Shown: piece by piece, positions 1 to 64,000 of the stretch
Position numbering within the stretch: the stretch's first letter is position 1
Layout of the letters: each line of letters opens with the position of its first letter
Source of the DNA: a virus
Length of the DNA stretch: 64,000 bases
IMG/VR virus record: IMGVR_UViG_3300035162_002243
Coordinates: 1-64,000 of that record
Reading direction: 5' to 3' (one strand)
The notes under the pieces: model-generated
What the model saw: the letters and a program-made list of their open reading frames with translations, nothing else
The model's database searches: none
Told to the model about the DNA's origin: nothing
Translations under genes and position numbers: made by a program

Positions 1-51
1 GGGAGGTCGTTCGAAAAAGTCCAAGGATATCAAGAGGTTACGCCGGGGCCG

Positions 52-93
52 TTTTGCATACGTATGCAAGAGAACCTCCGCGCATCGGTAGTG
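52..93. repeat. 42-bp direct repeat, copy A, with 16-bp palindrome
   Basis: Copy A of a 42-bp element whose copy B is at 242-283; about 34 of 42 positions match. The core is the perfect palindrome TTGCATACGTATGCAA (54-69), followed at the same distance in both copies by GCATCGG. No coding sequence is supported here. It could be a protein-binding site, or an RNA hairpin in transcripts from the leftward promoters at 186-214 and 290-319. Confidence 0.75.
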
Positions 94-185
94 TTTGTCT
101 TCTACTTGCGGATTTCAGTAGCCCTAACCGTTTACCTTATTTTATTTTTTTAGTGTTTACCCTCTATTGCCTAACTGTTATATAC

Positions 186-214
186 AGTATACTATCGCTA
201 GCCACATTTGTCAA
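186..214 (-). promoter_or_regulatory. Leftward sigma70-type promoter
   Basis: On the minus strand, TTGACA (214-209), a 17-base spacer and TATACT (191-186), preceded by ATTAGGGG exactly as in the rightward early promoters. It fires out of the left edge of the window. The gene it serves is not visible; the 180 bases to the left edge hold only repeat copy A and no convincing start of a protein. Confidence 0.8.
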
Positions 215-241
215 CCCCTAATTGCCATTTTGTTTAAATCT

Positions 242-283
242 TTTTGCATACGTATGCAAGCGACCGTCCAGGCATCGGGAGCG
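242..283. repeat. 42-bp direct repeat, copy B, with 16-bp palindrome
   Basis: Copy B of the element at 52-93, with the identical palindrome TTGCATACGTATGCAA at 244-259. Its right edge coincides with the predicted transcription start of the leftward promoter at 290-319, so a transcript would begin with this element. A 12-codon minus-strand reading frame beginning inside the palindrome ends within the next leftward promoter; I do not call it a gene. Confidence 0.75.
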
Positions 284-289
284 TAGTTT

Positions 290-319
290 ATTATAACATA
301 TTTTTTTGAGGTTGTCAAC
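290..319 (-). promoter_or_regulatory. Leftward sigma70-type promoter
   Basis: Minus strand TTGACA (319-314), 18-base spacer, TATAAT (295-290). It reads left into repeat copy B and then into the second leftward promoter. It is divergent from the rightward promoter at 374-402. Confidence 0.75.
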
Positions 320-348
320 CATTTTTGGAGGTTAATTTTACCAAAAAA

Positions 349-402
349 TTTACAAAACGTTACAAAAGTATGCTTGCTAGTTTTGCTGTATTTTGCTATA
401 AT
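349..402 (+). promoter_or_regulatory. Upstream box plus promoter, copy 1
   Basis: TTTACAAAACGTTACAAAA (349-367), then TTGCTA (374-379), 17 bases, TATAAT (397-402). The same box recurs before three more small genes, always starting 25 bases before the -35 element, which puts it around -60 to -42, where an activator or an UP element would act. Confidence 0.8.
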
Positions 403-432
403 AGCTTTACATTAAACAAACAGGAAAAAACT

Positions 433-684
433 ATGCAAACATACAACAACGCTGTCGCAAACGTTATACAGCAATATGCCTCGCAAATTGCAAACTGCGC
501 ACAAGACAGCATAAATGAAAATAATGACTATTGTCTTATTGACAACTGTGCAAAAATAAAATTTTTGTTTACAAATAGCACTAGCTATACAACTATTCCG
601 CAACTTGCAAGCGCATGTTTAAACAGCAATATGGATACAGCAGTGCGGGAATGCATGTATAACTGTTTGCTGTATCCGCAATAA
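433..684 (+). CDS. Small hypothetical protein (83 aa), first of four tandem units
   Basis: I do not recognise this 83-aa protein. It is rich in Asn, Gln, Ala and Cys (seven cysteines) and has no membrane segment. The start at 433 is chosen because it follows AGGAAA at a normal distance and lies downstream of the promoter at 374-402; a longer frame from 325 would start upstream of that promoter. Codons are strongly A-ending (GCA, ACA, CAA), unlike the genes from 1731 on. It is the first of four promoter-plus-tiny-gene units between 349 and 1564, all with starts of the ATGCAAA or ATGCTAA type. The cysteines could bind metal, but no CxxC-type motif is clear. Function unknown. Confidence 0.6.
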   Translation: MQTYNNAVANVIQQYASQIANCAQDSINENNDYCLIDNCAKIKFLFTNSTSYTTIPQLASACLNSNMDTAVRECMYNCLLYPQ

Positions 685-685
685 C

Positions 686-739
686 TTTACAAAACGTTAC
701 AAAAGTATGCTTGCGCATTTTGTGCGCAAGTGTTATACT
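686..739 (+). promoter_or_regulatory. Upstream box plus promoter, copy 2
   Basis: TTTACAAAACGTTACAAAA (686-704), TTGCGC (711-716), 17 bases, TATACT (734-739). The -35 to spacer region also contains an inverted repeat, CTTGCGCA...TGCGCAAG, which looks like a repressor operator. The box begins immediately after the stop of the preceding gene. Confidence 0.8.
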
Positions 740-770
740 AGTTTTACATTAATTAAATAGGGGCACTGCT

Positions 771-950
771 ATGCTAAAAAACAAATTTGCATTTACAGTA
801 ATTAATTTTAATACGTTGCTAATTGTTAACAGTAACACAGGGGAGCAACGTTATGCAAACAATGTTACACTGCCGTCGCTGTATGCTGTAACACAAAAGC
901 AACTTGCAAAATTATTTAAAACTGCAACACATGCAGACGTTTGGTCTTAG
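771..950 (+). CDS. Small hypothetical protein (59 aa)
   Basis: A 59-aa frame that starts with ATG after AGGGGCAC and ends with TAG at 948-950, just before the next upstream box. Unknown function; no cysteine and no membrane segment, with a hydrophobic beta-like stretch near residues 6-19. A segment resembling NTLLIVN also occurs near the N-terminus of the fourth gene of this array (NTLIVTN), hinting at distant relationship. Support comes from its own promoter copy, an SD-like GGGGCA and tight packing between promoter units rather than from homology. Confidence 0.55.
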   Translation: MLKNKFAFTVINFNTLLIVNSNTGEQRYANNVTLPSLYAVTQKQLAKLFKTATHADVWS

Positions 951-954
951 TAAC

Positions 955-1008
955 TTTACAAAACGTTACAAAATAACGCTTGTGTATTTTATACGCAAGT
1001 GTTATAAT
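955..1008 (+). promoter_or_regulatory. Upstream box plus promoter, copy 3
   Basis: TTTACAAAACGTTACAAAA (955-973), TTGTGT (980-985), 17 bases, TATAAT (1003-1008). The imperfect inverted repeat CTTGTGTAT / ATACGCAAG covers the -35 and spacer. Confidence 0.8.
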
Positions 1009-1040
1009 AGTTTTACATTAATTAACAAAGTAAAAAAATT

Positions 1041-1229
1041 ATGCAAAACTTACAAGTGCATTATACGTACAAAACTAAAAACGCAATTATCTCAGACCTG
1101 TGCGTTGTACAAAGTAAAACAAAACGTTTTACAAAAACGCAACAACTTAACACGCAATTAAAACTTGCAAAGCAATTAAACTTAAAACATTTTTATGCTG
1201 TAACGCTTACACACTATTCTGTAGTGTAG
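1041..1229 (+). CDS. Small basic hypothetical protein (62 aa)
   Basis: A 62-aa Lys/Thr/Gln-rich basic protein of unknown function. The start at 1041 (ATGCAAAAC) lies about 25 bases after the predicted transcription start. There is no good Shine-Dalgarno sequence, only an A-rich stretch, so translation may be weak. Third member of the tandem promoter-gene array, with the same A-ending codon preference. Its basic character would suit nucleic acid binding, but there is no motif to support that. Confidence 0.5.
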   Translation: MQNLQVHYTYKTKNAIISDLCVVQSKTKRFTKTQQLNTQLKLAKQLNLKHFYAVTLTHYSVV

Positions 1230-1283
1230 TTTACAAAACTTTACAAAATAACGCTTGTGTATTTTATATGCAAGTGTTATAAT
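1230..1283 (+). promoter_or_regulatory. Upstream box plus promoter, copy 4
   Basis: TTTACAAAACTTTACAAAA (1230-1248, one change from the other copies), TTGTGT (1255-1260), 17 bases, TATAAT (1278-1283). The box-to-(-35) distance is again 25 bases. Confidence 0.8.
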
Positions 1284-1312
1284 AGTTTACAAACTAAAAA
1301 AAGGGCACTACT

Positions 1313-1564
1313 ATGCAAAACACTATTACTAGTACTAATACGCTAATTGTAACTAATCCTATTATGTCTCCGTTGTTTACTGCGCAACTAATAACTGTCG
1401 CAAGTTATAATAAACTTAACGCACAAACAAAAGCAGACATTAGTGTTTGTGCATATAGCAAGCAAGCATATTCTAACGCAATGTCTCAAAGTTATAACGC
1501 ACAAGCAAACGTCAATGTCGTTTACAATGTTACAAAAAACTTGTCTTATAGCATTGCAAATTAA
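1313..1564 (+). CDS. Small hypothetical protein (83 aa), last of the tandem units
   Basis: 83 aa, Asn/Ser/Thr/Ala-rich, unknown function. The start follows AAAGGGCACTACT, the GGGCA-type ribosome-binding sequence shared by the larger early region. The C-terminal half (YSKQAYSNAMSQ, YNAQANV) is polar and repetitive in character, with little predicted hydrophobic core. It has its own copy of the array promoter and is followed by a 20-bp palindrome rather than a clear terminator. Confidence 0.6.
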   Translation: MQNTITSTNTLIVTNPIMSPLFTAQLITVASYNKLNAQTKADISVCAYSKQAYSNAMSQSYNAQANVNVVYNVTKNLSYSIAN

Positions 1565-1580
1565 TTTAAACTAACTTAAA

Positions 1581-1610
1581 CGCAAGTGTTATGTTATAAC
1601 ATAACATTTG
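1581..1610. repeat. 20-bp perfect palindrome in a degenerate promoter copy
   Basis: TGTTATGTTATAACATAACA at 1587-1606 is a perfect palindrome; the flanks GCAAG/TTTGC nearly extend it to 30 bases. The left part (CGCAAGTGTTAT) matches the spacer/-10 region of promoter copies 2-4, so this looks like a fifth, rearranged copy. No T-run follows, so it is not a standard terminator; an operator is more likely. Confidence 0.6.
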
Positions 1611-1660
1611 CACCACCCTGTTTTCGTGCGACAAAATGCGGCTCGGGGCAGTCTTTTTAA

Positions 1661-1697
1661 ATTAGGGGTTGACAACCCAACATTGCGGTGCTATACT
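1661..1697 (+). promoter_or_regulatory. Early promoter 1 (TTAGGGG class)
   Basis: ATTAGGGG then TTGACA (1669-1674), 17 bases, TATACT (1692-1697), followed by TGTATATAC. First of eleven rightward promoters sharing this layout. Confidence 0.9.
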
Positions 1698-1730
1698 GTA
1701 TATACAAATTAGGCATTAGAGGAGCACACA

Positions 1731-1982
1731 ATGTCCACACAATTAAGAAACGTACCAAACTGCCACGCACAGAACGAATTGACCCAGACTAGGTTCTGGG
1801 GTGGCAAGAATCGTATGCAATGTGTACAGGTTACGCAACGCAAACCCAAATACGATACGGACGCCGGCGGTGACTTCTTTAATCATTTGCAATTGACCAA
1901 AGAGCAGGCTAAGAACTTGGCTGTGGAGTTGATGTTGTTTGCAGAAGATCGCGAAGTGACAGAGATGGAGGAGATGGAATGA
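1731..1982 (+). CDS. Conserved small phage protein (83 aa)
   Basis: 83 aa. It resembles a widespread small phage protein with the pattern QTRFWGGK...C(V/L)Q(V/L)TQ and a C-terminal stretch like F-x6-LTKEQAKNLAxEL (residues about 47-70), probably a helical hairpin. Function unknown. The start has a strong GAGGAG six bases upstream. The gene ends with ATGA, overlapping the next start, so the two are translationally coupled. From here on codon use is less A-rich and GC content is visibly higher than in the preceding tandem array. Confidence 0.8.
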   Translation: MSTQLRNVPNCHAQNELTQTRFWGGKNRMQCVQVTQRKPKYDTDAGGDFFNHLQLTKEQAKNLAVELMLFAEDREVTEMEEME

Positions 1983-2176
1983 ACACTGTAGAGCAGTATG
2001 CGGAAGAGAAGCAACGGGTAGTTGATGCAGTCCTAAAGGAGATCAAAGAGGATCTCGCCAATGGGGCCAACCAATCCGTCAAAGGTCTACTTATGTTGCT
2101 TCCAGTAGAGAAGCTCAAAGGCTATTTGACCGAAGAACAGATAAAGAAGATTAATTGGCAAACAATTTGTAATTAG
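1979..2176 (+). CDS. Small hypothetical protein (65 aa)
   Basis: A 65-aa charged, helical protein, coupled to the preceding gene through an ATGA overlap (1979-1982). The ribosome-binding sequence GGAGGAGATGGA lies inside the upstream gene. No recognised family. Its TAG stop is part of the TTAGGGGTTGACA block of the next promoter, so gene end and promoter are fused. Confidence 0.7.
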   Translation: MNTVEQYAEEKQRVVDAVLKEIKEDLANGANQSVKGLLMLLPVEKLKGYLTEEQIKKINWQTICN

Positions 2177-2208
2177 GGGTTGACAACTTGGCATTAGTTT
2201 GCTATAAT
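2172..2208 (+). promoter_or_regulatory. Early promoter 2 (TTAGGGG class)
   Basis: TTGACA (2180-2185), 17 bases, TATAAT (2203-2208). The TAG stop of the upstream gene (2174-2176) lies in its conserved 5' block. Confidence 0.9.
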
Positions 2209-2246
2209 GTATGTATAAGTTAAACAAAACGCAAGGGGCATTGCAC

Positions 2247-2549
2247 ATGAAATTTGTTATCTCAACTCAGTATTTAGAAAACTACGGCGCTCACTCAGAG
2301 GACGGCAAGTTCTCCAGTGGTAATGCGTACTGGAAGATGAAGGGTGGGAGCGATTACATCGTGTCCGGCCTAACACGAATCCAGGATGCGGTTGCATTCG
2401 TAATGGCCAAGTTCGGAGAGAACGATCTCTACGGCAAGGCGTTCCCCACAGCGTACCGCACGTTTGAACAGTGGGAGGACGAGTTGGAAGAGATGGACGG
2501 CGAGTATGCCGAGTTCCTCATAGGGCAGGCCAAGGAGGTGTGCCCATGA
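2247..2549 (+). CDS. Small hypothetical protein (100 aa)
   Basis: 100 aa, beginning MKFVISTQYLENYGAHSEDG; of a type seen in many phage genomes (an N-terminal beta strand followed by an ENYG-like turn), function unknown. The ATG at 2247 is preferred over an in-frame ATG at 2211, because 2211 lies right at the promoter and 2247 follows AAGGGGCA. It ends in ATGA overlapping the next gene, and the region just upstream of that overlap supplies AAGGAGG as its ribosome-binding site. Confidence 0.75.
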   Translation: MKFVISTQYLENYGAHSEDGKFSSGNAYWKMKGGSDYIVSGLTRIQDAVAFVMAKFGENDLYGKAFPTAYRTFEQWEDELEEMDGEYAEFLIGQAKEVCP

Positions 2550-2809
2550 GCAAGGAACATTTGGCCGATGTGGCCGCGCTGGCAGAGAACGCTATCATCT
2601 ACATTCAGCATGACAGCGGCCAGGCCGACTACGAGAGCATGCGGATCATAACCAGCATGTCCGAAGAGAACTATTTCCTAGCTGAAGGCGAGGAGACTGG
2701 TGAACAGTATCAAATTGAATATGCTGATGTGGACCTAGAGAACGATACCTTCTACCGCTTGCAGAAGATGGACAACGAATCTCCATTACTTTACAATCAG
2801 GGATATTAG
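2546..2809 (+). CDS. Small acidic hypothetical protein (87 aa)
   Basis: 87 aa, strongly acidic, unknown function. The start at 2546 is defined by AAGGAGG inside the preceding gene and by the ATGA overlap. Its TAG stop (2807-2809) is embedded in the next promoter. It could be an inhibitor or DNA mimic on charge alone, but nothing in the sequence proves it. Confidence 0.7.
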   Translation: MSKEHLADVAALAENAIIYIQHDSGQADYESMRIITSMSEENYFLAEGEETGEQYQIEYADVDLENDTFYRLQKMDNESPLLYNQGY

Positions 2810-2841
2810 GGGTTGACAAGACTGCAAGACGATAGTATAAT
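2805..2841 (+). promoter_or_regulatory. Early promoter 3 (TTAGGGG class)
   Basis: TTGACA (2813-2818), 17 bases, TATAAT (2836-2841), followed by GTATATAC. It overlaps the stop codon of the upstream gene. Confidence 0.9.
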
Positions 2842-2873
2842 GTATATACACAATTAGGAAAAGGGCAAACAAC

Positions 2874-3131
2874 ATGATAGACTACAGAGATTTCGCAATT
2901 GAACTAACCGAAGATATGGGTTTCTCCACAGAGCAGATGCTAGTGGCGGCGCTGAAGTGGATGTCACAGGACGATGTCAAGGGCATGCTAGAAGCTAACG
3001 AGTATCCTATGAGCTGTGAAGAGGACGATGAGGTCGAAGACTTTGCACCTCCGAGCACTAGGGTCAAAGCTGAGGCTGATCGAGTATTTGGAGCTGTGGC
3101 TGATCGAATATTTGGATCTAATGCAATTTAG
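2874..3131 (+). CDS. Small acidic hypothetical protein with C-terminal 8-residue tandem repeat
   Basis: 85 aa, unknown function. The first 45 residues are a helical, acidic domain; an acidic linker follows. The C-terminus carries two copies of an 8-residue unit (ADRVFGAV, ADRIFGSN) encoded by a 24-base tandem duplication (3074-3092 and 3098-3116, one mismatch). The start follows AAGGGCAAACAAC. Its TAG stop lies inside the next promoter. The repeat looks recent and may vary between related phages. Confidence 0.75.
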   Translation: MIDYRDFAIELTEDMGFSTEQMLVAALKWMSQDDVKGMLEANEYPMSCEEDDEVEDFAPPSTRVKAEADRVFGAVADRIFGSNAI

Positions 3132-3163
3132 GGGTTGACAAGCCAGCACTCCGGTGCTATACT
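3127..3163 (+). promoter_or_regulatory. Early promoter 4 (TTAGGGG class)
   Basis: TTGACA (3135-3140), 17 bases, TATACT (3158-3163), then GTATATAC. The upstream stop TAG is at 3129-3131. Confidence 0.9.
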
Positions 3164-3200
3164 GTATATACATTAACAACATAGATAAGGGCTACACACT

Positions 3201-3674
3201 ATGGGAACTAGATCAACTATCGCAATGAAGACTGAAGAAGGTAAGCTACGGACCATCTATTGTCACTGGGACGGCTACGTAGACCACAACGGTCGCATCC
3301 TACTTAATAACTACACAACCCCAGAGAAGGTTAAGGCACTCATCGACTTAGGTGACTTGAGCCAGCTGAGCACTGAGGTAGGTGATGTGCGCACGTTTGG
3401 CATTGATGGCCAAGGTGAGCAACCAGAGCTTCCAATGTTTGGTAACTGGTGTACAGCATACCACAGAGACCGAGGCGAGGACTGGACCAACGTTGCACCA
3501 CAGACGTTCGACAATGCCCAAGAGATGGTAGAGCACTATGCAGAGGCTTGGTGCGAGTTCTTTTACATCTTCAATGGCCAGGACTGGTTAGTCAGCAACG
3601 GCAAGAAGGACGCCAAGGGTTATCCAATCTTCGATTATGTCGAAGTAGCCATCCTAGAAGAAATTGTAGGATAA
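3201..3674 (+). CDS. Conserved phage protein, MGTRS-type (157 aa)
   Basis: 157 aa, with the N-terminal signature MGTRSTIAMKTEEG...IYCHWDGYVDHNG, a widespread phage and plasmid family with no assigned function; I recognise the family but not an activity. The conserved CHWDGY block (residues about 20-26) followed by an AL-x-LGDLS motif is characteristic. Single promoter, start behind AAGGGCTACACACT. Probably expressed early. Confidence 0.85.
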   Translation: MGTRSTIAMKTEEGKLRTIYCHWDGYVDHNGRILLNNYTTPEKVKALIDLGDLSQLSTEVGDVRTFGIDGQGEQPELPMFGNWCTAYHRDRGEDWTNVAPQTFDNAQEMVEHYAEAWCEFFYIFNGQDWLVSNGKKDAKGYPIFDYVEVAILEEIVG

Positions 3675-3683
3675 GGCAAATAA

Positions 3684-3716
3684 AAGGTTGACAGTGTAGC
3701 ATTGCGGTGCTATACT
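3684..3716 (+). promoter_or_regulatory. Early promoter 5
   Basis: TTGACA (3688-3693), 17 bases, TATACT (3711-3716), then GTATATAC. The 5' block is degenerate (AAAAGG instead of TAGGGG). Confidence 0.9.
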
Positions 3717-3748
3717 GTATATACATTAACAAACAAAGGGCAAACAAT

Positions 3749-4054
3749 ATGACACAGAAAACTTTTAGCGTAGCAGGCACTAGCACCAATAACGGCATTA
3801 CGAAGATTCGATTCGCAAATGACTTTGTAGGTCGCTTGAAGATCCTCTACAAGAACGGACACGAGAACGTGGAACTGATGGAGTTGGGACGTGAGCTGAC
3901 CAAGGCACAGATATGCCAAGTGTTGATGAGCCATCCTAAGTACCAAACAGATGAGCAACAAGATGCCATCTACGAATTCGTCCTACGCAACTGCAAAGAG
4001 ATCAAAGCAGAGATCATGGAAGTGATCGACTCCAAAGAAGAAATTGAGGCCTAA
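3749..4054 (+). CDS. Small hypothetical protein (101 aa)
   Basis: 101 aa, unknown function, with a beta-rich N-terminal half and a charged helical C-terminus. The ATG at 3749 is chosen over an in-frame ATG at 3707 that lies upstream of the promoter -10. The ribosome-binding sequence is AAAGGGCAAACAAT. It is followed by the tRNA-Arg gene, so both may be on the same transcript from promoter 5. Confidence 0.7.
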   Translation: MTQKTFSVAGTSTNNGITKIRFANDFVGRLKILYKNGHENVELMELGRELTKAQICQVLMSHPKYQTDEQQDAIYEFVLRNCKEIKAEIMEVIDSKEEIEA

Positions 4055-4070
4055 GGCCTAACCCAAGTAC

Positions 4071-4147
4071 GTCTCCTTAGCTCAGCTGGATAGAGCAACA
4101 GCCTTCTAAGCTGTAGGTCGCAGGTTCGAATCCTGCAGGGGACGCCA
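4071..4147 (+). tRNA. tRNA-Arg (anticodon TCT)
   Basis: A complete 77-nt cloverleaf: acceptor GTCTCCT/AGGGGAC, D-stem GCTC/GAGC, anticodon stem ACAGC/GCTGT with loop CTTCTAA (anticodon TCT), T-arm GCAGG-TTCGAAT-CCTGC, and an encoded CCA end. It reads AGA codons (and AGG with wobble), which AT-rich phage genes use more than most hosts do. Confidence 0.95.
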
Positions 4148-4161
4148 ATCAAGTTGTCGGG

Positions 4162-4203
4162 CGGCGAAGCAAGGTTGTGCCCTCATCCTAGAAGACTTCG
4201 TCG
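4162..4203 (+). ncRNA. Hairpin with GUGCCCUC loop downstream of the tRNA
   Basis: An 8-bp stem (4162-4169 with 4196-4203, one G-U) encloses a loop in which AGG/CCU pairing leaves exactly UUGUGCCCUCAU unpaired (4175-4186). The same 12 bases recur in the loop of a hairpin at 5872-5904. The loop is complementary to the GAGGGCA-type ribosome-binding sequence of nearby early genes. Whether it is a separate RNA or the 3' end of the tRNA transcript is not visible. Confidence 0.5.
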
Positions 4204-4226
4204 TCCAGCGGCGCAATTAGTTTTAA

Positions 4227-4263
4227 ATTAGGGGTTGACAAGTACCGCAGAACTTGCTATAAT
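4227..4263 (+). promoter_or_regulatory. Early promoter 6 (TTAGGGG class)
   Basis: TTGACA (4235-4240), 17 bases, TATAAT (4258-4263), then GTATGTATAAG as in promoter 2. Confidence 0.9.
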
Positions 4264-4298
4264 GTATGTATAAGTTAAACAAAACAAGGGCAAACAAA

Positions 4299-4502
4299 AT
4301 GATAAAAACAATTATAACAGGTACAGTGGTAGCAGGTTTATTTGGAATCGTAGCATATGCGGGCGTAGGCGCAATTATGTTACCTGATGTTGAAATGAGT
4401 TATGAGACTGGTTACTGCACTAAGGTGATCAACTATGCTCAGGGCGATGCTTACAACTGCGAGAACATGCCTATCAAGTTCAACCATGTGTGGGTGAAGT
4501 AA
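4299..4502 (+). CDS. Small exported or membrane protein (67 aa)
   Basis: 67 aa with an N-terminal hydrophobic segment at residues about 4-27 (ITGTVVAGLFGIVAYAGVGA) followed by a short polar part with two cysteines, consistent with a membrane-anchored or exported peptide whose cysteines could pair in the periplasm. The ATG at 4299 follows CAAGGGCAAACAAA; an upstream in-frame ATG at 4266 lies within the promoter. Ends one base before the next gene. Function unknown. Confidence 0.65.
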   Translation: MIKTIITGTVVAGLFGIVAYAGVGAIMLPDVEMSYETGYCTKVINYAQGDAYNCENMPIKFNHVWVK

Positions 4503-4503
4503 G

Positions 4504-4752
4504 ATGGTAAAGACTTGGATGTTGTTAACATTGTTTACTGCGGATCCGATCATGTATGCGGACCAACAGACTTGTGAGGTCGCTATGTCGAAGTTGAACA
4601 CTGCGTACCCAGAGAACGAAAGCATATGTATCCCAGCTGGTATCCAGGAAGTGTCAAAGGATCCAATTGAGTTGTTTGAACAGATGTTGAACATGGTTAC
4701 GGAGATGAATATTAATTTAAATAATCCTCCAAAAGTGGTTGACAACAACTAG
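4504..4752 (+). CDS. Small hypothetical protein (82 aa)
   Basis: 82 aa, unknown. It starts one base after the TAA of the preceding gene, so it is probably translated by coupling; GTGAAG lies just upstream. The hydrophobic N-terminus (residues 5-12) is short and may be a weak export signal; two cysteines. The 3' end contains promoter 7. With the preceding gene it may form a two-component envelope pair, by position only. Confidence 0.6.
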   Translation: MVKTWMLLTLFTADPIMYADQQTCEVAMSKLNTAYPENESICIPAGIQEVSKDPIELFEQMLNMVTEMNINLNNPPKVVDNN

Positions 4753-4767
4753 ATAATTTGTTATAAT
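4733..4767 (+). promoter_or_regulatory. Early promoter 7, inside the 3' end of the preceding gene
   Basis: TTGACA (4739-4744), 17 bases, TATAAT (4762-4767). The 5' block is AAAGTGG rather than TAGGGG. Confidence 0.85.
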
Positions 4768-4814
4768 AGTAATACGAAATAAGGCAGTACTAATTAACAC
4801 AAAGGGCAAAACAC

Positions 4815-5819
4815 ATGAAGATTAGAATACTTGAAGGCACATATAAGATCCGTGGTAAAGATGTAGAACTAGCAGGAATGGTCTTTCCACTAGTAGAAGG
4901 TTTCAAAGTTGGAGCCAAAGGCGGATACGTAACCGTAGATGGTAAGAGCATCCAAGGGTTTCCAGATCGTAACATTAAAATCACATGCGAAGGTGAACAT
5001 GCATATGAAAGCTGTGCAGAAGGCACAGCAACAACCATCCGTGAAGAGACGGATGAAGAGACCATCGAAAGACTGCGTGAGCGATTTGACATGTTAGAAG
5101 ACATGACACGTGCCACAAAGAAAGGCGATGTTCGAGCTATGATTGTATCAGGACCTCCGGGTGTTGGTAAGAGTCATGGTGTAGAGAAGGTACTTGGTAA
5201 GCACGATCTAATAGCCACGCTAGGCGATCGACCTGCGAAGTACGAAGTTGTCAAAGGTGCTATGTCCGCAATTGGACTCTACTGTAAGCTGTACAAGATG
5301 GCAGACAAAGACAATGTGATTGTATTCGATGACTGTGATTCAATATTCAGCGATGAGCTATCGTTAAACATATTGAAGGCCGCGCTAGACTCTAAGAAGA
5401 CTAGACGCATATGCTGGAACACAGACTCGTTCAAGTTGCGCAATGAAGGTGTGCCTGATGCATTTGAATTCAAAGGATCAGCAATCTTTATCACCAACAT
5501 CAAGTTCGACAACGTTAAGTCGGCTAAGATGCGTGATCACCTAACTGCACTTGAGTCACGTTGTCACTATATCGATCTAGCAATTGACACAGACAGAGAG
5601 AAAATGTTACGTATAAAGCAGATTACCAATGATGGTATGCTTGACAACTATAAACTAGATGAAGAAACCATACAAGACATTGTGGACTTCATTGACATTA
5701 ATAAGAAGAGACTGCGTGAACTGTCATTACGTACAGTACTTAAAGTAGCCGACTTGGCCAAGGCATTCCCAACTAAATGGGAAGCTATGGCAGAGAACAC
5801 TGTGATGCGTCGAGCATAA
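4815..5819 (+). CDS. AAA+ ATPase (334 aa)
   Basis: AAA-family ATPase. The Walker A GPPGVGKS is at residues 113-120 and the Walker B VIVFDDCD around 168-174; sensor-like FITNIKFDN follows, and the C-terminal part is an alpha-helical lid. The N-terminal 100 residues form a separate domain, unlike any I recognise. Similar stand-alone ATPases occur in marine T4-like phages; the substrate is unknown. It is the largest protein of the rightward early region, starts behind AAAGGGCAAAACAC and has a dedicated promoter. It is not gp44 (clamp loader). Its 3' untranslated region folds into the candidate RNA at 5821-5953. Confidence 0.85.
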   Translation: MKIRILEGTYKIRGKDVELAGMVFPLVEGFKVGAKGGYVTVDGKSIQGFPDRNIKITCEGEHAYESCAEGTATTIREETDEETIERLRERFDMLEDMTRATKKGDVRAMIVSGPPGVGKSHGVEKVLGKHDLIATLGDRPAKYEVVKGAMSAIGLYCKLYKMADKDNVIVFDDCDSIFSDELSLNILKAALDSKKTRRICWNTDSFKLRNEGVPDAFEFKGSAIFITNIKFDNVKSAKMRDHLTALESRCHYIDLAIDTDREKMLRIKQITNDGMLDNYKLDEETIQDIVDFIDINKKRLRELSLRTVLKVADLAKAFPTKWEAMAENTVMRRA

Positions 5820-5820
5820 C

Positions 5821-5953
5821 GCTCCGCTGAACAGTGGGACTAGCTGACGCCCTGTTAGCAGTCCAAACAGGTAGTAGAAGTTTTGTGCCCTCATGCATCT
5901 ACTATCGAACCTGAGCCCTACTAGTGTGCCCTCGCTAGTAGGGCTTTCTTTTA
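5821..5953 (+). ncRNA. Candidate three-hairpin regulatory RNA with GCCCU loops
   Basis: Three consecutive hairpins follow the ATPase stop: 5837-5864 (loop GACGCCCUGUU), 5872-5904 (7-bp stem, loop containing GUGCCCUC at 5885-5892) and 5915-5944 (10-bp stem, GUGCCCUC at 5926-5933 in the loop, then a U-rich tail). All three loops expose GCCCU. The loops are complementary to the GGGCA sequence that serves as ribosome-binding site for most early genes of this region. This would suit a 3'-UTR-derived small RNA acting on phage mRNAs; expression and targets are inferred. No promoter of its own was found. Confidence 0.5.
5915..5953 (+). terminator. Rho-independent terminator
   Basis: Perfect 10-bp stem GCCCTACTAG/CTAGTAGGGC with a 10-base loop, followed by TTTCTTTTA. 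It ends the ATPase transcript and forms the last hairpin of the candidate RNA. Confidence 0.9.
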
Positions 5954-5958
5954 TCTAA

Positions 5959-5995
5959 ATTAGGGGTTGACAACCGTTCTAGTGTGTGCTATAAC
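5959..5995 (+). promoter_or_regulatory. Early promoter 8 (TTAGGGG class)
   Basis: TTGACA (5967-5972), 17 bases, TATAAC (5990-5995). Confidence 0.85.
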
Positions 5996-6027
5996 TAGTA
6001 TATAGAAACACAGTAAGGGCAAACACA

Positions 6028-6225
6028 ATGACACAGAATTTAAACGTACACTTTGTAAACCGCGGATACGGAACAGACGACGGTGTTAAGACAGTAGAGC
6101 TAGTTAAGTTAGACATATATGAGCGCACAGGCCAACCTATGGCGGCTGTTAAAAGCCCATACTTCCCCGGCGATACATTGGTTGCAATGTTTGAAAACAA
6201 TGAATGGTTGTGTGACTTAGATTAA
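6028..6225 (+). CDS. Small hypothetical protein (65 aa)
   Basis: 65 aa, predicted mostly beta (alternating hydrophobic residues, a GDTLVAMF-like strand), no recognised family. Start behind TAAGGGCAAACACA, single promoter. It ends at TAA directly before the ATTAGGGG block of promoter 9. Confidence 0.7.
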   Translation: MTQNLNVHFVNRGYGTDDGVKTVELVKLDIYERTGQPMAAVKSPYFPGDTLVAMFENNEWLCDLD

Positions 6226-6261
6226 TTAGGGGTTGACAACCCTGCGTAATGATAGTATAAT
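6225..6261 (+). promoter_or_regulatory. Early promoter 9 (TTAGGGG class)
   Basis: TTGACA (6233-6238), 17 bases, TATAAT (6256-6261), then GTATATAC. Nearly identical to promoter 3. Confidence 0.9.
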
Positions 6262-6293
6262 GTATATACAAACTAAGCAAAAGGGCAAAGCAT

Positions 6294-6602
6294 ATGAATT
6301 ATCTTACAGTAGACGTTTACCGTAGCGCAGGCATTGATTGCACCAACAATGGTGTGACCAGTGAAACATCACCAACTTTCGTTGTTCCTTGTGAGCACGG
6401 ACCAATCAGCGGTGACTGGGCAGAGGAGCAGGAGTATGTGATCCTAGTTCCTGGAACAGCTGGCAACAGGATGCACATGAAACCACAAGGTGTTAGCGGA
6501 CACACCATGTTTGGTGGTAACTTTGTTTACACCAGTGACAGCCGCTTTGGTGAACTGTATGGTAGCCACCCAATCCATGTACATGATAGAATTGAAAATT
6601 AG
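6294..6602 (+). CDS. Small hypothetical protein (102 aa)
   Basis: 102 aa, beta-rich with several histidines near the C-terminus (GSHPIHVHD). No family recognised; the central GDWAEEQEYVILVPGTAGNRMHMKPQG region looks like a compact barrel fold. Start after AAAGGGCAAAGCAT. Its TAG stop (6600-6602) is inside promoter 10. Confidence 0.7.
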   Translation: MNYLTVDVYRSAGIDCTNNGVTSETSPTFVVPCEHGPISGDWAEEQEYVILVPGTAGNRMHMKPQGVSGHTMFGGNFVYTSDSRFGELYGSHPIHVHDRIEN

Positions 6603-6634
6603 GGGTTGACATCGGCCACAAAAGGCTGTATAAT
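6598..6634 (+). promoter_or_regulatory. Early promoter 10 (TTAGGGG class)
   Basis: TTGACA (6606-6611), 17 bases, TATAAT (6629-6634). The leader to the next gene is longer (about 50 bases). Confidence 0.9.
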
Positions 6635-6690
6635 ACATAGTATATTAAGTAAGAAACTTAATACTTTTTTATAACTTGAGGGCAAACAAC

Positions 6691-6942
6691 ATGGCAACAT
6701 TAATTAAGCGTTACGGAATGTTCACTACAAATGGCAACAAGATGGTAGGCCGCATTGCAGAGGCAGGCAAGAAGCTGGCCGCTGAAGATGGCTGTGGCAA
6801 GAACGCATGGGCATTCGCATACAGGGAACTGCAGAAGTTATCCTATGCAAAGGACTTTGAAGAGTGTACTGACACTGATGTGCGTGAGCAGGTGTTCAGC
6901 TATGTGACTGCTGACTATCCAACAAGTAATTTTTACATCTAA
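6691..6942 (+). CDS. Small hypothetical protein (83 aa)
   Basis: 83 aa, alpha-helical, unknown. The ATG at 6691 follows TGAGGGCAAACAAC; a longer frame from 6676 would skip this ribosome-binding site. The AKDFEECTDTDVREQVFSYV part suggests a helical bundle. No partner evident. Confidence 0.7.
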   Translation: MATLIKRYGMFTTNGNKMVGRIAEAGKKLAAEDGCGKNAWAFAYRELQKLSYAKDFEECTDTDVREQVFSYVTADYPTSNFYI

Positions 6943-6946
6943 ATGA

Positions 6947-6979
6947 GAGGTTGACAGCGTACCTCAAACGCTGTATACT
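6947..6979 (+). promoter_or_regulatory. Early promoter 11
   Basis: TTGACA (6951-6956), 17 bases, TATACT (6974-6979). Serves the last two genes of the rightward early region. Confidence 0.9.
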
Positions 6980-7015
6980 ATAAGAGTAAGTTAATTAAAC
7001 ATTCGAGGGCATCAA

Positions 7016-7273
7016 ATGAATATACAACTAGAAGCATATGTAGCACAAAAGAACAGCTGGAACGCTATCTTCGGAGGCACACCACTAGACCTAAACAACG
7101 CAGAGGACCGTGTAAAGATTGCTGATATGATCGACTGTGATCTATCGCCAGAGAACCTAGCATGTGATGGCGAAGCAAGCCCACAACATGTACGCACACA
7201 GGGCCGCATGCTACGTGACTGCGCTCGTCAGTTACTAGCAATTGACTCAACTGTAACCATATATGAACTGTAG
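7016..7273 (+). CDS. Small hypothetical protein (85 aa)
   Basis: 85 aa, helical, acidic, with an NAEDRVKIADMIDCDLSPENLACDGEAS motif resembling proteins that appear in many phages next to small early genes; function unknown. Start after CGAGGGCATCAA. Followed within 11 bases by the next gene, which has GGGAGAA as ribosome-binding site, so the two form an operon. Confidence 0.7.
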   Translation: MNIQLEAYVAQKNSWNAIFGGTPLDLNNAEDRVKIADMIDCDLSPENLACDGEASPQHVRTQGRMLRDCARQLLAIDSTVTIYEL

Positions 7274-7283
7274 GGAGAACACT

Positions 7284-7643
7284 ATGAACACACTAACTGT
7301 ATCAAACGTTAATGAATACACTGTGGAAGACATCACTAACATCCTAGCTGAAGCCAAGCAGGAAGCACGTGACGCGGCAGTACAACATCTAAGCCTACAT
7401 GGTGAGCAGGCCTACTGTGGCTTTGCTTGGGTCAACATATGGAAGATCAAAGGCAACACCAAGCTGGGCAAGCGCATGAAGAGTGCAGGACTAAGCAAAG
7501 ACTACTCAGGTGCATACAACATATGGAACCCTTCAACACTAGGGACACAGTGTATGAGCACTAAGGAAGCGGGTGCCCGAGCATGTGCTAGTGTGTTTAA
7601 GAAGTACGGCTTTGAATGTAGCGCAGGATCAAGAGCAGACTAA
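7284..7643 (+). CDS. Conserved hypothetical protein (119 aa)
   Basis: 119 aa. Middle segment CGFAWVNIWKIKGNTKLGKRMKSAGLSKDYSGAYNIWNP (residues about 48-86) is a pattern I associate with small conserved phage proteins; function unknown. The start at 7284 follows GGGAGAACACT; the upstream in-frame ATG at 7263 lies inside the preceding gene. Last gene before the strong terminator at 7676-7710. Confidence 0.75.
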   Translation: MNTLTVSNVNEYTVEDITNILAEAKQEARDAAVQHLSLHGEQAYCGFAWVNIWKIKGNTKLGKRMKSAGLSKDYSGAYNIWNPSTLGTQCMSTKEAGARACASVFKKYGFECSAGSRAD

Positions 7644-7675
7644 ACTCTAGATAAGAATCAAAAACGATCCCCCGG

Positions 7676-7710
7676 GGTATAGTATTAAGTTACTATACCT
7701 TTTTTCTTTT
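7676..7710 (+). terminator. Rho-independent terminator of the rightward early region
   Basis: 9-bp stem GGTATAGTA/TACTATACC with a 6-base loop (7685-7690), followed by TTTTTTTCTTTT. Ends transcripts from the early promoters. Confidence 0.95.
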
Positions 7711-8002
7711 GTGCTAATAAAATAAAATAAAAAAAATTTCTCGAGGGGCGGGGCGTAATAGTCAATATTATAATAACACTTTTTTACTAGCTAATGGTTG
7801 TAAATCACCACCTCACTTCTGTAAGTACTTCACCAGTATTTTTTGCGCGGCAATTTTTTTAAGAGTGCAGGACCCATTTCGGCCTAAACAACAAACAGTG
7901 AGTGCAAACGAACTGTAGATAGAATCGTAGATTCTTTCTCATACTACTACGCTAGTGTTAGTTACGCACACTATCTTATAGTTACTAATACAATAGTGTT
8001 AG
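7711..8002. other. Non-coding gap between convergent gene groups
   Basis: About 290 bases without a supported gene. It holds an A-rich stretch (7715-7738), a GC-rich island CGAGGGGCGGGGCG (7742-7755), and one copy of a 15-base repeat TAGTGTTAGTTACGC (7953-7967); the second copy at 7994-8008 overlaps the end of the leftward gene. No promoter with a good -35/-10 pair was found on either strand. Confidence 0.6.
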
Positions 8003-8287
8003 TTACGCTATGTTGCGTAGTGCAAAGTCTCGGTCCGGGTACTGTGCATCAACGTAAGCCATGAATGCATCAGCTTGCTCTACCAACTCGAACATAAAGG
8101 TATGCTCATACACGTTAGTATACAGTGTGCAACTCCAGCTCCAACGATCTAGGTTGCGTCTACACCATGTCTTAGCGTAGTCTACTATGTCACTGTGTGT
8201 TCTAACTGTGATTGCATTTGTACGCCAACTGTTCTTATAGTCCACTACTTCCAATGGCGTCAATGGTGCTCTGCTTGCTTTGTTCAT
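8003..8287 (-). CDS. Small hypothetical protein (94 aa)
   Basis: 94 aa, unknown. The C-terminal half (FELVEQADAFMAYVDAQYPDRDFALRN) suggests a ferredoxin-like alpha-beta arrangement, with an aromatic, basic middle part. The start at 8287 is set by the ATGA overlap with the upstream gene stop. Third gene of a three-gene leftward operon. Confidence 0.7.
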   Translation of the reverse strand: MNKASRAPLTPLEVVDYKNSWRTNAITVRTHSDIVDYAKTWCRRNLDRWSWSCTLYTNVYEHTFMFELVEQADAFMAYVDAQYPDRDFALRNIA

Positions 8288-8472
8288 TCTGTTACTTCCC
8301 AATTGAAATCATAGAGGTCGGGTATAACACCTTGGTATGGACAGTCGTGCTGTTCGTAGTGTTCCCATTCATAGAACACGTCAGCGCATGTTATGCACTC
8401 ACACCAACCCATTCTATTAAAGTAGTCACGCTTGCTTTCTAACTCTGGAGTTACTTTGTCGGCGTCACTCAT
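8284..8472 (-). CDS. Small putative zinc-binding protein (62 aa)
   Basis: 62 aa with CECITC followed by H and HDC (residues about 24-43): a C-x2-C...H-x3-H/C arrangement that could bind zinc. No enzyme or DNA-binding family can be named. Overlaps the preceding gene by eight bases (ATGAGTGA) and the next by four, so the three genes are translated as a unit. Confidence 0.65.
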   Translation of the reverse strand: MSDADKVTPELESKRDYFNRMGWCECITCADVFYEWEHYEQHDCPYQGVIPDLYDFNWEVTE

Positions 8473-8734
8473 TGCGCATTAGATCCAGCATGTGTGGATA
8501 GTCTTTGATAAACTCCCTTGGGTCTACAGGGTCACATCCTACGGCCTTTAGTATGTCCACGCCTTTGCGAGTGAGCCATATGTCACCGTTTACATTACCC
8601 TCGAGATACCCTTTGTCAAAGTAAGGTTGTAGTTGTGCTAGTTCATCCTTGTGCGTCTTGCTCCAGTGCCCGTTCTTGGCTTTGAGAATACGATCGTAAT
8701 CTGCGTAAGTTAACTCTTCGTCTATCTTTAACAA
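8465..8734 (-). CDS. Hypothetical protein (89 aa) with a TTG start
   Basis: 89 aa, first gene of a leftward trio. The start is TTG at 8734-8732, following GGAGACAACA; no in-frame ATG precedes the conserved region. The sequence (YADYDRILKAKNGHWSKTHKDELAQLQPYFDKGYL...WLTRKGVDIL) looks like a winged-helix-type domain, so DNA binding is possible. A late-like AATAAATA element lies upstream at 8758-8765. Confidence 0.65.
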   Translation of the reverse strand: MLKIDEELTYADYDRILKAKNGHWSKTHKDELAQLQPYFDKGYLEGNVNGDIWLTRKGVDILKAVGCDPVDPREFIKDYPHMLDLMRNE

Positions 8735-8757
8735 TGTTGTCTCCTATGTGATACAAG

Positions 8758-8765
8758 TATTTATT
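8758..8765 (-). promoter_or_regulatory. Late-type promoter element AATAAATA
   Basis: AATAAATA on the minus strand, 23 bases before the TTG start of the 89-aa gene; matches the T4 late -10 consensus TATAAATA in seven of eight positions. Confidence 0.5.
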
Positions 8766-8901
8766 ACGCTAGGTCTAGTGTGATTTAAATTTGGCTCCTA
8801 ATTTTCTGCGAAAACTCTTCGAGCTCGTTTTTTAGCTGTACCACTTCGTGGCTTCTTGGATCTAGGTGAGGCTAAGTATTGTTACCAAGGAGATTATTAT
8901 T

Positions 8902-9249
8902 ATGAAAAATTTTATTATTGTACTCTTATTTATTTTACCACTGTCACCTGTGCTGGCCAAGACCATTACTGGACAGACACTCACTAAGCCTGTTAACGCA
9001 CGTTTTATGGCAGTACAAGAGTGTGACAACGTACAAGCACTTACTCAACGCACTGTTATCAACTGGGGCGAGAAGCCTTTGATTAAAGCAATAGGTGTAC
9101 AGACTGCTCCCAATGGTAAAAAGTACCAAAGCAGTATGATGTATTTTGTTAACCAAGACACGGGCACATGGAGTTTGATTGCTCTATATCCTAACCAATG
9201 GGCATGCATCATCGCGGCTGGCACCAAGATGGAACCATACTCCGACTGA
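8902..9249 (+). CDS. Small secreted protein (115 aa)
   Basis: 115 aa with a classical signal peptide (MKNFIIVLLFILPLSPVLA, cleavage after residue 19). The mature part has two cysteines (in QECDN and WACII) that could form a disulfide, plus a VNQDTGTWSLIALYPN segment shared with small periplasmic proteins of marine phages. Probably exported during infection; function unknown. The ATG at 8902 follows AAGGAG; the longer frame from 8866 would bury the signal peptide. Only 13 bases separate it from the HNH gene. Confidence 0.8.
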   Translation: MKNFIIVLLFILPLSPVLAKTITGQTLTKPVNARFMAVQECDNVQALTQRTVINWGEKPLIKAIGVQTAPNGKKYQSSMMYFVNQDTGTWSLIALYPNQWACIIAAGTKMEPYSD

Positions 9250-9262
9250 AGAGGACCCTGTA

Positions 9263-9772
9263 ATGGGACAAGTACTACTATTAAATGCAGACGCTCAACC
9301 TGTGAGTTATCTGCCGTTGAGTGCCATTGCATGGAAAGACGCCATCACATACCTGTGGCTGGACAAGGTCACAGTACTAGAATGGTATGACGATTGGATG
9401 GTACATTCAGCCACATGGGAAACTCGTGTGCCGGCTGTTATCATGCTCAAAGAAATGCAACGTCGACGTACTAAGCCACGCTTCTCTAAACACAATCTAA
9501 TGATTCGTGACCTGTACACCTGTCAGTACTGCAACACTCCCTATACCAAGCACAACCTAACCATGGATCATGTGTTGCCCATCAAGCTGGGTGGTAAGCT
9601 ACGTTGGGATAACATAGTAGCCGCGTGTGGGCCATGCAACAATCGCAAAGGGTCAAATACTAGCATGAAGCCTCGGCGAGCACCCTATGCACCTGACTAC
9701 TGGGACCTGGTTGCTAAACGCAAACAACTGCAAGTAGACGTAGCTCATCCTAGTTGGAATGCATACCTTTAA
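9263..9772 (+). CDS. HNH endonuclease (169 aa)
   Basis: HNH nuclease with the zinc-ribbon form of the motif: CQYCN (residues about 91-95), the metal-binding DHVLPIKLGG (about 104-113), and CGPCNNRKG (about 124-132). These endonucleases nick or cut DNA with a single metal ion; phage members act in homing or packaging. The N-terminal 80 residues (LLLNADAQPVSYLPLSAIAWKDA) are the typical partner domain of bacterial and phage stand-alone HNH proteins. The start at 9263 has only weak GAGG upstream. A bidirectional terminator follows. It is not inside another gene, so a homing role is not evident. Confidence 0.9.
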   Translation: MGQVLLLNADAQPVSYLPLSAIAWKDAITYLWLDKVTVLEWYDDWMVHSATWETRVPAVIMLKEMQRRRTKPRFSKHNLMIRDLYTCQYCNTPYTKHNLTMDHVLPIKLGGKLRWDNIVAACGPCNNRKGSNTSMKPRRAPYAPDYWDLVAKRKQLQVDVAHPSWNAYL

Positions 9773-9832
9773 ACACGCATATAACCTTCTTAAAACACTG
9801 CAAATCATTTAAACAACACTATGTAAGCGAAA

Positions 9833-9873
9833 ACACCTTAACAGCATTTTAAGAGCCATTAAGGTGTGTTTTT
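9833..9873. terminator. Bidirectional terminator between convergent genes
   Basis: ACACCTTAA (9833-9841) pairs with TTAAGGTGT (9859-9867), flanked by A-run on the left and GTTTTTCG on the right. Serves the HNH gene from one side and the SGNH operon from the other. Confidence 0.75.
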
Positions 9874-9925
9874 CGTGCAATCTAAGTGTCTGTCGCAGTG
9901 GTGGGTTTTGTTCGTGGAGTTTGTT

Positions 9926-10705
9926 TTACAAGCAATCTTGAGGAATAGTATTGCCTGGTGCTCGAGCCATATCTACCAGCTCTTTACACAACCCTGGATG
10001 GGTAACTTTGTTGCGATGTGTGAGCATGTGTGTTTCAAATCCGTTTTCTAGATCCAAAGGTACTTGTGTCTTTAGACTTTGTTCTAGCTTGTCAACAAAC
10101 ACTAGATGATTGTTACGTGTCATGTGATTGGCTCTAGTGTCTATGCTTTGTGCATACCACTTGACCATTTCTGCATCACTTTGAAACTCTTGGTCGCATA
10201 CGTTCCAAGTCATTGATCCATGTGTAACTGTAAGGTCAGTCCATGTCATGTTTATATTAAAGCTAGGAATTATCTGTAGATGAATCTCACGTTCAATCTG
10301 TTTGACTCGTATGCTGTCGATCATATGCTCTAGTCTAAGTTCATCTATGTCATCACGCTGTAGGTGTAACCAGTAGTCTTGCACAGCCCTAAACTTGTCA
10401 GGGTCTTTCTTTTCTAAATCTTTTGCATCTTGTATGTCTAGGAGACTCATTAGGTTACTCAAATAGGGACGGTCTTCAAAGAACCATTGTCTGCTCATCT
10501 CAGTAACAAAGAACACAACAATGTCTCCAGGCTGATGTGAGTCGTCTCTAAACTGTTTAGCACTCCACTCGTTGCTTGATCCTGCACATGCCTGATTGAC
10601 CACACGGTCTACATCTAAACGTGTAGATAGCAGTCTAGTCCAGCACCAATCTTCTTTCCAGTCAACAGCAAAACTATCACCGTATATCCATAGGGTCTGA
10701 CTCAT
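9926..10705 (-). CDS. SGNH/GDSL-like hydrolase (259 aa)
   Basis: Putative SGNH-fold hydrolase: LWIYGDSFAVDW gives the GDS nucleophile block (residues 8-13), AGSSNEW (about 41-47) supplies the Gly/Asn-type block, and THPGLCKELVDMA near the C-terminus the His block. Such enzymes remove acyl groups from glycans or lipids. Overlaps the nitrilase gene by four bases and is the last gene of the operon starting with the gp41 helicase. A second SGNH-type gene is at 35617-36306. Substrate unknown. Confidence 0.65.
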   Translation of the reverse strand: MSQTLWIYGDSFAVDWKEDWCWTRLLSTRLDVDRVVNQACAGSSNEWSAKQFRDDSHQPGDIVVFFVTEMSRQWFFEDRPYLSNLMSLLDIQDAKDLEKKDPDKFRAVQDYWLHLQRDDIDELRLEHMIDSIRVKQIEREIHLQIIPSFNINMTWTDLTVTHGSMTWNVCDQEFQSDAEMVKWYAQSIDTRANHMTRNNHLVFVDKLEQSLKTQVPLDLENGFETHMLTHRNKVTHPGLCKELVDMARAPGNTIPQDCL

Positions 10706-11481
10706 AAGTCTAACTCCATTGTAACACTGTCCATACCTTCGTCGTTACACTTAGCAAGCCAAGTTCCGTTTGGTCCAATGATGCCACTAGGTGCTTGCAT
10801 ATGATTAACTGTTCCGCCTATCATATCTGTACTGGCACTAGCTACTACAATATGCATTTGGTGTAGTTCAGCAAATGTTAATAAATGATTCTCATGCCAG
10901 GTGTAAAGGTTCTTGCTGTACTTGTCAGTATTACAGTTAGCACTTACAAACACACAACACGCACCATTATCTGCAAGTTTGTTAAACAAGTAGTCGTCGC
11001 CTTGAGGACTTGCAGTAGGCATTGCCCAAGCATCATTACAAATTAGTGTACCTGTTCTGGGACCTGTTCCGCTAAGTTCTATTAGACTAGATTCTATCCC
11101 CATCATATAGTAATAGTATTCGCCTAGTCCGTTTGTTGTACGTGTAAGTCGTTGTTTGTTATACGCTCCTACTAGCTGACCTTCTCGGTAGTAACGCACT
11201 TGGTTGTAAGGAAACTCGTCTTGTTCATAGTGTCCTGTGCCCAGTGCCATACTACGTTTGTTTTGTTGTAGATAAGTTTCTAACGTAGTTAGTGCAGTAA
11301 AGTATTCAGCCTTCTGTTCAGCTGTTCCTTCGTGACACACGTTAGCACAATACCCACTTAGGCTACCTTCGGGTGTTAAAATCCAATCGCTGTCTGGATG
11401 TGTATCAAGTACATTAATTAAACATTCTAAGTTTTCTTTGATGCTCGCAAACACCGGTTGTTGACTTGCTGTTATTTTCAT
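10702..11481 (-). CDS. Nitrilase-superfamily carbon-nitrogen hydrolase (259 aa)
   Basis: Carbon-nitrogen hydrolase with the complete Glu-Lys-Cys triad: TPEGSLSGY (E38), AYNKQRL (K109), LICNDAWAM (C148). These enzymes hydrolyse amides or nitriles, or transfer acyl groups. Length and motif order match the family (about 260-280 aa). ATGA overlaps with neighbours on both sides place it in the helicase operon, an unusual setting. Possible roles are nitrogen salvage or modification of a small molecule or polyamine-type metabolite; the sequence does not tell which. Confidence 0.85.
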   Translation of the reverse strand: MKITASQQPVFASIKENLECLINVLDTHPDSDWILTPEGSLSGYCANVCHEGTAEQKAEYFTALTTLETYLQQNKRSMALGTGHYEQDEFPYNQVRYYREGQLVGAYNKQRLTRTTNGLGEYYYYMMGIESSLIELSGTGPRTGTLICNDAWAMPTASPQGDDYLFNKLADNGACCVFVSANCNTDKYSKNLYTWHENHLLTFAELHQMHIVVASASTDMIGGTVNHMQAPSGIIGPNGTWLAKCNDEGMDSVTMELDL

Positions 11482-12164
11482 TTAAACTTTTTCTTCCTGT
11501 GAAATATTTTTGAGTACGCATCACTTAGATAAAACTTTAATGCACTATCTCGCTTGATGCCTTCTTCGTTAATCTCAGTTTCCATTTCCCAGTCTTCTCT
11601 CTTGAACGGAATGATTTGTGCAAGTGGCTCGCCGGGTGCTAAAATAAAATCGTCTTGCATAGCAACGCCGGGCCAGTTGTTCCAAGGAACATCAATAGTG
11701 TCTGTGTCAATAATAGCTGGATATAATTTAAACCGCTCCTCAAAATGATAAAACGGACTTTGGATAATACAACTATAGCCAGGTGGTGTTTCAATACGCC
11801 ACGGCACACTAAATGTTATATAATCTTTTTTTGTGCCATTCACGGCAACAGGGCATTGCGAATGTTCGTGTCCTTCTTGTGGGCTTTGATTCTGCCACCC
11901 CTGTGGATATGTTCTGCTGAACCCTTCATGCTCTTCGTCACGTTGATACGTTTGAATACGTTGCTCTACAGGGTTGAATATAATGTATCCACTAGTGATA
12001 GTATCGTATACTGGCATACATTTTTTAATTGTAGGAGGACTGTTATGTGGTTGTCCTACCCACGGTGTTGTTTTATTATACCAATCAGGTCTAACTTTGC
12101 TCGCTGGCTGTGGCGGATAGTTGTTGTGTACAGCGGCATCACCACATATGAATTTAATTTTCAT
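11478..12164 (-). CDS. Conserved hypothetical protein (228 aa)
   Basis: 228 aa, unknown. Features: VRPDWYNKTTPW near residue 25, a PVYDTITSGYIIFNP segment, and a SVPWRIETPPGYSCIIQSPFYHFEERF core that is typical of a conserved cupin-like protein of unknown function in phages and proteobacteria. The second half contains DDFILAPGEPLAQIIPFKREDW, again cupin/double-stranded beta-helix-like. Coupled to helicase and nitrilase genes by four-base overlaps. Confidence 0.7.
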   Translation of the reverse strand: MKIKFICGDAAVHNNYPPQPASKVRPDWYNKTTPWVGQPHNSPPTIKKCMPVYDTITSGYIIFNPVEQRIQTYQRDEEHEGFSRTYPQGWQNQSPQEGHEHSQCPVAVNGTKKDYITFSVPWRIETPPGYSCIIQSPFYHFEERFKLYPAIIDTDTIDVPWNNWPGVAMQDDFILAPGEPLAQIIPFKREDWEMETEINEEGIKRDSALKFYLSDAYSKIFHRKKKFK

Positions 12165-13609
12165 TCGTCATCGCCACCTAGGTTGTTAATAAAGCTACGC
12201 AATTTAGTTGAGTCAATCTCTGCACCTTTAACTTTGCCTACCCTGTCACCTTGTTTAGGATCTACGTGTGTAGACTCCATTGAACTACTGCGTTTCAAAT
12301 TACTTACAATACTGTTAGTAGCACTAGCACTACCGTGCCCACTGTTACTATAACCATCATCATCGTCATCATCGTCACAGTCTACAATGCGTAGTGTGTC
12401 TACATCAAAGCCTAGATCAATCTTTTGTCCTACGCCGCCACTGTTACGTGTCTTCATTAACTGTAGTTGATAGCGCCCGCGTTCACGCATTGCTCTGCTT
12501 GTAAAGATACCAAACACGTTGTCTGCTGTTTGTATCTTACTCAAGCCACCACTAATGTGCGAGTGATCAAATTCAATCTCCTCAACAGCACCACGGTTCA
12601 ACTGTGCCGCTGTAACAAACACACAGTTCAATTCCATTGCTAAGTTACGCAACTCTTCTGATACGTACTTGTCTTTGATGTACAAGTTCTCTGCACTAAT
12701 CTTTGCACCGTTGGGCATAAGCAAATCTAAGTAGTCAATTAACAGTACGTCTACTTTGCGTCCTGTTTTAATTTCTAATTCTTTAATATAGCTACGTACA
12801 TCATTAGGTGTTTTGCCACTTGGCATATACTTAACTTGGAATGCACCTGCCTTCTTGCCAATCATCTTAACTTTCATTTCAACATCGTCAATGCTCTTAA
12901 ACACATCTCGACTTGGAATACCAGTTATCATACTGTCAACACGCATACTAACAAGACTTTCACTAAGCTCTAATGTTAGATACAAAACGTTCATACCTTG
13001 TAGTGCCCAGTTAACTCCTAGATTAGCTAAGAACAAACTCTTACCTGCACCCGAACCACCTGCAAAGATATTCAGTTCGCCTCTGTTAAAGCCACCAAAT
13101 AGTTTCTTATCGATAGCAGACCAGCCTGTGCTTACTTGTCCGTTACTGCTCTTAATGCTTTCTAGTCTAGCTCTTGGATCTTTAAAGTAATCTGTACCCA
13201 AGTCTTTTTGTAGACCAATTTGCACAGCCTTCTTAACTAGATCTTCTACTGGTCCATACTCACCTTTCTCAAGCAAGTCTGCACTTTGTAAGATAGCACT
13301 CTCTAATGCCTTATGTCTACTAAATGTTTCAAACTCTGAAAGCAACCAATCATAATGTGTTTCTTGTAAATCACCTGGATGTTTTAAGTCGCTGTGTGTT
13401 GCCGCATTAATCATATCAAATGTAGGCAATGCATTATGCTCAGTCACGTACTCATTAAGAAACTTTGCAGGGTCCTGCAAGCGTCTATCAAATGCCATTG
13501 GATCAAACACTGCCTGACAGCGTACAAAGCTCTCGGCATCTGTCATCATCATTTCAAGATATACTCGTTGTATATCATGCCCATAGTCTGTGTTTTGTCG
13601 TGTGCTCAT
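12161..13609 (-). CDS. gp41: Replicative DNA helicase, gp41/DnaB type (482 aa)
   Basis: Hexameric 5'-3' replicative helicase of the phage replisome, T4 gp41 family. RecA-like motor with Walker A AGGSGAGKSLFLA (about residues 183-194) and Walker B LLIDYLDLL (about 297-305); the N-terminal 150 residues are the DnaB-type helical domain. The C-terminal tail carries seven consecutive Asp and a Ser/Gly-rich linker (encoded at about 12336-12385), which is unusual. I start it at 13609 (MSTRQ): the promoter -10 (13621-13616) lies six bases upstream, so an earlier in-frame ATG at 13645 would be outside the transcript. There is no Shine-Dalgarno, so the mRNA should be leaderless. Confidence 0.95.
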   Translation of the reverse strand: MSTRQNTDYGHDIQRVYLEMMMTDAESFVRCQAVFDPMAFDRRLQDPAKFLNEYVTEHNALPTFDMINAATHSDLKHPGDLQETHYDWLLSEFETFSRHKALESAILQSADLLEKGEYGPVEDLVKKAVQIGLQKDLGTDYFKDPRARLESIKSSNGQVSTGWSAIDKKLFGGFNRGELNIFAGGSGAGKSLFLANLGVNWALQGMNVLYLTLELSESLVSMRVDSMITGIPSRDVFKSIDDVEMKVKMIGKKAGAFQVKYMPSGKTPNDVRSYIKELEIKTGRKVDVLLIDYLDLLMPNGAKISAENLYIKDKYVSEELRNLAMELNCVFVTAAQLNRGAVEEIEFDHSHISGGLSKIQTADNVFGIFTSRAMRERGRYQLQLMKTRNSGGVGQKIDLGFDVDTLRIVDCDDDDDDDGYSNSGHGSASATNSIVSNLKRSSSMESTHVDPKQGDRVGKVKGAEIDSTKLRSFINNLGGDDE

Positions 13610-13615
13610 ATTACT

Positions 13616-13645
13616 ATTATACAGCCTTATACCATTGTTTGTCAA
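13616..13645 (-). promoter_or_regulatory. Early promoter of the gp41 operon (AACACTTGACA class)
   Basis: Minus strand AACACTTGACA with TTGACA at 13645-13640, 18-base spacer, TATAAT at 13621-13616. The TAA stop of the carbamoyltransferase gene is part of the -10 hexamer. Confidence 0.9.
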
Positions 13646-14609
13646 GTGTTACTTTGGTTTTTGTTTGTGCAAGTACTGCACCTATACAACTTCCTGGGTC
13701 ACCTGGATTGTGCGGAACATGTACGTTCTTCCATTTACGACTTATTAAATCAACTGCTTGGCGGTTAAGTGCGCCACCGCCTGCTAGTGCTAAGTTAGCA
13801 GAGCCTGTTTCTTTCTTTGCCCACTTTGATAAGTGTTTAAGACTAAGTTCAAATATACGTTGCGTAGCCGCGGCAATATCTGCTATGTCTTGTTCAGATG
13901 TTAGTTCAGGTCTCCACCAGTTGCACCCTCTGTGTAAGTTTTCTCTCATACTAATCTTAGCAGTTCTATGAGGCGGAGTAACAATTTCATTTAGCATCAT
14001 TTTACTAAAGCGTTTGTAATTGCCGTTAGCCGCTAGTTGTGCCATCATATATTCATCACGCTGTGGAACTAGTCCGCATCGCTGTGTCATAGCACTGTAG
14101 AATAATCCTAAGCTATGCGGATAGCCTTGACTGTGTATCTTCTTTAGCTTATTGTCCTTACCGTGCCATATAGTCAGTGTTTCAAACTCGCCTATGCTGT
14201 CTATACATATCACAGCACAATCATCATGTGGTTGAGTGTAGTAAGCATATGCCGCATGACTTAAATGATGTTGTGTGTATTGAATTGGACAAGTAATATC
14301 CCAACGCTTGAGATATTCTTTAATATTATTTTCAGCATACAACCAACCTTGTCCGGCACGCCATTGGCGTAGTGTCTTTAAGAACGGACGCTCGTACCAA
14401 ACTATTTTGCTAGGGGAGCCAAAACTTTCTATTGCTGTCTTGAGCTGTGCTTCAGCAAAGTCAGGGTTATTAGGTAACCCTGTAAAGTCCTTCGCAAGAC
14501 TTGCCCATAACAGTTTAGTTTTCTTGTTGCTAGTTAGCCCTGCAACCTTTGTTTCAAAGACTGCTAGGCTGGCATCATGACTGTTACCAACCATACCCCA
14601 TGTAATCAT
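13617..14609 (-). CDS. Carbamoyltransferase N-domain protein (330 aa, lacks C-domain)
   Basis: Related to the NodU/TobZ carbamoyltransferase family, which moves a carbamoyl group from carbamoyl phosphate through a carbamoyl-adenylate to a hydroxyl of a sugar or antibiotic. Family signatures: HHLSHA (residues 114-119, metal-binding His block), AGGGALN (about 275-281) and NPGDPGSCIGAV. Length is 330 aa compared with about 550-600 for full-length members: the usual C-terminal domain is absent, as in a Kae1-like core alone. The gene ends within the helicase promoter and is preceded by AGGAG from the 40-aa gene. Activity without the C-domain is uncertain. Confidence 0.8.
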   Translation of the reverse strand: MITWGMVGNSHDASLAVFETKVAGLTSNKKTKLLWASLAKDFTGLPNNPDFAEAQLKTAIESFGSPSKIVWYERPFLKTLRQWRAGQGWLYAENNIKEYLKRWDITCPIQYTQHHLSHAAYAYYTQPHDDCAVICIDSIGEFETLTIWHGKDNKLKKIHSQGYPHSLGLFYSAMTQRCGLVPQRDEYMMAQLAANGNYKRFSKMMLNEIVTPPHRTAKISMRENLHRGCNWWRPELTSEQDIADIAAATQRIFELSLKHLSKWAKKETGSANLALAGGGALNRQAVDLISRKWKNVHVPHNPGDPGSCIGAVLAQTKTKVTLDKQWYKAV

Positions 14610-14620
14610 ATATATTTCTC

Positions 14621-14743
14621 CTACTTGTATATAAATGGATCGCGTTTTTGTAATTCTTCAAGTTTCTTTTTTAGTGCTTGTTTGCGCTTCCATTTTGTAT
14701 ACGGAGTTTTAATCCAACTCCAAAAGTTTTTTAAGTAAACCAT
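14621..14743 (-). CDS. Small basic protein (40 aa)
   Basis: A 40-aa frame (MVYLKNFWSWIKTPYTKW...) overlapping the end of the primase gene by 13 bases and ending just before the carbamoyltransferase start, whose ribosome-binding site TAGGAG includes its stop. Very basic and Trp-rich with an amphipathic helix (residues 4-38), so it could associate with membrane or DNA. Support: full occupation of the primase-carbamoyltransferase gap and codon use like its neighbours. Function unknown. Confidence 0.65.
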   Translation of the reverse strand: MVYLKNFWSWIKTPYTKWKRKQALKKKLEELQKRDPFIYK

Positions 14744-15714
14744 TTTTTTGCTCTCAATCTAATTTTTAGTTCGTTTGACTCAGCGGCATTAGCAATGCTA
14801 TACAATGTATATAGTCTACCGTATTTTGCAACTGCGTCACCAATGTCATTAATTGTACTATCCCAGTCTGGTAAACTTACAGACCAACCTAGTTCGATTG
14901 CTTGGTCAATTAATTTACTTCCTGCTTCATCTCTATCAGGTACAACAATAACTTGCTTGCCTACTCTATTAATTAGCATAGCTTGCTGGTCTTTTATTTC
15001 ACTTCCGAGTAATGCACACCCATCTACGTGTATGGCATCCATTGGTCCTTCACACACAATAACAAACGCTTTGTTTTGAGTTTGCTCGTCGAGTCCGTAT
15101 ACATATCCAACTTGTTGTTCACTCATGTACTTGTATTTGCTATCTGGTTGCACTGTTCTGCCAGTCCATCCCACAATACGCTTTTCAAAGTAAAACGGAA
15201 TAATTAGTCTCTCACGGTATGCTAAACTAGGACACCAGTAGTATGATGTGTCATCTAAGTTAAGATTGCGCTCACTCATGTATTCTAGTATTTTTAAACT
15301 ATGCTTATTGAAGTCTGTTATATCTGTAATTTTTATAGCATTGTCTGGCAACGGTACAGTGTTGAACTTAGGCAGTTCGATTACTTGTTGTGTTATTGCA
15401 AAGCCTTCATTCTCTTGCATAACTTGTAATGCAAGTTTATTAATAACATCGTCGGGTGCATTCATCCATTGCAACAGTTTGCGCAATTTGCCGCTGATGT
15501 TACGACCTTGTTGCCAGCTTGCTTTGAATCCACAGTTGAAACAGTGATAGCTCACACCGTCATCTGCATTAGCTATTAGTCCGCCACGCTGTCTAGTGTC
15601 AGCAGTATTGCTATTGTGTACACAACAGGGTGCATTAAACGAAACCCACCCACTAGGAGTTTGTTTGCGCTTTGCTGGCAAGTATGCTGTAAGTGTTTCA
15701 TAGACAATGCTCAT
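14731..15714 (-). CDS. gp61: DNA primase, gp61 type (327 aa)
   Basis: Primase that makes RNA primers for lagging-strand synthesis together with gp41. N-terminal zinc-binding site with cysteine/histidine ligands around residues 30-33 and CFNC at 58-61, then a TOPRIM domain: VIVCEGPMDAI (E221) and VVPDRDEAG (D259, D261). Length (327 aa) agrees with T4 gp61 (342 aa). The start codon is six bases downstream of TATAAT at 15726-15721, with no Shine-Dalgarno, indicating a leaderless mRNA. It heads an operon with the 40-aa gene and carbamoyltransferase. Confidence 0.92.
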   Translation of the reverse strand: MSIVYETLTAYLPAKRKQTPSGWVSFNAPCCVHNSNTADTRQRGGLIANADDGVSYHCFNCGFKASWQQGRNISGKLRKLLQWMNAPDDVINKLALQVMQENEGFAITQQVIELPKFNTVPLPDNAIKITDITDFNKHSLKILEYMSERNLNLDDTSYYWCPSLAYRERLIIPFYFEKRIVGWTGRTVQPDSKYKYMSEQQVGYVYGLDEQTQNKAFVIVCEGPMDAIHVDGCALLGSEIKDQQAMLINRVGKQVIVVPDRDEAGSKLIDQAIELGWSVSLPDWDSTINDIGDAVAKYGRLYTLYSIANAAESNELKIRLRAKKWFT

Positions 15715-15720
15715 AGTATT

Positions 15721-15749
15721 ATTATACTATCGTTTGTCTCTAATGTCAA
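15721..15749 (-). promoter_or_regulatory. Early promoter of the primase operon (AACACTTGACA class)
   Basis: AACACTTGACA with TTGACA at 15749-15744, 17-base spacer, TATAAT at 15726-15721; the ATG follows after six bases. Confidence 0.92.
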
Positions 15750-15758
15750 GTGTTTTTT

Positions 15759-16526
15759 TTAATTTCTTAGTAGAATTTTATCTACAGTTCCAATGTTGCC
15801 AGAATCATTTGCTTTGACAAACCGTAAGTGATTAAAGATACCATTGAAGTTTACATAATGAGGCGCAGTCGGATTTGATAATGTTTCAGTTGCAATATCA
15901 AACCAACTAGCAGAATCATTAGGTCCTAGTGTTCCTTGGACTTTTACAGTTCCAGTAAACTGAGAAGTGTATATTGCCGCAGTGTGTAACGCCTCGTTAC
16001 TATTAATTTGTGGTTGTGCATCAACTACTGAACTAGTGTTGTTCATCCAAGTAGTTACCGATACAGAGTCAATCGGACCCGGAAAGGCTCTTCCGGACAG
16101 TTCGATAGTGCCGGACATTCCGTACTGCGTATCAGCATAGGTTAGTGCGTTTGTGCCGTCTGCTGTTTTATTAAGATACACTACGTAGCTCATATACTGG
16201 CCGTCTAAGTTGAGGGTGTCGTTATCACTAATGTTGATAGTGAACTGCCCTTTGTATAACGGTGTACTTGTTTCTTTAATAGTTCCTGTATACCGTTTGA
16301 GCAATACCTTATCTTCAGTGAACACTTCAACATACGGTGTGTATGTATTCAGTATCGATACTGGTTTATGATCGCCGTTTTTAATTTCAAAAGAAATGAC
16401 ATTGTCTATTCCTTTAGTTACTTTTATATTTCTCTGGTACAATTTGCTATACTCCACGTTGCCGGAAAAGCCATCTAAGACGACTACCGATTTGTTAACT
16501 GCTAAATATCTTGATACTAGTTGCAT
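15759..16526 (-). CDS. Putative virion protein with beta-structure (255 aa)
   Basis: 255 aa, predicted almost entirely beta strand. N-terminal half resembles a baseplate/tail-fibre attachment domain: an immunoglobulin-like block with VSFEIKNGDHKPVSI near residue 44 and an LKRYTGTIKE...GQFTINISDNDTLNL segment. The C-terminal half ends in VKVQGTLGPNDSASWFDI..., like surface-binding domains. A structural or adhesion role fits, but no family is certain. A late-like AATAAATA element at 16553-16560 and a TTAGGGA ribosome-binding region precede the start. Isolated from the main structural cluster. Confidence 0.6.
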   Translation of the reverse strand: MQLVSRYLAVNKSVVVLDGFSGNVEYSKLYQRNIKVTKGIDNVISFEIKNGDHKPVSILNTYTPYVEVFTEDKVLLKRYTGTIKETSTPLYKGQFTINISDNDTLNLDGQYMSYVVYLNKTADGTNALTYADTQYGMSGTIELSGRAFPGPIDSVSVTTWMNNTSSVVDAQPQINSNEALHTAAIYTSQFTGTVKVQGTLGPNDSASWFDIATETLSNPTAPHYVNFNGIFNHLRFVKANDSGNIGTVDKILLRN

Positions 16527-16552
16527 AATAATTTTATCCCTAACACTAGTTG

Positions 16553-16560
16553 TATTTATT
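16553..16560 (-). promoter_or_regulatory. Late-type promoter element AATAAATA
   Basis: AATAAATA on the minus strand, 26 bases before the start of the 255-aa gene. Confidence 0.55.
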
Positions 16561-16565
16561 GGATT

Positions 16566-16937
16566 ATGTTGAGAAAAGATATAGAAGAAAAGTTTCCGTT
16601 TTTAAGTGTCGTTACATACGGCGGTTTAGAATACATAGGAATCATTAACAATCAAGATGCATACATTACAAGTATGTATATCTACACCGATCTGCGTACC
16701 GACGAAGACCGGTCCGCGTTTGTGGCATTGGGCGAAGCATGGTGGTGGGAGTCAAATAGAATGATTCCAATTAACATATTCCTTAATAGTGATATGCAAC
16801 GTTTTAAGTATGTGATGATGACTATGAATAGTAAAGATGTTAAAGTGTCTTTAGGACCTACAGTTAACCTTAATAAGTTATCTGTCAAACGGGTGAAACG
16901 TAAAAGTGTACAGCTACTTAAGAAACCTTCTAAGTAG
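16566..16937 (+). CDS. Conserved hypothetical protein (123 aa)
   Basis: 123 aa, rightward gene alone among leftward ones. Mixed alpha-beta: LRKDIEEKFPFLSVVTYGGLEYIGIINNQD, then ALGEAWWWESNRMIPINIFL (residues about 60-78), ending in a basic tail (VKRVKRKSVQLLKKPSK). Similar small proteins occur in marine T4-like phages; function unknown. The start at 16566 is inside the divergent promoter region; no strong Shine-Dalgarno. Its 3' end overlaps the converging gene by eight bases. Confidence 0.7.
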   Translation: MLRKDIEEKFPFLSVVTYGGLEYIGIINNQDAYITSMYIYTDLRTDEDRSAFVALGEAWWWESNRMIPINIFLNSDMQRFKYVMMTMNSKDVKVSLGPTVNLNKLSVKRVKRKSVQLLKKPSK

Positions 16938-17493
16938 TTTTAGCTAAACTTTCGCAAATCAAATTCATGTGGACTACGCAAGCCATTGCGTAAGAAACTG
17001 CGTGGGCCTTTTTGAAGTAGTAACCTTCTTCAGGCTTTATCCACACCTCTGAATGAATAGTATTCCAATCGTTGTCTGATAGGTATCTTTTTGCTGGACG
17101 AATAATAGCTAAAGTTGCGGCAAGCTCTTTTACTGAGGTTGGCTTTAGTTTTTTCAATAAATCATTATGTCCATTAAGGTGGAATACTTTATCACTAAAG
17201 TCTTGATGCTCAAGTAATTCCCACATAGGTTGTGTGTTCATTAATTTAGTTAGGTGCGCTTCGTCTCTAACGTCTTTGTATATACTTACATTAAGAAAGT
17301 CTAGTTTAAAGTAACCACGTGCATCTGCTGTCTTATGTTCAACTGTAGCTAAGTTGTCAATAGGGTTGTGCGGAATCTCCGTTGCGTAGACTCCGGTGTT
17401 GTGCTTCTTACCTGTGTTTAACTTTGCCACACGATGTTTTAATTGTGCAAGCACAATAGTTCTATCTGCAAAGTCAATATCAATATCAGGCAT
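16930..17493 (-). CDS. Mini DnaE-like (DNA polymerase III alpha-like) protein (187 aa)
   Basis: Looks like a shrunken bacterial DnaE palm. MPDIDIDFADR (residues 1-11) matches the DnaE motif with the two catalytic aspartates; GYFKLDFLNVSIYKDV (about 60-75) matches the FDFLGL motif with the third; LLKKLKPTSVKELAATLAIIRPAKRYL and the YFKKAHAVSYAMAC segment match later DnaE blocks (LLKxLxP...RPGP; FNKSHAAAYA). DnaE itself is about 1,150 aa, so fingers, PHP, clamp- and DNA-binding parts are missing. A polymerase of its own is unlikely; a regulatory or structural role is possible. Last gene of the operon from the 20977 promoter. Confidence 0.75.
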   Translation of the reverse strand: MPDIDIDFADRTIVLAQLKHRVAKLNTGKKHNTGVYATEIPHNPIDNLATVEHKTADARGYFKLDFLNVSIYKDVRDEAHLTKLMNTQPMWELLEHQDFSDKVFHLNGHNDLLKKLKPTSVKELAATLAIIRPAKRYLSDNDWNTIHSEVWIKPEEGYYFKKAHAVSYAMACVVHMNLICESLAKTT

Positions 17494-17700
17494 TTAGTAC
17501 TGTACTCCGTTTATGATGTCATCTAGTGCTTTTATTGTTACATTGTAATGTAACGAATCTTCTTCACCCCATGTTTCACAATAGTCTTTTCCTGCCTTGT
17601 CTGCAAGTTCTTTACTGCTGTACACTCCGTGGAAACGATTCCCAACAGACTCTATTTTTTTAAAGGTATGCACGATATATATGTTAGTAGTTGTATTCAT
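17494..17700 (-). CDS. Small hypothetical protein (68 aa)
   Basis: 68 aa, unknown; predicted beta-alpha (YIVHTFKKIESVGNRFHGVYSSKELADKAGKDYCE), of a type seen as small stand-alone phage genes. The start at 17700 (MNTTTN) lies eleven bases after the deformylase stop; a longer frame reaching 17817 runs inside the deformylase gene and was rejected. It ends next to the mini-DnaE start. Confidence 0.65.
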   Translation of the reverse strand: MNTTTNIYIVHTFKKIESVGNRFHGVYSSKELADKAGKDYCETWGEEDSLHYNVTIKALDDIINGVQY

Positions 17701-17711
17701 TTTGTAATTTT

Positions 17712-18224
17712 CTAACTGACATGCCCGGCTTTTGCCATTGCTTCTTTCCAAACTCTTGGAGACACATGCTCGTCCATAGTTATTCCATTTAGGTGATCCA
17801 TTTCGTGCATAAAGCATCTAGCCGAATATCCATCTAGTACAAATGATCTATCCGATCCTTGATGGTCCAACCATCTAGCTGTAATTTTATTCGGTCTAGA
17901 TATTTGTAAATTTATTCCTGGATAACTTAAACACCCTTCAAACATATCAATATCAACAGACTCTTCATGTACAGTGTAACTAGGATTAAGTGCAAGAACT
18001 TGTTGCCTATCACTATTAGTGTCAACTGTGTTTCGAAAAACAAATACTCGCACATTAAGGCCGACTTGGTTAGCCGCCAACCCAATTCCTTGATGAGCAC
18101 TCATAGTTTTCCACATTGACTGGCGCAACTCTACAGCATCGTACTGCGGGTTTTCTAAATCCCATTCTTCAGTAATAGGTGTGTGTAAAATATCATTAGG
18201 ATATGTAATTAATTGTAGTTCCAT
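17712..18224 (-). CDS. def: Peptide deformylase (170 aa)
   Basis: Metal-dependent removal of the formyl group from new bacterial proteins. All three motifs are present: GIGLAANQ (residues 46-53), EGCLSYPG (96-103) and HEMDHLNG (140-147), so the Cys and two His metal ligands and the catalytic Glu are intact. Length is normal (about 165-190 aa). Phage deformylases are known from marine T4-like phages, where they may keep host or phage proteins processed during infection. Two bases separate it from the upstream oxygenase gene. Confidence 0.95.
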   Translation of the reverse strand: MELQLITYPNDILHTPITEEWDLENPQYDAVELRQSMWKTMSAHQGIGLAANQVGLNVRVFVFRNTVDTNSDRQQVLALNPSYTVHEESVDIDMFEGCLSYPGINLQISRPNKITARWLDHQGSDRSFVLDGYSARCFMHEMDHLNGITMDEHVSPRVWKEAMAKAGHVS

Positions 18225-18225
18225 T

Positions 18226-18795
18226 TTATTCTCCTTTGTCTTTATAAAAGTAGTCTATTACAAATACTCGCTTGTGTTCTCGTGTCGGGTACGATCCGTG
18301 CAACACAGTGCTTTTAAATAGTAGCACATCGCCCCTACTTGGTTTATAACATAAGTCATGTGTGTTACCAGTGCCGTCATACAAGTATGCAAATGTGCCG
18401 CCGTGCCAGGTAGTTTCATCACTGTCGGGCTCTGTCAAGTAACATATTGCACTAATTTTTTTAACTGTAGTGTCGCTGTGCCGGTGTGCTTTTTGCCAGC
18501 CGCCCTTTTTATAATCGATTGCCCACAATGCACACAACTCTGTTAACTCTATATTTAACCCAACCTTGTCTATTTGGGCTTGTAAAAATGGCTTGTACTT
18601 CCATTCATTTAAGTATGTTGCTGGATGCACGTTAAACTGTTTACCTCGATACGTAGTAGTTTGATCACTTACGTCTTCTCTAGTATCGCTTGGGAATACT
18701 TTTTTATCCCAGTGAAAATCAAATTCTTCGCAGTCTTCATAATGCGCTTCAATGATCCATTGATGTTCTGTGCCTAATAAATGCGTCTTCATCAT
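18226..18795 (-). CDS. Putative 2OG-Fe(II) oxygenase (189 aa)
   Basis: Resembles phage 2-oxoglutarate/Fe(II) oxygenases. The HRHSD (residues about 100-104) supplies the HxD iron ligands, LHGSYPTREHKRVFVIDYF (about 164-182) the distal His and the Arg that holds 2-oxoglutarate, on a double-stranded beta-helix. Substrate unknown; phage relatives hydroxylate proteins or nucleobases. The start at 18795 (ATGATG) is set by AAGGAG and an overlap with the preceding stop; a longer frame to 18843 lies within that gene. Confidence 0.65.
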   Translation of the reverse strand: MMKTHLLGTEHQWIIEAHYEDCEEFDFHWDKKVFPSDTREDVSDQTTTYRGKQFNVHPATYLNEWKYKPFLQAQIDKVGLNIELTELCALWAIDYKKGGWQKAHRHSDTTVKKISAICYLTEPDSDETTWHGGTFAYLYDGTGNTHDLCYKPSRGDVLLFKSTVLHGSYPTREHKRVFVIDYFYKDKGE

Positions 18796-19817
18796 AAGTT
18801 CGACTCCTTTATTTTTTGTTCCCAAGACTCTTGATCTTTCCAAGTATAATTGTAAGTTCTTTCAAGTCCGTCTATACTAAACTTATATACATCATTTCTT
18901 TTTAATAGTTCTTGAATTAGAATCTCTTTGTTGTCATATTGTAATTCGGCAACAACTCCATTGTTAAGAGCAAGTGCGGGATCGTCTTTATCAAAGTTGT
19001 TTTCTTTCAACCAAGTAACAAAATTAGGATCATTTAACATACCTCGTGACTCATTAAAAGTAATAGTACCTTCTCCGGTGACATATCTAATTCCTGAAAT
19101 GTTTTCATGGTCGATGTCAGAGTCGTTATCTATATATGCTTCTGCGTGACTTTTTCCTAGTTGAGCATAGTATAACATTATACTACCAAATGGACGTTCT
19201 GAAACAAAGTCTTTATATTCGTCTAAAATTAATTCAGTGCTTACTTTATGCTCACCAATATAATATCCGTCTTTATTAATACCATTTTGGGAAAGGAATA
19301 TCGAAGCGTTATTATTTTTAGATGTTATCTGTTTTATAGAAAATTCTATTTCGTGACAGAAGTTATTAAGCATCCTAATTGCAAATTTTGTTTCATGTTT
19401 AAGATCTAACTTCCACCACTTAGAATGATTCCAACTTTGTCCTATAAGTAATTCAAAATGATGATGAACTTTATTCATTAATTCGTCTTGTGTGTTACTA
19501 TTTTGTAATGCTTCAACAGTAAAGTTTAAATCTATTTTAGGATATCCTCTTGTTGGCATTTCTTTATTTACAACAGAAATATAGTAATTTAATCTATCAC
19601 ATAGAAAATTAAGATTTCTAGGATAGTCCGATTCCCATTCCGACTGCCAGCCGTGTAAGCAATAAGTTTTTTCTATTGGATGATCGCTTTCAATAAAGTT
19701 TTTTATAAAATGATTTTTCCAAGCACTACCTAGTGCATTATCCTTAATCTTATAGTTAAGATCATAGTTGTCAAATTCTTTGTTTATATCTCTTAAGGTA
19801 ATAACTAAGTCATTCAT
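18792..19817 (-). CDS. Conserved hypothetical protein (341 aa)
   Basis: 341 aa, unknown function. No nucleotide-binding motif. Distinct segments: CLHGWQSEWESDYPRNLNFLCDRLN near residue 53, KVHHHFELLIGQSW (about 117) and GSIMLYYAQLGKSHAEAY (about 211). The high aromatic content and the HHHFE region suggest a folded enzyme or binding protein rather than a structural repeat. Both this gene and the one before end in ESNL, with the sequence AAGGAGTCxAACTTATGA serving as ribosome-binding site, stop and next start at once. Confidence 0.65.
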   Translation of the reverse strand: MNDLVITLRDINKEFDNYDLNYKIKDNALGSAWKNHFIKNFIESDHPIEKTYCLHGWQSEWESDYPRNLNFLCDRLNYYISVVNKEMPTRGYPKIDLNFTVEALQNSNTQDELMNKVHHHFELLIGQSWNHSKWWKLDLKHETKFAIRMLNNFCHEIEFSIKQITSKNNNASIFLSQNGINKDGYYIGEHKVSTELILDEYKDFVSERPFGSIMLYYAQLGKSHAEAYIDNDSDIDHENISGIRYVTGEGTITFNESRGMLNDPNFVTWLKENNFDKDDPALALNNGVVAELQYDNKEILIQELLKRNDVYKFSIDGLERTYNYTWKDQESWEQKIKESNL

Positions 19818-20500
19818 AAGTTTGACTCCTTTGCAACTTGTTTAATAACTTCGACATCGCCCGGTTGTCTTCTAAATCTTAGTGCCCAATGCTTGGGATC
19901 AAGTACCTCATATACAAAGCCTAGTTGCTCGTCATTAAACTTGCCTAACATTTCTTTTCCGCTTTTACAATTTAATAGTAACCAAGGACTTACCTTGCCG
20001 TCTTTAACATCACGTGTTACTCTGTTTAAACTTGCATATCTAAAATAGTCATTCCACGGAGAGCTAATGTCCTCGCTCCATTCCATCATAGTTTCTATTG
20101 AACGCTCAATAGCAGTTTCCATACTTTCTTTTAAAATTAATTGGTTAACATATTTTTCATACAGTTCATCGCGGCACCAGTGATCTAATTTAACTCCACT
20201 GCATACTACCCAGTCGATATACTTTTCTGTATACAAAGGTTTTACATTACTAATAAAACTTCCAAACTTAACAAATGCATTATAGTATGGGCTGTTACAA
20301 AACTGTGCATATGTTTTCTCAGTTTTGTTTCCTGCACTTAACTTATAAAATCTACCAAACGAATAAAACCCCAACTGTACACGCTTCTCATTCTTTTGCA
20401 ATGCACGTCTTTTCTTTTCGCACATATGTACAATGAGTGTTTTCTCTTTGGTGTAACTAGTTCCGCAGTATTCACACTTGTATGGTTTAGATGTTGACAT
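19814..20500 (-). CDS. C2H2 zinc-finger protein (228 aa)
   Basis: The N-terminus contains CEYCGTSYTKEKTLIVHMC (residues about 9-27), a C-x2-C...H-x-C type zinc finger, followed by about 200 residues without a named domain (YSFGRFYKLSAGNKTEKTYAQF, WVVCSGVKLDHWC). Such proteins occur in marine T4-like phages, function unknown; binding of nucleic acid is plausible. I start it at 20500 (MSTSKPYKC), since the longer frame overlaps the preceding gene. The end overlaps the next start (ATGA). Confidence 0.65.
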   Translation of the reverse strand: MSTSKPYKCEYCGTSYTKEKTLIVHMCEKKRRALQKNEKRVQLGFYSFGRFYKLSAGNKTEKTYAQFCNSPYYNAFVKFGSFISNVKPLYTEKYIDWVVCSGVKLDHWCRDELYEKYVNQLILKESMETAIERSIETMMEWSEDISSPWNDYFRYASLNRVTRDVKDGKVSPWLLLNCKSGKEMLGKFNDEQLGFVYEVLDPKHWALRFRRQPGDVEVIKQVAKESNL

Positions 20501-20942
20501 CTTTTTTATCGATCCCATAGTCTGCGGCAAGCGCGAAGATTTCTTTTTTTGTAGATATTCTAGCAAGTAATTCCACCTCATCTGTTTTCATATTCGGAAA
20601 CATCTTCATTAAGTACTTTACACTCTTGGAGTTATCGCCTGTTTTCTTTTTGTATCCAATCCACTCGTGATACATAATATTTTTAGTGTTGCCGCTCAAA
20701 CAAAGCAACTGCCATAATAATTTTTTATGTTTTTGTAATGTGTAGAAGTGTTTGTTGTAGTATTCGTTTGTTTTAAATACTGCAAGTTCTTGTGAATCTC
20801 TATTACTCTTTACACTGCTAACATATCTGTTAAGCAAGAAGAAACTAACTTGTTTGCGTTCTTCATCAGATAGTTCGTCCCAAACTTCTAAGGCGCCCAT
20901 GTCAATTGCCGCAAGTATATCTTTAATTGGAAGTTTACTCAT
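20487..20942 (-). CDS. Conserved hypothetical protein (151 aa)
   Basis: 151 aa, alpha-helical. N-terminal pattern MSKLPIKDILAAIDMGALEVWDELSDEERKQVSFFLLNRYVSSV then TNEYYNKHFYTLQKHKKLLWQLLCL is shared with a family in marine T4-like phages. Given its place at the head of an operon it might be a replication accessory, for instance a clamp-loader small subunit (gp62-like), but no motif proves it. Its promoter at 20977-21005 gives a 28-base leader with GGTGG before the ATG. Confidence 0.6.
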   Translation of the reverse strand: MSKLPIKDILAAIDMGALEVWDELSDEERKQVSFFLLNRYVSSVKSNRDSQELAVFKTNEYYNKHFYTLQKHKKLLWQLLCLSGNTKNIMYHEWIGYKKKTGDNSKSVKYLMKMFPNMKTDEVELLARISTKKEIFALAADYGIDKKDVNI

Positions 20943-20976
20943 AATATGCCACCGTATTGCTTCTGTATTGTATTAT

Positions 20977-21005
20977 ATTATAACTGAGATCTTTGAAGAA
21001 GTCAA
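20977..21005 (-). promoter_or_regulatory. Early-type promoter of the deformylase operon
   Basis: GTGGTTGACT with TTGACT at 21005-21000, 17-base spacer, TATAAT at 20982-20977. Drives the operon from the 151-aa gene to the mini-DnaE gene. Confidence 0.85.
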
Positions 21006-21040
21006 CCACTAATTTGTTTGCAATTACCAATTGATTAATT

Positions 21041-21715
21041 TTAAGTTCGCTCATTCCATGCCTTTAAGTCTTCAGGTGAATTAATTTCAATGCCATTAAA
21101 TTCTACACAACTGCAACCTATATCCCAACCAGCTTTAAGCCAACGCAACTGTTCTAGTTTTTCAACCTGTTCTTCTTGTGTAACTTCCATGCCTCTATAG
21201 AATAGTAACGGATTGCGTTTGTATCCGTAAACTCCTAAATGCCAATGTCCGTATCCAGTTAGTCCTCTACCAAACCACAGAGCTTTGTCACCAGCACGTA
21301 CCATCTTAACCGAGTTAGGATCGTCTTGCATTGCTTTAGGCATTTCTGCGTATACTGTGCTTATTTGATAATACTTGAGCCATTCTACACAACGTTCAAT
21401 CATTTGTAGTGTTACGTCAGGCATATCGCCTTGTACATTAATAAATTGATCGTACTCATTAAAGAAGTCGTTCTGTATTGCGCCTGCAACACGCTCTGTG
21501 CCGTTGTCGTACTCTTTTTGGTCAATCCAACATTTATCCGAACCAAACAAATTAAAGATACGCATGTCATCAGTAAGCACATATGTTGGTATCTTAGACG
21601 CAACACAAGCGTCATACACACGTTTAATCATAGGAACGCCATCTAACATAGCTAGTGGCTTTCCAGGAAAGCGTGTGCTTGCATACCTAGCAGGTATAAG
21701 GATAGCAGTATTCAT
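21041..21715 (-). CDS. kdsB: CMP-Kdo synthetase (3-deoxy-manno-octulosonate cytidylyltransferase, 224 aa)
   Basis: Activates Kdo with CTP to CMP-Kdo, donor for lipopolysaccharide core and capsule. Signatures: IPARYASTRFPGKPL (residues 7-21, CTP-binding loop), NGTERVA (about 71-77), NVQGDMP (metal/CTP site) and a C-terminal EKLEQLRWL. 224 aa compared with about 245 usual. Overlaps hemE by four bases (ATGA). The kdsA gene sits two genes upstream, so the phage supplies two consecutive-pathway enzymes of Kdo activation; the phosphatase KdsC and the isomerase KdsD are not seen in the window. Confidence 0.92.
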   Translation of the reverse strand: MNTAILIPARYASTRFPGKPLAMLDGVPMIKRVYDACVASKIPTYVLTDDMRIFNLFGSDKCWIDQKEYDNGTERVAGAIQNDFFNEYDQFINVQGDMPDVTLQMIERCVEWLKYYQISTVYAEMPKAMQDDPNSVKMVRAGDKALWFGRGLTGYGHWHLGVYGYKRNPLLFYRGMEVTQEEQVEKLEQLRWLKAGWDIGCSCVEFNGIEINSPEDLKAWNERT

Positions 21716-22689
21716 TTAAATCGCTCCCTTACCATATCTACAAACAGCTTTACATTTTCTTCAGGTGTAGTTTTTTGGATGCCGTGACCAAGTCCACATA
21801 TCCATCCTGTACGATCAACAGTTTCCATTTTATCTAAAAACAAATTAATTTCTTTCCTGCATTCCATAGTCGATGATAGTAGCATTAACTTTTCATCAAA
21901 GTTGCCCTGTACAAATCCAGTTGTGTACTTTTTCATAGTTTTTGTAATATCAACTCCGCTATCAATGCCAATTCCCTTCCATTCCATTTTAAGTAAAGAA
22001 GGCATACATTTAGGATTTAAATGCTGTGTATAATATCCAACGTTGGCCATTATCATAGACTGTAATAATTCTTTGTAATGATCTTTAAAGAACCCTTCAC
22101 TCATATTACCTACACCGCTATCAAGTATCATAACTTTTTCAGCGCCTGCTCGTAACTGTAAATGTATATTACGGTTCAGCAACGGAATAATAACTTCACG
22201 CAAGTATTCTACTTTAAACTTAGTACTTGTTTTTTGTTTACCAGTTGCATAATTTAATAGTGTCCACGGACCGCCTACAAATCCAATAAGACTTTTGTTA
22301 GAAGGCAACATTTCTTTTGTTGCAGTAATAGCACGACTTTGAAAATCCATATGTTCAATTGCGGCTTCTACATCCATGTGATTTTTATAATTCTCTTCTG
22401 TAAGTAGCCATTCAAACTTTGGACCCGGGTCAAACTTTAGAGGAATACCTAATCCTTCAATAGGAAAAAGTATGTCACTAAAAAGTATTGCAATGTCAAA
22501 ATCAAATTGGTTAATTGGTAGCATTGCAACCTCTGCGGCTACTTTAGGCAACTTACACATTTGTTCAAATGTAAAATTTTGCTTTAGTTCCATGTAACCT
22601 TTTTGATATCGTCCGGCCTGCCGCATCATCCAAATTGGAGGAGTTGGCTGTTCTACTCTGTTACAAGCATTTTCAAATAGTTTATTCAT
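21712..22689 (-). CDS. hemE: Uroporphyrinogen decarboxylase-like protein (325 aa)
   Basis: Matches HemE, which decarboxylates uroporphyrinogen III to coproporphyrinogen III in haem and chlorophyll synthesis. Signatures: PIWMMRQAGRYQ (residues 18-29, both substrate-binding Arg), FDIAILFSDIL (about 63-73, catalytic Asp), FVGGPWTLLNYATG (the conserved Tyr) and the C-terminal GLGHGIQKTTPEENV (conserved His). Length 325 aa compared with about 350. Full motif set argues for an active enzyme. It lies between kdsB and kdsA with short overlaps. Haem enzymes are rare in phages; the benefit is unclear. Confidence 0.88.
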   Translation of the reverse strand: MNKLFENACNRVEQPTPPIWMMRQAGRYQKGYMELKQNFTFEQMCKLPKVAAEVAMLPINQFDFDIAILFSDILFPIEGLGIPLKFDPGPKFEWLLTEENYKNHMDVEAAIEHMDFQSRAITATKEMLPSNKSLIGFVGGPWTLLNYATGKQKTSTKFKVEYLREVIIPLLNRNIHLQLRAGAEKVMILDSGVGNMSEGFFKDHYKELLQSMIMANVGYYTQHLNPKCMPSLLKMEWKGIGIDSGVDITKTMKKYTTGFVQGNFDEKLMLLSSTMECRKEINLFLDKMETVDRTGWICGLGHGIQKTTPEENVKLFVDMVRERFK

Positions 22690-23461
22690 ATTGATATTTA
22701 ACTATATCTGCTACTACTTTTTCAAAGTCATCTAGTCGTAACATGTTAGGTCCGTCACTTGGTGCATTGTCCGGGTTAGGGTGTACTTCTAGAAAGAAAT
22801 TCCTAATACCCAAAGCACTACCTGCGCGACATAGACCAGGAACGTAATCCCTATTGCCACCGCTACTGCTTCCGTTGCCGCCAGGTTTCTGTACGCTGTG
22901 TGTGGCATCAAGTACAACAGGATAATCATAATTATTAAGCATGTAGTCCAAGCCAGTAAAATCAACGACCAAAGTATTATATCCAAAACTAGTTCCTCTC
23001 TCGGTTATCCAAACCTCTTTAGCACCTTCTGTCTTAGTTAATATACCCTTCATATCCCACGGTGCAAGGAACTGTCCTTTTTTAATATTAACAATCTTAT
23101 CTGTTTCACAAGCCGCTTGTAACAAGTCAGTTTGTCTACAAAGGAATGCAGGAATTTGTAATACATCTACACACTCATTAAAGTACGTTGTGATCATTTC
23201 AATTTGATCAATATCGTGTACATCTGTTAGTGTTTTAACACCATGCACTTCTTTAATTAGCTTAAAGTCATTTAGAGTGTTAGCAAGTCCTACACCTCGT
23301 TTATTACCTAGGCTAGAACGATTTGCTTTATCGAAACTTGCTTTAAAGATATATTCTACACCGTGTTTGTCGCATATTGCTTTACACTTCTCTGCAATAT
23401 GTGATGACTGACTTAATGACTCATGCTGGCACGGTCCTGCTATAATTCTCAGTTGATACAT
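22682..23461 (-). CDS. kdsA: Kdo-8-phosphate synthase (259 aa)
   Basis: Condenses phosphoenolpyruvate with arabinose-5-phosphate to Kdo-8-phosphate. Signatures: AGPCQHES (residues 8-15), KASFDKANRSS (40-50), TDVHDIDQ, DVLQIPAFLCRQTDLL, KKGQFLAPWDM, TERGTSFGYNTLVVD, DATHSVQKPGG and EVHPNPDNAPSDGPNML: the complete family set. 259 aa is slightly short of the usual 280. The start at 23461 follows AAAGGAAAAACAA; a longer frame to 23506 runs through a hairpin region and lacks a ribosome-binding site. Overlaps hemE by eight bases. Confidence 0.95.
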   Translation of the reverse strand: MYQLRIIAGPCQHESLSQSSHIAEKCKAICDKHGVEYIFKASFDKANRSSLGNKRGVGLANTLNDFKLIKEVHGVKTLTDVHDIDQIEMITTYFNECVDVLQIPAFLCRQTDLLQAACETDKIVNIKKGQFLAPWDMKGILTKTEGAKEVWITERGTSFGYNTLVVDFTGLDYMLNNYDYPVVLDATHSVQKPGGNGSSSGGNRDYVPGLCRAGSALGIRNFFLEVHPNPDNAPSDGPNMLRLDDFEKVVADIVKYQYE

Positions 23462-23488
23462 TTGTTTTTCCTTTATAAGAAGCAGTGG

Positions 23489-23511
23489 CGAGTGTGGCAT
23501 TGCCACACTCG
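23489..23511. repeat. Perfect 11-bp inverted repeat upstream of kdsA
   Basis: CGAGTGTGGCA (23489-23499) and TGCCACACTCG (23501-23511) separated by one base. It would form a very stable hairpin in the mRNA between the H1-like gene and kdsA. No T-run follows on either strand, so it is more likely an mRNA-processing or attenuation element than a terminator. Confidence 0.6.
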
Positions 23512-23533
23512 TATAGTAATGCCCATTATAGGT

Positions 23534-23788
23534 TTACTGCGTTACTGCTTTTGCTTTAGCTCGTGCTTCGCGTTGCTTAATAGCAGTTGGCGTCATACTT
23601 AGTTCGCCTTTTTTCTTGCCACCAGTTTTGGCCGGTGCTTTGGCTTTGGCTTTAGCTTTGGCTGGTGCTTTTGCTTTAGCTTTAGCTGGTGCTTTAGCTG
23701 GTGCTTTTGCTTTTACTTCAGTTACTGGGCGTTCTTCTACTTCGTCAATCACACTCCAACCGAACATACCTTTGATCCAATTTAGCAT
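23534..23788 (-). CDS. Histone H1-like Lys/Ala/Pro-rich protein (84 aa)
   Basis: 84 aa. Residues 1-19 form an amphipathic start (MLNWIKGMFGWSVIDEVEE); residues 25-56 are a low-complexity run of KAPAKAKA-type repeats as in the C-terminal tail of histone H1 and bacterial H1-like proteins; the end is again basic with alternating KA. Such tails bind nucleic acid non-specifically, so DNA compaction or virion DNA neutralisation is plausible. The ribosome-binding site AAAGGAGTAAAG is good. Repeat-rich DNA may change length between relatives. Confidence 0.75.
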   Translation of the reverse strand: MLNWIKGMFGWSVIDEVEERPVTEVKAKAPAKAPAKAKAKAPAKAKAKAKAPAKTGGKKKGELSMTPTAIKQREARAKAKAVTQ

Positions 23789-23800
23789 ACTTTACTCCTT

Positions 23801-24157
23801 TTATTTTTTAGTTTCGGTGCCACTAGTACGACGAACAATATCATCGTGATTAAATTCAGCCCAGTATAGTTCAAAAGCGACACCGTCTTCTAAACCTTCA
23901 AACTGGTGAATCTTGCCTGGCTTCACTTGCGTAAAGTCTCCTGCTTCAAGAATAGTTTCATCAACTAGTCCTTGATCATCTTGCCAAACTCGAACAATCA
24001 TCTTGCCCGATTCAACAAAGAATCCGTTCCATTTAAATTCATGCTCGTGTTCTGAACATTTGTATCCTGCTTTGTATTCAATACGGTGAAACTCTAGTAC
24101 ACCGTTTGCGTGAACCAACTCTGTTGATCCCCAAATTTTTCCTGCTTTGATTCCCAT
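23801..24157 (-). CDS. Cupin-domain protein (118 aa)
   Basis: Single cupin barrel: HEHEFKWNGFFVESGKM (residues about 37-53) supplies His/Glu metal ligands, and GDFTQVKPGKIHQFEG (about 78-93) the second motif with a His. Family members range from metabolic enzymes to sugar isomerases; the closeness to kdsA and hemE suggests small-molecule chemistry. The start at 24157 follows the upstream stop by one base; an alternative ATG at 24175 overlaps that gene. Confidence 0.75.
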   Translation of the reverse strand: MGIKAGKIWGSTELVHANGVLEFHRIEYKAGYKCSEHEHEFKWNGFFVESGKMIVRVWQDDQGLVDETILEAGDFTQVKPGKIHQFEGLEDGVAFELYWAEFNHDDIVRRTSGTETKK

Positions 24158-24158
24158 C

Positions 24159-24665
24159 TTACAATAATTCTCCATATTTAATTACTTCTGTTTGTCTTGT
24201 GATGTCTTTAATGAAAAATGCACATAGTGGTTCATCACATGTTTCAAGTGGGATGCTTAGTAGCTGTCCGTTCCGCATTTTAGGGAAGTACCACTTCACA
24301 TCATTATAATAATTAATTACCTGCACTTCAGCAAATTCTGCCTTAAAGCTGGCCATAGGATTAAACAAAAATGCTTCAAATCCTCTATCGCCAATACTTG
24401 TTAGTGGCAAGATTTCTAAATCGTTTCCGCTGTCACTACATCCAACAGCAATATGCCAGTCAATTGGCATTTGTACTTCTACTGTGCCAATCCTCAATAC
24501 TACACTAGGTGAACTAAATGATTCTAAAAAGATCAACGGTATAAAAAAGAAATCAGGAACATCAGGATTGCTGTTATCCAGTACACTAAATCTTATGTCT
24601 TCTTCAATTGTGTCTGGTAATGTGTTTAAGTCCAGCGCCTTATTTTCTAATGTTAAAATTTGCAT
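24159..24665 (-). CDS. Conserved hypothetical protein (168 aa)
   Basis: 168 aa, mostly beta with aromatic clusters (PDFFFIPLIFLESF, PIDWHIAVGCSDSG, DVKWYFPKMRNGQLLSIPL). It sits directly after uvsW; relatives occur beside uvsW in marine T4-like phages. Function not assigned; a DNA- or replisome-associated factor is only a guess from position. Starts three bases after the uvsW stop, without a clear Shine-Dalgarno, so probably coupled. Confidence 0.6.
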   Translation of the reverse strand: MQILTLENKALDLNTLPDTIEEDIRFSVLDNSNPDVPDFFFIPLIFLESFSSPSVVLRIGTVEVQMPIDWHIAVGCSDSGNDLEILPLTSIGDRGFEAFLFNPMASFKAEFAEVQVINYYNDVKWYFPKMRNGQLLSIPLETCDEPLCAFFIKDITRQTEVIKYGELL

Positions 24666-24668
24666 AAT

Positions 24669-26186
24669 TTAATTCCAGTCTATTTTTTCGATTGTAAACG
24701 GGTACTCTGCTTCTTTGTAAAATTTCTTACGCTGAGTTAGATGTCGCTTCGCGTACTTGCATGTTGATGTCAAGTCCCATATTTGTACGAAGTCTTTGTC
24801 TTTCGCAATACGAACTCCACGTCCGATTGATTGTATTACTCTTACGAAACTCTTTCCAGGCTCAAGCAGAACCATGTTAAAGATGCGTGGTATATTAAGG
24901 CCTACTGCCGCAACACCGTATGTCGCAATAATAACTTCATTAGTGCCTTCTTTAATTGTGTCGTAAGTTTGTTTCCTGTCCTTTACTTTTACTGCACCGC
25001 TTACAAACGTGCTGTTAGGTATTAGTTCTGCTAACATTTGTCCTGCACTAATCCTGTCTACTAGTATTAGCGTGTTACCTGATTGCGAAACTTGATTCAT
25101 CATTTTAGCAATATATGTTAGTCTTGCTTCATTTGTTGTTAGATACTTTAGTTCGCTTTGGTAATCACTGTGTGCCACTGTGTCTATTAGTTGACATACG
25201 TTAACATGACATTTTGATAATACACCTTTGTCTTGTAATGACTTAGCACTGATGCTACCAATTACTGGACCTAGACTTGCATGAATACTTTCAAACTCAA
25301 ACTTCTCTCTAGGCACAGTGCCTGTTAGTCCCCAACGTATTGGAGCATTCTTTAAGTTGCGAGTAAGCAAGTTCTTAAGAACTTCTGCTTTTGCCATGTG
25401 TACTTCGTCGACAATAACTGTGCTTACACCATCTAGAAACTCTGCTAGTGATAACACTGCTGAGCCATCTTTGTGCTTCTTGTCAAGTATATTTAAACTT
25501 TGCCAAGTGCAAATAGTGTGAGTCTTACCTAGGTTCTTTCTGTCGCCGAAGTACACACCAACATCAAGCCCACAGTTAATATAGTCTTCTTCAGTTTGTT
25601 CTACTAACGACTTGTTAGGAACAATAACTAGACTACGACCGTAAGGCTCAGTTATATGTGATAAGGTTGCTGTGGTAATTGTTTTACCTGCGCCAGTAGC
25701 AATCTGTTGCAGGCTTTGCGGGTTATCAAGGAAGTTGTTAATAGCTTCCACTTGATAGTCACGCAATATAATTTCAGTGCCTTCTACAGGATGCCCTTCA
25801 GGCCATACTACACCTTGGTCTGCCCAATAGCGTTCTGTAACAGGAGTAAAGTCTAAACTAATAGGATGCCTGCGATCATCAATAGCTGTAATTTGCACAT
25901 CATTGCGTTCTAGTACTCCTTGTACTACGTCAAGATGGTTGACATATCCTGTGCCGCCAATACCAAAGAAAGCAACCTTGCCATCCCATCGTCCTAGCTT
26001 ATACTGAGGCATGTGCTTTGCATACGGCACTTCGAACTTTAGTGCGGCTGAAATCTTGCGCCGCATGTCTACATCAAGTCCTTCTAACTTAATGTTTACT
26101 TCATCTTCAATAATTAATTTACACGAACGCACGTATGTATTTCCTCTCGTTTCGATCCCAAAGTCCACCAACTGCAATATTGTCAT
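24669..26186 (-). CDS. uvsW: ATP-dependent DNA/RNA helicase UvsW (up to 505 aa)
   Basis: Superfamily 2 helicase that in T4 unwinds branched DNA and R-loops, ending origin-dependent replication. Motifs: LRDYQVEAINNFL (residues about 141-153, Q-type motif), ATGAGKTIT (Walker A, 163-171), VDEVHMAKA (DEVH box, about 265), LTGTV (motif III), then ATYGVAAVGLNIP and QSIGRGVRI (motif VI). The N-terminal YKLGRWDGK block matches the UvsW DNA-binding domain. Two starts are possible: ATG at 26186, which overlaps the upstream gene by 68 bases, or GTG at 26132, preceded by GAGAGG and overlapping it by 14 bases. The second looks better. Confidence 0.95.
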   Translation of the reverse strand: MTILQLVDFGIETRGNTYVRSCKLIIEDEVNIKLEGLDVDMRRKISAALKFEVPYAKHMPQYKLGRWDGKVAFFGIGGTGYVNHLDVVQGVLERNDVQITAIDDRRHPISLDFTPVTERYWADQGVVWPEGHPVEGTEIILRDYQVEAINNFLDNPQSLQQIATGAGKTITTATLSHITEPYGRSLVIVPNKSLVEQTEEDYINCGLDVGVYFGDRKNLGKTHTICTWQSLNILDKKHKDGSAVLSLAEFLDGVSTVIVDEVHMAKAEVLKNLLTRNLKNAPIRWGLTGTVPREKFEFESIHASLGPVIGSISAKSLQDKGVLSKCHVNVCQLIDTVAHSDYQSELKYLTTNEARLTYIAKMMNQVSQSGNTLILVDRISAGQMLAELIPNSTFVSGAVKVKDRKQTYDTIKEGTNEVIIATYGVAAVGLNIPRIFNMVLLEPGKSFVRVIQSIGRGVRIAKDKDFVQIWDLTSTCKYAKRHLTQRKKFYKEAEYPFTIEKIDWN

Positions 26187-27354
26187 ATACTATACGCAGA
26201 TCGGTGTGTTCTGCATACTGTGATACGTTATTAAAAGTTAACTGCATAGTTTCAAATGACACTGTACAGCTAGGAACCCATTGGGATTTTAGTATTGGCT
26301 TAGGTAACTTGTTATTACTAATATACACTACTTTTGTATTTTTGTCAAGAGGATTATTTAAATTCTCCTTCTTAATGTATTCATTAAACGGATCAGCACC
26401 GTCCTTTCTAAACCATACAGTCATTTGTTCACTAGGCAAAATATACTTGAGTGCGCTGTGCATTGCTAATAGCTGATCGCTGGCTTTGTTGGGAGTTAAC
26501 ACTACTAGTATTGGAAATCTATTAATTTCTAATAATGCAGATGCAACAGTGTCCAATGTTGTTTGTTTTTTATCTATAAGAAAAACTGCATGATCTCTAT
26601 TAATAATTTGTTGTGATAGCGTACTATAGCTTTGAACACTTGGCTCAACATTATTCATATCAAAATAATGCAATCCGTACAAGTAGCGTCTTTCGTAGTA
26701 CAATGCTAAGGTGTCTTTTGTACATTCGCCTAATGTTTCTGTTAATGTATTAACAGCGTCTTGTGGAATATTTTTAATATCATATCCATATACTCCGGGA
26801 ATGTAATCAGCTTTATTATCTTCATATATTAATAACTGATTATAGATTTCAATAATGTCGTCATGTATAACAAACTTAGTTTCAAATCTATTTGCAATTT
26901 CAACTAACTTAAACACGTTACTTGGAGTAAAAGGAAAACAATGTGTGTTGTCTTTATACGAGTGTTCGTTTATGTTTAAATGGTCTATTCCGCGAAGTTC
27001 TTCAATGCGACTAATAATCTTTTTTGAGAAAGGAAATCTAATGCCAAGTACAGCCTCATCTTTGTAATCTAGTATTTTAAGCCAATGCGATCTGTCAATC
27101 TCTCGCAACTCGTGCTTTAATTGACTGGCCGCATATGCAACATTGACATCTCTTTTTTCAAATTGATCAATGTATTGAAGTAGTTTAGTTTTAACTAACT
27201 CATACTGCCTATCAGTCAATGCTATTTGCTTTCTTAACTGATTGTTAATACTATTCAATATACCTATGTCAGATTTATCAATTACAAATTCTTCATCAGG
27301 AAATAGTAAGTATGCTAAACAGTCTTCGCATGTGAGTGGTTTTTCTATTGTCAT
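26119..27354 (-). CDS. Conserved protein upstream of uvsW (411 aa)
   Basis: 411 aa, unknown function, found next to UvsW in marine T4-like phages as far as I recall. N-terminal CEDC pair (residues 9-12), helical middle, and a second half with ILVVLTPNKASDQLL and a KVVYISNNKLP strand reminiscent of an inactive helicase or RecA-like fold, without Walker A. Its promoter (27362-27390) puts TATAAT only seven bases before the ATG and there is no Shine-Dalgarno: likely leaderless. It heads the operon that carries uvsW, kdsA, hemE and kdsB. Confidence 0.65.
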   Translation of the reverse strand: MTIEKPLTCEDCLAYLLFPDEEFVIDKSDIGILNSINNQLRKQIALTDRQYELVKTKLLQYIDQFEKRDVNVAYAASQLKHELREIDRSHWLKILDYKDEAVLGIRFPFSKKIISRIEELRGIDHLNINEHSYKDNTHCFPFTPSNVFKLVEIANRFETKFVIHDDIIEIYNQLLIYEDNKADYIPGVYGYDIKNIPQDAVNTLTETLGECTKDTLALYYERRYLYGLHYFDMNNVEPSVQSYSTLSQQIINRDHAVFLIDKKQTTLDTVASALLEINRFPILVVLTPNKASDQLLAMHSALKYILPSEQMTVWFRKDGADPFNEYIKKENLNNPLDKNTKVVYISNNKLPKPILKSQWVPSCTVSFETMQLTFNNVSQYAEHTDLRIVYDNIAVGGLWDRNERKYIRAFV

Positions 27355-27361
27355 ACTTACT

Positions 27362-27390
27362 ATTATACATGATTATAACTTAGAAGTCAA
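27362..27390 (-). promoter_or_regulatory. Early promoter of the uvsW-kds operon (AACACTTGAC class)
   Basis: AACACTTGACT with TTGACT at 27390-27385, 17-base spacer, TATAAT at 27367-27362. Overlaps the end of the glycan cluster. Confidence 0.9.
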
Positions 27391-28248
27391 GTGTTTAAGT
27401 GGAATTCCTTGAGATATTTCTTCAAGTGTATATTCAGTATGTGCGTAATCGTTAAGCCATTGTTGTCTGTCTGGCATTATTGGATTCTCAATATCGTGCA
27501 TGAAGTCTATGTCGTTAGCAACGTCATACGCTAACGAGCTGGTGCCTACAAACGCTGGAATGCCGTTAATGATACTATGCACACCCGGGTTGCTAGAGTA
27601 GCTTACAGTAGCATGTACGTTGTCAAATCCCATGTCAAAGTCATCGTAACTGTTTGGTAGTTGTACTGGTTGCTGTCTGTAAACATTTTTAAATTCGTTT
27701 TCAATAGTCGGTAACGGGCATCTAGGATGTGGTCGGAATAGTATAGGGCGTTTACTATGTGTTCGAATAGTATCAATAGTGTTCATCAGCCAATGGCTCA
27801 TGCTAGGCATACCTTGCCATTGCAGGCTCTTATCGTGTTGTCCTGTTATAAGAATAAACTCTCCACTAGTACGCCAAGGCTTTAGTTTTAACCCCAGTGA
27901 TAATAAGCGAGTATCATCATTCCTATCAGGCCCAAAAAAAGCATCTCTATTAATCCCATTTAGTCCTACCTTCCATGTTGTACCTCTGTTAATGCCACCA
28001 ACTTCTAACACTATAACAGGCTTATTTAATAATCTGTTTTGTTCCCATACATCCTTGTTCTTTGCCATCCGTCCGTGCCAAAGCACACTCCATATGACAG
28101 CAACATCATAATTGTCATAATGACCAAAAACCTGGTAAGGCTCATTATACACAACACTATGTCCTGCATCAACTAAACTTTTAGCAAATGCTTCAAACAC
28201 AGGCTTACTATTAAGGGCACCGTGATTAGTATATAAACTAAATCTCAT
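27373..28248 (-). CDS. Putative GT-B glycosyltransferase, paralogue 1 (291 aa)
   Basis: First of four related proteins in this window (27373, 29083, 30017, 41618). The shared C-terminal block is VSYSSNPGVHSIINGIPAFVG followed by DVANDIDFMHDIENP and a helix ending EEISQGI (residues about 205-285), a GT-B-like donor-site arrangement reminiscent of capsule enzymes such as KpsS/KpsC and of glycerophosphotransferases. The middle RPILFRPHPRCPLP is also typical. Donor unknown; Kdo is a candidate because kdsA/kdsB are close. Overlaps the next gene by 11 bases. Confidence 0.6.
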   Translation of the reverse strand: MRFSLYTNHGALNSKPVFEAFAKSLVDAGHSVVYNEPYQVFGHYDNYDVAVIWSVLWHGRMAKNKDVWEQNRLLNKPVIVLEVGGINRGTTWKVGLNGINRDAFFGPDRNDDTRLLSLGLKLKPWRTSGEFILITGQHDKSLQWQGMPSMSHWLMNTIDTIRTHSKRPILFRPHPRCPLPTIENEFKNVYRQQPVQLPNSYDDFDMGFDNVHATVSYSSNPGVHSIINGIPAFVGTSSLAYDVANDIDFMHDIENPIMPDRQQWLNDYAHTEYTLEEISQGIPLKHLTSKL

Positions 28249-29086
28249 TCCAATATGTTTCCGTACGTTGAACTGTAATATCTTTCTTTTGTGACTTGCC
28301 TGTATCCTTACGGCCGCCTTTCATATGATCAATCCATTTACCTAACGGTCCGTTAATTAACGGATGACCGCCACCGCCTGACTTAGCTTCACGCAAATAC
28401 ATATCTGCTGAGTAGTCAAGGAAGTTAGGACTAATTGGTTTTAGATTTTCTAAAATCTTTCCAAACACATAACTGTCATGCCATTCTTCTAGTTCAAAAA
28501 TACCATTATTGGCATCTTCATAATAACGTTCAAATTCTTTTAAGAACTGTATACACACAGGATGGTTTAAGTTTAATCCGTAAAACCCGCACTCGGGCCA
28601 TGTCTGTGAGCCTTTCCCCCTACCAACATATGTAATCCACTTGTCGTCTGGCAATAGGTCCGCAAAGTCTTCGTAAGTCCAATTACTGTGTACAAATGTA
28701 TCTGCATCCATCCATACAACCCAGTCGGTTCCATTTTCGCAAGCGTCAAATACTGCATACACTTTGTTAGCAAAACGCACTGCGTCCCACTTAAATTCTT
28801 TGTGCCAATCACGAGGGCGCCGTGCTTTGATATCATCTGGTGGAATGCCATTAGCTTTTGGATCATTGCCCCAACGTGCTTTGAAAGCATTTAGTTTGGG
28901 TAATACTTGCTTTGCATCTAATATTTGAATTTGCTCTGTATTAGGATTATCAGGTGTACAATCTTCTGCATACACAATTAATTTAATCCTATCGTCAACA
29001 CTTTCAGCAAAACTATTAATCATACGTTGTCCGTATTTTTCTAATCCAGGTTGATGAAATGTTGTTAATACTGTTATATTTTTCAT
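28238..29086 (-). CDS. GT-A type glycosyltransferase (282 aa)
   Basis: Glycosyltransferase of the GT-A fold: WVVWMDADTFVH (residues about 120-131) contains the DxD metal motif that binds the nucleotide sugar. FYGLNLNHPVCIQFLKEFERYY and EEWHDSYVFGKIL are acceptor-side blocks typical of phage and LPS transferases. The start at 29086 (MKNITVLTTF) is fixed by the ATGA overlap with the upstream gene; the longer frame to 29149 lies inside it. Sugar and acceptor unknown. Confidence 0.75.
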   Translation of the reverse strand: MKNITVLTTFHQPGLEKYGQRMINSFAESVDDRIKLIVYAEDCTPDNPNTEQIQILDAKQVLPKLNAFKARWGNDPKANGIPPDDIKARRPRDWHKEFKWDAVRFANKVYAVFDACENGTDWVVWMDADTFVHSNWTYEDFADLLPDDKWITYVGRGKGSQTWPECGFYGLNLNHPVCIQFLKEFERYYEDANNGIFELEEWHDSYVFGKILENLKPISPNFLDYSADMYLREAKSGGGGHPLINGPLGKWIDHMKGGRKDTGKSQKKDITVQRTETYWNEI

Positions 29087-30024
29087 TGGTAAGCCCACTC
29101 TCTCATATGTTTCCAGCACTCTCCTGAGCGCACTTCGTCTAATCTCCAATGCATCATTGACAGTCTACGCAACCACGCTTCTCTATCAAATTCGTAAATG
29201 GGGTCATCTATTCTAGTTAGGTCAGTGTTTGCAACCTCAGATGCTTGACTTCTATTAGGATCCAATACAAAGATCGGAACACCTTCAATTGCCGCAACTA
29301 CTGCCGGACTGCTGTTGTAACTTACAACACAATATGCATCGTGTAAATCTTTTAATAACGAACTTGTAGGCGATGACACGTCTACTTTATGTCCGATTGC
29401 TTTTAATTGTTGTACATGCTTTATAGCTTTTTTATCACCTGGATGAAATCTTACAACTATTTTTCTGTCACTTGTTTTTCTTATTTTAATGATTAATAAG
29501 TGCAACCAATTAATAAGTGCAACTCCGTCCATACTCCATCCACCGTCTCGTTGACAAGTAATTAAAATATAGTCACCATATTTTTTCCAAGGTTTTATCG
29601 CAAGTCCTAAATTATCTCTTAACTCTGCCCAGCGTCGAGGATAAATTTTACTATCACAATATTCGCCAGTAGTTGGAAAGATACCGTCATAACTATATCT
29701 CAAATATGTTTTTGTATTGCCTTTATCGTAAGCAAGAAATAAATTACTATCAGCAATAATAGTACGTCTGCCAATTTCTTGCTGTCCTTGTAGCACCGCT
29801 CTTCTTAAATTTAAGTGCGGTACATGTTTACTTTCTGGATGCACAAAGCCTTGCAATATAGCAACGTCTGAAGGCTGATAAGTAGTTGAATTAATAACTT
29901 GTCCCTTATCTCCTTGCGCATGTACTCCTTCAATAAAGTATTCTAATAGCTTGGGCTTCTCTGGATTTTTATTACCAGGTGGAATAGCCGCCATATACGC
30001 ATTAACTTTAAACGGATTAGTCAT
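29083..30024 (-). CDS. Putative GT-B glycosyltransferase, paralogue 2 (313 aa)
   Basis: Second member of the four-paralogue family: VVSYNSSPAVVAAIEGVPIFVLDPN (about 225-249), then ASEVANTDLTRIDDP and a terminal ALDEVRSGECWKHM-like helix. RKIVVRFHPGDKKAIK (about 185-200) corresponds to the FRPHP block of paralogue 1. Donor binding in a cleft between two Rossmann domains is likely. Flanked by a GT-A enzyme and paralogue 3 with 4- and 8-base overlaps. Confidence 0.6.
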   Translation of the reverse strand: MTNPFKVNAYMAAIPPGNKNPEKPKLLEYFIEGVHAQGDKGQVINSTTYQPSDVAILQGFVHPESKHVPHLNLRRAVLQGQQEIGRRTIIADSNLFLAYDKGNTKTYLRYSYDGIFPTTGEYCDSKIYPRRWAELRDNLGLAIKPWKKYGDYILITCQRDGGWSMDGVALINWLHLLIIKIRKTSDRKIVVRFHPGDKKAIKHVQQLKAIGHKVDVSSPTSSLLKDLHDAYCVVSYNSSPAVVAAIEGVPIFVLDPNRSQASEVANTDLTRIDDPIYEFDREAWLRRLSMMHWRLDEVRSGECWKHMREWAYQ

Positions 30025-30886
30025 GCAATTTCATCCTCTCGATCATATTATATGCTGTACCGTTAGACATCTCTTCTAAGTTGTATTGACAGTATGCAAG
30101 ATAGTGTAATACATTTCTAAACTCTGCAGATGTTGGATACTTAGGGGTTTCAATATCAGCTAAGTCTCTGTTTGCTACTGAGTCAACACAACTAGGAGCC
30201 ATTGTAAATGCAGGAATACCGTAATGTATTGCTTCTAGTGCGGCCATACTTTGATATGTAACTACAGAGTGAATTCTTTCTCTATAACACTGTGCGGCAA
30301 CACTATTATCTTTAATTCTAGCAGGCCGTAATCCCTTTTCACGTATGATAATTGGTCTGTCAGTATGTTTCTTAAGCGTAGCAATAGTTTCTTTAAGCCA
30401 CGTATCTTTTTCAATTTTGTAAAACTGACACGGTTTTTCGCTCGGTGTAACTATTAAAATTGCACCGTCTTGATATGCAGGATCTTTGCGTCCATGATAC
30501 AGCATGTATGGTGCAAAATCACAAAGTGCATTATATCTGTCCGAAGGCATGTCGGGTTTAATTTTTGTATGTTGAATATTATTTTTAACAATTCTATAAA
30601 AATGTTTCTTCTTCATTAAATTGCCCATGTATCCATTATCAATATAATAGAAAGGTCTACCAGTTTCCCAACATTTCCAAATCTCTTTACGCTTGGTCAT
30701 GCTTCTGAACGATACCGGAATATTATTGTCCCAAGGAGACTCTGAAATTTTACTACTGATTTCTTTTCTGTCAATGGTAATAGCCCCAGTACCTGCTTTC
30801 CAATGCTTCATAATCTCATCATCGTCGTTTAGCATTAACATCTTAGGTGGTACTGTGTCGTCTGGTTTCTTTACATACCTATTCAT
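30017..30886 (-). CDS. Putative GT-B glycosyltransferase, paralogue 3 (289 aa)
   Basis: Third paralogue: VVTYQSMAALEAIHYGIPAFTMAPS (about 204-228), SVANRDLADIETPKYP, and LEEMSNGTAYNMI at the end. N-terminal half has the motif FYYIDNGYMGN (about 78-88), also present in paralogue 4 (FFHLDNGYIGNHL), so these two are closest. RPIIIREKGLRPARIKDN corresponds to the FRPHP block. Function as in paralogue 1; likely part of surface-glycan assembly. Confidence 0.6.
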   Translation of the reverse strand: MNRYVKKPDDTVPPKMLMLNDDDEIMKHWKAGTGAITIDRKEISSKISESPWDNNIPVSFRSMTKRKEIWKCWETGRPFYYIDNGYMGNLMKKKHFYRIVKNNIQHTKIKPDMPSDRYNALCDFAPYMLYHGRKDPAYQDGAILIVTPSEKPCQFYKIEKDTWLKETIATLKKHTDRPIIIREKGLRPARIKDNSVAAQCYRERIHSVVTYQSMAALEAIHYGIPAFTMAPSCVDSVANRDLADIETPKYPTSAEFRNVLHYLAYCQYNLEEMSNGTAYNMIERMKLHD

Positions 30887-31562
30887 TCATCATATCCTGT
30901 AGTTCCTGTTTCCATTCTTTGTTATATTCACAGTCCCTGTAGTTTTCAAACCAAGGGCCGCCTTCTGTGTAGTGTAATAGTTTTGGTGTACCATCCTTTG
31001 GCTCTTCGTAGTGTCCTACTAACCAATTCCATTCAGGTGATATCTCACCAATTAAGTCATCACTTTCTAGCCAACTAAATCTGTGAAAGTATGCTCCGTT
31101 AAGTTCTTTCTCATTTACTAAGTCAATGTTAAGTCTTTTGTTAGCAGGATGGCCGCAGTTAATAAGCATCATACTAGACCAATTTTTACGTGGATAAACT
31201 GTTTGTCGTTGTCCATCCATCTTCGTAGCTTCTTTAGGTGCGTAGTCGTGTTGTACACACATAACCGCTTTTGTATCATCTGCTTGTGCAAACAACTCTG
31301 TAATATCTGTTCTAAGCAACATGTCGCAATCCATAAATACTGCCCAGCCACTAAAGTTAGCAAGTTCAGGAACTAAAAAACGAGTAAATGTAAATTCAGT
31401 ACTAGCAAGTTTGTCCGGCGATCTTGAATACCAGCCTTGGCGTTTAAGATCATTTTGCTTCAGCGGTTTGACTTCAGCGGTTGGACTGTGCCTAAGTATA
31501 CTATGTTTGCACACTTGGTATGCCATATCTTCTCTTGTGTCGTAACCTACAAATACTTTCAT
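30879..31562 (-). CDS. GT8-like glycosyltransferase (227 aa)
   Basis: Starts MKVFVGYDTREDMAYQVCKHSI, typical of GT8-like phage and LPS transferases. Metal-binding DxD in GWAVFMDCDMLLRTD (residues about 72-86); RKNWSSMMLINC and LLHYTEGGPWFENYRDC near the C-terminus complete the donor and acceptor site. 227 aa is the usual size of these short enzymes. Four-base overlap with the nucleotidyltransferase fusion gene. Confidence 0.8.
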   Translation of the reverse strand: MKVFVGYDTREDMAYQVCKHSILRHSPTAEVKPLKQNDLKRQGWYSRSPDKLASTEFTFTRFLVPELANFSGWAVFMDCDMLLRTDITELFAQADDTKAVMCVQHDYAPKEATKMDGQRQTVYPRKNWSSMMLINCGHPANKRLNIDLVNEKELNGAYFHRFSWLESDDLIGEISPEWNWLVGHYEEPKDGTPKLLHYTEGGPWFENYRDCEYNKEWKQELQDMMNE

Positions 31563-32323
31563 GTGTTTCTTCTTTCTATATCTTCTTCAATGCACTCACT
31601 GCCCCATTGTATTTCAAGGATGTGTGCGTTTTCTGTACCAGTGTTAGATGCTAAGTGCCAAACTTCTTTGCCTATTTCATAAGGCATACCGTGTTGCTTT
31701 AACTGTAAATCACCTGTCTGGCCGTTCCATTCAGTCTTCATATCGACTACGCCTTCAAGCACTATCCATTGCTCTGAACGTTTAAAATGTTTTTGATCAC
31801 TAAGTGATTTGCCTGGATATATTACAAGTTCTTTTACTTTGTACCCTTGCGCAGGCTTGTGATCTAGCACACGCCAGTAACCCCAATCACGCTCAGTCTT
31901 TTGTGTTTTCCATTCGTCTAGTATCCAGCTTGAACTGTTAGCTTTGTTTTCTCCACCGACACCAAATACAAACTCTACACCTTCAACTGCCATCTCGGGA
32001 ATGTTCTCAGAGGTTCGATCGCCGCCATTGGCAAATATTATTTTATCGTTGGGATAGTGTGCTTTAACTTGTTTTATAAAATTTATAGCAGAATCATCAT
32101 CGTCCATAAATGTAAAAACTTCGTCTACCATTTGTAAGTTGTTTACAATGCATAGGCGTTCATTCCAAGGCATAAATGCCCTGCCCTTCTTACGCTCAAG
32201 CCATTCGTCTGAATTTAGGCCAACGATTAATCGATCGCCTAATTTCTTTGCTTCTTTAAAATATTTAACATGGCCGCTATGTAGTGGGTCAAATCCACCT
32301 GTGACTAATACTACTTTGTTCAT
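31559..32323 (-). CDS. Nucleotidyltransferase fused to a sugar-isomerase-type cupin (254 aa)
   Basis: Residues 1-130 are a cytidylyl/adenylyltransferase: GGFDPLHSGHVKYFKEAKKLG (9-29, with the HxGH-type active site) and NGGDRTSENIPE, like the C-terminal domain of HldE (RfaE), which activates heptose-1-phosphate. Residues about 145-254 are a cupin like the C-terminus of mannose-1-phosphate guanylyltransferases (WGYWRVLDHKPAQGYKVKELVIYPGKSLS...QWIVLEGVV). The fusion could convert and activate one sugar in a single protein. Its start is five bases after a late-type CATAAATA element, suggesting a leaderless late mRNA. It heads the operon down to 27373. Confidence 0.85.
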   Translation of the reverse strand: MNKVVLVTGGFDPLHSGHVKYFKEAKKLGDRLIVGLNSDEWLERKKGRAFMPWNERLCIVNNLQMVDEVFTFMDDDDSAINFIKQVKAHYPNDKIIFANGGDRTSENIPEMAVEGVEFVFGVGGENKANSSSWILDEWKTQKTERDWGYWRVLDHKPAQGYKVKELVIYPGKSLSDQKHFKRSEQWIVLEGVVDMKTEWNGQTGDLQLKQHGMPYEIGKEVWHLASNTGTENAHILEIQWGSECIEEDIERRNT

Positions 32324-32328
32324 ATAGA

Positions 32329-32336
32329 TATTTATG
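32329..32336 (-). promoter_or_regulatory. Late-type promoter CATAAATA, five bases before the start codon
   Basis: CATAAATA on the minus strand, then TCTAT and ATG. In T4 the late element occupies -13 to -6, which would put +1 on the A of the start codon. Confidence 0.7.
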
Positions 32337-32371
32337 TATGCATTTAATTAAGACTTTGTAAAATGGTAAAT

Positions 32372-33019
32372 TTAAAATTGATATTTGTAAGTATTAATAT
32401 CTTTTTTATACATTTTGTATACTGTATCAATGAGTTCAGACGTGTAATATTCTTGATATTGTATTCTACTTTTTGTTTTATTTTTAACTGGCAAAGGTGT
32501 ATAACAGTTTAATTTCTCTTGTATCTTTACAAAATCTTCGTTAATGTTTTCTAACTTCATTACATAATCACAGCTACTAGCCCACTCACTTTGCATCATA
32601 TGTAAGTATCTATGATTGTGTGCATTTTCAATAAAATGTTTAATGCCAGTATCTTGTAAATGTTTCAAACGCATCTGCTGAAACTTTAGGTTATATTTTT
32701 CTTTTGTAGGATGTTTCCATTTAGTATCTGTTTCACATCTATATATGTTTTGCTTACACAGTCTTATTTCAAATGTATACCAACTAACTACATAGTCCCA
32801 AGGGTTTCTTACTACACAAAACTTCCATCCAAGATCTTGCATTTGCATGGGACCTAAACTATGATTGCCCTCAAGTACTTCTTGTACAGTAGCATGTTGA
32901 TTTCTTTTTGTTACTTTTGTTGTTGCAGTTTGTTTAAGCCAAGACGTAATACTATTGCCGGCTGTTTTAGGAATGTGGATGTATGTACAGTTAATAGGGT
33001 GTGTTACTCTTACAGCCAT
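32372..33019 (-). CDS. Sulfotransferase 1 (215 aa)
   Basis: PAPS-dependent sulfotransferase fold: TYIHIPKTAGNSITSWL (residues about 12-28) is the 5'-phosphosulfate loop, and CVVRNPWDYVVSWYTF (about 69-84) is the 3'-phosphate-binding block. Transfers sulfate to a hydroxyl, probably of a glycan. Its start lies in the overlap with the methyltransferase end (ATGGCTGTAA). A second member of the family is at 36282-36974. Confidence 0.8.
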   Translation of the reverse strand: MAVRVTHPINCTYIHIPKTAGNSITSWLKQTATTKVTKRNQHATVQEVLEGNHSLGPMQMQDLGWKFCVVRNPWDYVVSWYTFEIRLCKQNIYRCETDTKWKHPTKEKYNLKFQQMRLKHLQDTGIKHFIENAHNHRYLHMMQSEWASSCDYVMKLENINEDFVKIQEKLNCYTPLPVKNKTKSRIQYQEYYTSELIDTVYKMYKKDINTYKYQF

Positions 33020-33687
33020 GTCTGCGTCTTTTCAAAGAAGTACGTGTAGCTGTTAAAGCCTTTAATTGGCTTACCAAATGCTTTCATTATTTCTGTTTGC
33101 ATTCCGCCTATAACTGATTTTTGAAACTTAAGATTTGTTTTTAAAAATATCTGTCCACCGGGGTTAAGATAATCAAACATATTATCTTTCCAGTAGTGCC
33201 AGTCTGCTTCTTTATATTCTCGTGTACGTATGTCGTTAAACTGTGTACGTAGTAATGTTATAACATCGTATGTGTCAGGTAACTTAACATATTCACTAGG
33301 CATAAGTTGTAGTTCAAACAAGTTTAAATTATAGTGCTGATGTATTTTATATACAGGATCGTCTAAACGTTTTTGTACTTCTGTTCCTGTTGCAGTGTGG
33401 CCTAGTGTATTACATAGTTTTACAAACTGTCCTGAACCTGTACCAATGTCTAATATTTTACATTTACTTCTATTCTTTAAATTTAAGTAGTTTATAAAAG
33501 CAACCTTTTCTGCTGTCTTTCGATCTTTAGGTGGAAAATAACCTTCCATAGCATATACTGTATCGCTATGTTCTTTGCTCCATTGTTCAGTAAAGTCGTT
33601 GAATAAGATATCCCTCGCCCATTCAAGCTCTCCGCCTGTGGGATTTTGTAAGTGTCTGTCGCTTCTATATTCTGGTAAATTTATCAT
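33010..33687 (-). CDS. SAM-dependent methyltransferase (225 aa)
   Basis: Class I methyltransferase: KCKILDIGTGSGQFVKLC (residues about 76-93) is the SAM-binding motif I, followed by TGTEVQKR (acidic end of the second strand) and YDVITLLRTQF (motif IV-type). C-terminal LNPGGQIFLKTNL completes the fold. Substrate unknown; its neighbours are glycan genes. Ends overlapping the sulfotransferase start and begins with an ATGA overlap. Confidence 0.8.
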   Translation of the reverse strand: MINLPEYRSDRHLQNPTGGELEWARDILFNDFTEQWSKEHSDTVYAMEGYFPPKDRKTAEKVAFINYLNLKNRSKCKILDIGTGSGQFVKLCNTLGHTATGTEVQKRLDDPVYKIHQHYNLNLFELQLMPSEYVKLPDTYDVITLLRTQFNDIRTREYKEADWHYWKDNMFDYLNPGGQIFLKTNLKFQKSVIGGMQTEIMKAFGKPIKGFNSYTYFFEKTQTWL

Positions 33688-34343
33688 TTGCTTGTTGTTG
33701 ATTTAATCCCTTGTACTTTTGTAAAATATGGTTTGTATGCACGTAACCACGGACATAGTTGTTTACACATAATAGCATCATTTGGCCACCAGCCTATAGT
33801 ATCTTGAAGATCTATTATTTTCTTTGCGGCTTCGGGCTTAATAATATATGCACTATGCCCCGGTAATCCTTGTGGTATAATTTGGTCAGCTACCCACGGA
33901 ACTTCTTGTTCACCTGAATCGTCTAACTTATTATAAAGTTTCCAATTAAACGTAGCATGATCAGGATTGTTAATACTAATAGCACCACCTTCAAATTCAA
34001 ATGGCTTAAACTGTCTTGTAAAAATAGCATCATGCTCTAGTATCATAATAGTTCTATTTGTGTCAGCACATAACTTCCACAAAGCATAATGGCTTCCTGC
34101 GGCCGCAATACGCTTTGTCATGTCGTATGTTTTATACGCTTTCAATCTCATGCCTGTTGTTGGACAAGTTGCCTTTTTAGTGTGCGGCCATTTCCAATCT
34201 ACATCCCACATTGTGTCAGGAGTAATTGCATCAAACTTTTCAATGTCTAACCAAGACTGTGTATCAATGACCGACTGTATACAGTTATTAGCGTGTAGCT
34301 GACTGTCTTCATGCCCCGGGATGGATATTACGAATGCTTTCAT
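33684..34343 (-). CDS. GT25-family-like glycosyltransferase 1 (219 aa)
   Basis: GT25 (LPS biosynthesis) type: AGSHYALWKLC (residues about 83-93), ILEHDAIFTRQF (about 101-112, ExD metal site) and GHSAYIIKPEAAKKII (about 160-175), all in family order; N-terminus MKAFVISIPGHEDS matches the donor strand. Usually adds galactose or glucose to LPS. The related gene at 39526-40101 has the same plan. Confidence 0.75.
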   Translation of the reverse strand: MKAFVISIPGHEDSQLHANNCIQSVIDTQSWLDIEKFDAITPDTMWDVDWKWPHTKKATCPTTGMRLKAYKTYDMTKRIAAAGSHYALWKLCADTNRTIMILEHDAIFTRQFKPFEFEGGAISINNPDHATFNWKLYNKLDDSGEQEVPWVADQIIPQGLPGHSAYIIKPEAAKKIIDLQDTIGWWPNDAIMCKQLCPWLRAYKPYFTKVQGIKSTTSK

Positions 34344-34915
34344 TTTGTTAATACATATACTCTACAAGGCACTTTGCCTTTTAATCCAGTTGACTCAAAT
34401 GTTGATTCTAACTGTAAGCCTGTATTATTAAACAGTTGGCGCAACTCGTCATCATAAATTTCTACAGGATCCCATGGTCTTGCGTTATTGTCATCTGGTC
34501 CATACCCGTGTTCTAGATATAGTTTTCCAGTCGGCGACATCTGATCTGCCCATACCTTAATAGTGCTAATAGGATCAAAACAATGATCAAACGCATTTGA
34601 ATAAACAACATCAAAGTAACCTACCCAATCTTCACGCACATTATTAAAATCGTGTTGTACAGTCATAGGAAATTTAGATGCTGTATGAGAAACTTCTGTA
34701 CCTATAATTTCTGCGTCAGGAAAACTTTCTTTAAAATAGAATTGCTCTGCCGCATTGCGAGTGCCATGACAAAGTATCTTTCCTGCTACTGTTTTATCTT
34801 CACAAATTTTTCTAATAGTTTTCTTCTCAACATAAATGTTTTTAAGTTTTTTTACATTGGCTTCAATTTGGTTATCTAGATACTCTTCGTAATTTTTATA
34901 TTCATATATTTTCAT
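34340..34915 (-). CDS. Methyltransferase-like protein (191 aa)
   Basis: Methyltransferase-like alpha-beta fold with a weak motif I (GKILCHGTRNAAEQF), an acidic strand AEIIGTEVS (residues about 69-77) and FDVVYSNAFDHCFDP (about 97-111), then a LSPTGKLYLEHG-like strand. The canonical glycine-rich loop is absent, so SAM binding is uncertain; cyanophage and LPS clusters contain similar proteins. Ribosome-binding site AGTAGGAGTTATT. Confidence 0.65.
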   Translation of the reverse strand: MKIYEYKNYEEYLDNQIEANVKKLKNIYVEKKTIRKICEDKTVAGKILCHGTRNAAEQFYFKESFPDAEIIGTEVSHTASKFPMTVQHDFNNVREDWVGYFDVVYSNAFDHCFDPISTIKVWADQMSPTGKLYLEHGYGPDDNNARPWDPVEIYDDELRQLFNNTGLQLESTFESTGLKGKVPCRVYVLTK

Positions 34916-34933
34916 AATAACTCCTACTTCTAT

Positions 34934-35620
34934 TTAATTAATTCTTTTTGCAAAGCCGTGCATACTGGTATGTATGTCGTTAGTCCATTCACTCATTACT
35001 TGATACCATCCCCATTCATTAGGATATAATTTTGATTCATTAACAAATTGACGTACTAATGCTGTATTAAAATGCTTACGGTGGTGTATTAAAACATCAC
35101 TAGGTAAAAACCCATACCAATCGTCATGTGGGTTAGTTTTGTCAACTTCCTCAACTAATCCTGAACCAAACTTTGGACCACGCTTTGGTCTAGTCATAAA
35201 CCCAACTGGGCCTTTCTCGTGTGCTTTGCGTAACCAATTTTGTAGATCAACTTGTCTGTCTATTTGTGTGTTCCAGTCAACACGAATAATTAGATCATGA
35301 TGAGCAGGTATTTTATTAACTAAGTCGGCGTGTGCAATTATTGGAACTATTCCAAAATATAGTTCGTCAGTTAATTCTCGTGAATTAACATATTTCTCAA
35401 ACTTAGCATGCTTCGACGGCGGCTGTGATTCCATTGGATGATAGTGCCACGTTGGATAGTGCATTGTAGAAAGTCTATCGTGATATTCTACTGGTACTAA
35501 GTGTGTTTTATTACTAAAGGTATGAAAGTAAAAATTACAACCCGGCAAGTATCGTTTTAGTTGTTCTACAATATTATTACCTTTGTCGTTTACTCCACTA
35601 ACACATATTGCTATATTCAT
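34934..35620 (-). CDS. Putative glycosyltransferase-like protein (228 aa)
   Basis: Begins MNIAICVSGVNDKGNNIVEQLKRYLPGCNFYFHTFSN, a start typical of proteins encoded in surface-polysaccharide clusters of phages; then HHDLIIRVDWNTQID (residues about 109-123), a DxN-type acidic site that could take the place of DxD. Ends with a C-terminal helix. I cannot assign a reaction. The start at 35620 is set by the ATGA overlap. Confidence 0.55.
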   Translation of the reverse strand: MNIAICVSGVNDKGNNIVEQLKRYLPGCNFYFHTFSNKTHLVPVEYHDRLSTMHYPTWHYHPMESQPPSKHAKFEKYVNSRELTDELYFGIVPIIAHADLVNKIPAHHDLIIRVDWNTQIDRQVDLQNWLRKAHEKGPVGFMTRPKRGPKFGSGLVEEVDKTNPHDDWYGFLPSDVLIHHRKHFNTALVRQFVNESKLYPNEWGWYQVMSEWTNDIHTSMHGFAKRIN

Positions 35621-36306
35621 GAGAAAAACCAACGTCTTAGATTAGTTGCTATAAGTGCATGACTTTTTGGACCCGGGTGTGGGTTTGGTACATCTAATGC
35701 ATCGTCGATGTGGAAGTGATCACTCCAATTGAAACGTTTTAAATTTAAGTCTCTTACATTAAATTTTTTAAAGTAATTGAAATCTTCATGATAATGTTCA
35801 CAGTATACATGAAAACTTTGTATGCCTTTACTTTTAAGGAATGCATGTACAAAATTCATTCTAATCATTTGATTTAATGTTGCATTCCAGTCTTCATGAA
35901 AGGTTTCGTAATATGTTGTCACATCTTTCTTGAAAGTGTCTTCTTTATCCCACCAAAAATCTTTTGGCATTCCAGCATTTAAAAATCCAGGTAACATATG
36001 TAATTTTTCTTCGCCGCCGTCTTTGTAAATAGTTTCTCTATTATTATGTGACCACATGATCACTACTACTGTATTTTTATCATACTTAGAATAATCAACT
36101 ATTGCTTTAGTGATCATTAAGTTGCCTGCTCCTGGCCTTGATGCATTATCAACTTTCATGTCTGTTAGTCCACCCAATATGATAGGCCAGGCCTGTTGAC
36201 TAGCTGTTGGTCCGTTTGAACCATCTTCAGCTATACAATCTGACAGTCCGTGTCCGTATGTGTGGCTACATCCAAACGTAACTAATTTGTAACTGTTCCA
36301 GCCCAT
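35617..36306 (-). CDS. SGNH-like hydrolase 2 (229 aa)
   Basis: LVTFGCSHTYGHGL (residues about 8-21) is the Ser block in the GCSHT form; ASRPGAGNLMITKAIVDY (about 55) the Gly/Asn block; PNPHPGPKSHALIATNL the terminal D/N-x-x-H block. Likely an acyl- or acetyl-esterase/transferase-type SGNH protein acting on glycans. It overlaps the upstream sulfotransferase by 25 bases with AAGGA as ribosome-binding site. The sequence is distinct from the SGNH protein at 9926. Confidence 0.65.
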   Translation of the reverse strand: MGWNSYKLVTFGCSHTYGHGLSDCIAEDGSNGPTASQQAWPIILGGLTDMKVDNASRPGAGNLMITKAIVDYSKYDKNTVVVIMWSHNNRETIYKDGGEEKLHMLPGFLNAGMPKDFWWDKEDTFKKDVTTYYETFHEDWNATLNQMIRMNFVHAFLKSKGIQSFHVYCEHYHEDFNYFKKFNVRDLNLKRFNWSDHFHIDDALDVPNPHPGPKSHALIATNLRRWFFS

Positions 36307-36974
36307 ATGTTTTTCCTTGCAGTTGTATCGAAATCAAAGTCCCAATACTCTATATCTTTTTTATACCAATCGGCAACAATTTGAATTGTTTGCGGAGTGT
36401 ATACGTCTTTGTATGAATCAACTAAGCCAGTAACATTTCTAGACCGTGGCATACTAGGTAAGTCTAAATACTTAGGAAGATCGTTACTAAGTTTTTCTTG
36501 TCTTAAAATGTCGCAACGAAGATTATTATTTTCATCAGTAACATAATCAATTTGATTATACCATCCCCTAACTGCTCGGTGCCACATAAATTCTTTACCA
36601 CCCCACTTATGTCGTTCTTCTAAAAATGCTTCAAAAGATGATATGTCGGCATAATCTGTTGGAGTTGTCTTTTCAACTTCGATTACTTTTTTAGCAAAGA
36701 AATATCTAGATACTACTCTTGCCCAAGGATTTCGAACAATAGTAAATGCTTGATGGTTCGCTCTTAGATCTCCTCTAAAATCTCTCCAACGTGCATGTGC
36801 ATGCCCGTGATGGTCTCCTAGTGTATTCATTGTATCTAAAAGAGACGCTGTGTATGCTTTGCTAATATGTGTCTTGGGGCTTGCATCAATTATTTTATTT
36901 TTTAACTCTTTGTTAAGTCTAATTGTACACCCTGCATTTTTTGGTATATGTATAAAAAGTTTTTTAAGTGTCAT
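36282..36974 (-). CDS. Sulfotransferase 2 (230 aa)
   Basis: Second PAPS-type sulfotransferase: LFIHIPKNAGCTIRLN (residues about 6-21, phosphosulfate loop) and FTIVRNPWARVVSRYFFAKK (about 83-102, 3'-phosphate-binding). The start at 36974 (MTLKKL) overlaps the DUF6165 stop; a longer frame begins with TTG at 36998. Two sulfotransferases in one cluster point to a sulfated glycan. Confidence 0.8.
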   Translation of the reverse strand: MTLKKLFIHIPKNAGCTIRLNKELKNKIIDASPKTHISKAYTASLLDTMNTLGDHHGHAHARWRDFRGDLRANHQAFTIVRNPWARVVSRYFFAKKVIEVEKTTPTDYADISSFEAFLEERHKWGGKEFMWHRAVRGWYNQIDYVTDENNNLRCDILRQEKLSNDLPKYLDLPSMPRSRNVTGLVDSYKDVYTPQTIQIVADWYKKDIEYWDFDFDTTARKNIWAGTVTN

Positions 36975-37347
36975 ACCGTGTATAATCCTTTTCTTCAACT
37001 ATGTTTGACTTTGTAATTACATTAATTAATTTTTTAATTGTTGCACGATCGTCGTTCTTAATATAAACATTTCTAGCAAGTTCTACAAACTTTGATCCAA
37101 AACTTTTATCAGCTTCGCACTTACGTTTTCCGTTTTCAATATCCCATAACGCTTCGTTAATCTCTTGTAGTTGTTCTACCAATACATTAACTTCTGGATT
37201 GTCAGTAAATGCTCTTTCTTCTAAAGATGTTAACTCTTTATTAACGTTAGCAAGTTGACTTGCGTTTGTTAATTTCTTTTGTTTAATTCGAAGTATTGTA
37301 ATCCTGTCAAATAATTCTCCAACAGATACTTCAACTGATACCATCAT
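36964..37347 (-). CDS. DUF6165-family protein (127 aa)
   Basis: Highly conserved small protein of polysaccharide gene clusters: SVEVSVGELFDRITILRIKQKKL at the start, LANVNKELTSLEERA, ALWDIENGKRKCE, and ARNVYIKNDDRATIKKLINVITKSNIVEEKDYTRY at the end. Helical, no enzymatic motif; the function is not known, and its constant presence near LPS genes suggests a scaffold or regulator. A methionine doublet leaves two start choices (37347 or 37344). Confidence 0.8.
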   Translation of the reverse strand: MMVSVEVSVGELFDRITILRIKQKKLTNASQLANVNKELTSLEERAFTDNPEVNVLVEQLQEINEALWDIENGKRKCEADKSFGSKFVELARNVYIKNDDRATIKKLINVITKSNIVEEKDYTRYDT

Positions 37348-38089
37348 TAATTTTAATCCCGTTATCTTTAGCCCTATGCATGTGATGACTCCAGCGGTCT
37401 TTAGGGCTCAGTGTATATATGTGAATGTTCTCTGGAGCAAAGTAAACTTGTGACATATGCATAAAGCCACTGTCAACGCCAACATGATAAGTTGCCTTTG
37501 ACATAGCGTATGCAATATGTTTTAAACTGTCTCTTAATAATATGTCTTTTGACTCACCGCCTACTACAACTATTTCATAGTCTTTATACTTGTCTAGTAT
37601 TGCTTGACGTTGCTTAGGTTTAATCATACGTTTCTTAGACGTACTGTCAAACTGTACTGTAATAAACTTTTTAGGAAGTTTAATGTCTTGTGGCTCTGCG
37701 TCTAATTGCGGAAAGTATCTTAGATACGGTGTAAGATCAATACCCTCTTTTGGTTCAAATCTCTGTGGGTGATCCGCATAAATCTGTGCATGCCCGTCGT
37801 ATGTGCGTCTTACATAGTTTACAAAGTCTAAATTATCTATAGGTTCGCAATCAAGGTGTGGCATAATTGCAACACTTCCTTTAGGAAATAAACTTACTAT
37901 TTCTGGCCAACTTTCTGGCTTGTGTCTATTCCATTGATACTTTGTAAGATGTAAAGTTACAGGAGTGTTTTCCATTAGCCCATAATTGTATGCTACTAAT
38001 ACAGCATGTATTCTATCTCCTAGACCAGGTGCACCATAATGAAAGTTTTTCTTTATAGTGCTATATGCTCTCATTACTATGTGTGTCAT
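37331..38089 (-). CDS. GT9-like glycosyltransferase (252 aa)
   Basis: Resembles heptosyltransferase-type GT-B enzymes (GT9). KKFITVQFDSTSKKRMIK at the donor-domain start, YEIVVVGGESKDILLRDSLKHIAYAMSKATYHVGVDSGFMHMSQVYF (residues about 170-216) with the HVGVDSG-H motif that binds the nucleotide part. N-terminal half contains GAPGLGDRIHAVL, the acceptor-domain glycine loop. Possible donor: an ADP-heptose-like sugar. Confidence 0.75.
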   Translation of the reverse strand: MTHIVMRAYSTIKKNFHYGAPGLGDRIHAVLVAYNYGLMENTPVTLHLTKYQWNRHKPESWPEIVSLFPKGSVAIMPHLDCEPIDNLDFVNYVRRTYDGHAQIYADHPQRFEPKEGIDLTPYLRYFPQLDAEPQDIKLPKKFITVQFDSTSKKRMIKPKQRQAILDKYKDYEIVVVGGESKDILLRDSLKHIAYAMSKATYHVGVDSGFMHMSQVYFAPENIHIYTLSPKDRWSHHMHRAKDNGIKINDGIS

Positions 38090-38718
38090 TAGTTTACTCT
38101 AATTTCAAATTGTGTCATTCCGTGTCTATGAAAATTGCCTCGCAAATTATTTTCATCTACAAATTGATTAACTGCTTTTGTTACACCTGGCTTACTCCAA
38201 GTTGCTTTAGGCCATTTAAAATCGTCACCTAGAATTAATCCACCCGGCTTAACTTTTTTATGTGCTTGTACTAGATCAGCATAGCATCCTTCATATGAAT
38301 GTTCACCGTCAACATAAATCCAATCAAGGTGGTTGTCTGGACACGAATTAAACCATTCGTTTGATGTTTGTCGTACTAGATGTACTTCTGGATTAGCAAC
38401 AAATTTTTCTTTTACTTTTTGATATACGTTCTCGTAATAAAGAACAAATTCTTTCTCCATATCAACATTAGAAAGTCCTTTAGGAGCAATGTTAAGTAGC
38501 TTTCTATATTTCTTTAGCCACACATTATATGGCATTTCGCTGTTATTTTTAAACGGTTCAACTGAATACGGATCTACTAGATATAATTTTGTTAAATTTT
38601 TCTTTTGAAATTCTGCTGATGTATTTGCCATCCACACACCTATTTCAGCACCAATTGTACCTTCTTTAATTAAGTGTAAAATGTTTGGTGCATCACTATT
38701 TCTTTCCTTACCCATCAT
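38089..38718 (-). CDS. Class I methyltransferase (209 aa)
   Basis: Methyltransferase of the Methyltransf_24 type: GTIGAEIGVWMANTSAEF (residues about 17-34, motif I), LYLVDPYSVEPF (acidic strand), LDWIYVDGEHSYEGCYADL (about 133-151, motif with Asp/His for metal or substrate) and KPGGLILGDDF. Its relatives methylate sugars or nucleotide sugars. Stop and the next start share one base (TAATG). A GGAG site precedes the start. Confidence 0.8.
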   Translation of the reverse strand: MMGKERNSDAPNILHLIKEGTIGAEIGVWMANTSAEFQKKNLTKLYLVDPYSVEPFKNNSEMPYNVWLKKYRKLLNIAPKGLSNVDMEKEFVLYYENVYQKVKEKFVANPEVHLVRQTSNEWFNSCPDNHLDWIYVDGEHSYEGCYADLVQAHKKVKPGGLILGDDFKWPKATWSKPGVTKAVNQFVDENNLRGNFHRHGMTQFEIRVN

Positions 38719-38743
38719 TGTATTATTTCTCCTATCAATGTGT

Positions 38744-39529
38744 TTAGTTTATAATCTTCATTAAGTCTGATACGTTTTCGCCTTTTTGTGGTAACAAATC
38801 TTTTAAGAAAAAATGCACAAAGTATGCTTTGGGAATTTGATTATCTTCAATTCCTTTGAATAATCCGTTCCACCGCCAGTCCATATTAAGTGTAGCAATC
38901 TTTTCTTTCTTAACCCAGTAGTTAAGCAACATTTGATCTGTTGACCATTTGCGGTAACCAATGCCGTCTACAAAGTCTTTAAACTCTGGTCTACGTATAA
39001 ACTGTTCTGCTGTTTGGCCATTTAAGTATGGTAGAAACTTTTGGCAATTAATAACCATCATCCCCATATTGTAAAACTCAGCACCAAGTGCATTCCATTT
39101 CCAATCTACATCTGTAAGATTTTCAAATGCGGCTTTTGAATATTTTCTAATTTTACTTTTATACTTTTTACCACAAGGCAGTTCACGCTCTGCTACTGCA
39201 CCAAACGCATACTCACTTGTTAAGTCTTCAAATATATTTGGAGCAGTTGATCTAATATAAATGTCACTATCAACTATGGCTACTTGATCATATTCGTGTA
39301 AGTGCGAAAATGCGTTTTCTTTTTCGTAAATGGGCATGTAACCTAAGCGTTCAACTGCTTCTTTACTGCGGCCAGTTACTGCCATATCTGGTCTAATTTT
39401 AAGTATAGGCTCGTATTGTACTATGTGCTTAATGTTATATTTTTTGCAGTACTGCGATACACTTTCGATACAGTGTAAATACAATTGGCTTTGGGCGCCA
39501 ACTGCTACTTGATAAATCATACGCTTCAT
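38744..39529 (-). CDS. GT-A glycosyltransferase (261 aa)
   Basis: GT8-like enzyme with EYDQVAIVDSDIYIRSTA (residues about 86-103, DxD) and GAEFYNMGMMVINCQKFLPYL (about 149-169). The STDQMLLNYWVKKEKIATLNMDWRWNG region is the usual acceptor block. Fits the pattern of the phage glycosyltransferase cluster; sugar unknown. Overlaps the GT25-like gene by four bases. Confidence 0.75.
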   Translation of the reverse strand: MKRMIYQVAVGAQSQLYLHCIESVSQYCKKYNIKHIVQYEPILKIRPDMAVTGRSKEAVERLGYMPIYEKENAFSHLHEYDQVAIVDSDIYIRSTAPNIFEDLTSEYAFGAVAERELPCGKKYKSKIRKYSKAAFENLTDVDWKWNALGAEFYNMGMMVINCQKFLPYLNGQTAEQFIRRPEFKDFVDGIGYRKWSTDQMLLNYWVKKEKIATLNMDWRWNGLFKGIEDNQIPKAYFVHFFLKDLLPQKGENVSDLMKIIN

Positions 39530-40101
39530 GATAGGTCCTTTGTAAAACTAACTTCTGTTTTATATGTAACTTTATTATACTTATCAAACTGCATTTTAAC
39601 GATTCCGTCGCATAGCATCCAATCCGAAGGCATAGCGCCGTTGGTGTGTACCCAGTTAATAATCTTCTTTGCACCCGCCGGTGTTATTCTATATGCCCTA
39701 GCACCTTCGTACCAGTTACCTGCAGGAATAGGCTTTGCTTTATTAAATCCTTCAAACTTGTATACATCACAATCTTCATATTCGCCCATGGGCTGTTTGA
39801 AAACTACGTCATGTTCAAATATACATATTGGTGTATTTGTTTCGTGGCATTTTTGCCACAAGAGATATTGGCTTAAAAAACATCCTTGTGTGCCTGGTCG
39901 TTGCAATAGTTTTTTTGCTTTTTTGCTTTGAGCTGTTGGTACTAAGTTGTAATCAACTAAGCCTGTCTTCATTCCATTTACACCTTCGTGCAACTGCAAC
40001 TTCCAGCCGTGTGCAAGTCCAGTCTCCAATGCACGATTTGCCATTCGTACACTTTCTGGATAGTCAGGCAAGTAAATTATATATCCTAAATTAAGATCCA
40101 T
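39526..40101 (-). CDS. GT25-family-like glycosyltransferase 2 (191 aa)
   Basis: GT25-like: LGYIIYLPDYPESVRMANRAL at the start, GCFLSQYLLWQKC (residues about 73-85), ICIFEHDVVFKQPM (about 91-104, ExD) and YRITPAGAKKIINW (about 136-149). Short for a GT25, but all motif blocks are present. Related in plan to 33684-34343, though divergent in sequence. Confidence 0.72.
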   Translation of the reverse strand: MDLNLGYIIYLPDYPESVRMANRALETGLAHGWKLQLHEGVNGMKTGLVDYNLVPTAQSKKAKKLLQRPGTQGCFLSQYLLWQKCHETNTPICIFEHDVVFKQPMGEYEDCDVYKFEGFNKAKPIPAGNWYEGARAYRITPAGAKKIINWVHTNGAMPSDWMLCDGIVKMQFDKYNKVTYKTEVSFTKDLS

Positions 40102-40948
40102 CTTTTTCTTGAATCTCTTTTAGTGTAGCATTATACAAGTCATCGGGCATCCATTTAAGTTGGGCTTTTCTGTATTTTGTAGTTTCTTTTTTATTACCCT
40201 TGCCTGTTGAAAAGATATCGTCTTTCTTAATCCCCCAACAGTTCCATTTAAACGGAATGTTATTGTGTGGTTTGTTGCGCACTACCTTCCACTCTTTCAT
40301 TACATCTTTAAGTACATGTTGATCAATATACCAATAGCAACCTTTTTCAAACCCTTCGATAAGCCGTGTAGAAAACAACTCTCTAAACTCTAACCCTACT
40401 GGGCCAGTACCTAATGTCACTGCACTTGCAATAAAGGTAGCAGGATCCTTAGGCTTAGGCATAACGCCAACGTGTTTAGCAAGCTCTCTAAATACAGATT
40501 GATGGAATGCAGTACGTAGCACACTATCACAATCTATTTGTAATACATGTGTATCTTCATTTTTAAATAACTGAGGTAACCTCATAAATCGCACACTTGC
40601 TAGATATGTACGTCTTGCAACGTAGTCAGGATCTGCAATATTAAATATCGAATATCCGTCTCTCATCTGATGTAATCGTTTTGGTAAATCTATATAAAAT
40701 TGCGGAGTAACATCTTCCCAAGTATATGTAAAGGAATGTAACTTAGTAAACTCTTTTAGTACCACATGATCAATATTGCCTTCATTAATAATATGAACGT
40801 GTACATGCATCCAGCCTAATGTGCCAAATATACTTTTAGCTAATGCATATCCGTGTTTATAAAAGTACTCATAGTCGCAACTAAAGTAAATAACATCCTT
40901 GTATTCTTTTGGACAAATGTGCCCTTGTATTTCAGGGAGTTTAAACAT
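40091..40948 (-). CDS. GT8-like glycosyltransferase (285 aa)
   Basis: DVIYFSCDYEYFYKHGYALAKSI (residues about 18-40) is the typical start of this phage group; DTHVLQIDCDSVLRTAF (about 132-148) holds the DxD; GCYWYIDQHVLKDVM and NNIPFKWNCWGIK complete the acceptor site. I start it at 40948 (MFKLPEIQGH), which overlaps the FkbM stop by eight bases; the longer frame to 40996 lies inside that gene. Confidence 0.72.
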   Translation of the reverse strand: MFKLPEIQGHICPKEYKDVIYFSCDYEYFYKHGYALAKSIFGTLGWMHVHVHIINEGNIDHVVLKEFTKLHSFTYTWEDVTPQFYIDLPKRLHQMRDGYSIFNIADPDYVARRTYLASVRFMRLPQLFKNEDTHVLQIDCDSVLRTAFHQSVFRELAKHVGVMPKPKDPATFIASAVTLGTGPVGLEFRELFSTRLIEGFEKGCYWYIDQHVLKDVMKEWKVVRNKPHNNIPFKWNCWGIKKDDIFSTGKGNKKETTKYRKAQLKWMPDDLYNATLKEIQEKDGS

Positions 40949-41618
40949 CCGATGCCATTCCCGGGCGGAACCCGATAACTGCATTTTTCTCTCCACGTCC
41001 TATTTTTCTAATCATCCTATATCCTAACGGTGCAAGTATATGTCTAATAGTATCGGCATTGTGTCCATAGCGTTGCGGATGGTCCTTGCACTCGTAAAGA
41101 ATAATCGGTAAGCAACGTTTGATAGTTTCATATCCTCCTTGTGCAACAAATGGTTCATATCCTTCTGCGTCTATTTTAATAAAGTCAACGTCTTGTATAT
41201 TATAGAAGTCTAATGGCATTACTGGTATCTTGCCGCCTTCTTCGTCTGGGTTTACATGTGTACTAAAACTTTTATTTGTTGTTCTAATCGAAACGTTTTC
41301 TTTTTTTGCACCTAGTCCTACTGGGTAAGTTGTTACGTTTGTAACATCTCTAGTATGTAAATTGTGTATCATGCAGTTATAAATCTTTGGATTGATTTCA
41401 AACGCATGTACATGCTCAAAACTTTTTGATAATTGATACGCTGTAATACCAACATGCGCACCTACGTCAATAGCAACTCTCCATTTTGCACAATGACTAA
41501 ATGCTGTTGATAGTTCTATATTTTGATAATTGTCAATATTTCCTGCACTTTGTTTTTTTGCACTTTTAAGACATATGTCATTTTTAATTGAGCGCCACCC
41601 ATCTATTTCTGTATACAT
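40941..41618 (-). CDS. FkbM-family methyltransferase (225 aa)
   Basis: FkbM-type SAM methyltransferase: RVAIDVGAHVGITAYQLSKSF (residues about 48-68, motif I), VHAFEINPKIYNCM (acidic strand), PLDFYNIQDVDFIKIDAEGYEPFVAQGG (about 134-161, the family hallmark KIDxEGxE) and LPIILYECKDH. Methylates a hydroxyl of a sugar. Shares a base with the paralogue-4 stop, so the genes are coupled. Confidence 0.88.
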   Translation of the reverse strand: MYTEIDGWRSIKNDICLKSAKKQSAGNIDNYQNIELSTAFSHCAKWRVAIDVGAHVGITAYQLSKSFEHVHAFEINPKIYNCMIHNLHTRDVTNVTTYPVGLGAKKENVSIRTTNKSFSTHVNPDEEGGKIPVMPLDFYNIQDVDFIKIDAEGYEPFVAQGGYETIKRCLPIILYECKDHPQRYGHNADTIRHILAPLGYRMIRKIGRGEKNAVIGFRPGMASDV

Positions 41619-42391
41619 TATATCTCCACTTGATATTCATTTGTTATTTTCCAAGCCTCGCCGCTTGCATATTCATCTCGACTAAACTGACTATGTGCAA
41701 TATGTTCTAACATTGGAGTGCGATCAAACCCGTATTGGTTCTGCCAATTCTGTACTGCACTTTGTCCTAATACTTCAATGGGCTTTCCTAAGCATAATGC
41801 TTCGACAACAGCCATACTATGATATGTAATTACCTTTTTAGCATTTAACATCATAGGCAATATTTCTTTAAATCGTTGTCTGCGCTTACCTTCTTTTTCT
41901 CGTATAATTAATTTTGTTGGGAGACTTTCATAATGTTTAATAGTGTCTCTCCTCCAAGTATCATAATCTTCACCTAAGTATTTAAAGATATTACTCTTGT
42001 TGGGCATCACTAAAAGGTTGTAGTCGCCATTGCTATTCCATTCATTCCACAAATTACTGTCTAGTGCAAGACAATCAATTCTACTATTCTTAATTGGGCG
42101 TACTTGTGTATTTTGTAAACAGTTATAACTAATTCTATAGTATTCAGGAGTCTTGTGTAAATGGTTGCCTATGTATCCGTTATCTAAATGGAAAAACTTT
42201 AAACTAGGATCTTTAATAATAGCATCAAATACCCAGTCGTCAAATGGATGGCTAAACGCCAAGTATCTATCTTGTTCTATTTCATTAGGATGTGATATTG
42301 TTTTTACATCACAGTTGTCGTAGAGATACGAGAACAGTTGTCCTCGTAACTCTTTTGAACGTACTGGTATTTGAAATTTAAAGTGATGCAT
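41618..42391 (-). CDS. Putative GT-B glycosyltransferase, paralogue 4 (257 aa)
   Basis: Fourth paralogue: VITYHSMAVVEALCLGKPIEVLG (residues about 187-209), then a terminal RDEYASGEAWKI helix. FFHLDNGYIGNHL (about 66-78) matches paralogue 3. TKLIIREKEGKRRQRFKE is the counterpart of the RPHP block. This copy is separated from the others by 11 kb and lies against the recombination genes. The start at 42391 overlaps the UvsY-like stop; a longer frame to 42451 is unlikely. Confidence 0.6.
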   Translation of the reverse strand: MHHFKFQIPVRSKELRGQLFSYLYDNCDVKTISHPNEIEQDRYLAFSHPFDDWVFDAIIKDPSLKFFHLDNGYIGNHLHKTPEYYRISYNCLQNTQVRPIKNSRIDCLALDSNLWNEWNSNGDYNLLVMPNKSNIFKYLGEDYDTWRRDTIKHYESLPTKLIIREKEGKRRQRFKEILPMMLNAKKVITYHSMAVVEALCLGKPIEVLGQSAVQNWQNQYGFDRTPMLEHIAHSQFSRDEYASGEAWKITNEYQVEI

Positions 42392-42833
42392 CTTCCATAC
42401 CCGCAACTCGCAATTTGACAACATTAGTAATTTGCCATTGCTTCTGATCAAGCCCTTTTAGTAAGCCTAACCACTTGTTACGCATAAGTGCAAACTCGTT
42501 AATAATCTTTTCGTAGTCAACAACATCTGTTTCACCGTCTACGTATTTTTCAACGTCACGACTTGACAGAGCTCGTTGGTAGTTTTCGAGATATTTCTTA
42601 AAAAAAGAACTACGCAATCTGCGTAGCTCAATGTTTAAGTAGTTAAGGATTGCTTCTATCTCTTGAAGTTGATTAAAACGTTGTTCAACGATACCGGGCA
42701 TATTTGCCGCGGCACGTTCAACATTGCCTTTCAGCTTTACATCAAGACGAGCTTCAATTAGCTCGTCTTCAAAGTATTGAATAGCTTCTGGGATTTTACT
42801 AATGTCTCTAGAAACTTCAGAGTAGTAACCCAT
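42378..42833 (-). CDS. Putative UvsY-like recombination mediator (151 aa)
   Basis: Helical, basic and coiled-coil-prone protein two genes downstream of uvsX. The segment FKKYLENYQRALSSRDVEKYVDGETDVVDYEKIINEFALMRNKWLGLLKGLDQKQWQ (residues about 78-133) is characteristic of proteins at this place in marine T4-like phages that I take as UvsY counterparts; in T4 UvsY loads UvsX onto gp32-coated DNA. Sequence similarity to T4 UvsY itself is weak, so the name rests on position and type. Start at 42833 shares a base with the upstream stop. Confidence 0.5.
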   Translation of the reverse strand: MGYYSEVSRDISKIPEAIQYFEDELIEARLDVKLKGNVERAAANMPGIVEQRFNQLQEIEAILNYLNIELRRLRSSFFKKYLENYQRALSSRDVEKYVDGETDVVDYEKIINEFALMRNKWLGLLKGLDQKQWQITNVVKLRVAGMEDASL

Positions 42834-43069
42834 CACTCATCCCAATCGTCTAATATACTATCTTCATCATCTTCTTCGGTGACATCTAAATAATAATTAA
42901 TTGCATGGTCTAAGTGTTCGTCAGTACCCATAGCATCTCTAAAAGTTTGATCATCTGCACCGTAGTCAGCACATGTATCAATATAGCTTTCAGCTACACT
43001 CTCGAGATTTTTCTTATCAATATCAGCTTTAAACGCATTCCAAATATCAACAATTTGCGCACTTTCCAT
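42833..43069 (-). CDS. Small acidic protein between uvsX and uvsY-like gene (78 aa)
   Basis: 78 aa, strongly acidic C-terminus (VTEEDDEDSILDDWDE). The helical first half (IVDIWNAFKADIDKKNLESVAESYIDTCADYGADDQTFRDAMGTD) has no known motif. Encoded directly after uvsX (five bases). An acidic tail of this kind occurs in partners that compete for ssDNA-binding proteins, but no activity is evident. Confidence 0.7.
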   Translation of the reverse strand: MESAQIVDIWNAFKADIDKKNLESVAESYIDTCADYGADDQTFRDAMGTDEHLDHAINYYLDVTEEDDEDSILDDWDE

Positions 43070-43074
43070 TATTG

Positions 43075-44169
43075 CTACTCCTGTCCTGTAAGTTCTAATT
43101 CAACATTATCGTTAATATCAACATCAACGACTTCTTCGGTATTTACCACAGGCTTCATCTTCTCGTTATATTCCATCATAATCGAGTCAAGTTTGCCACC
43201 GATCATCCATGCTTTACGATATTCAAGAATCTCTTCGCCTGCTAGATTAATGTACTTGAGTCGATTGCCTTGCTTAACTAACAAGTTCTTCTTCTCAAAC
43301 AATTCAACCAAACCACTGTACGGATTCATACCAGTCTCATAAGGAATCTTAACTTGCACACCTTCGAAAGGTTTTGCATAGCGTGTCTTCATTACTTTAC
43401 AACCAGCACGTATACCCATAACTTCTGAGATTTTATTACCGTCTTCATCTTCTTTCAACTTCATCTTTTTCATTGCAACAACAATACTTGATGCATAGAT
43501 AAAGCCTGCGCCACCACTAATCTTATCATCTGGATCAAACATATCCTGTGATGCATAAGTGTGGTTAGTACATACTAAGCCTACGTTAAGTGAGCCAATC
43601 ATGTTAACTGTGTTACGAACAAGTGAAGTCAACGCCTTAGGCTTACGACCCATATCACCTTTCATATCACCCTTGTTAAACTGATCAACGTCAGTAGGTG
43701 TTAGTAGCATACCCAACGAGTCAATAACAAACAATACTTTAGGACGATCTTCTTCATCCATAGCACGATAGTCGTTAACAAATGTTGAGATAGTTTTTGC
43801 CACATCGTCAATCATACTCATATTAAGTTTGAGTAACTTCTCTGGACTTGTGTCTACTTGTAGAGCTTGTAGCCAGCTTTCGTCAAGTGCATTTTCTGTG
43901 TCAATTAATACTACAAAAATGTCTTGGTCTTGTGCGTGTTTTACAATATTGCCAGCGCAGAAATAACTCTTACCTGCTCCTGATTCACCTGCAAACACTG
44001 TAACCTTACCTAGCGGAACACCTTTGTGAAAGTCTCCTGAGATAAGATAGTTTAGTGCGTATGAACCTGTTGAAATCCAATCTGTAGGATCGTTAAAGCC
44101 TGAGCTCATACCTGTTATGCTTTTTGTTAAGTCCTTACGGAACTTACTTACGTCAAATGATTTAGCCAT
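43075..44169 (-). CDS. uvsX: RecA-like recombinase UvsX (364 aa)
   Basis: Strand-exchange recombinase. Walker A FAGESGAGKSYF (residues about 59-70), catalytic and sensor regions VLIDTENALDESW (about 89-101) and VLFVIDSLGMLLTPTDVDQF (about 145-164, Walker B), GFIYASSIVVAMKKMK. 364 aa, close to T4 UvsX (391). Ribosome-binding site AAGGAG. Lies in the gp32-uvsX operon, as in other T4-like phages where recombination drives replication. Confidence 0.97.
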   Translation of the reverse strand: MAKSFDVSKFRKDLTKSITGMSSGFNDPTDWISTGSYALNYLISGDFHKGVPLGKVTVFAGESGAGKSYFCAGNIVKHAQDQDIFVVLIDTENALDESWLQALQVDTSPEKLLKLNMSMIDDVAKTISTFVNDYRAMDEEDRPKVLFVIDSLGMLLTPTDVDQFNKGDMKGDMGRKPKALTSLVRNTVNMIGSLNVGLVCTNHTYASQDMFDPDDKISGGAGFIYASSIVVAMKKMKLKEDEDGNKISEVMGIRAGCKVMKTRYAKPFEGVQVKIPYETGMNPYSGLVELFEKKNLLVKQGNRLKYINLAGEEILEYRKAWMIGGKLDSIMMEYNEKMKPVVNTEEVVDVDINDNVELELTGQE

Positions 44170-44191
44170 TGTTACTCCTTATAAAAGCTAA

Positions 44192-44215
44192 TGTAGGGGA
44201 CGTTAATCCCCTACA
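44192..44215 (-). terminator. Hairpin between gp32 and uvsX
   Basis: TGTAGGGG/CCCCTACA 8-bp stem with an 8-base loop. On the minus strand it follows the gp32 stop; only a short T-run (TTAGCTTTT) follows, so it may be a partial terminator that sets a higher level of gp32 than of uvsX. Confidence 0.6.
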
Positions 44216-44231
44216 TGGTTATTTTAACTTA

Positions 44232-45221
44232 TTAAGACTGTCTTGAACGGATCATTGCAAGAATGTCTTCAGCTTTATTTTCACCTGCTGGTGCCGCCGC
44301 CGGAGTTGCCTCTGGAGTTGGAGCCGCTTCTGCTACTGGAGCAGTTGGAGCCGCTTCTGCTACTGGAGCAGTCGGAGCTGGTGTTGCTGGAGTTGTTGCT
44401 ACTGGAGCGCGGTTTTGTGGATCACCGGTTCTAGCCGCCATTCCTGCTGGACGGAAGTATTGGCCAAAGCGTTCCATGTCGTATGCTTCACCGTCTACTG
44501 ACGCTTCAAACATCTCTTTCATCACTTTAACTTCAATGTCACTTGGCTTCTTTGGAAGAAAGTCACTCATATTAAACAATCCGTTAGTGTTAACACCGTT
44601 CATTTCAGCATCAGTTAATGGACGCTCTCTACGAGCCCAATTTGATGTTGAATAATCTGCGTATCCACCTTTAGATGTTTTGTTAAGACGGAAGTCTACA
44701 CCAGCAGTATAATCTGTTGGTAATTCTTCCATGTCTGGATCCATAAGTGCCTGCTTAATGATCTGAAAGATCTGCGGGCCAATAATGAATCTACGTACTG
44801 GATTTTCTGGTGACTCTTCTTGTAGAACGTTATCTACTACAAAGCCTTGGAACACATACGAACGCTTCTTCCAATATTTACGACCCATATCTTCAAGTGT
44901 AGGATCTTTGAACCATGCACGTACTTCGTTAAGAATATCGCATGTTTCACCGTACATTTCCATACATGGAATTTGTACTTGTACTGGACGTGAGTCTGTC
45001 TCACCTTTGATACCCGCAAATGGTAGCTTGATCATCAAACGTTCTTTCCAAAAGAAAGTGTTTGTGTCATCGCCGTCTGGTAGGAATCGCAGAGTTGAAC
45101 TCTGTCCTTCTTGCATGTTCCAAAATGGGTAAATTGCGTTGTCACCGCCTGAACGATTGTTACCGCCGGTGTTTGTTTCTTGTTCCTTGAGCTTCGCTCG
45201 GATTTCTGCTAATGATGCCAT
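44232..45221 (-). CDS. gp32: Single-stranded DNA-binding protein gp32 (329 aa)
   Basis: Coats ssDNA during replication and recombination. The N-terminal basic LAST-like region (MASLAEIRAKLKEQE) matches T4 gp32; the core has FWNMQEGQSSTLRFLPDGDD and WKKRSYVFQGFVV (residues about 106-118). The C-terminus (about 275-315) is a Pro/Ala/Glu/Thr-rich linker with internal repeats APVAEAAPT, ending in an acidic, helical tip (ENKAEDILAMIRSRQS) used to recruit partners. The linker is longer and more repetitive than in T4. It has its own promoter with an 80-base leader. Confidence 0.93.
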   Translation of the reverse strand: MASLAEIRAKLKEQETNTGGNNRSGGDNAIYPFWNMQEGQSSTLRFLPDGDDTNTFFWKERLMIKLPFAGIKGETDSRPVQVQIPCMEMYGETCDILNEVRAWFKDPTLEDMGRKYWKKRSYVFQGFVVDNVLQEESPENPVRRFIIGPQIFQIIKQALMDPDMEELPTDYTAGVDFRLNKTSKGGYADYSTSNWARRERPLTDAEMNGVNTNGLFNMSDFLPKKPSDIEVKVMKEMFEASVDGEAYDMERFGQYFRPAGMAARTGDPQNRAPVATTPATPAPTAPVAEAAPTAPVAEAAPTPEATPAAAPAGENKAEDILAMIRSRQS

Positions 45222-45253
45222 AGTTTAATGCCTCCTGTTAGTGCCTATGATTT

Positions 45254-45269
45254 GTAGCTACATTGCTAC
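45254..45269 (-). promoter_or_regulatory. Leader hairpin of the gp32 mRNA
   Basis: GTAGC (45254-45258) and GCTAC (45265-45269) form a 5-bp stem in the 80-base leader; the leader also carries AGGCACTAA twice. T4 gp32 represses its own mRNA by binding a leader pseudoknot; this hairpin could be an equivalent, but a pseudoknot is not shown. Confidence 0.4.
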
Positions 45270-45310
45270 GGTCTTACTTTAGTGCCTGTTTATATTGTAG
45301 CACAGTTACT

Positions 45311-45339
45311 ATTATATACTGTTCTACTTAGTTTGTCAA
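45311..45339 (-). promoter_or_regulatory. Promoter of the gp32-uvsX operon (AACACTTGACA class)
   Basis: AACACTTGACA with TTGACA at 45339-45334, 17-base spacer, TATAAT at 45316-45311. Confidence 0.92.
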
Positions 45340-45368
45340 GTGTTATTTTGACTTAATTATGAAATAGT

Positions 45369-47528
45369 TTATCTTAATCCAGCTAAATGTTGGATTCTTG
45401 CCATTTCATCATCGTTCCCACTGAGTAATTGTGACATTACACCGTGAGCTTGTTCAACATTATGCTCGCCATAGTCTTTTTCGACTGCGGTTAGCACTGC
45501 TGTTTCACCTTTTGGAAAAGCATTTGTAGTATAATCGTACATACTCTTAATATACTCTTCTAAAGGAATCTCTTCGTTCTTTTGTTCCTGTTCGCCTTCT
45601 TCTGACTCGTGGTCCTTGTCCTTCATCACAGTGCCATCAGGCATTGTGTGTGTAGGCTCTTTACCGAATGCCATATCTAGTAGTTTATAACCACCGTATA
45701 TTGCCGCTACTACTGCCGCAATAGGAAGCGCATTACGTGCCGCCATTGTAGCAATTTGGTTAATATTTGGAATATTAGCTAGTGCGCCTTTGCCAAATGC
45801 CATTAAGTCATCTGCGCTAGACACAATTTTATCGCCAGCCGCCGCCAGTGCATCTGGTATTGCATCCATGGCATCGCCTACTTTGTCTACTACATATGCA
45901 CCACCGCCTATTGCGGCTGATTTTCCTGGATTTTTAACTATTGTTTTAGCTGTGCCTGCAACACCTTTGCCTGCTAAATTAGCAATAGTACTAAGTGTTT
46001 CTTTATTGCCGCCAATTTTTGGAAGTACTTTTGCAAGTGCGCCACCAACAATTTTTAATAAATTTTCATCTAGTTGACTTTCAGCTACTAATTCTTCTAA
46101 TGTAGTCTGCGGTCCACGTTCGTGATTTGAACTAGAAATAATAGTATCTAAGTGTTCAGCATAATCGTGATCCATGTCAACTACACCTTCGTCAGCATCG
46201 TGAATCCCGTTGCCATTATCGTCAACCCAATGATCGCCATTTTCGTCGTGTACATCATGTGAACAATTTGTAGTTGGATTATGTGGTGTATCTCCGCAAT
46301 CTTTACAGTGATACTCACTACCCATAGCTTCGTTTTGTTTTGCATCTTGAGTTGTTTGATCATTTTCGCGATTAATAATAGATAAAACTACATCACTGCC
46401 AGGTCCTTGATCGCCCCAATCATCTGTAACAACATCTACTATTTTTTCAATTTTTAGTTCTGCTATTGGAAATGTTATGTTTCGATTAGTGATTGCACCA
46501 ACTACTTCATCATACCAAGAATCGATCATTTGTTCATCAGCTTCTGATCCACCTTCGCCTAATAACTCTTCCGGTCCTAGATCTACTACTTTATTTGCTT
46601 CACTTACTAACTTATAAATGTACGGAAATACATCTTTTAATTCTTCGTTAAACTGTTTGATAGTAAGTTGAGCAGTCCAGTCAGTTGCAATGTCTTCTGG
46701 AACATCTTCCATTACAGTTTGTTCAAAGTTTGCAAATGACTCTTTGTAATATGATTCTCTTTGAAGCATTTCTACAGTCTTCTTAACTGTATTAAGTCTT
46801 TCGTTAACTGTGTCCATATACCCTGCTAAACCTTCAGCCATTACACTTGAGCGATTCATGTATGTTTTAAATTTACGTAGGTTTGCTAATTCTTCTGAAA
46901 GACCTGTAATATGCTTGCCGAATACATCGTAAGCATTGCCACCTTCTGCAACGTGACGAGCCATTGCTCTGGCACCGTTTAAGTGTCTGAATGGATATTT
47001 AAATCTTTCACCGGCATCACTTTCAATATAAATGCTGTGTACGTTTTGTGTACGTCCTGCGGCATTTTCCATATTAACTGGGCCTGCGTGTTTAACAACT
47101 AGTCTTGCTGTTCCTACATTCTGGTAGCTAGTTCTGCTAGTACCATACATTTTTGATTCGCTCATTTGTTTCTCCGTGCTAAGGTATTCGTAATCTCGTT
47201 TATCTAAGTTTGATTTAGTAATATCTCGTGTGTCAAAATTTAACATTCTTTTCTTTGCAAATACCCGCAATTCTTTTAAGAAGTCATACCATTTAGATTT
47301 AAGTACATTTTCGTCTTCTGAAAACAAGTCTTGCCCGTACATAATTGTAAGACTATCTTGATCAATGTTTACATTAACCTTTTTACCGTCTGCAAAATCA
47401 AATTCAAAGAATCTAGCTTCGTTAGGTTTATTAGTGATAGTTGCTGACTCGTCACCTACTGTTATGTTAGGAAAACGTCCACGTATTTTATTAAATAGTT
47501 CTGTCGAAATAGTTTCAAGGTTTTTCAT
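45369..47528 (-). CDS. Large conserved virion-associated protein (719 aa)
   Basis: 719 aa, next to the terminase. The N-terminal half (KMYGTSRTSYQNVGTARLVVKHAGPVN, YPFRHLNGARAMARHVAEGGNAYDVFG) is seen in marine T4-like phages as a structural protein of unknown function. Residues about 395-440 hold CKDCGDTPHNPTTNCSHDVHDENGDHWVDDNGNGIHDADEG: a cysteine/histidine cluster followed by EF-hand-like DxNG/DxD loops that could bind zinc and calcium. Residues 515-610 are Gly/Ala-rich with a hydrophobic segment (LPIAAVVAAIYGGYKLLDM). Its start is five bases after GATAAATA, so leaderless late expression is likely. Confidence 0.65.
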   Translation of the reverse strand: MKNLETISTELFNKIRGRFPNITVGDESATITNKPNEARFFEFDFADGKKVNVNIDQDSLTIMYGQDLFSEDENVLKSKWYDFLKELRVFAKKRMLNFDTRDITKSNLDKRDYEYLSTEKQMSESKMYGTSRTSYQNVGTARLVVKHAGPVNMENAAGRTQNVHSIYIESDAGERFKYPFRHLNGARAMARHVAEGGNAYDVFGKHITGLSEELANLRKFKTYMNRSSVMAEGLAGYMDTVNERLNTVKKTVEMLQRESYYKESFANFEQTVMEDVPEDIATDWTAQLTIKQFNEELKDVFPYIYKLVSEANKVVDLGPEELLGEGGSEADEQMIDSWYDEVVGAITNRNITFPIAELKIEKIVDVVTDDWGDQGPGSDVVLSIINRENDQTTQDAKQNEAMGSEYHCKDCGDTPHNPTTNCSHDVHDENGDHWVDDNGNGIHDADEGVVDMDHDYAEHLDTIISSSNHERGPQTTLEELVAESQLDENLLKIVGGALAKVLPKIGGNKETLSTIANLAGKGVAGTAKTIVKNPGKSAAIGGGAYVVDKVGDAMDAIPDALAAAGDKIVSSADDLMAFGKGALANIPNINQIATMAARNALPIAAVVAAIYGGYKLLDMAFGKEPTHTMPDGTVMKDKDHESEEGEQEQKNEEIPLEEYIKSMYDYTTNAFPKGETAVLTAVEKDYGEHNVEQAHGVMSQLLSGNDDEMARIQHLAGLR

Positions 47529-47533
47529 ATTAA

Positions 47534-47541
47534 TATTTATC
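47534..47541 (-). promoter_or_regulatory. Late-type promoter GATAAATA before the 719-aa gene
   Basis: GATAAATA on the minus strand, then TTAAT and ATG; overlaps the terminase stop (47537). Confidence 0.75.
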
Positions 47542-49123
47542 CATAACCGCCACTAATGAAGATAGGCATTGGCGGCTCGTAGTCACTTTCGTTATCTGCT
47601 TGTGTAAAGGTATTATAGATTCTTGGATCCCAGTCTTTAAGTACTGCCATCATGCGCAATGCAAGTAGCGTAGCACTAACTAAGTCGTCATTAGATCCTG
47701 GTTTAGCACCAAAACTTGTACCAGTAGCAACATATGCTTTTAATTCTGATAATAATGCGGCACTGTTAATAGTAATTTTGTCGTTCTCGATCATTGTTTT
47801 AAGTCTACTACATGCTGTAATTTTAGTACCATGTGTAGTGTTAAATCCTTTACGGAACTTTCTCACATGTCCTTTGCGCATAGGTTCACTTACAAATAAC
47901 CCTGGAATGTTTTCTTCACCTACATCATTAATAACAATTAATGCGGCTTCGCCAATACTGTTGTTTTCAACACTCCAGTATATGTTACTGCCATTTGTTC
48001 CGCAACTGTCTTTTAGGTGTGTACATATATCTTTTAGTATCCTAATTTGTGCAGGAATAGGAGTTTCGTTATGGCGCCATTCTCCAATTTGTTTATAACT
48101 AGGAAGCTCAAATATTTGTATGGCCGCAAAGTCACCACCTGTACCCATACTTGGATCTAGTGCTACTGCATAATTTTCATCAGGAGTAGGCTTTCCAAAC
48201 CAACGTGTTTGCCCCATATTTAATATAGGAGTAGTTGATTCCATTGATGCTAACTTAATACTATTAATTAATGTTTCGTCGAATACAAGGAATTCACAGC
48301 CATACTCACGACGGAACTTTTCTTCACCAATTCGACCAATTTCGTTACGCTTCCATTCTTCGTCTCTATCTGGATGCTCGTCCCAACTACAGGTAAATCC
48401 ATGAAATCCGTTTGAGCCGATGTTGCCTTCGTTACCGTGTGCATCAAACTTGTTTTGCGATTCTTTCCAGATAATAGCAAATGTATCTTCATCACTGTTT
48501 GGTGTACTTGTAATAATAGCGCGGCCACCTGTTGCTAGTGTAGGCGATATTGATGTCCAAAATTCTTCTGCAATGTTTGGATTAACAAATGCAAACTCGT
48601 CACAGTATAGTAATGATATGGACATACCACGTCCTGTATTACCTGTTGTGGTAGCACTAACAATACGAGAACCGTTTTCAAATTCCATACTACCTTTGTT
48701 GTAGTTTGTAACACCTGCACGTATATGGTCTGGACAACTTTCGTATACATACCTAATACGTTGCATAATTTCTTGTGCGCCTGTGTACTTGTGTGCGGCA
48801 ATTAGAATAGTTTGATCTGCAAAAAACATTGCATACCAAGCAAGGTATATTGCGGCAGTAGTAGTCTTTCCTGTTTGTCTTGGTAACATGTTAACATTAA
48901 ATCTATGATCGTGATAAGATTTAAGTAGTCGTGTTTGGTACTCAAATGGATCAAACAATAGTTTACCTTTTACAGGATGCTGAATAAAAGAAAACTTTCT
49001 AGCAAAGTGCATGTATCCGTTAACAGGATCCATACATTTCATTAAGTCTTCAACTTGTGCATCCGTAAATGTTTCTGTTTTATTCGCCTTCTTGATTAAG
49101 ACGCCGTCTAATGATGTACTCAT
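47537..49123 (-). CDS. gp17: Terminase large subunit gp17 (528 aa)
   Basis: ATP-driven DNA packaging motor and headful nuclease. ATPase domain: NMLPRQTGKTTTAAIYL (residues about 78-94, Walker A), LLYCDEFAFV (about 172-181, Walker B). Nuclease domain: YAVALDPSMGTGGDFAAIQIF (about 310-330), the RNase H-like site. 528 aa, typical for marine T4-like gp17. The small subunit gene is at 51065. The ATG follows AGTAAATA by five bases and has no Shine-Dalgarno. Confidence 0.97.
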   Translation of the reverse strand: MSTSLDGVLIKKANKTETFTDAQVEDLMKCMDPVNGYMHFARKFSFIQHPVKGKLLFDPFEYQTRLLKSYHDHRFNVNMLPRQTGKTTTAAIYLAWYAMFFADQTILIAAHKYTGAQEIMQRIRYVYESCPDHIRAGVTNYNKGSMEFENGSRIVSATTTGNTGRGMSISLLYCDEFAFVNPNIAEEFWTSISPTLATGGRAIITSTPNSDEDTFAIIWKESQNKFDAHGNEGNIGSNGFHGFTCSWDEHPDRDEEWKRNEIGRIGEEKFRREYGCEFLVFDETLINSIKLASMESTTPILNMGQTRWFGKPTPDENYAVALDPSMGTGGDFAAIQIFELPSYKQIGEWRHNETPIPAQIRILKDICTHLKDSCGTNGSNIYWSVENNSIGEAALIVINDVGEENIPGLFVSEPMRKGHVRKFRKGFNTTHGTKITACSRLKTMIENDKITINSAALLSELKAYVATGTSFGAKPGSNDDLVSATLLALRMMAVLKDWDPRIYNTFTQADNESDYEPPMPIFISGGYG

Positions 49124-49128
49124 ACTAC

Positions 49129-49164
49129 TATTTACTCAAAAAAATAGAGCCCGGAGGCTCTATT
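49129..49164 (-). promoter_or_regulatory. Stem-loop plus late promoter cassette before the terminase
   Basis: Minus strand: AATAGAGCC/GGCTCTATT hairpin (49164-49143) followed by a run of seven T, then AGTAAATA (49136-49129) and GTAGT ATG. A terminator of the upstream gene and the late promoter of gp17 are fused. Confidence 0.8.
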
Positions 49165-49189
49165 GAAATAATACTACTATTTGTAATTG

Positions 49190-49603
49190 TTATGTTGCTG
49201 TTAGTGTTGCGGCCGCTGTTACTAGTGACCCACTTGTATCAATTGTATTTGGTCCAACTGCTGTAACTGTACTTGTCGGATAGTTTGCCGCTTTACCAAT
49301 TATTCTAATACGACTTTGTATATCACCTGCTGATGCACTTGAATCACATACAACAGTCATTGTACCACTGTTGTCGTTAGTAGTCATATACACTATAGGA
49401 TTAATTTCTCTAACAATAGCTTCTACTGTTTCAATAGCAATAACACTAGGAGATCCAGCGTTCTCTGCATCATCTTCTGCTCTTAGATCAACTGCTGTAC
49501 CGTTTGCAATTTTTACTAAAATTTTAAATGCTTTTGCTCCCGGAGTATATACTGTACCAGCCGCTACTTGTAACGATCCTGTTTTTCTTGCTATAGCTAC
49601 CAT
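49190..49603 (-). CDS. Small putative virion protein (137 aa)
   Basis: 137 aa, beta-rich with Thr/Ala/Val-rich C-terminus. No named family. Located between the Gly/Ala-rich protein gene and the terminase, so a head decoration or internal protein is possible. The IVYMTTNDNSGTMTVVCDSSASAGDIQSRIRIIG region (residues about 69-102) is a likely beta-sandwich. Stop codon shares bases with the preceding gene start region; a terminator hairpin follows. Confidence 0.6.
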   Translation of the reverse strand: MVAIARKTGSLQVAAGTVYTPGAKAFKILVKIANGTAVDLRAEDDAENAGSPSVIAIETVEAIVREINPIVYMTTNDNSGTMTVVCDSSASAGDIQSRIRIIGKAANYPTSTVTAVGPNTIDTSGSLVTAAATLTAT

Positions 49604-50490
49604 TAGTTATTCTCCTCAGCGTTATCTTTAATGTCTTGCTTAACCTCAGCATAGTCTGCGCCAGGGTATTTCTTCTCAAATTCTGCTTTGCTCATGCCTT
49701 CTTCGCAATCCTGCATCATGGCTTTTACACCGCCTTCTTTAACAATAGATTCGCCTGTGTACTCTTTGTATAATGTAGAAAGCTCTTCTTTAATCTTACT
49801 TGCTAGTGCCATTGGATTGTCTCCACCTGCTACTGGTGCATGTGATTTCTTAGATTTGTTAAGATCTGTGCCGCCTCTAATTACGTCACTTACATCACCG
49901 TACTGCTCATCTGGTGCGTTAGCATAGTCTTCATCAGTTTCTTCGCCAGTAACTTTATCACCTAATGCTCCGCCGATTGCCGCGCCTGCTACTTTTGGAG
50001 CCATTTTACCTGCAATGCCACCTAATGCTCCGCCGATTGCCGCGCCAGCTGGGCCAGCCAAACTTCCTAGTGCCGCACCTGCTTTTGCACCCATAGCACC
50101 TGTTGCAGTCGAAGCTACTCCGCCTGTTGCTGTATCCAGTGCGTCTGCACCCGCCGCTCCTGCGGCACCGCCTGCTAGTGTTCCTAGTACGCCTGCTTGT
50201 AGATCTTGGTCACCTGGTACATTGTCTTGTCCTGGAATACCCGGATCATCATTTGCACCGTCTACGGTTGCTCTAAATTTTTCAATGTCTGCTCTTGGAT
50301 TAAGTGAATGCATTGCATCTACTGGCTTTGCGTCCATGCCAGCGTTACGCATCATTGCCATAAGCTGACCAACTTGTCCTGCGTCATCTGCTGTCATTGA
50401 GATGTTCATTGATGCAGATTCTGTTAGTTCTTGTTTTTTGCTAGGTGCGTCAATAGCATCCATTTTAGCAATCATGTCTTTAATGTTCAT
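49603..50490 (-). CDS. Glycine-zipper virion-associated protein (295 aa)
   Basis: 295 aa with a long Gly/Ala-rich central part (residues about 99-180: repeats GALGGIAGK, GAAIGGALG, AGAALGSLAG) of glycine-zipper type, which can form membrane-inserting helices or oligomers. Flanks are polar and helical. Two almost identical DNA blocks (50022-50041 and 49965-49984, each including AATGCTCCGCCGATTGCCGC) encode the IGGALG repeats. Location among packaging genes suggests an internal head or ejected protein; the membrane-insertion role is inferred. Confidence 0.6.
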   Translation of the reverse strand: MNIKDMIAKMDAIDAPSKKQELTESASMNISMTADDAGQVGQLMAMMRNAGMDAKPVDAMHSLNPRADIEKFRATVDGANDDPGIPGQDNVPGDQDLQAGVLGTLAGGAAGAAGADALDTATGGVASTATGAMGAKAGAALGSLAGPAGAAIGGALGGIAGKMAPKVAGAAIGGALGDKVTGEETDEDYANAPDEQYGDVSDVIRGGTDLNKSKKSHAPVAGGDNPMALASKIKEELSTLYKEYTGESIVKEGGVKAMMQDCEEGMSKAEFEKKYPGADYAEVKQDIKDNAEENN

Positions 50491-51044
50491 TATTTACTCC
50501 CTACTGGTGAAACAGTATTTTCTTTATCAGTAATGTCTTTACCTTCGCCAGGCTTAACATCTTGTATTGGATCAGCTCTTCCTGAGCGTGTACTTTCAAG
50601 TTCTTTTAGTAGTTCCATAACTCTATTTGAACCTACTTGTTCTTGAGCATTTGGATCGCCGCCCATGTCTTCTGTTTCTAGTTTACTAACATATGGCGTT
50701 TCATCGTCAATTTCTTGATATGCGATTCTTGGATCATTCTTTGTTCTTACAATAACCATTGCTCTATCTAAAGTGCAACACATTGACAAATATTCCGATA
50801 GTACTTCTGGCGTACTTGGATAGTTTAATCCCGCTTCCCAGTAAGTAACTTCGCAATTTTGTAGTTGTGGAAAATCTAGTGGTTTTTCTTGTATTGGGGT
50901 TTTCTTTCCTGCACCAAGAGAGTTTACACTGAATTTTTGTAGTGCAGTTTCCATGGTATCTTCAAAGCCCTCAGGTAACTCGCCTGCTACGCCAATTGAA
51001 AATTCATATACTTTTTTTGCTTCTGTTAGATATTTGTTAAACAT
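50490..51044 (-). CDS. Putative virion protein (184 aa)
   Basis: 184 aa: an N-terminal domain MFNKYLTEAKKVYEFSIGVAGELPEGFEDTMETALQKF (alpha-beta, residues 1-38), a short Cys pair in LSMCCTLDRAM (about 86-96) and a polar, disordered tail. Occurs near gp16/gp17 in marine T4-like phages; function unknown. Late element GATAAATA at 51066-51073, ribosome-binding site AAGGACGG. Confidence 0.6.
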   Translation of the reverse strand: MFNKYLTEAKKVYEFSIGVAGELPEGFEDTMETALQKFSVNSLGAGKKTPIQEKPLDFPQLQNCEVTYWEAGLNYPSTPEVLSEYLSMCCTLDRAMVIVRTKNDPRIAYQEIDDETPYVSKLETEDMGGDPNAQEQVGSNRVMELLKELESTRSGRADPIQDVKPGEGKDITDKENTVSPVGSK

Positions 51045-51064
51045 AATGATCCGTCCTTATAAAA

Positions 51065-51556
51065 TTATTTATCCATATTCTTTAGTTTTTCAAGTAAACT
51101 GTTCCGATCTGTTACAATATACCCTTCACCATTAAGTACATCACCCTCACCTGGAGCCTTGCCATCCTTGTCCATTTTTTCTTTTTTAAGCTGTAAGTCA
51201 ATCATTTTTAGTTTTTTATCTAGCTTTGCTACCTTAGCATCCAAACTAGTCTTCAACATTCCGCCTGCAACTTCAAAAACTCTGCCGCTATAACGACTTT
51301 CAACATTCATTCCTAGATCCATTAGATCATCATATGCATCCATAGCCTTTTGTGCAATTTCATTTAGCTCTTTATCAGCCATTTCGCCAAGGCCTTTTAC
51401 AGCTGGTAATGCACCTGCAATTTTGTCAAACTCTGCAATGTCTCTAAGAGTTTCATTCTGGAGTTCAATTACTTCTTTTTTGTCTTTTTTCTTATCTTCC
51501 TTGATAATGTCTTTACTATCAGGCAAGTCTAGGAGTTCTTCTAATTTCTTTGTCAT
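51065..51556 (-). CDS. gp16: Terminase small subunit gp16 (163 aa)
   Basis: Regulator of packaging initiation. Helical, with the pattern VAGGMLKTSLDAKVAKLDKKLKMIDLQLKKEK (residues about 96-127) that is characteristic of gp16 coiled-coil oligomerisation. Charged N-terminal part with an Asp/Lys-rich stretch. Size (163 aa) matches T4 gp16 (164). Lies close to gp4 and gp17, as expected. Late promoter GATAAATA lies upstream in the gp4 end. Confidence 0.8.
   Translation of the reverse strand: MTKKLEELLDLPDSKDIIKEDKKKDKKEVIELQNETLRDIAEFDKIAGALPAVKGLGEMADKELNEIAQKAMDAYDDLMDLGMNVESRYSGRVFEVAGGMLKTSLDAKVAKLDKKLKMIDLQLKKEKMDKDGKAPGEGDVLNGEGYIVTDRNSLLEKLKNMDK
51066..51073 (-). promoter_or_regulatory. 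Late-type promoter GATAAATA
   Basis: GATAAATA on the minus strand, 21 bases before the ATG at 51044. Confidence 0.7.
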
Positions 51557-51582
51557 TATACTCTCACATTAACTGCTACTAT

Positions 51583-51590
51583 TATTTATC
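51583..51590 (-). promoter_or_regulatory. Late-type promoter GATAAATA before gp16
   Basis: GATAAATA on the minus strand overlapping the stop region of the gp4 gene, 26 bases before the gp16 start. Confidence 0.7.
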
Positions 51591-52023
51591 GTTTTCCTTG
51601 ATGGAACATGTCCTTTTCTGTAATAACTCTAAAACTAATGCCTTTAGACTTACAGTATGCCCTTGCGGCTTCCCATTTGGCGGCATTTAAAATAGCGTGT
51701 GCTTGATTGTGTTTTGATTTACCAGCATTTTCCATAGTAGTTTGGTTATCAGGTTTTACTTCTATAAGCTCAACCATATTTTTACCTTTTTTAGTTTTAT
51801 ATTGTATGAAAAAGTCAGGTACGTAAATAGTGTGACGTCCTGTTAATGGATTTCTATAAGGAATTTTTACTGCTTCACTGGCCCATGCTTGTATAGCAGG
51901 ATTTTCATCACAAAATTTCATAAAATGAAACTCCCAACTACTACGATAAGTTGGTGATTTTTTGCCTACGTATTTTTCTGCATGTTTAGGAGTAAATTTA
52001 CCGGATGCATATTTGCGTGCCAT
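51586..52023 (-). CDS. gp4: Head completion protein gp4 (145 aa)
   Basis: Head completion protein gp4, with a nuclease-like fold. KFTPKHAEKYVGKKSPTYRSSWEFHFMKFCDENPAIQAWASEAVKIPYRNPLTGRHTIYVPDFFI (residues about 10-74) matches gp4 over its whole length; VPDFF then VELIEVKP give the PD-ExK-type catalytic residues. Normal size (T4 gp4 150 aa). Starts close to the preceding stop (three bases apart). Confidence 0.9.
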   Translation of the reverse strand: MARKYASGKFTPKHAEKYVGKKSPTYRSSWEFHFMKFCDENPAIQAWASEAVKIPYRNPLTGRHTIYVPDFFIQYKTKKGKNMVELIEVKPDNQTTMENAGKSKHNQAHAILNAAKWEAARAYCKSKGISFRVITEKDMFHQGKR

Positions 52024-52026
52024 GGG

Positions 52027-52392
52027 TTACCCCATTATGTTTCTTGATTCTACTGCACTAGCCGTGTTATCGACTCTAAATCCCATAGTGCTAATTTTCT
52101 CTCTATTAAAATTAATAACAGAAGCAACAGCATAACTTAGCTGTAGTTTTTCTAATCCTTTAAGAGTATCTAATAATTCAAATACTTTTATGTTATCAAT
52201 TTTTGCTTGTTGTAATAATACTGCTCCAGTTGACTGTGCGGCACTAGTACCAAACCCTTTTGATTCTAAAAAACCAATTACAGCATCAACTTCGTTACTA
52301 GGATAAGCTAATTGCTTTTGATAGTACGTGTTGAAATAGCGTTTAACATCTTCTTCTTTGTTAGAGATCGACTTTGGTAAATTTAATGACAT
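52027..52392 (-). CDS. Conserved small protein near the baseplate genes (121 aa)
   Basis: 121 aa, helical, with a NREKISTMGFRVDNTASAVESRNIMG tail. Similar proteins lie between gp4 and the gp54-like gene in marine T4-like phages. A structural or chaperone role is possible but not shown. Good ribosome-binding site AGGAGAA (start at 52392). Confidence 0.65.
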   Translation of the reverse strand: MSLNLPKSISNKEEDVKRYFNTYYQKQLAYPSNEVDAVIGFLESKGFGTSAAQSTGAVLLQQAKIDNIKVFELLDTLKGLEKLQLSYAVASVINFNREKISTMGFRVDNTASAVESRNIMG

Positions 52393-52407
52393 ATTATTCT
52401 CCTTCTC

Positions 52408-53580
52408 CTACTTTAAGTTTGGCCCACTAAACGCATTTTGTACGGCATTAGTAGCCTTAGAAAAGACTGCACCTACTCCGCCATTTTGTTGTACATAGTT
52501 TGATGCACCTACTACAACTGCCGCAGATGCCAGTGTAGAAATATCACCGCCGCTACCGCCTTTAGGAAATGCTATGCCTGCTACACCACTGGTATCAATG
52601 CCAGCTGATTGTCCAATTTGTCCTATTGCACTTCCAATTAATTCTTGCCCAATACCACTTCGTGTTAGCCCGCCTGCGTTTCTAAATACGTTTGCGGCTT
52701 GTAGTACAGTCCCAAAGTTTGCTGTGCCACTTGTAATTTGTCCCAGTACTCCCATGCCGCCAGCAAGTACTCCGCTACCGCCTAGTAATGCTGATGCACC
52801 ACCGCCTGCTAATGAAATAGGACTTGGTGTTTTATCATAATGCTCTTCTGCAAATCCCTTAGGACCATTTACTCCAATTGGGCCTCTGCTCATATGCACA
52901 GTTTCGTAATCTAAAGTCATTTGACTTTGCACTAAGTCACTTGCACTATGATCCATTGTGTCATGTTGCCAAGAACTTATCATAGGATTAATTAGTGTAA
53001 ATGAAGTATAAGTTTTTCTAGCTAGTTGGCTAATAGTAATACTAGTAAAAAACGGCTTATAACTATCATTATCAAGTCCGTATCTATACTGGGCACCGTT
53101 GATAGAATTTCCTCTATCATATTGAATGTTTGTTGGTTCAATAGCACCAGCAGGCCCAACACTAGCATAGTTGCCATCTCTATAGTAATACCTATAGTAT
53201 GCTTCCCACATTGCTGTAGTAACACCAAAGTTATCATCGTGAAAACTAATATTAACTGGTTGATAATCAATACGTTTTTGTACAACACGCTTTCTGTTGT
53301 ATTGATGTTTTATGTCTGTTTGAATATTATATGCAGGTAACTGCGCTGTCTTAACAAGCATATTAAGTTCATTCATATGCTTTTGTCTAAGTTGCGGAAT
53401 TACTGCTGTTACATCTGGATTAATATTAAAGGTAACGTGGTAAAGAAACTTTACTTTAGGTGTTAGTCTGTGACTATCGTCAACAAACATACGTGCGGCA
53501 TGTTGAAAGTCGCCCAGTGTACCTTTAGGGTTTAACGCACCCGATGCTAAATTGTCTAAAAAACCGTTTAAGAAGCTCAT
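52408..53580 (-). CDS. Baseplate-tail tube junction-like protein (gp54/gp48-like, 390 aa)
   Basis: N-terminal region (VKFLYHVTFNINPDVTAVIPQLRQKHMNELNMLVKTAQLPAYNIQTDIKHQYNRKRVVQ) resembles the tail-tube fold of gp19, as expected for the initiator proteins gp48/gp54 that start the tube on the baseplate. Residues about 248-345 are Gly/Ala/Ser-rich (LLGGSGVLAGGMGVL) and probably flexible. I choose gp54-like on position next to gp18-gp19, with gp48-like as alternative. Its ATG lies five bases after GCTAAATA; no Shine-Dalgarno. Confidence 0.6.
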   Translation of the reverse strand: MSFLNGFLDNLASGALNPKGTLGDFQHAARMFVDDSHRLTPKVKFLYHVTFNINPDVTAVIPQLRQKHMNELNMLVKTAQLPAYNIQTDIKHQYNRKRVVQKRIDYQPVNISFHDDNFGVTTAMWEAYYRYYYRDGNYASVGPAGAIEPTNIQYDRGNSINGAQYRYGLDNDSYKPFFTSITISQLARKTYTSFTLINPMISSWQHDTMDHSASDLVQSQMTLDYETVHMSRGPIGVNGPKGFAEEHYDKTPSPISLAGGGASALLGGSGVLAGGMGVLGQITSGTANFGTVLQAANVFRNAGGLTRSGIGQELIGSAIGQIGQSAGIDTSGVAGIAFPKGGSGGDISTLASAAVVVGASNYVQQNGGVGAVFSKATNAVQNAFSGPNLK

Positions 53581-53585
53581 ACTAA

Positions 53586-53593
53586 TATTTAGC
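53586..53593 (-). promoter_or_regulatory. Late-type promoter GCTAAATA before the gp54-like gene
   Basis: GCTAAATA on the minus strand, then TTAGT and ATG. The second base deviates from the TATAAATA consensus. Confidence 0.6.
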
Positions 53594-53624
53594 CTTTTCT
53601 GTTAACTACGTAGATAATTAGATC

Positions 53625-53650
53625 ATAAAAAAAGGGACAATTAAGCCCCT
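53625..53650 (-). terminator. Terminator after gp19
   Basis: AGGGGC/GTCCCT stem (one G-U) with a 6-base loop, then TTTTTTT on the minus strand; lies between gp19 and the gp54-like promoter. Confidence 0.8.
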
Positions 53651-53672
53651 CAATTTAATAATATTAGTCGCT

Positions 53673-54302
53673 TTAGATTGCGCCGCCACCTGTAATAGCT
53701 GTGTTGATTGTTCTACCAACTGCTGTACCAATGCCAGTACCTTGTGGGCTCTGGATTGCGTTATCATAACGGATTGTTAGTGCCACTGTAACTACATCTG
53801 ATGTAGCATAGTTAAGTGAATTATAGTTAGTGCTTTCTAAATAACATCCGTATAGTTCAAATGTTTCTAGTACACTAGCTGTATTTGCTCCGTTGCCGCC
53901 GTCTAAAATTTCAATACGTGTAACAAACTTGTAGTCTGCGCCACTTGCCGCACTTGACTGCTCAAAGAAGTCAAACTGTTTCTGAAGCTGTTCGCCAACA
54001 AGTTTTTGTACATTGTTACTAACATCTTCACGTAAGTTAAGCGTAATTGGTTCCCAAGTGTGTTTACCTGCTAAGAATACTTTGGAGTTGTAAATATCAA
54101 CTGTCATCTGATCAAAACTAACGCTAGGGCGTGTTACATCCATAACTTGTTTAGTTAGTTCAGTTGACGGACTTGATACACCAAAGTTTTCCAAAGATAC
54201 TCTAAAACGGTATTGTAATTTTGGCATTAACAAGCCCTGATTAGATGCACTTGCGTTGCTATCTAAAGGTACTGTTAATTTTGAAAGTGTTGAAATTGCC
54301 AT
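53673..54302 (-). CDS. gp19: Tail tube protein gp19 (209 aa)
   Basis: Tube subunit of the contractile tail. MPKLQYRFRVSLENFGVSS (residues about 26-44), VMDVTRPSVSFDQMTVDIYNSKVFLAGKHTWEPITLNLREDVSNNV (about 51-96) and YKFVTRIEILDG match the gp19 family. 209 aa (T4 163 aa), as in marine relatives. Ribosome-binding site AGGAGA. Late GATAAATA lies directly upstream, after the gp18 hairpin. Confidence 0.95.
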   Translation of the reverse strand: MAISTLSKLTVPLDSNASASNQGLLMPKLQYRFRVSLENFGVSSPSTELTKQVMDVTRPSVSFDQMTVDIYNSKVFLAGKHTWEPITLNLREDVSNNVQKLVGEQLQKQFDFFEQSSAASGADYKFVTRIEILDGGNGANTASVLETFELYGCYLESTNYNSLNYATSDVVTVALTIRYDNAIQSPQGTGIGTAVGRTINTAITGGGAI

Positions 54303-54321
54303 TCTGTTCTCCTGTTACATT

Positions 54322-54361
54322 TATTTATCAAATAATAGGCTCCATTTTTCAGGAGCCTATT
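54322..54361 (-). promoter_or_regulatory. Stem-loop plus late promoter cassette between gp18 and gp19
   Basis: On the minus strand the hairpin AATAGGCTCC/GGAGCCTATT (54361-54334) ends the gp18 transcript, directly followed by GATAAATA (54329-54322), the late promoter of gp19. This is the stem-loop-promoter arrangement described for T4-type phages as a mobile cassette. Confidence 0.8.
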
Positions 54362-54369
54362 TCAGTGAA

Positions 54370-57300
54370 TTATAATCCTGAAATCTCGCCAGTGTTCTTA
54401 AGTCTTAGCGGTATGTAAATAAATTCTACTGCTTTAACTGGTTCAATAGCAATATCTAAGTAAAGCTCGTTTCTATCAATTCTACTAGGAGTATTGTTAC
54501 TTTCGTCACATACTACTAAGAAGTCATATAACGCTCTTTGACCTACTAATTCCAACATTAAACTATCTGCTTGTGCTTTGATCTCGTCACGTGTAATCTT
54601 ATCGTTTGGCTCAAAGATGTAAGGCTTAGCAAGTTTGTTAAGTTGACTACGCAAGTAAATTACTAGTCTTGCTACGTTGATTCTATCTAATGCACTTGCA
54701 TTTTTTGCACGAGTCTTTTGACCAAAGTTAACAAGACCTGCGCCTGTTAAGAACGTAATTGGGTTAATACTTTGTGAGTAAAGCGTATCACGCTGTCCTT
54801 CATTAAGTGATATTGACTTAAATTCGCCTTCTGCAGTAATGTATCCTGCGGCACTTGCGTTAGTAATTCCGCCACGTCTTGTTCCTGCTGGAGCAAACCA
54901 TGGAAAGCTAACTTGATCGCTTAGTGCTAATGTTCTTAGGATACCATGACTTGGTGGAACAACAACGTTGTTACCTGCATTATCACTTGTAAACAAGCTC
55001 GGATAAAATACACCCAAGTACTCGTCTCTTGTTGTTAATCCATTGTCGTTATCTTCAACAGCTAGTGCTACGTTTGAGCCCCAGTTGTTTAGTGTAGTTG
55101 CATCACTCTTAAGTCTCATTGGACTATCACCAACAACAAATGCTGTTAAGCCTCTATCGTTGTTAAGCGCAACCATTTCACCAATTAGTTCTGGATATCC
55201 TGGTGTTGCCATTACGTTAAATAGTCTTGATTCGTCATCTCTAATTTCTTGGTTACTATTAACCATTGCTTGTAGAGCTTGTATAACTACTTTACGCTGT
55301 GCTTTACGTCCAAAGCTACCTGCTCCGTCTGTTTGGTTAGCTGATTCAGTAACCCAACGATGTGGATAATAAGCAGTTTGAAGTACATCACCTTGACGAA
55401 CGTTTTTAGCAGTTACGTCTACGTAGTTACGTGTAAATTTCTTAACGTTAAATCCACTTCTGCGTAAATTAAACAACAACATACCTTTTGGATATAGTGC
55501 TGGATCCGGCGCATCAGTGTCTAAGAAGTCACTAACTAATAGCTCTGCAATAGTACCTGTTGGTGCTACTGTTGCTGTTCCGCCACTTGTACCGTAACGT
55601 GCATCTGCAAACAAAATACCATCTTCAGTAGTTTGATCACCTTCATCAAGTGCAATCCACTTTTGAAGATCTGCGTTATACTTGTTAACTTGTGGATAGT
55701 TTTCTAAATCTGCTGTACTAACCCAAATGTCACCAGTTACTAGTGCAGATGATCCATCTTGCTGTGTAGTAGGCTCAGTTGCTGAAACAATTGGTCCTAG
55801 CGCATCAGCTGATGAATAAACACCTTGGTAGCCTTTCCACGTAGTACCGTCGTGTACCATAATATCACACTCATCAACAATTGAATTGTACCATAGTGCG
55901 CCGTCTGCTGTTAGTGCTGTTGGAGCATTTGTACTTGCTGTTTGTGTTAAGATTTTCCAATTTGAAGCATGGAAGTCATATACACCATCGCCTGCTGGTG
56001 CCGAATATAAGTTTGCAGTTCCTGTCTTTAATGTATAGTTATATGCCGAAAGTCCAATTAATCCTAAAGCACCGTTTGTATCTTTGATGTGGATTTCTCC
56101 GCCATCGTTATGCTGGATAACAACTCTGTTACTTGCATCTACACTTGCAACAATATTAACAAAGCCTGCCGCATTAATTGAATTAGCAATTAAATCTGCA
56201 TCGCCTGCGCTTCCTAGTGCTGTAACACTTAATGCTTTGCCACCTGACATAGTTGCTACGCCAGTAGTACTTTCTGCCATGGTAAAGCCATATGACTGAC
56301 TGTTTAGTTGTGTTGCAACTGCGCTCGAAGTAATTTGCATTGCACTTGAACTATTTCTTGCAAAAATTGTAAAATCAAGTTCTTCATTTTCTGCTTCAGT
56401 AGTATGTGCTTGTACATAAAGCTGTCCTAGTGCAAGATTTAATCCGCCTTTTGCTTTATCTAAATTAAATACTGCTTCTTGGTGTGTCTTGTAAACTGGT
56501 GCTGGTTTAAGTTCCCACAATTTAGTTGTTGCGTTAAACGCTTTAACTTTCATTTGTACACCTAAGTTAGCATCAGTTGTTTTAAACCAAACACTTCCTG
56601 AAGGTCTTGACTTTGTATCAGCTACTTTAAATCCTGGAACATTTGTATGCGGAGCAATTTCTAATGCTGGAGCATAGTATGTACCTGCTGTAATTCCTAA
56701 GTCAGCTAATAGTGTGCCTGAAGCACCTGCTGTAATAGCAATCGCACCATCGTCATCAGTTGAACCATCTGTAGTTGATGAACCATCACTGTAAACATAC
56801 AATTTCCCGTCAACAACTGCCGATGTTACGCCTGTAATACCTGCACCATCAATTGCTGTTTCCATTGCCGCAACGTTTACGCCACTAATAGTAACAGTAG
56901 TTCCGTTAATAACAACAGTTTGTCCAGTTGTTAGTACTGGATTACTTTCAGTAGCACTAACTGTTGGCCAACTATTGACCCATGCCGCTGTACCTACTTT
57001 GACCCATGTGCCTGCACTATTTTTGTAGTATACTTTATTAGTAGTAGTTGTAGTTACTACTGCATAATTGCCTACTGCGCCTACTGCGCCCTTAGGAGCA
57101 CCTGTGTTAACATCGCCTTCTAAGTTTGTTTTTGACGTAATAACAATTGGAGTCTTGTTTGTGAATGACTGTCCACCAGTGACAGTAACAGCATTGCTGT
57201 TCCATTCAAAAATTCCGTATTTTGTTTGAGCTGTGTCAAACCAATATGTTCCGTTTGCTGGGTTTGCCGCCGGAGCACTTGCACTTGGCATAAGTTGACT

Positions 57301-57648
57301 TAAATCAATGTCTGCCCTTACAACAAACGCTCTGTTGCTTACACCCAAATATGAGTATGCCGCTTGTAGTCCGTATTCGTTAAGCTCACCGCCATTTACT
57401 GGGTTATTGCTTGCATCTGTTTGGAAGTATGGGTCTCCAAATGTGTCTGCTAAATCTCTCTGTGAAGTAATTAAAAAAGGAACTCCTGCGTTCGCTTTTG
57501 TTGTACCTCGTGCTGTCCCTGTTCCTGCCGCGTTTGCCTTATCTTGCTGAGAGGCAACGAACAGCATTGGGGTTGTACCTGGTTCTGCTGGTGTGTAAAA
57601 ACTTTCGTCGATTACGCTTACTTGTACACCTGGTGATATTAATGCCAT
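54370..57648 (-). CDS. gp18: Tail sheath protein gp18 (1092 aa)
   Basis: Contractile sheath subunit. The N-terminus (SPGVQVSVIDESFYTPAEPGTTPMLFVAS) and the C-terminal third (FNVKKFTRNYVDVTAK, LVNFGQKTRAKNASALDRINVARLVIYLR, IAIEPVKAVEFIYIPLRL) are the sheath core. An insert of about 600 residues (about 115-710) makes it far longer than T4 gp18 (659). It contains Trp-rich units: GTYWFDT (132-138), TWVKVG (about 214), GSVWFKT (351-357), GALWYNS (583-589) and GDIWVST (639-645), likely beta domains on the tail surface. TATAAATA lies upstream. Confidence 0.93.
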   Translation of the reverse strand: MALISPGVQVSVIDESFYTPAEPGTTPMLFVASQQDKANAAGTGTARGTTKANAGVPFLITSQRDLADTFGDPYFQTDASNNPVNGGELNEYGLQAAYSYLGVSNRAFVVRADIDLSQLMPSASAPAANPANGTYWFDTAQTKYGIFEWNSNAVTVTGGQSFTNKTPIVITSKTNLEGDVNTGAPKGAVGAVGNYAVVTTTTTNKVYYKNSAGTWVKVGTAAWVNSWPTVSATESNPVLTTGQTVVINGTTVTISGVNVAAMETAIDGAGITGVTSAVVDGKLYVYSDGSSTTDGSTDDDGAIAITAGASGTLLADLGITAGTYYAPALEIAPHTNVPGFKVADTKSRPSGSVWFKTTDANLGVQMKVKAFNATTKLWELKPAPVYKTHQEAVFNLDKAKGGLNLALGQLYVQAHTTEAENEELDFTIFARNSSSAMQITSSAVATQLNSQSYGFTMAESTTGVATMSGGKALSVTALGSAGDADLIANSINAAGFVNIVASVDASNRVVIQHNDGGEIHIKDTNGALGLIGLSAYNYTLKTGTANLYSAPAGDGVYDFHASNWKILTQTASTNAPTALTADGALWYNSIVDECDIMVHDGTTWKGYQGVYSSADALGPIVSATEPTTQQDGSSALVTGDIWVSTADLENYPQVNKYNADLQKWIALDEGDQTTEDGILFADARYGTSGGTATVAPTGTIAELLVSDFLDTDAPDPALYPKGMLLFNLRRSGFNVKKFTRNYVDVTAKNVRQGDVLQTAYYPHRWVTESANQTDGAGSFGRKAQRKVVIQALQAMVNSNQEIRDDESRLFNVMATPGYPELIGEMVALNNDRGLTAFVVGDSPMRLKSDATTLNNWGSNVALAVEDNDNGLTTRDEYLGVFYPSLFTSDNAGNNVVVPPSHGILRTLALSDQVSFPWFAPAGTRRGGITNASAAGYITAEGEFKSISLNEGQRDTLYSQSINPITFLTGAGLVNFGQKTRAKNASALDRINVARLVIYLRSQLNKLAKPYIFEPNDKITRDEIKAQADSLMLELVGQRALYDFLVVCDESNNTPSRIDRNELYLDIAIEPVKAVEFIYIPLRLKNTGEISGL

Positions 57649-57680
57649 TTAAGTTCTCCTGTTATAACAACTGTTAAAAG

Positions 57681-57688
57681 TATTTATA
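57681..57688 (-). promoter_or_regulatory. Late promoter TATAAATA of gp18
   Basis: Perfect T4 late consensus TATAAATA on the minus strand, 32 bases before the ATG of gp18, which has AGGAGA. Confidence 0.9.
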
Positions 57689-57743
57689 TGATTTGTCTAA
57701 AACCATACGTCATAACACCTAATAAAAGGGGGCATAAAGAGTA

Positions 57744-57751
57744 GGTAAATA
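57744..57751 (+). promoter_or_regulatory. Late-type promoter GGTAAATA before the HNH-like gene
   Basis: GGTAAATA then CAAT and ATG: four bases to the start codon, so nearly leaderless. No good Shine-Dalgarno is closer. Confidence 0.5.
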
Positions 57752-57755
57752 CAAT

Positions 57756-58094
57756 ATGAGACCTTTATGCGAATGCGGATACCGCCCAGCGGCAATAAAC
57801 TACAAAAAAGACAATAGAACATTCTATCGCAAGCAATGTGAAACATGCTTGCACCATGGAGAGAAGAAGTGGGGAATACCTAAATGGCATCAAGCAGGGT
57901 ATCGACAAAAAGATACATGTGAACGGTGTAGTTTTAATAGTCCGTATGTTGAGCAATTTAATGTGTATCATATAGATGGGAATCTAAACAATACACTGCC
58001 AAGTAATTTAAAAACTGTTTGTGCTAATTGCCAGCGTGTTATGCAGAAGCTAGGCGTAAAGTGGAAACAAGGCGACCTTGTACCTGACTTTTAA
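57756..58094 (+). CDS. HNH-like zinc protein (112 aa)
   Basis: Small HNH-type protein with two zinc knuckles: CECGYRPAAINY...CETCLHHGEKKWG (residues about 5-41) and CERCSFNSPY (about 56-65), then VYHIDGNLNNTLPSNLKTVCANCQR (about 72-96), the beta-beta-alpha HNH core with His and Asn. Such proteins are common in marine T4-like phages and may act as endonucleases or packaging nickases. Its end overlaps the dNMP kinase gene tail to tail by 56 bases. Confidence 0.8.
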   Translation: MRPLCECGYRPAAINYKKDNRTFYRKQCETCLHHGEKKWGIPKWHQAGYRQKDTCERCSFNSPYVEQFNVYHIDGNLNNTLPSNLKTVCANCQRVMQKLGVKWKQGDLVPDF

Positions 58095-58650
58095 GATCGT
58101 CAATAGTACCTTCGTTGTAAATATTAAAATCAAACGGTATATTTGCCCAGCGCCATTCACTAGGATGGGCGTCTGTTGGTTCAATACCCAAGTCTTGATA
58201 TTGTCTAAACCATACAGGATCTGGGCCACGTTTTACACACCAAACTTTGCCGTCTAGTCCTTTAATTACGTGTGCTTCATTCTCAAATCTAACATCAGGA
58301 ATAACAAAGTTTGTATCTGGGTTATCAATAACTGTCTTCTTTACAAAGCTAACCCATATTCCATCGTAAAAGCCATTGCGCATACAATCGGTACCAAACT
58401 CTTGAAGTACTAATCTAGGAGTAATTTTGCGGCCAGTTTCTTGAGTCCAAAAAGTATCTTCTTGTTCTCGCCAATAACGACTATCAGCAGTATCGCCTTC
58501 TAACATTTCTCGCGGCCAATCGAACATTACGCTAACTGCGTCTTTAAGTTTATCTGCAAATGAAATCTTTTTAAAGCCGTGTTCGTCAACTAGAACGTCT
58601 GCTACTGTACCTTTACCGCAACCAATTAACCCACAAACACCAATAATCAT
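58039..58650 (-). CDS. Deoxynucleoside monophosphate kinase, gp1-like (203 aa)
   Basis: P-loop kinase: MIIGVCGLIGCGKGTVADVL (residues 1-20, Walker A) and FVIPDVRFENEAHVI (about 113-127, with Arg and Asp for the nucleotide), as in T4 gp1, which phosphorylates dTMP, dGMP and hydroxymethyl-dCMP. The ATG at 58650 is chosen because GGAG lies eight bases upstream. It overlaps the convergent HNH gene at its 3' end and has a sigma70-type promoter of its own. Confidence 0.85.
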   Translation of the reverse strand: MIIGVCGLIGCGKGTVADVLVDEHGFKKISFADKLKDAVSVMFDWPREMLEGDTADSRYWREQEDTFWTQETGRKITPRLVLQEFGTDCMRNGFYDGIWVSFVKKTVIDNPDTNFVIPDVRFENEAHVIKGLDGKVWCVKRGPDPVWFRQYQDLGIEPTDAHPSEWRWANIPFDFNIYNEGTIDDLKSQVQGRLVSTLRLASA

Positions 58651-58674
58651 ATAATACACTCCTAAGTATTATTA

Positions 58675-58703
58675 AGTATACTATAAAATTTAGGTGTTGT
58701 CAA
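58675..58703 (-). promoter_or_regulatory. Early promoter of the dNMP kinase
   Basis: CGGTTGACA with TTGACA at 58703-58698, 17-base spacer, TATACT at 58680-58675, then an AGGAG ribosome-binding site. Confidence 0.88.
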
Positions 58704-58710
58704 CCGTTAA

Positions 58711-58959
58711 TTAATCAAAATGTCCGCCTTTTACAGCAACATGTTTTATTTCTTCTATTAGGAGTTGTTCTTGACGTTCTGCGTATGCTTCTTCAAACCC
58801 TTCTTCGTGGATATAACTTTCATTATTTCCCCAAGCACGTTTAAAGTATGAGTTGTAAGTTTTTTCAACGTCATCATCGGACCAGCTAATGTCAATTAGT
58901 GTGCCTTTGATTATCCAGTTAAGTCGGTTAGCTTGTTTACGAACGTACGGTGAACACAT
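58711..58959 (-). CDS. Small hypothetical protein (82 aa)
   Basis: 82 aa, helical, acidic, unknown. MCSPYVRKQANRLNWIIKGTLIDISWSDDDVEKTYNSYF: basic start, acidic end. Starts behind AAGGAGAAG and a TGTAAATA element (58981-58988) that fits the late consensus moderately. It lies between gp13-like and the dNMP kinase; no role can be assigned. Confidence 0.6.
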   Translation of the reverse strand: MCSPYVRKQANRLNWIIKGTLIDISWSDDDVEKTYNSYFKRAWGNNESYIHEEGFEEAYAERQEQLLIEEIKHVAVKGGHFD

Positions 58960-58980
58960 GAGCTTCTCCTTGTTACAATG

Positions 58981-58988
58981 TATTTACA
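58981..58988 (-). promoter_or_regulatory. Possible late-type element TGTAAATA
   Basis: TGTAAATA on the minus strand, 21 bases before the start of the 82-aa gene. Confidence 0.4.
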
Positions 58989-59022
58989 AAATAACAAAAT
59001 GTTGGCGCTAACGTTGGATCAA

Positions 59023-59784
59023 TTAGCCTATCATAAATCCGTAGCCTTGACCACCGGATATTTGCATTGATACTTCAGTTTCTAATTTGTCTAATTCCAT
59101 CTGCGCTTCTGCTTTAAGCGCATCACCGTTAAGACTCGAACCGCCTTGTGGTCCTGCAATAGTAGCAAATTTAGACCTTGCTTCGCCTAACATATACTTA
59201 CATTTAGCAAGTGTATAATCTTTAATCCATTGCACTGCCATGTAATCGTCTAACAGCTCAAAATCTGGTCTGTGATTGTAGCAGTAAAGAAGTAATTCTT
59301 CTTCAGCTCTTGGTCTTTGTAAGATAGTTAATTTCTTTTGTGATCTATTCCAAGCAAACTCAATGAAACTACCAAACATACGTCCTACTAATTCTTGATA
59401 TCCAGCAAATGCATTGTATGTTGCTAGGCCGCCCATGTTTGAACTAGCAAGTAGATACGTGTTTGTGTAAGCCATGTTGAACGGTTCAAATAATGTTCCG
59501 CCATCGCCGCCACCGGAGCGTGATCCAATACTTCTACGGAAAATTTGACGCACTTCTTGTACTTCATTAGGAAGTATATATGCGTTTTGGTCCATTACTG
59601 TAGGCATAAAAATATATGATTCTTCAACTGAGTTATCACTACGTTGCCTAAACCTTGTTAGTGCAGTGTTAAGTGCAGTTTCATAATGAATCGGGTCTAG
59701 TTCAACATCAACCATTCCGCCACCAAGCATTGCTTCAACGTATTTGTAAACTTCTTGTTTTTTTGTATCTAAATTTTCAGACAT
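59023..59784 (-). CDS. Neck protein gp13-like (253 aa)
   Basis: Likely neck protein joined with gp14 to close the filled head. GGGMVDVELDPIHYETALNTALTRFRQRSDN (residues about 21-51), SYIFMPTVMDQNAYILPNEVQEVRQIFRRSIGSRSGGG (about 56-93), LFEPFNMAYTNTYLL (about 97-111) and WNRSQKKLTILQRPRAEEELLLYCYNHRP are the blocks of marine gp13. The start at 59784 (MSENL) lies behind CGGAGAAC; the longer frame to 59814 starts at the promoter. Mirror late promoters face gp13 and gp14. Confidence 0.7.
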   Translation of the reverse strand: MSENLDTKKQEVYKYVEAMLGGGMVDVELDPIHYETALNTALTRFRQRSDNSVEESYIFMPTVMDQNAYILPNEVQEVRQIFRRSIGSRSGGGDGGTLFEPFNMAYTNTYLLASSNMGGLATYNAFAGYQELVGRMFGSFIEFAWNRSQKKLTILQRPRAEEELLLYCYNHRPDFELLDDYMAVQWIKDYTLAKCKYMLGEARSKFATIAGPQGGSSLNGDALKAEAQMELDKLETEVSMQISGGQGYGFMIG

Positions 59785-59800
59785 GTCATGTTCTCCGATA

Positions 59801-59828
59801 TAGTATTTATGCACAACGATAAATACTA
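59801..59828. promoter_or_regulatory. Mirrored divergent late promoters
   Basis: TAGTATTTAT (59801-59810) and ATAAATACTA (59819-59828) are a perfect inverted repeat: CATAAATA toward gp13-like (minus) and GATAAATA toward gp14-like (plus). The two -10 elements are six bases apart. The gp14-like ATG starts eight bases after its element. Confidence 0.8.
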
Positions 59829-59833
59829 TTACA

Positions 59834-60991
59834 ATGCCAAAACTTAGCTTATATAAACCCGAGAGAGGGAAAGACTACTCATTCTTAGACAAAAGTATTA
59901 CCGAGATGTTTACAATCGGTGGTACAGATGTTTTTGTTCATAAGTATCTTGGCCCTAAAAATCCTAGTGAAGCAGGCGCAACTGCTGACCAGCCTCGTTA
60001 TGATGCTGTAAAAGAAACCAATATACAAGATATGTTGTTCCTTGAAAACAGGGATAGAAAATACGACCCAGACATTTACACGATGCGTGGAATTTATAGC
60101 GTATCAGATGTAGACTTTGACATGAGTCAGTTTGGATTATTCTTACAAAATGATATTATATTCATGACAATCCCAATTAATTATAGTGTTAAGACACTAG
60201 GGCGTAAGATCATGTCCGGTGATGTCATCGAGTTGCCTCACTTAAAAGACGAATATGCGGCAAATGATTTTAGCGTAGCACTTAAACGGTACTACGTAGT
60301 AGAAGATGTGAATAGAGCAAGCGAAGGATTTTCGCATACTTGGTATCCACACTTGTACAGAGTTAAAATGAAGCAGATTGTTGACAGTCAAGAGTTCAAA
60401 GAGATACTTGATTTACCTGCTGAAGAGGGAAGTACACAAACGTTACGTGATGTGCTTAGTACATACGACAAAGAAATGCAAATTAATGATGCTATTCTTG
60501 AGCAAGCAGAAGCAGATGCTCCTAAGGCAGGATTTGATACTAGTCATTTGTACACATTACAGGTTGATGACGAAGGTGTTCCAGAATTAGTTACAACCGA
60601 CATTACTACACTTGATGCTAGTACAGAAAACGAATTAGCAGATCGAGTCAATCAAACTCCTGAAAGAGAAGGTTATACAGGTTACTTAATTGGTGACGGC
60701 ATTGCTCCAAACGGTGAAGCGTTTGGCAGTGGTCTTAGCTTTCCACTTAGTCAAGTTAAAGGTGATTACTTCTTAAGAGTAGATATGATGCCGAACAGAC
60801 TATTTAGATATGACGGACAACGTTGGGTTAAGATGGAAGATAATGTACGTATGACATTGACTAACACTACTGCTAAAGATACACAGCGTACAGGATTTAT
60901 TAATAATACAAAAACTTCAACTATTGGCGGCGAAACAGTTGTCGAAAGACAAGGACTTGGATCCGCACTTAGACCAAAGGCAGATAACTAA
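59834..60991 (+). CDS. Neck protein gp14-like (385 aa)
   Basis: Neck protein, partner of gp13. The N-terminus MPKLSLYKPERGKDYSFLDKSITEMFTIGGTDVFVHKYLG is the usual start, followed by DMSQFGLFLQNDIIFMTIPINYSVKTLGRKIMSGDVIELPHLKDE (residues about 95-139) and HTWYPHLYRVKMKQI (about 165-179). The C-terminal extension (about 200-385) includes NRLFRYDGQRWVKMEDN, a YDG-W motif like those in gp15 and the sheath insert. The gene starts with a nearly leaderless late mRNA (ACA ATG). Confidence 0.7.
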   Translation: MPKLSLYKPERGKDYSFLDKSITEMFTIGGTDVFVHKYLGPKNPSEAGATADQPRYDAVKETNIQDMLFLENRDRKYDPDIYTMRGIYSVSDVDFDMSQFGLFLQNDIIFMTIPINYSVKTLGRKIMSGDVIELPHLKDEYAANDFSVALKRYYVVEDVNRASEGFSHTWYPHLYRVKMKQIVDSQEFKEILDLPAEEGSTQTLRDVLSTYDKEMQINDAILEQAEADAPKAGFDTSHLYTLQVDDEGVPELVTTDITTLDASTENELADRVNQTPEREGYTGYLIGDGIAPNGEAFGSGLSFPLSQVKGDYFLRVDMMPNRLFRYDGQRWVKMEDNVRMTLTNTTAKDTQRTGFINNTKTSTIGGETVVERQGLGSALRPKADN

Positions 60992-62496
60992 TGCAACATT
61001 TTTATGATGGTCAGATTAGGCGCTATGTTACACAGTTAGTGAGACTGTTTAGTAACTTTTCTTACAAAGACGGTGACGGGAAAATAGTTCGTGTTCCAGT
61101 AACCTACGGTGACATTACTCGACAAGTTGGGCATATCATTAGAGATAATAGTGAGAACAAAATACCAAGTGCTCCGCGTATGGGCGTGTATATTACTGGA
61201 TTAGAACAAGACAGAACACGCACAAGTGACAGTTCGTTTGTTAGTAAAGTTAATATACGTGAACGTGCATACGATACTGACGGAGCAGAATACTTAAACA
61301 CACAAGGCAAAAATTACACTGTAGAACGTATAATGCCTAGTCCGTATAACCTACAAATTAATGTTGATGTTTGGTCAACTAATACTGATCAAAAATTACA
61401 AATTATGGAACAAATATTAATGTTGTTTAATCCTAGTTTGGAAATACAAACAACAGATAATTATGTTGACTGGAGTAGTTTAACCAGTGTTGAATTGTCT
61501 AGTTTAAGTTTTAGTAATAGATCTATTCCAATTGGAACAGAGTCTGAAATTGATATTGCACAACTTGGATTTACTACACCAATATACATTAACCTTCCTG
61601 CTAAAGTTAAAAAGCTAGGCGTTATTACAAATGTTATAATGAGTATATTTGACGAGTCAAACGGAACAATCGACTTAGGATTAAGTACTCCTGAATTACT
61701 TGCATACAGCGATACTGAACAAGAGCGTCCGGCAATGAATAAACAAACTACTAGAGCAGAACGACAGGGTAATAACGTACAAGTAGGTATGACTACATTT
61801 AAAGATTACGAAATTGTTGTGTTAAATAATATAGCACAAATTATAGATAAGGGTATTGCAGGCTCTGTACAGTGGAGTAAAATTATTGATGTACAACCCG
61901 GCGAATACAAAGCTGGATTATCACAGCTACAATTACAACGTAAGTTATTAACCGGCGAAAATACTAGTATTAGTGTTAATGGTGCTATAACAATTAACCC
62001 ATTGGACGAAACACAACTTATTATTGCGTGGGATGACGACACTATACCAACCAACTCATCGTTAAATTCACCCAGTGGCAGAAATAATACAGGATCAGTA
62101 GACTTTATTATTAATCCTGCCAAATACAATCCAACTACTGCAAAAGCCGCAGGGTTAAGACTGTTATTATTAGGGTCAATTAACACTAGTAGTAACGTTG
62201 GTGGACTAATGGACTTTGGTCAGGATCCAAGTGATGGTAGTTCTAAGGACCCATATGATGGTCCAGATGCCTGGAAAAATACAGACAATTCAGATTTCGT
62301 TGCTAATGAAAATGACGTTATAGAATGGGACGGCGCACAATGGCATGTAGTGTTTGATGCTAGTGCAGACGTTGGTACAACCACAAAATATCTAACAAAT
62401 CTTAACACAGGTGTTCAGTATAGATGGACTGGCACAGAATGGATATTATCGTTCGAAGGCGAATACCGAAAAGGGACCTGGCGCCTGTCACTCTAA
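60991..62496 (+). CDS. gp15: Tail completion and sheath stabiliser protein gp15 (501 aa)
   Basis: Terminates the tail and joins it to the head. HFYDGQIRRYVTQLVRLFSNFSYKDGDGKIVRVPVTYGDITRQ (residues about 3-45) matches gp15 (YFYNSSFRRYATLMGDLFSN...FIRVPITYA in T4), and NYTVERIMPSPYNLQINVDVWSTNTDQKLQIMEQIL (about 108-143) the second block. Longer than T4 gp15 (272 aa): the C-terminal part (about 400-501) carries Trp-rich repeats such as NDVIEWDGAQWHVV and YRWTGTEWILS. Stop/start overlap with the gp14-like gene (TAATG). Confidence 0.88.
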   Translation: MQHFYDGQIRRYVTQLVRLFSNFSYKDGDGKIVRVPVTYGDITRQVGHIIRDNSENKIPSAPRMGVYITGLEQDRTRTSDSSFVSKVNIRERAYDTDGAEYLNTQGKNYTVERIMPSPYNLQINVDVWSTNTDQKLQIMEQILMLFNPSLEIQTTDNYVDWSSLTSVELSSLSFSNRSIPIGTESEIDIAQLGFTTPIYINLPAKVKKLGVITNVIMSIFDESNGTIDLGLSTPELLAYSDTEQERPAMNKQTTRAERQGNNVQVGMTTFKDYEIVVLNNIAQIIDKGIAGSVQWSKIIDVQPGEYKAGLSQLQLQRKLLTGENTSISVNGAITINPLDETQLIIAWDDDTIPTNSSLNSPSGRNNTGSVDFIINPAKYNPTTAKAAGLRLLLLGSINTSSNVGGLMDFGQDPSDGSSKDPYDGPDAWKNTDNSDFVANENDVIEWDGAQWHVVFDASADVGTTTKYLTNLNTGVQYRWTGTEWILSFEGEYRKGTWRLSL

Positions 62497-62509
62497 AATA
62501 AGTACTTGC

Positions 62510-62968
62510 ATGACTCAAGAAATAATTTGTAGTGGTGCATTGTTTTATTCCCTTAAAACAAAAAGATTCTTACTCTTACATCGCACCCAAAGTAAACAGA
62601 AGCACGTATGGGGACTTGTTGGTGGAACTAATGGCAAGGATGAATTGCCGTGGCCTGCACTTGAAAGAGAAATACAAGAAGAAATTGGTGGCATTCCTAA
62701 TATAACAAAAACAATTCCTTTAGAAACATTTATAAGCACTGATGAAAAGTTTAGCTTTCATACGTATCTTGTAATAATTCAAGAAGAATTTATCCCAGAA
62801 TTAAATTATGAACATGATGGATATGCATGGGTATCTTTTGGAAGATGGCCAAAGCCCTTGCACATGGGATTACGTAACACGCTCCAAAGTAAAACTAATC
62901 AAACAAAATTTGAAACAGTTTTTAATCTAATAGACTATCTAGGACAGGAAAATAATGAAGGAAATTAA
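62510..62968 (+). CDS. NUDIX hydrolase (152 aa)
   Basis: NUDIX box GGTNGKDELPWPALEREIQEEIGG (residues about 38-61, Gx5Ex7REUxEExGU). Cuts nucleoside diphosphate derivatives; which one is not visible. The start at 62510 (MTQEII) replaces a longer frame that begins in gp15. Preceded by gp15 after 13 bases and overlapping the tryptophan halogenase start by 14. Confidence 0.88.
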   Translation: MTQEIICSGALFYSLKTKRFLLLHRTQSKQKHVWGLVGGTNGKDELPWPALEREIQEEIGGIPNITKTIPLETFISTDEKFSFHTYLVIIQEEFIPELNYEHDGYAWVSFGRWPKPLHMGLRNTLQSKTNQTKFETVFNLIDYLGQENNEGN

Positions 62969-64000
62969 AAATATTACCATCGTCGGTGGCGGTACGGCGG
63001 CATGGCTAGCGGCCGCATATATTTCACGCAACATGTGGGACATTAGTCTAACAGTTATTGATAAAGAAGCAGGAAATCCTATTGGTGTTGGCGAAGCTAC
63101 TGTATTAACGTTCCCTGCATTTTTAAGAGATTGCGGCATTGATTTATCTGATTGGTTTCAAGCTGTTGACGGCACTTATAAGTCTGGGATTGATTTCCCA
63201 GGGTGGAAAAATCCTAAAGGATCTATATACCATCCGTTTTATTTAAATAGATCGTATCAAGAACACAACTGCACACAGTATGATGTATGGGCACAAAAAC
63301 AAAGTGTAGACTTTAAGAAATCATCATTACCAACATTTGACGTAGCAATGGATAACAAAGTTGATATATGGGCATCGTTTTCTGCGTTAGCATATCATAT
63401 CGATGCTGGTAAGTTAGTGAAACAATTAGCAAAACACTGTGGACAACATCTTACTTTAATTAAAAGTGACGTAGTTGACGTTAACAGAAACGACCAAGGT
63501 GATGTTGTAAGTTTAGGATTAAAAAACGGCACAACACATACTTCAGATTTTTATATTGATTGTACAGGTTTTGCATCAGTACTAAAAAAGCCAAAGCGTG
63601 TAGAATTATTGGGCAACGGTAGACTGTTTACTAACACTGCTGTTGCAGGACATATTCCGTACGAAGATAAAGACGCCGAATGCACCCCTTATGTAAGTTG
63701 TCCTGCGGTTGATCATGGATGGATTTGGAAGATACCAACGCAAACAAGAATTGGTAGCGGTATGGTGTTTAATAAAGATATTACTGACATCGAAACAGCA
63801 AAACAATATTTTTGTGATCACTGGAACGGAAGAATTAAGCCTGAAGATTTAAAAGTTATTGACTGGCAACCATACTACAGTGAAAACTTCTGGGAGGGAA
63901 ATGTTGTATCACTAGGCCTAAGTGGTGGATTTATTGAGCCTTTAGAAAGTACTGGCATTGCTAGTATGACTACTGGTGTTTATAAATTAGTACAACGTAT
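62955..64000 (+). CDS. Tryptophan halogenase (partial, first 348 aa)
   Basis: Flavin-dependent halogenase. The FAD motif VGGGTAAWLAA is at residues 10-20, GVGEAT (about 44-49) follows, the catalytic Lys in VDGTYKSGIDF (K76), and WIWKIP (256-261), the halogenase signature. The frame runs through the right edge, so the C-terminus is missing; full length would be about 500 aa. Marine T4-like phages often carry such genes; substrate and use are unknown. Coupled to the NUDIX gene. Confidence 0.92.
   Translation, partial: MKEIKNITIVGGGTAAWLAAAYISRNMWDISLTVIDKEAGNPIGVGEATVLTFPAFLRDCGIDLSDWFQAVDGTYKSGIDFPGWKNPKGSIYHPFYLNRSYQEHNCTQYDVWAQKQSVDFKKSSLPTFDVAMDNKVDIWASFSALAYHIDAGKLVKQLAKHCGQHLTLIKSDVVDVNRNDQGDVVSLGLKNGTTHTSDFYIDCTGFASVLKKPKRVELLGNGRLFTNTAVAGHIPYEDKDAECTPYVSCPAVDHGWIWKIPTQTRIGSGMVFNKDITDIETAKQYFCDHWNGRIKPEDLKVIDWQPYYSENFWEGNVVSLGLSGGFIEPLESTGIASMTTGVYKLVQR

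Follow-up and report, generated by a model that had tools for sequence, protein, structure and literature searches.

The locus described here raises the question of what an RNA might do whose hairpin loops are complementary to the ribosome-binding sites of many genes of the same phage. The stretch analysed (the window, 64,000 nucleotides) is contained in a 66.3 kb virus record from an uncultured T4-like jumbo phage, and it encodes homologues of T4 type for terminase, gp32, UvsX/RecA, gp15 and tail sheath, with the terminase 54% identical to those of the Pseudomonas phages Paride/PA5oct. Small early genes fill the plus strand from 1 to 7640, most with their own TTGACA-17-TATAAT promoter, and the late genes lie mainly on the opposite strand; the labels early and late are inferred from promoters, gene size and homology and are not based on expression. 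Between 330 and 1300, a promoter cassette CTTTACAAAACGTTACAAAA..GCTTGTGTATTTTATACGCAAGTGTTATAATAGTTTTACATTAATTA is repeated before the first small genes and differs from the later TTGACA promoters. A preliminary description had pointed to three hairpins behind an AAA+ ATPase gene, each exposing GCCCU, and had proposed that the loops either pair with early ribosome-binding sites or serve as binding sites for a protein with affinity for the leaders too. The features concerned are:

4739..4767, plus strand: sigma-70-type promoter of the ATPase gene, TTGACA-17-TATAAT, 12/12
4815..5819, plus strand: AAA+ ATPase gene, T4 NrdC.10-like (phrog_1250), with its own leader AAGGGCA
5837..5864, plus strand: predicted hairpin 1, loop GCCCU at 5849-5853
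5870..5906, plus strand: predicted hairpin 2, loop GUGCCCUC at 5885-5892
5913..5946, plus strand: hairpin 3, an intrinsic terminator of 14 pairs, loop UGCCCU within GUGCCCUC at 5926-5933

Folding of positions 5821-5955 confirms all three hairpins, at -54.6 kcal/mol and z = -5.0, with none of 200 shuffles equally good; the last of them, with a stem of 14 pairs, is a terminator, as described. GCCCU is exposed in each, as described, with mean unpaired probabilities of 0.85, 0.93 and 1.00 in hairpins 1, 2 and 3, and the full GUGCCCUC is indeed carried by two loops, those of hairpins 2 and 3 only, the loop of hairpin 1 being GCCCUGU with five matching bases. If the fold starts at 5804 with the last ATPase codons free, hairpin 2 is open about half the time (0.49). 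The sequence GTGCCCTC occurs three times in the 64 kb, always on the plus strand and always in a hairpin loop; 0.72 copies are expected, and three are reached in 1 of 100 shuffles. We found no strong separate promoter for the RNA within the ATPase reading frame, and the promoter at 4739..4767 presumably serves the RNA as well. Searches of Rfam at gathering and relaxed thresholds brought only tRNA to threshold and assigned the hairpins to no known RNA family.

The sequences before the early start codons that could pair with these loops are:

761..765, plus strand: GGGCA before start codon 771
1303..1307, plus strand: GGGCA before start codon 1313
2236..2240, plus strand: GGGCA before start codon 2247
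2863..2867, plus strand: GGGCA before start codon 2874
3188..3192, plus strand: AGGGC(U) before start codon 3201
3738..3742, plus strand: GGGCA before start codon 3749
4288..4292, plus strand: GGGCA before start codon 4299
4804..4808, plus strand: GGGCA before the ATPase start codon 4815
6017..6021, plus strand: GGGCA before start codon 6028
6283..6287, plus strand: GGGCA before start codon 6294
6680..6684, plus strand: GGGCA part of GAGGGCA before start codon 6691
7007..7011, plus strand: GGGCA part of GAGGGCA before start codon 7016, eight pairs with GUGCCCUC

The claim of GGGCA, or nearly so, before twelve early starts holds, with GGGC in 12/12 and GGGCA in 11/12, start 3201 having GGGCU. 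The 6-8 consecutive pairs proposed for loop and leader are right at the upper end and too high at the lower, the actual range being 5 to 8: the leader of 7016 forms eight, that of 3201 forms five plus two across a bulge, and most window leaders read AAGGGCA and form six, one pair short, with the window loops unchanged. The early genes starting at 1041, 1731, 1979, 4504 and 7284 have no leader motif, and the gene at 2547 has it at too great a distance, inside an upstream gene, together with a strong AAGGAGG of its own. Against the 13 upstream stretches that bear GGGC (2547 included), the GUGCCCUC octamer reaches a mean of -11.5 kcal/mol and the 16S anti-SD -5.9, compared with -4.2 for the loop and -5.0 for the anti-SD against the 46 late leaders of the window. 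When all early leaders are set against the late ones, loop energies differ (p 3e-7) and anti-SD energies do not (p 0.43), which indicates that the loops are specific to the early class. The late genes of the window have ordinary GGAG or AGGAG-type Shine-Dalgarno sequences, and an RGGGC leader precedes only 3 of the 102 ORFs after position 8000.

With the ATPase as query we obtained 80 loci, and more through two diverged queries, giving 98 distinct loci for analysis. The window's ATPase belongs to a clade of 66 rows (SH-aLRT 97), and in nearly all of its 66 members a multi-hairpin RNA with GCCCUC loops lies right behind the ATPase stop; the loops are kept across about 66 lineages. No GCCCUC hairpins follow the ATPase in the clades outside (L059-L081 without L077, L135, L136, L141-L164 and L190-L199). 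Within the folded 3' UTRs of the relatives, 115 of 133 copies of GCCCU fall in loops, and the mean unpaired probability is 0.83 for GCCCUC versus 0.24 for other GC-rich hexamers, a difference whose p-value of 1e-64 overstates the case because the sequences are related. The unselected measure of loop conservation is the hairpin count, in which the motif occupies the loop of 134 of the 190 hairpins with at least six pairs in the 3' UTRs of 66 loci, versus 2 of 795 in random windows from the same loci. The stems of the TGTGCCCTCG-type hairpins, a set chosen by loop and not by stem, so that loop invariance within it arises by construction, covary with a score of 0.658 versus 0.201 +/- 0.021 for shuffled and no more than 0.19 for slid alignments, and 144 cells are compensated (both sides changed) versus 59. 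Orientation is strict, with 177 copies of GCCCTC and none of GAGGGC in the 3' UTRs. Moreover, the hexamer is borne by several loop scaffolds, namely UGCCCU closed by G-C, CCGCCCUCA, AUGCCCUC and AAGCCCUCAC; the conserved element is therefore the hexamer and not one loop fold, which favours base pairing over a protein. The hairpin RNA is thus real, conserved and structured, and it is probably functional.

In loci with the RNA, the ATPase stop codon and the first GCCCUC are often adjacent (UAGCCCUC, UAAGCCCUC; for example L002 at 7000, L014 at 4331 and L037 at 973), and the hexamer then sits in a hairpin built with the last ATPase codons, such as GAGCGU..ACGCUC. Exact GGATGTGCCCTCGTCC matches in places without the ATPase (L083-L085, L094, L095, L097, L103, L106, L107 and L111) were set aside, as GAGGGC leaders are scarce or missing around them and the matches appear coincidental.

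The leaders of the same loci carry the complement. GAGGGC is the top hexamer upstream of ORFs where the RNA is present (255 of 828 ORFs), and RGGGC leaders precede 331 of those 828 ORFs versus 14 of 284 where it is absent. The consensus is an A-rich stretch followed by GAGGGCA and then ATG, with a gap of 4.9 +/- 1.8 nt to the ATG and a distance of 23 +/- 5 nt from the -10 box; since its position follows the ATG and not the -10 box, the motif belongs to the ribosome-binding site and not to the promoter. Promoter-linked leaders show GAGGGC 353 times and GCCCTC never. On whole contigs of 83-357 kb, GAGGGC..ATG matches concentrate around the ATPase region (in G001, 13 forward matches versus one in the reversed-text control), and 10 to 25 early genes per genome retain the motif despite large divergence. 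Outgroup leaders have AAGGAGCAC or similar at the same place, of the ordinary GGAG type, and alternative leader-loop pairs considered for the clades that lack the RNA were rejected, their GGAGCA leaders having no complementary hairpins nearby. The ATPase's own leader keeps GGGC in nearly all loci with the RNA, L043, L051 and L167 among them, and has lost it in L045/L077. In the nearest clade without the RNA (L059-L081, for example L065 near 5980), AAAGGGCACA occurs before the ATPase only, possibly as the ancestral site from which the motif of the early class spread.

On the tree, the RNA and the leader motif arise on the same single branch; their association is therefore one event and not a replicated correlation, and we found no independent gains or losses of the RNA, with the exception of L048, in which it is hidden by an insertion. 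There, a GIY-YIG-like reading frame (2192-2809, minus strand) lies between the ATPase stop and the RNA and is missing from the sister L047; the end of the ATPase is repeated at the new junction, and neither the RNA nor its loops are disrupted. No compensatory change between loop and leader, named as a check in the preliminary description, emerged: the core hexamer hardly varies, and the flanking bases of loops and leaders are uncorrelated between loci (Spearman 0.18, p 0.22, and 0.22, p 0.13). About five members (L043, L045/L077, L167/L168) keep the RNA with leaders that are mostly GAGGAGC, AGGAGAU or GAGGGA, and in L051 the loops are degenerate and only a few leaders are available for a count.

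A second GCCCUC hairpin, missed in the preliminary description, follows the tRNA genes of the window:

4071..4147, plus strand: tRNA-Arg (TCT), upstream of the second GCCCUC RNA
4148..4215, plus strand: tRNA-trailer hairpin, loop GUGCCCUC at 4177-4184

Among 37 loci that have both the RNA and a tRNA cluster, GCCCTC appears in 15 no more than 80 nt downstream of the final tRNA; for 14 of these it falls in a predicted hairpin loop, and the hairpin occurs whichever tRNA ends the cluster. The hexamer is therefore tied to a second transcript that is unrelated to the ATPase. The closest copies of the window's trailer hairpin are in L171 (3816) and L186 (3138), and further hairpins at the ends of tRNA clusters lie in L008 (1779), L031 (4655), L011 (1954), L044 (4350), L050 (4313), L179 (4732) and L009 (5872). 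Further early hairpins or terminators, built as GGGAGG-CGCCCUCGUAGAAAGG-CCUCCC-U-run, likewise expose GCCCUC, in L021 (5278), L009 (3542), L031 (1069), L057 (1343) and L020 (789).

We believe that these RNAs probably act as phage antisense RNAs that occlude early ribosome-binding sites through loop pairing, with the late genes escaping. The ATPase mRNA 3' untranslated region would be, or would be processed into, a stable multi-hairpin RNA exposing GCCCUC, each loop of which could pair with the GAGGGCA-type site before the start codons of most early genes, the ATPase included. Such pairing would cover the ribosome-binding site, so that early translation may be damped or shut off as a class while late genes with AGGAG-type sites are spared, and the tRNA-cluster hairpin would add to the RNA pool. 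At the sequence and structure level, this reading has strong support from conservation across about 66 lineages, from the one-sided orientation of both motifs (177:0 and 353:0) and from the tie of the leader motif to the ATG, and is further backed by the absence of both RNA and leader motif from the outgroups and by the ordinary Shine-Dalgarno sequences of late genes. We infer that the RNA accumulates, pairs in the cell and represses. Since RNA and targets share an early promoter type, the first effect would be feedback on early expression, followed, if the RNA is stable, by later shut-off; for a late switch the RNA would have to accumulate or be stable. A six-nucleotide loop closed by G-C may have to open before six to eight bases can pair.

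That the loops act chiefly in cis, with the ATPase 3' UTR pairing with the ATPase leader on the same or another copy and lowering ATPase, and with the other early leaders descended from, or tuned to, the same ribosome-binding cassette, seems unlikely to us. The RNA always lies directly 3' of the ATPase, and the persistence of GGGC in the ATPase leader, both in L043, L051 and L167, whose remaining leaders have mostly drifted, and (as AAAGGGCACA) in the nearest clade without the RNA, would allow autoregulation to have been the oldest function. However, 10 to 25 other genes per locus retain the motif across large divergence, L045/L077 have the RNA without the motif at the ATPase, and the hairpin behind the tRNAs is unlinked to that gene. 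We consider it distinctly improbable that the loops mimic the 16S anti-SD and capture host mRNAs or translation factors, leading to host shut-off with the match to phage leaders as a side effect. CCCUC does overlap the anti-SD core CCUCC, so that GAGG-type host sites would be expected to pair; yet the conserved hexamer is GCCCUC and not CCUCC, the phage leaders match the additional GC part that is dispensable for the ribosome, and the phage's own early genes would be hit hardest.

Slightly more improbable again is a positive role, in which the RNA protects or licenses early mRNAs, for example against a nuclease that cuts Shine-Dalgarno sequences. RNA and targets would be co-expressed from like promoters, and T4 RegB cuts GGAG in early Shine-Dalgarno sequences (PMC3014915), a tetramer that GAGGGC lacks, but six to eight pairs covering a site 3 to 8 nt away from the ATG should keep the 30S subunit from binding, and the A-rich leaders are probably unstructured and offer no inhibitory structure to open. 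The other proposal of the preliminary description, that one protein, a regulator of transcription or translation, recognises both loops and leaders as DNA or RNA, is disfavoured to the point of being very hard to credit. Both motifs are short and almost invariant, as such sites might be, but loops and leaders are complements and not copies, their strand asymmetry is strict, the hexamer is presented on different scaffolds and the leader motif keeps its place relative to the ATG, not the promoter.

The proposed occlusion of ribosome-binding sites by pairing with loops has counterparts in bacteria. The alpha-r14/NfeR1 sRNAs of Rhizobiales (SmelA075, SmelA099) form three to four hairpins with the same anti-SD motif in each loop, have variable stems and redundant loops, and prevent translation from starting (PMC3927594, PMC10746234); repression of translation by redundant anti-SD loops was shown experimentally for NfeR1 (PMC10746234) and LhrC (PMC4132741). 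The phage RNA likewise repeats one motif in the unpaired loops of several hairpins whose stems diverge, and it would probably work in the same way, by pairing at the initiation region. It differs in that its loops are GCCCUC, not CCUCCUCCC, without an Rfam match, and in that alpha-r14/NfeR1 are chromosomal and target ordinary Shine-Dalgarno sequences of metabolic genes, whereas the phage RNA is an ATPase 3' UTR whose putative targets share a private variant in one temporal gene class. LhrC of Listeria and RNAIII, RsaE and SprD of Staphylococcus pair multi-copy C-rich UCCC loops, the terminator loop included, with G-rich Shine-Dalgarno sequences (PMC4132741), but these serve bacterial stress or virulence with few targets and no target motif across a gene class, and UCCC is not conserved in the phage RNA, which with its GCCCUC would act alike without being a member. 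In phages P1/P7, the c4 antisense RNA (like sar in P22) uses complementary loops to block a phage ribosome-binding site (review PMC12197685); it has one target, the ant antirepressor mRNA, in lysogeny control, whereas the window RNA has complementary sites before about a dozen early genes, and the c4 covariance model of Rfam does not match the phage hairpins.

CsrB/RsmZ sponge RNAs also repeat one loop motif over many hairpins, and they copy the GGA of mRNAs and thereby soak up the protein CsrA. The loops of the phage RNA, in contrast, are the complement of the mRNA motif, GCCCUC and not GGA. In T4, RegA switches off early genes post-transcriptionally and acts at the Shine-Dalgarno or start region. 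RegB contributes to post-transcriptional early-gene switch-off by its cleavage of GGAG in early Shine-Dalgarno sequences (PMC3014915). RegA and RegB are proteins, whereas the control proposed here is by RNA; the RegA family (PF01818) was not found in six large contigs with the RNA and was found in the control phage Acj9, and the corresponding search for RegB recovered no control.

We would give even chances to a broader proposal, that GAGGGCA, taking the place of GGAG, labels the early genes of a whole jumbo phage clade as a private Shine-Dalgarno code, addressed for class-wide control by GCCCUC-loop RNAs. These would comprise the ATPase 3' UTR, the tRNA-cluster trailer and some early terminators, and as part of this proposal they would be the RNA counterpart of T4 RegA/RegB. 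The proposed mechanism is akin to that of multi-loop anti-SD sRNAs, but in our literature searches we found no precedent for such an RNA in a phage or for the regulon-wide private target motif. To our knowledge, most phage sRNAs described so far act on a single target or a few. In this clade, the regulon itself carries the target side, in that 10 to 25 early genes per genome complement the loops and late genes do not. If the proposal is true, a large group of uncultured jumbo phages would exert post-transcriptional control of the early class by RNA, and would offer both a natural example of a dedicated SD/anti-SD pair and a design with which several genes could be controlled together in the laboratory.

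Among cultured relatives none was found with the RNA; the nearest isolates are Paride and PA5oct (ATPase 46%, terminase 54%), in which the next gene starts 44 nt after the ATPase, and 50,697 phage records gave no DNA match. A search of cellular genomes for the host returned only four MAG contigs, and since these are filed under different groups and are probably mis-binned, we name no host. L205 (PBPT01000016.1, 335 kb, filed under a Neomarinimicrobiota MAG) carries an 81% identical ATPase and is probably a mis-binned jumbo phage genome. Finally, the minus strand of the window carries genes of heme and KDO metabolism between 21044 and 23506, namely a cytidylyltransferase gene, probably KdsB (21044-21715), a URO-D/HemE gene (21715-22689) and a gene for a DAHP_synth_1-family protein, probably KdsA (22685-23506).

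Follow-up and report, generated by a model that had tools for sequence, protein, structure and literature searches.

Leaderless mRNAs, among them the repressor transcript of lambda cI, are a known kind, and to our knowledge leaderless translation in Gram-negative systems has been described chiefly for individual repressor genes and a scattering of bacterial ones. T4-type late promoters, the other known system of relevance here, operate with gp55, gp33 and gp45. For phage PY54, cI and cro RNAs begin with AUG, as mapped by RACE (PMC4488713). Bacterial leaderless genes of the 'TA-led' kind are defined by a signal resembling a -10 box that lies some 10-12 bases ahead of the start codon (PMC3160421, BMC Genomics 2011). 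The T4 late octamer begins at -13 (PMC2988020); an octamer so placed ends at -6, so that a distance (d) of five bases between box and start codon sets +1 on the A of AUG.

The window analyzed here is a stretch of 64,000 nucleotides, positions 1 to 64,000 of the viral record IMGVR_UViG_3300035162_002243 (66.3 kb in all). As in lambda cI and in PY54 cI and cro, promoters lie immediately ahead of start codons. Whereas those leaderless genes are single regulatory genes of temperate phages, the arrangement here spans two classes of promoter and extends to genes for replication, packaging and the virion; and whereas the PY54 RNA ends were mapped, the starts reported here are predicted from sequence. 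The genes of the window also carry the 'TA-led' signal, but the 'TA-led' genes belong to cellular genomes and have a Pribnow box only, whereas here a late-sigma box occurs as well, in phages that otherwise use Shine-Dalgarno (SD) sequences. The first class comprises three sigma70 promoters and their genes:

13616..13645 (-), helicase promoter, sigma70 type: TTGACA 13645-13640, 18-base spacer, TATAAT 13621-13616; consensus 12/12
12161..13609 (-), DnaB-like replicative helicase, 482 aa (phrog_19, 4.1e-75; DnaB_C); predicted RNA start on the A of ATG
15721..15749 (-), primase promoter, sigma70 type: TTGACA 15749-15744, 17-base spacer, TATAAT 15726-15721; consensus 12/12
14731..15714 (-), DNA primase, 327 aa (phrog_47, 9.7e-38); predicted RNA start on the A of ATG
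27362..27390 (-), promoter before the 411-aa gene, sigma70 type: TTGACT 27390-27385, 17-base spacer, TATAAT 27367-27362; consensus 11/12
26119..27354 (-), 411-aa protein; predicted RNA start on the ATG or one base before

The features proper are these promoter-start units; the coordinates 12161-15749 given in an earlier note take in two coding regions too, and its names gp41 and gp61 rest on the family matches to DnaB-like helicase and primase. Direct reading of the sequence bore out the spacing that this note had described, namely six bases between TATAAT and the ATG of the helicase (13609, -) and the primase (15714, -) and seven at the 411-aa gene (27354, -). Its observation that no SD-like sequence precedes these three starts was likewise upheld when the upstream sequences were read. 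The pattern TTGACN-N15-19-TATAAT-N5-8-ATG has three matches in the whole 66.3-kb record versus none in the backward control. The record contains 13 near-perfect sigma70 promoters, and an ATG follows at 6-7 bases in these three; of the rest, eight lie 32-64 bases from an ORF start and two have none within 80. A loose consensus scan of positions 9900-29500 returned 58 promoters versus 63.2 in shuffles, no better than chance, and a search with a 2-mismatch promoter pattern gave no excess over shuffles; because such loose scans are uninformative, support for the sigma70 units rests on the perfect matches, their position and the relatives.

At the primase, an ATG occupies the aligned start in 76 of 80 related loci, and the arrangement is missing in four of the 80; loci L127 and L130-L132, which have no ATG, were excluded from the profiles. 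Among 47 distinct upstream sequences, that of the window included, the -10 ends five to seven bases before the ATG in 46 and exactly six in 41, with T at -1 in all 47, so the 6-7-base spacing proposed for a check in relatives persists at this gene. A start-anchored, gap-free profile of 49 distinct relatives, with the A of ATG counted as +1, displays conserved TTGAC at exactly -35 to -31 and TATAAT at -12 to -7, a variable spacer, codon-patterned conservation from codon 2 onward, and T at -1 in 49/49, which makes the TA step at -1/+1 invariant. The helicase arrangement is labile. Leaderless-type starts are present in 40 of 80 related loci, leadered or off-register promoters in 19, and in 21 no promoter was found; a pyrimidine stands at -1 in only 27 of the 40 (a partial locus, L075, was excluded from these counts and from the N-terminus comparison, in which the helicase N-terminus is conserved). 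In the 12-member 411-aa family, seven pass the strict rule, four have a variant or shifted -10 and one has none. Judged by the helicase (48%) and the terminase (54-55%), the PA5oct-like jumbo phages are the nearest isolates, and their primase gene carries TTGACA-17-TATAAT-N6-GTG; the start would be this GTG, another GTG being annotated six bases further upstream, and as a query the PA5oct primase recovered one weak relative only. In Atu_ph07, Phosso, Vibrio 2.275, XaC1 and SCTP-2 the arrangement is absent from the starts of both the primase and the helicase.

The earlier note had described the arrangement for sigma70 promoters. In the window it is more frequent at late TAAATA promoters:

49129..49134 (-), late-promoter core TAAATA of the terminase gene, five bases before ATG; conserved in relatives
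49138..49163 (-), intrinsic-terminator-like hairpin with T run, directly preceding the terminase late promoter
47537..49123 (-), terminase large subunit, 528 aa (phrog_36964, 5e-113); predicted leaderless late gene
53586..53591 (-), late-promoter core TAAATA of the tail-tube-like gene, five bases before ATG
53627..53650 (-), terminator-like hairpin with T run, ahead of the tail-tube-like gene
52408..53580 (-), tail-tube-like protein, 390 aa (phrog_13438, 7.3e-16); predicted leaderless late gene
47534..47539 (-), late-promoter core TAAATA of the 719-aa virion gene, five bases before ATG
45369..47528 (-), virion structural protein, 719 aa (phrog_13484); predicted leaderless; family 9/16 leaderless
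32329..32334 (-), late-promoter core TAAATA of the 254-aa gene, five bases before ATG
31559..32323 (-), nucleotidyltransferase-like protein, 254 aa (phrog_7878, 8.1e-30); predicted leaderless; family 9/21 leaderless
57746..57751 (+), late-promoter core TAAATA of the 112-aa gene, four bases before ATG
57756..58094 (+), 112-aa protein with a weak HNH endonuclease match (8.3e-4); predicted leaderless; family 8/11 leaderless
22695..22700 (-), weak TAAATA case, five bases before the ATG of the 325-aa gene (21712-22689)

In the last of these the TAAATA sits within the upstream reading frame and no conservation was seen. The query for the late box was TAAATA, the core of TATAAATA, and it is this core that the phages studied here share with T4; the first two octamer bases (-13, -12) are degenerate here. 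Across 13 related marine contigs, 94 of 1937 ORF starts have TAAATA 4-5 bases ahead of the ATG, as do 36 of 42,108 ATGs inside ORFs; a Markov null gave 10.9 on average and at most 21 in 100 runs. For TATAAT at 6-7 bases the counts are 29 of 1937 starts versus 44 of 42,108 internal ATGs (null mean 5.6, maximum 13). The contigs, like the distinct sequences, are related, and the counts are of non-independent events. Contig starts were taken from the longest ATG frame, which mis-starts some genes (the G002 terminase, for example), and contig G010 was covered by the pattern search only. A pyrimidine is found at -1 in 90 of the 94 late leaderless cases versus 106 of 237 late boxes 13-30 bases away. 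The late box is near-fixed at the terminase and the tail-tube-like gene: among 47 distinct terminase relatives the exact TAAATA lies at d=5 in 34, d=4 in seven and d=7 in three, and at the tail-tube-like gene at d=5 in 33 of 34 (terminase loci L357 and L369 and tail-tube-like locus L429 were skipped in these counts). Homologues of gp55 are encoded by seven of the 13 contigs, those of at least 167 kb, and by PA5oct; none was found in the window's 66-kb record, which is a fragment.

In T4 and S-PM2 the late box is placed differently: none of their ORFs (172 and 132) has TAAATA 4-5 bases before ATG, and the box lies instead 12-30 bases from the start (22 and 18 ORFs, respectively). The earlier remark that phages infecting Gram-negative bacteria rarely use leaderless translation for replication genes agrees with these two comparison phages, neither of which has such an ORF, and may or may not hold in general. 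The PA5oct-like phages show no excess of TAAATA-N4-5-ATG, and Sinorhizobium phage phiM12 gave 0 vs 0. The Pelagibacter phage isolate HTVC008M has TAAATA at 13 of 197 annotated starts, 12 at five bases and one at four, some of them following terminator-like hairpins, as here; its genome layout differs, and its terminase, capsid, portal and sheath starts are without the arrangement. No report of leaderless starts in HTVC008M was found in the literature searched.

These observations lead us to predict, with considerable confidence, that the units are leaderless transcription units in a sigma70 set and a gp55-type late set. The spacing of seven at the 411-aa gene and in 13 of the 30 helicase sequences whose promoter is complete would also suit RNAs that start 1-4 bases ahead of the ATG and so have very short leaders rather than none. 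We consider this rather unlikely, given that the modal spacings of six for TATAAT and five for TAAATA set +1 on the A and that the primase TA step is invariant; a one- or two-base leader would in any case be functionally near leaderless. Some scatter of the RNA start, by 1-3 bases, may nonetheless occur and would leave very short leaders.

Read-through from an upstream operon with coupled re-initiation might instead supply most of the translation, the promoters working and the leaderless RNA being minor. The helicase and primase do lie within a same-strand gene series, the helicase -10 contains the stop codon of the upstream gene, seven bases before the helicase ATG, which suits re-initiation, and the 21 helicase relatives in which no promoter was found imply that the gene can be expressed from upstream. 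The primase, however, is separated from its upstream gene by 44 bases and has no SD, and an exact promoter-ATG register with T at -1 would not persist were the RNA start irrelevant. Terminator-like hairpins stand just upstream of 22 of the 94 late leaderless genes, including the terminase and the tail-tube-like gene of the window, versus 20 of 1532 other ORFs. Read-through is hard to invoke for late genes so placed; it may contribute at the helicase and primase, and overall we hold it to be improbable.

Genome compaction alone, with promoters fitted into short gaps and leaderlessness without a role, would accord with the median gap of 19 bases between sigma70 leaderless genes and their upstream ORFs (at least 100 aa). 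Against it, the median gap of late leaderless genes, 46 bases, slightly exceeds the 39 of leadered late genes, and TAAATA is hardly ever found at 7-11 bases, a spacing almost equally compact (12 genes versus 94 at d=4-5), which leaves this account with little probability. That the real start codons lie downstream, on RNAs with ordinary leaders, is suggested by an ATG ATG ATG run at helicase codons 20-22 and can be dismissed as extremely improbable, in view of the absence of SD sequences ahead of those ATGs, the primase conservation from codon 2, the conservation from the first residues of the terminase, tail-tube-like, 719-aa and 112-aa families, and the annotation of the same starts by the HTVC008M depositors.

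Leaderless transcription remains the best-supported reading of the helicase, primase and 411-aa starts, as the earlier note had proposed, and its mode of action can be outlined from the sequence features. A host-type sigma70 RNA polymerase would bind the near-perfect promoters of the three genes, and the hexamer at -12 to -7 would make transcription begin at the A of the ATG, give or take one base. The mRNA would thus start 5'-AUG and lack an SD, and 70S ribosomes with initiator tRNA would presumably translate it. The TAAATA boxes would be used at a later stage of infection, by a late sigma of the gp55 type, with +1 again on the A of AUG; besides the terminase and the tail-tube-like protein, the late leaderless set would take in further virion genes and a small number of enzymes. 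Ordinary SD genes would be retained alongside: SD-like sequences precede one of the 29 sigma70 cases, 16 of the 94 late cases and 210 of 282 leadered late genes. The positions, their conservation, the null comparisons, the hairpins and the gp55 homologues of large relatives are observed; promoter use, RNA 5' ends, ribosomal mechanism and any regulatory purpose are what we infer. More broadly, it seems an evenly balanced proposition that a marine jumbo phage clade and the SAR11 phage HTVC008M use two promoter classes in turn to express a leaderless set, the replication helicase and primase from sigma70 promoters and then the packaging and virion genes from gp55 promoters, with SD sequences at the others, and that the choice between leaderless and leadered starts is a temporal or ribosome-state layer of control, with genes switching in evolution.

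It is unusual for phages to rely on leaderless starts in replication and virion genes, and no leaderless set of such genes was found in the literature searched. Conserved phage genes needed in quantity appear to depend on leaderless translation, and their orthologues appear to switch between leaderless and SD starts; the arrangement is also a start signal that gene callers may miss. The question arises which ribosome state such phages create, and the role of leaderless starts is directly testable in the cultured pair HTVC008M and Ca. Pelagibacter ubique HTCC1062. Ribosome-altering genes offered no general explanation of the leaderless preference, with bS21 (PF01165) above cut-off in two of 13 contigs (G001 and G004) and IF3_C in 0 of 13. 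In four Pelagibacteraceae genomes, TATAAT-N6-7-ATG occurs 339 times in sum, hardly above the 317 of the backward control, and the full promoter pattern once versus once; this only weakens the idea of a phage copying a SAR11 habit, as the window phage may have a host other than SAR11.

The 411-aa protein of the window has no Pfam match and no named phage relative, and single members of its family gave scattered weak matches. Its AlphaFold model (mean pLDDT 79.9) has no significant PDB match (best E 0.03; T4 UvsW third, 0.044), and against BFVD it matches only uncharacterised phage proteins at E <0.001. The family profile gives weak MarR-type matches in the PDB (E 0.008), and the gene lies upstream of, and overlaps, a UvsW-like helicase gene.

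Three transcription units in the window carry the arrangement from which the earlier note had proposed leaderless mRNAs, that is, a sigma70 promoter placed so that the predicted RNA start falls on the start codon. All three were read directly from the sequence:

Helicase (gp41) unit, minus strand: TTGACA-18-TATAAT-agtaat-ATG
Primase (gp61) unit, minus strand: TTGACA-17-TATAAT-aatact-ATG
411-aa gene unit, minus strand: TTGACT-17-TATAAT-agtaagt-ATG

The claimed spacings d (bases between promoter box and ATG) of 6, 6 and 7 are thus present precisely as described, and the sequence supports the leaderless interpretation. The pattern TTGACN-N15-19-TATAAT-N5-8-ATG has 3 matches in the 66,300-base record and 0 in the backward control. 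The record has 13 promoters that combine TTGAC and an exact TATAAT with a spacer of 16-18 bases: 3 are leaderless-like, 8 lie 32-64 bases from an ORF start (2 of these 8 also have an ATG 2 bases past the -10), and for 2 no ORF begins within 80 bases; a loose consensus promoter scan gave a count no higher than chance. The record is an IMG/VR fragment, and contigs carrying relatives reach 357 kb. By helicase, the closest isolates are the PA5oct-like Pseudomonas jumbo phages (48% identity), followed by Phosso and Atu_ph07. The window also encodes terminase, tail sheath, tail tube, UvsX-like and gp32-like proteins.

The start-anchored profile of the primase gene is the strongest single result. Built from 49 distinct 120-base windows, which are related sequences and not 49 independent events, it displays strong conservation precisely at -35 to -31 (TTGAC) and -12 to -7 (TATAAT) around a poorly conserved spacer, an invariant T at -1 (49 of 49) and a codon-position pattern of conservation that starts at codon 2. 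With the A of the ATG counted as +1, the boxes match the textbook sigma70 -35 and -10 positions, a register that points to this A as the most likely RNA start. Among 47 distinct 45-base upstream sequences, window included, the -10 ends 6 bases before the ATG in 41, 7 in 4 and 5 in 1; the one remaining sequence was assigned elsewhere by the script. An ATG stands at the aligned start in 76 of 80 related loci; L127 and L130-L132 have neither this ATG nor this promoter.

Conservation of the spacing in relatives, which the earlier note proposed to check, holds for the primase but only in part for the helicase. Across 80 helicase sequences (the window and 79 of 80 loci), a promoter stands at d=5-7 in 30, an exact TATAAT at d=4-8 that lacks a good -35 in 10, and a more distant or off-register promoter (a few of them weak) in 19, while 21 have none. 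The helicase tree needs 16 changes of the leaderless label, at least 9 of them forced by well-supported branches. Base -1 of the leaderless group is mixed (T 21, A 11, C 6, G 2), so the initiator is looser than that of the primase. Several leadered relatives have AAGGA-like sequences close upstream of the start. The 411-aa family, an orphan for which neither named relatives nor a clear fold match turned up, has 12 members in 12 of 13 related marine phage contigs: 7 with an exact TATAAT at d=6-7, one at d=5 (G006), three with variant -10 boxes (G003, G004, G007) and one with none (G005). The leaderless sigma70 arrangement is present in both L084, whose protein is 99% identical to that of the window, and L085. 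The window's gene (26119-27354, minus strand) overlaps the beginning of a UvsW-like helicase gene.

A second promoter class, the T4-type (gp55) late box TAAATA, occupies a comparable position. The 13 contigs contain 1937 ORFs of 100 aa or more, taken as the longest ATG frame. TAAATA stands five bases before 64 of them and four bases before 30, and each remaining d within 0-14 accounts for 0-7; TATAAT peaks at d=6 (22), with 7 at d=7. At 42,108 internal control ATGs, TAAATA stands at d=4-5 in 36 and TATAAT at d=6-7 in 44, and 100 runs of a third-order Markov null gave means of 10.9 (maximum 21) and 5.6 (maximum 13), respectively. Neither arrangement occurs in T4 (172 ORFs) or S-PM2 (132 ORFs), and PA5oct (258 ORFs) has 1 of each. 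A second TAAATA group lies 12-30 bases upstream (234 genes in the 13 contigs; likewise 22 in T4 and 18 in S-PM2), and boxes at d=7-11 are rare (12 genes). According to PMC2988020, the T4 late octamer starts at -13; it thus ends at -6, so that TAAATA at d=5 would put the predicted +1 on the A of the AUG. Of the 94 leaderless late genes, 90 have a pyrimidine at base -1, versus 106 of 237 with late boxes 13-30 bases away, and SD-like sequences accompany 16 of 94 leaderless versus 210 of 282 leadered late genes.

Leaderless members make up 10 of 13 terminase large subunits, 10 of 13 tail-tube-like genes, 9 of 16 genes for a 719-aa virion protein, 9 of 21 nucleotidyltransferases and 8 of 11 genes for a 112-aa protein. 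A separate collection of terminase relatives drew on 78 of 80 loci and yielded 47 distinct sequences: 34 carry an exact TAAATA at d=5, 7 at d=4 and 3 at d=7; 2 others have a box with one mismatch at d=5, and 1 has no box. For the tail-tube-like gene, 79 of 80 loci gave 34 distinct sequences, of which 33 have TAAATA at d=5; the sole exception is L445, with a more distant late box and AGGAG. The tail-tube-like genes of G003 and G012 likewise have the box further off, and their starts follow a leader that contains an SD-like sequence. These three appear to be natural leaderless/leadered switches among close relatives.

Helicase and primase could also be expressed by read-through from upstream. 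A terminator-like hairpin 8-70 bases upstream marks 22 of the 94 late genes classed as leaderless; the corresponding counts are 1 of 29 for the sigma70 leaderless genes, 4 of 282 for late genes with a leader and 20 of 1532 for the other ORFs. In the window such a hairpin stands before both the terminase and the tail-tube-like gene, which makes an upstream leader improbable for these two. As for a late sigma factor, phmmer with T4 gp55 identified homologues, kept by an iterated profile, in G001, G004, G007, G009, G011, G012, G013 and PA5oct, and the same searches found none in the window's fragmentary 66,300-base record.

Across 10 relatives, TTGACN..TATAAT-N5-8-ATG has 26 matches versus 2 in the control, 3 of the 10 having none. 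In the Pelagibacter phage isolate HTVC008M, 13 of 197 annotated starts (198 less an unusable one at base 1) have TAAATA upstream, 12 of them at d=5 and one at d=4; raw TAAATA-N4-5-ATG occurs 16 times versus 7 in the control, and 13 of the 16 are annotated starts. The raw motif has no excess over control in PA5oct, Atu_ph07, XaC1, SCTP-2, T4, P-SSM2, RaK2 or GAP32; in Phosso, Vibrio 2.275 and S-PM2 its counts are tiny. The PA5oct primase (L166:1474-1500) has the promoter followed by a GTG six bases past the -10, which is a likelier start than the annotated GTG directly adjoining the -10. In the PA5oct genome (MK797984 ~128830-128870), a hairpin of terminator type with its T run stops a few bases short of the terminase ATG with no TAAATA box; this site may hold a variant late promoter. 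Upstream of position 1448 of L168, the Atu_ph07 primase has a leaderless-like unit, TATAATAGTAATATA, with ATA replacing ATG; its annotated start is some 30 bases past the -10.

Taken together, the promoter-to-ATG arrangement noted in the window is confirmed and its leaderless interpretation supported, and the comparisons extend it to a conserved, probably leaderless gene set under two promoter classes in this marine phage clade. Leaderless mRNA as such is already known. Published sources describe leaderless transcripts as frequent among phages (a paper on AR9 transcription), leaderless genes in bacteria (PMC3160421), PY54 cI and cro as leaderless phage mRNAs (PMC4488713) and 171 leaderless mRNAs among S. 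meliloti transcription start sites; leaderless translation is the subject of a review. The word 'leaderless' is absent from the covered text of a paper on T4 post-transcriptional control, and sources on T4-like cyanophages (a review), the T4 late transcription complex and a marine methylophage were also covered. The searched literature, mostly outside subscription papers, contained nothing on leaderless genes for replication or virions in phages of this type; within that scope, the use of leaderless mRNA for such genes with a late-sigma box is new.

Genes for the ribosomal protein bS21 occur in 2 of the 13 contigs (G001:C1:23004-23159, G004:C1:332212-332364) and in HTVC008M (91228-91431). Early-region genes of the window (1300-6700, plus strand) and of G004 (C1:11000-24000; loci L192 and L193) have in common a repeated promoter-leader unit: TTGACA-N16-TATAAT-aagaacatagggcaaac at many genes of G004, and TATAAT-gtatatac...agggcaaac, with AGGGC-type Shine-Dalgarno-like sequences, in the window.
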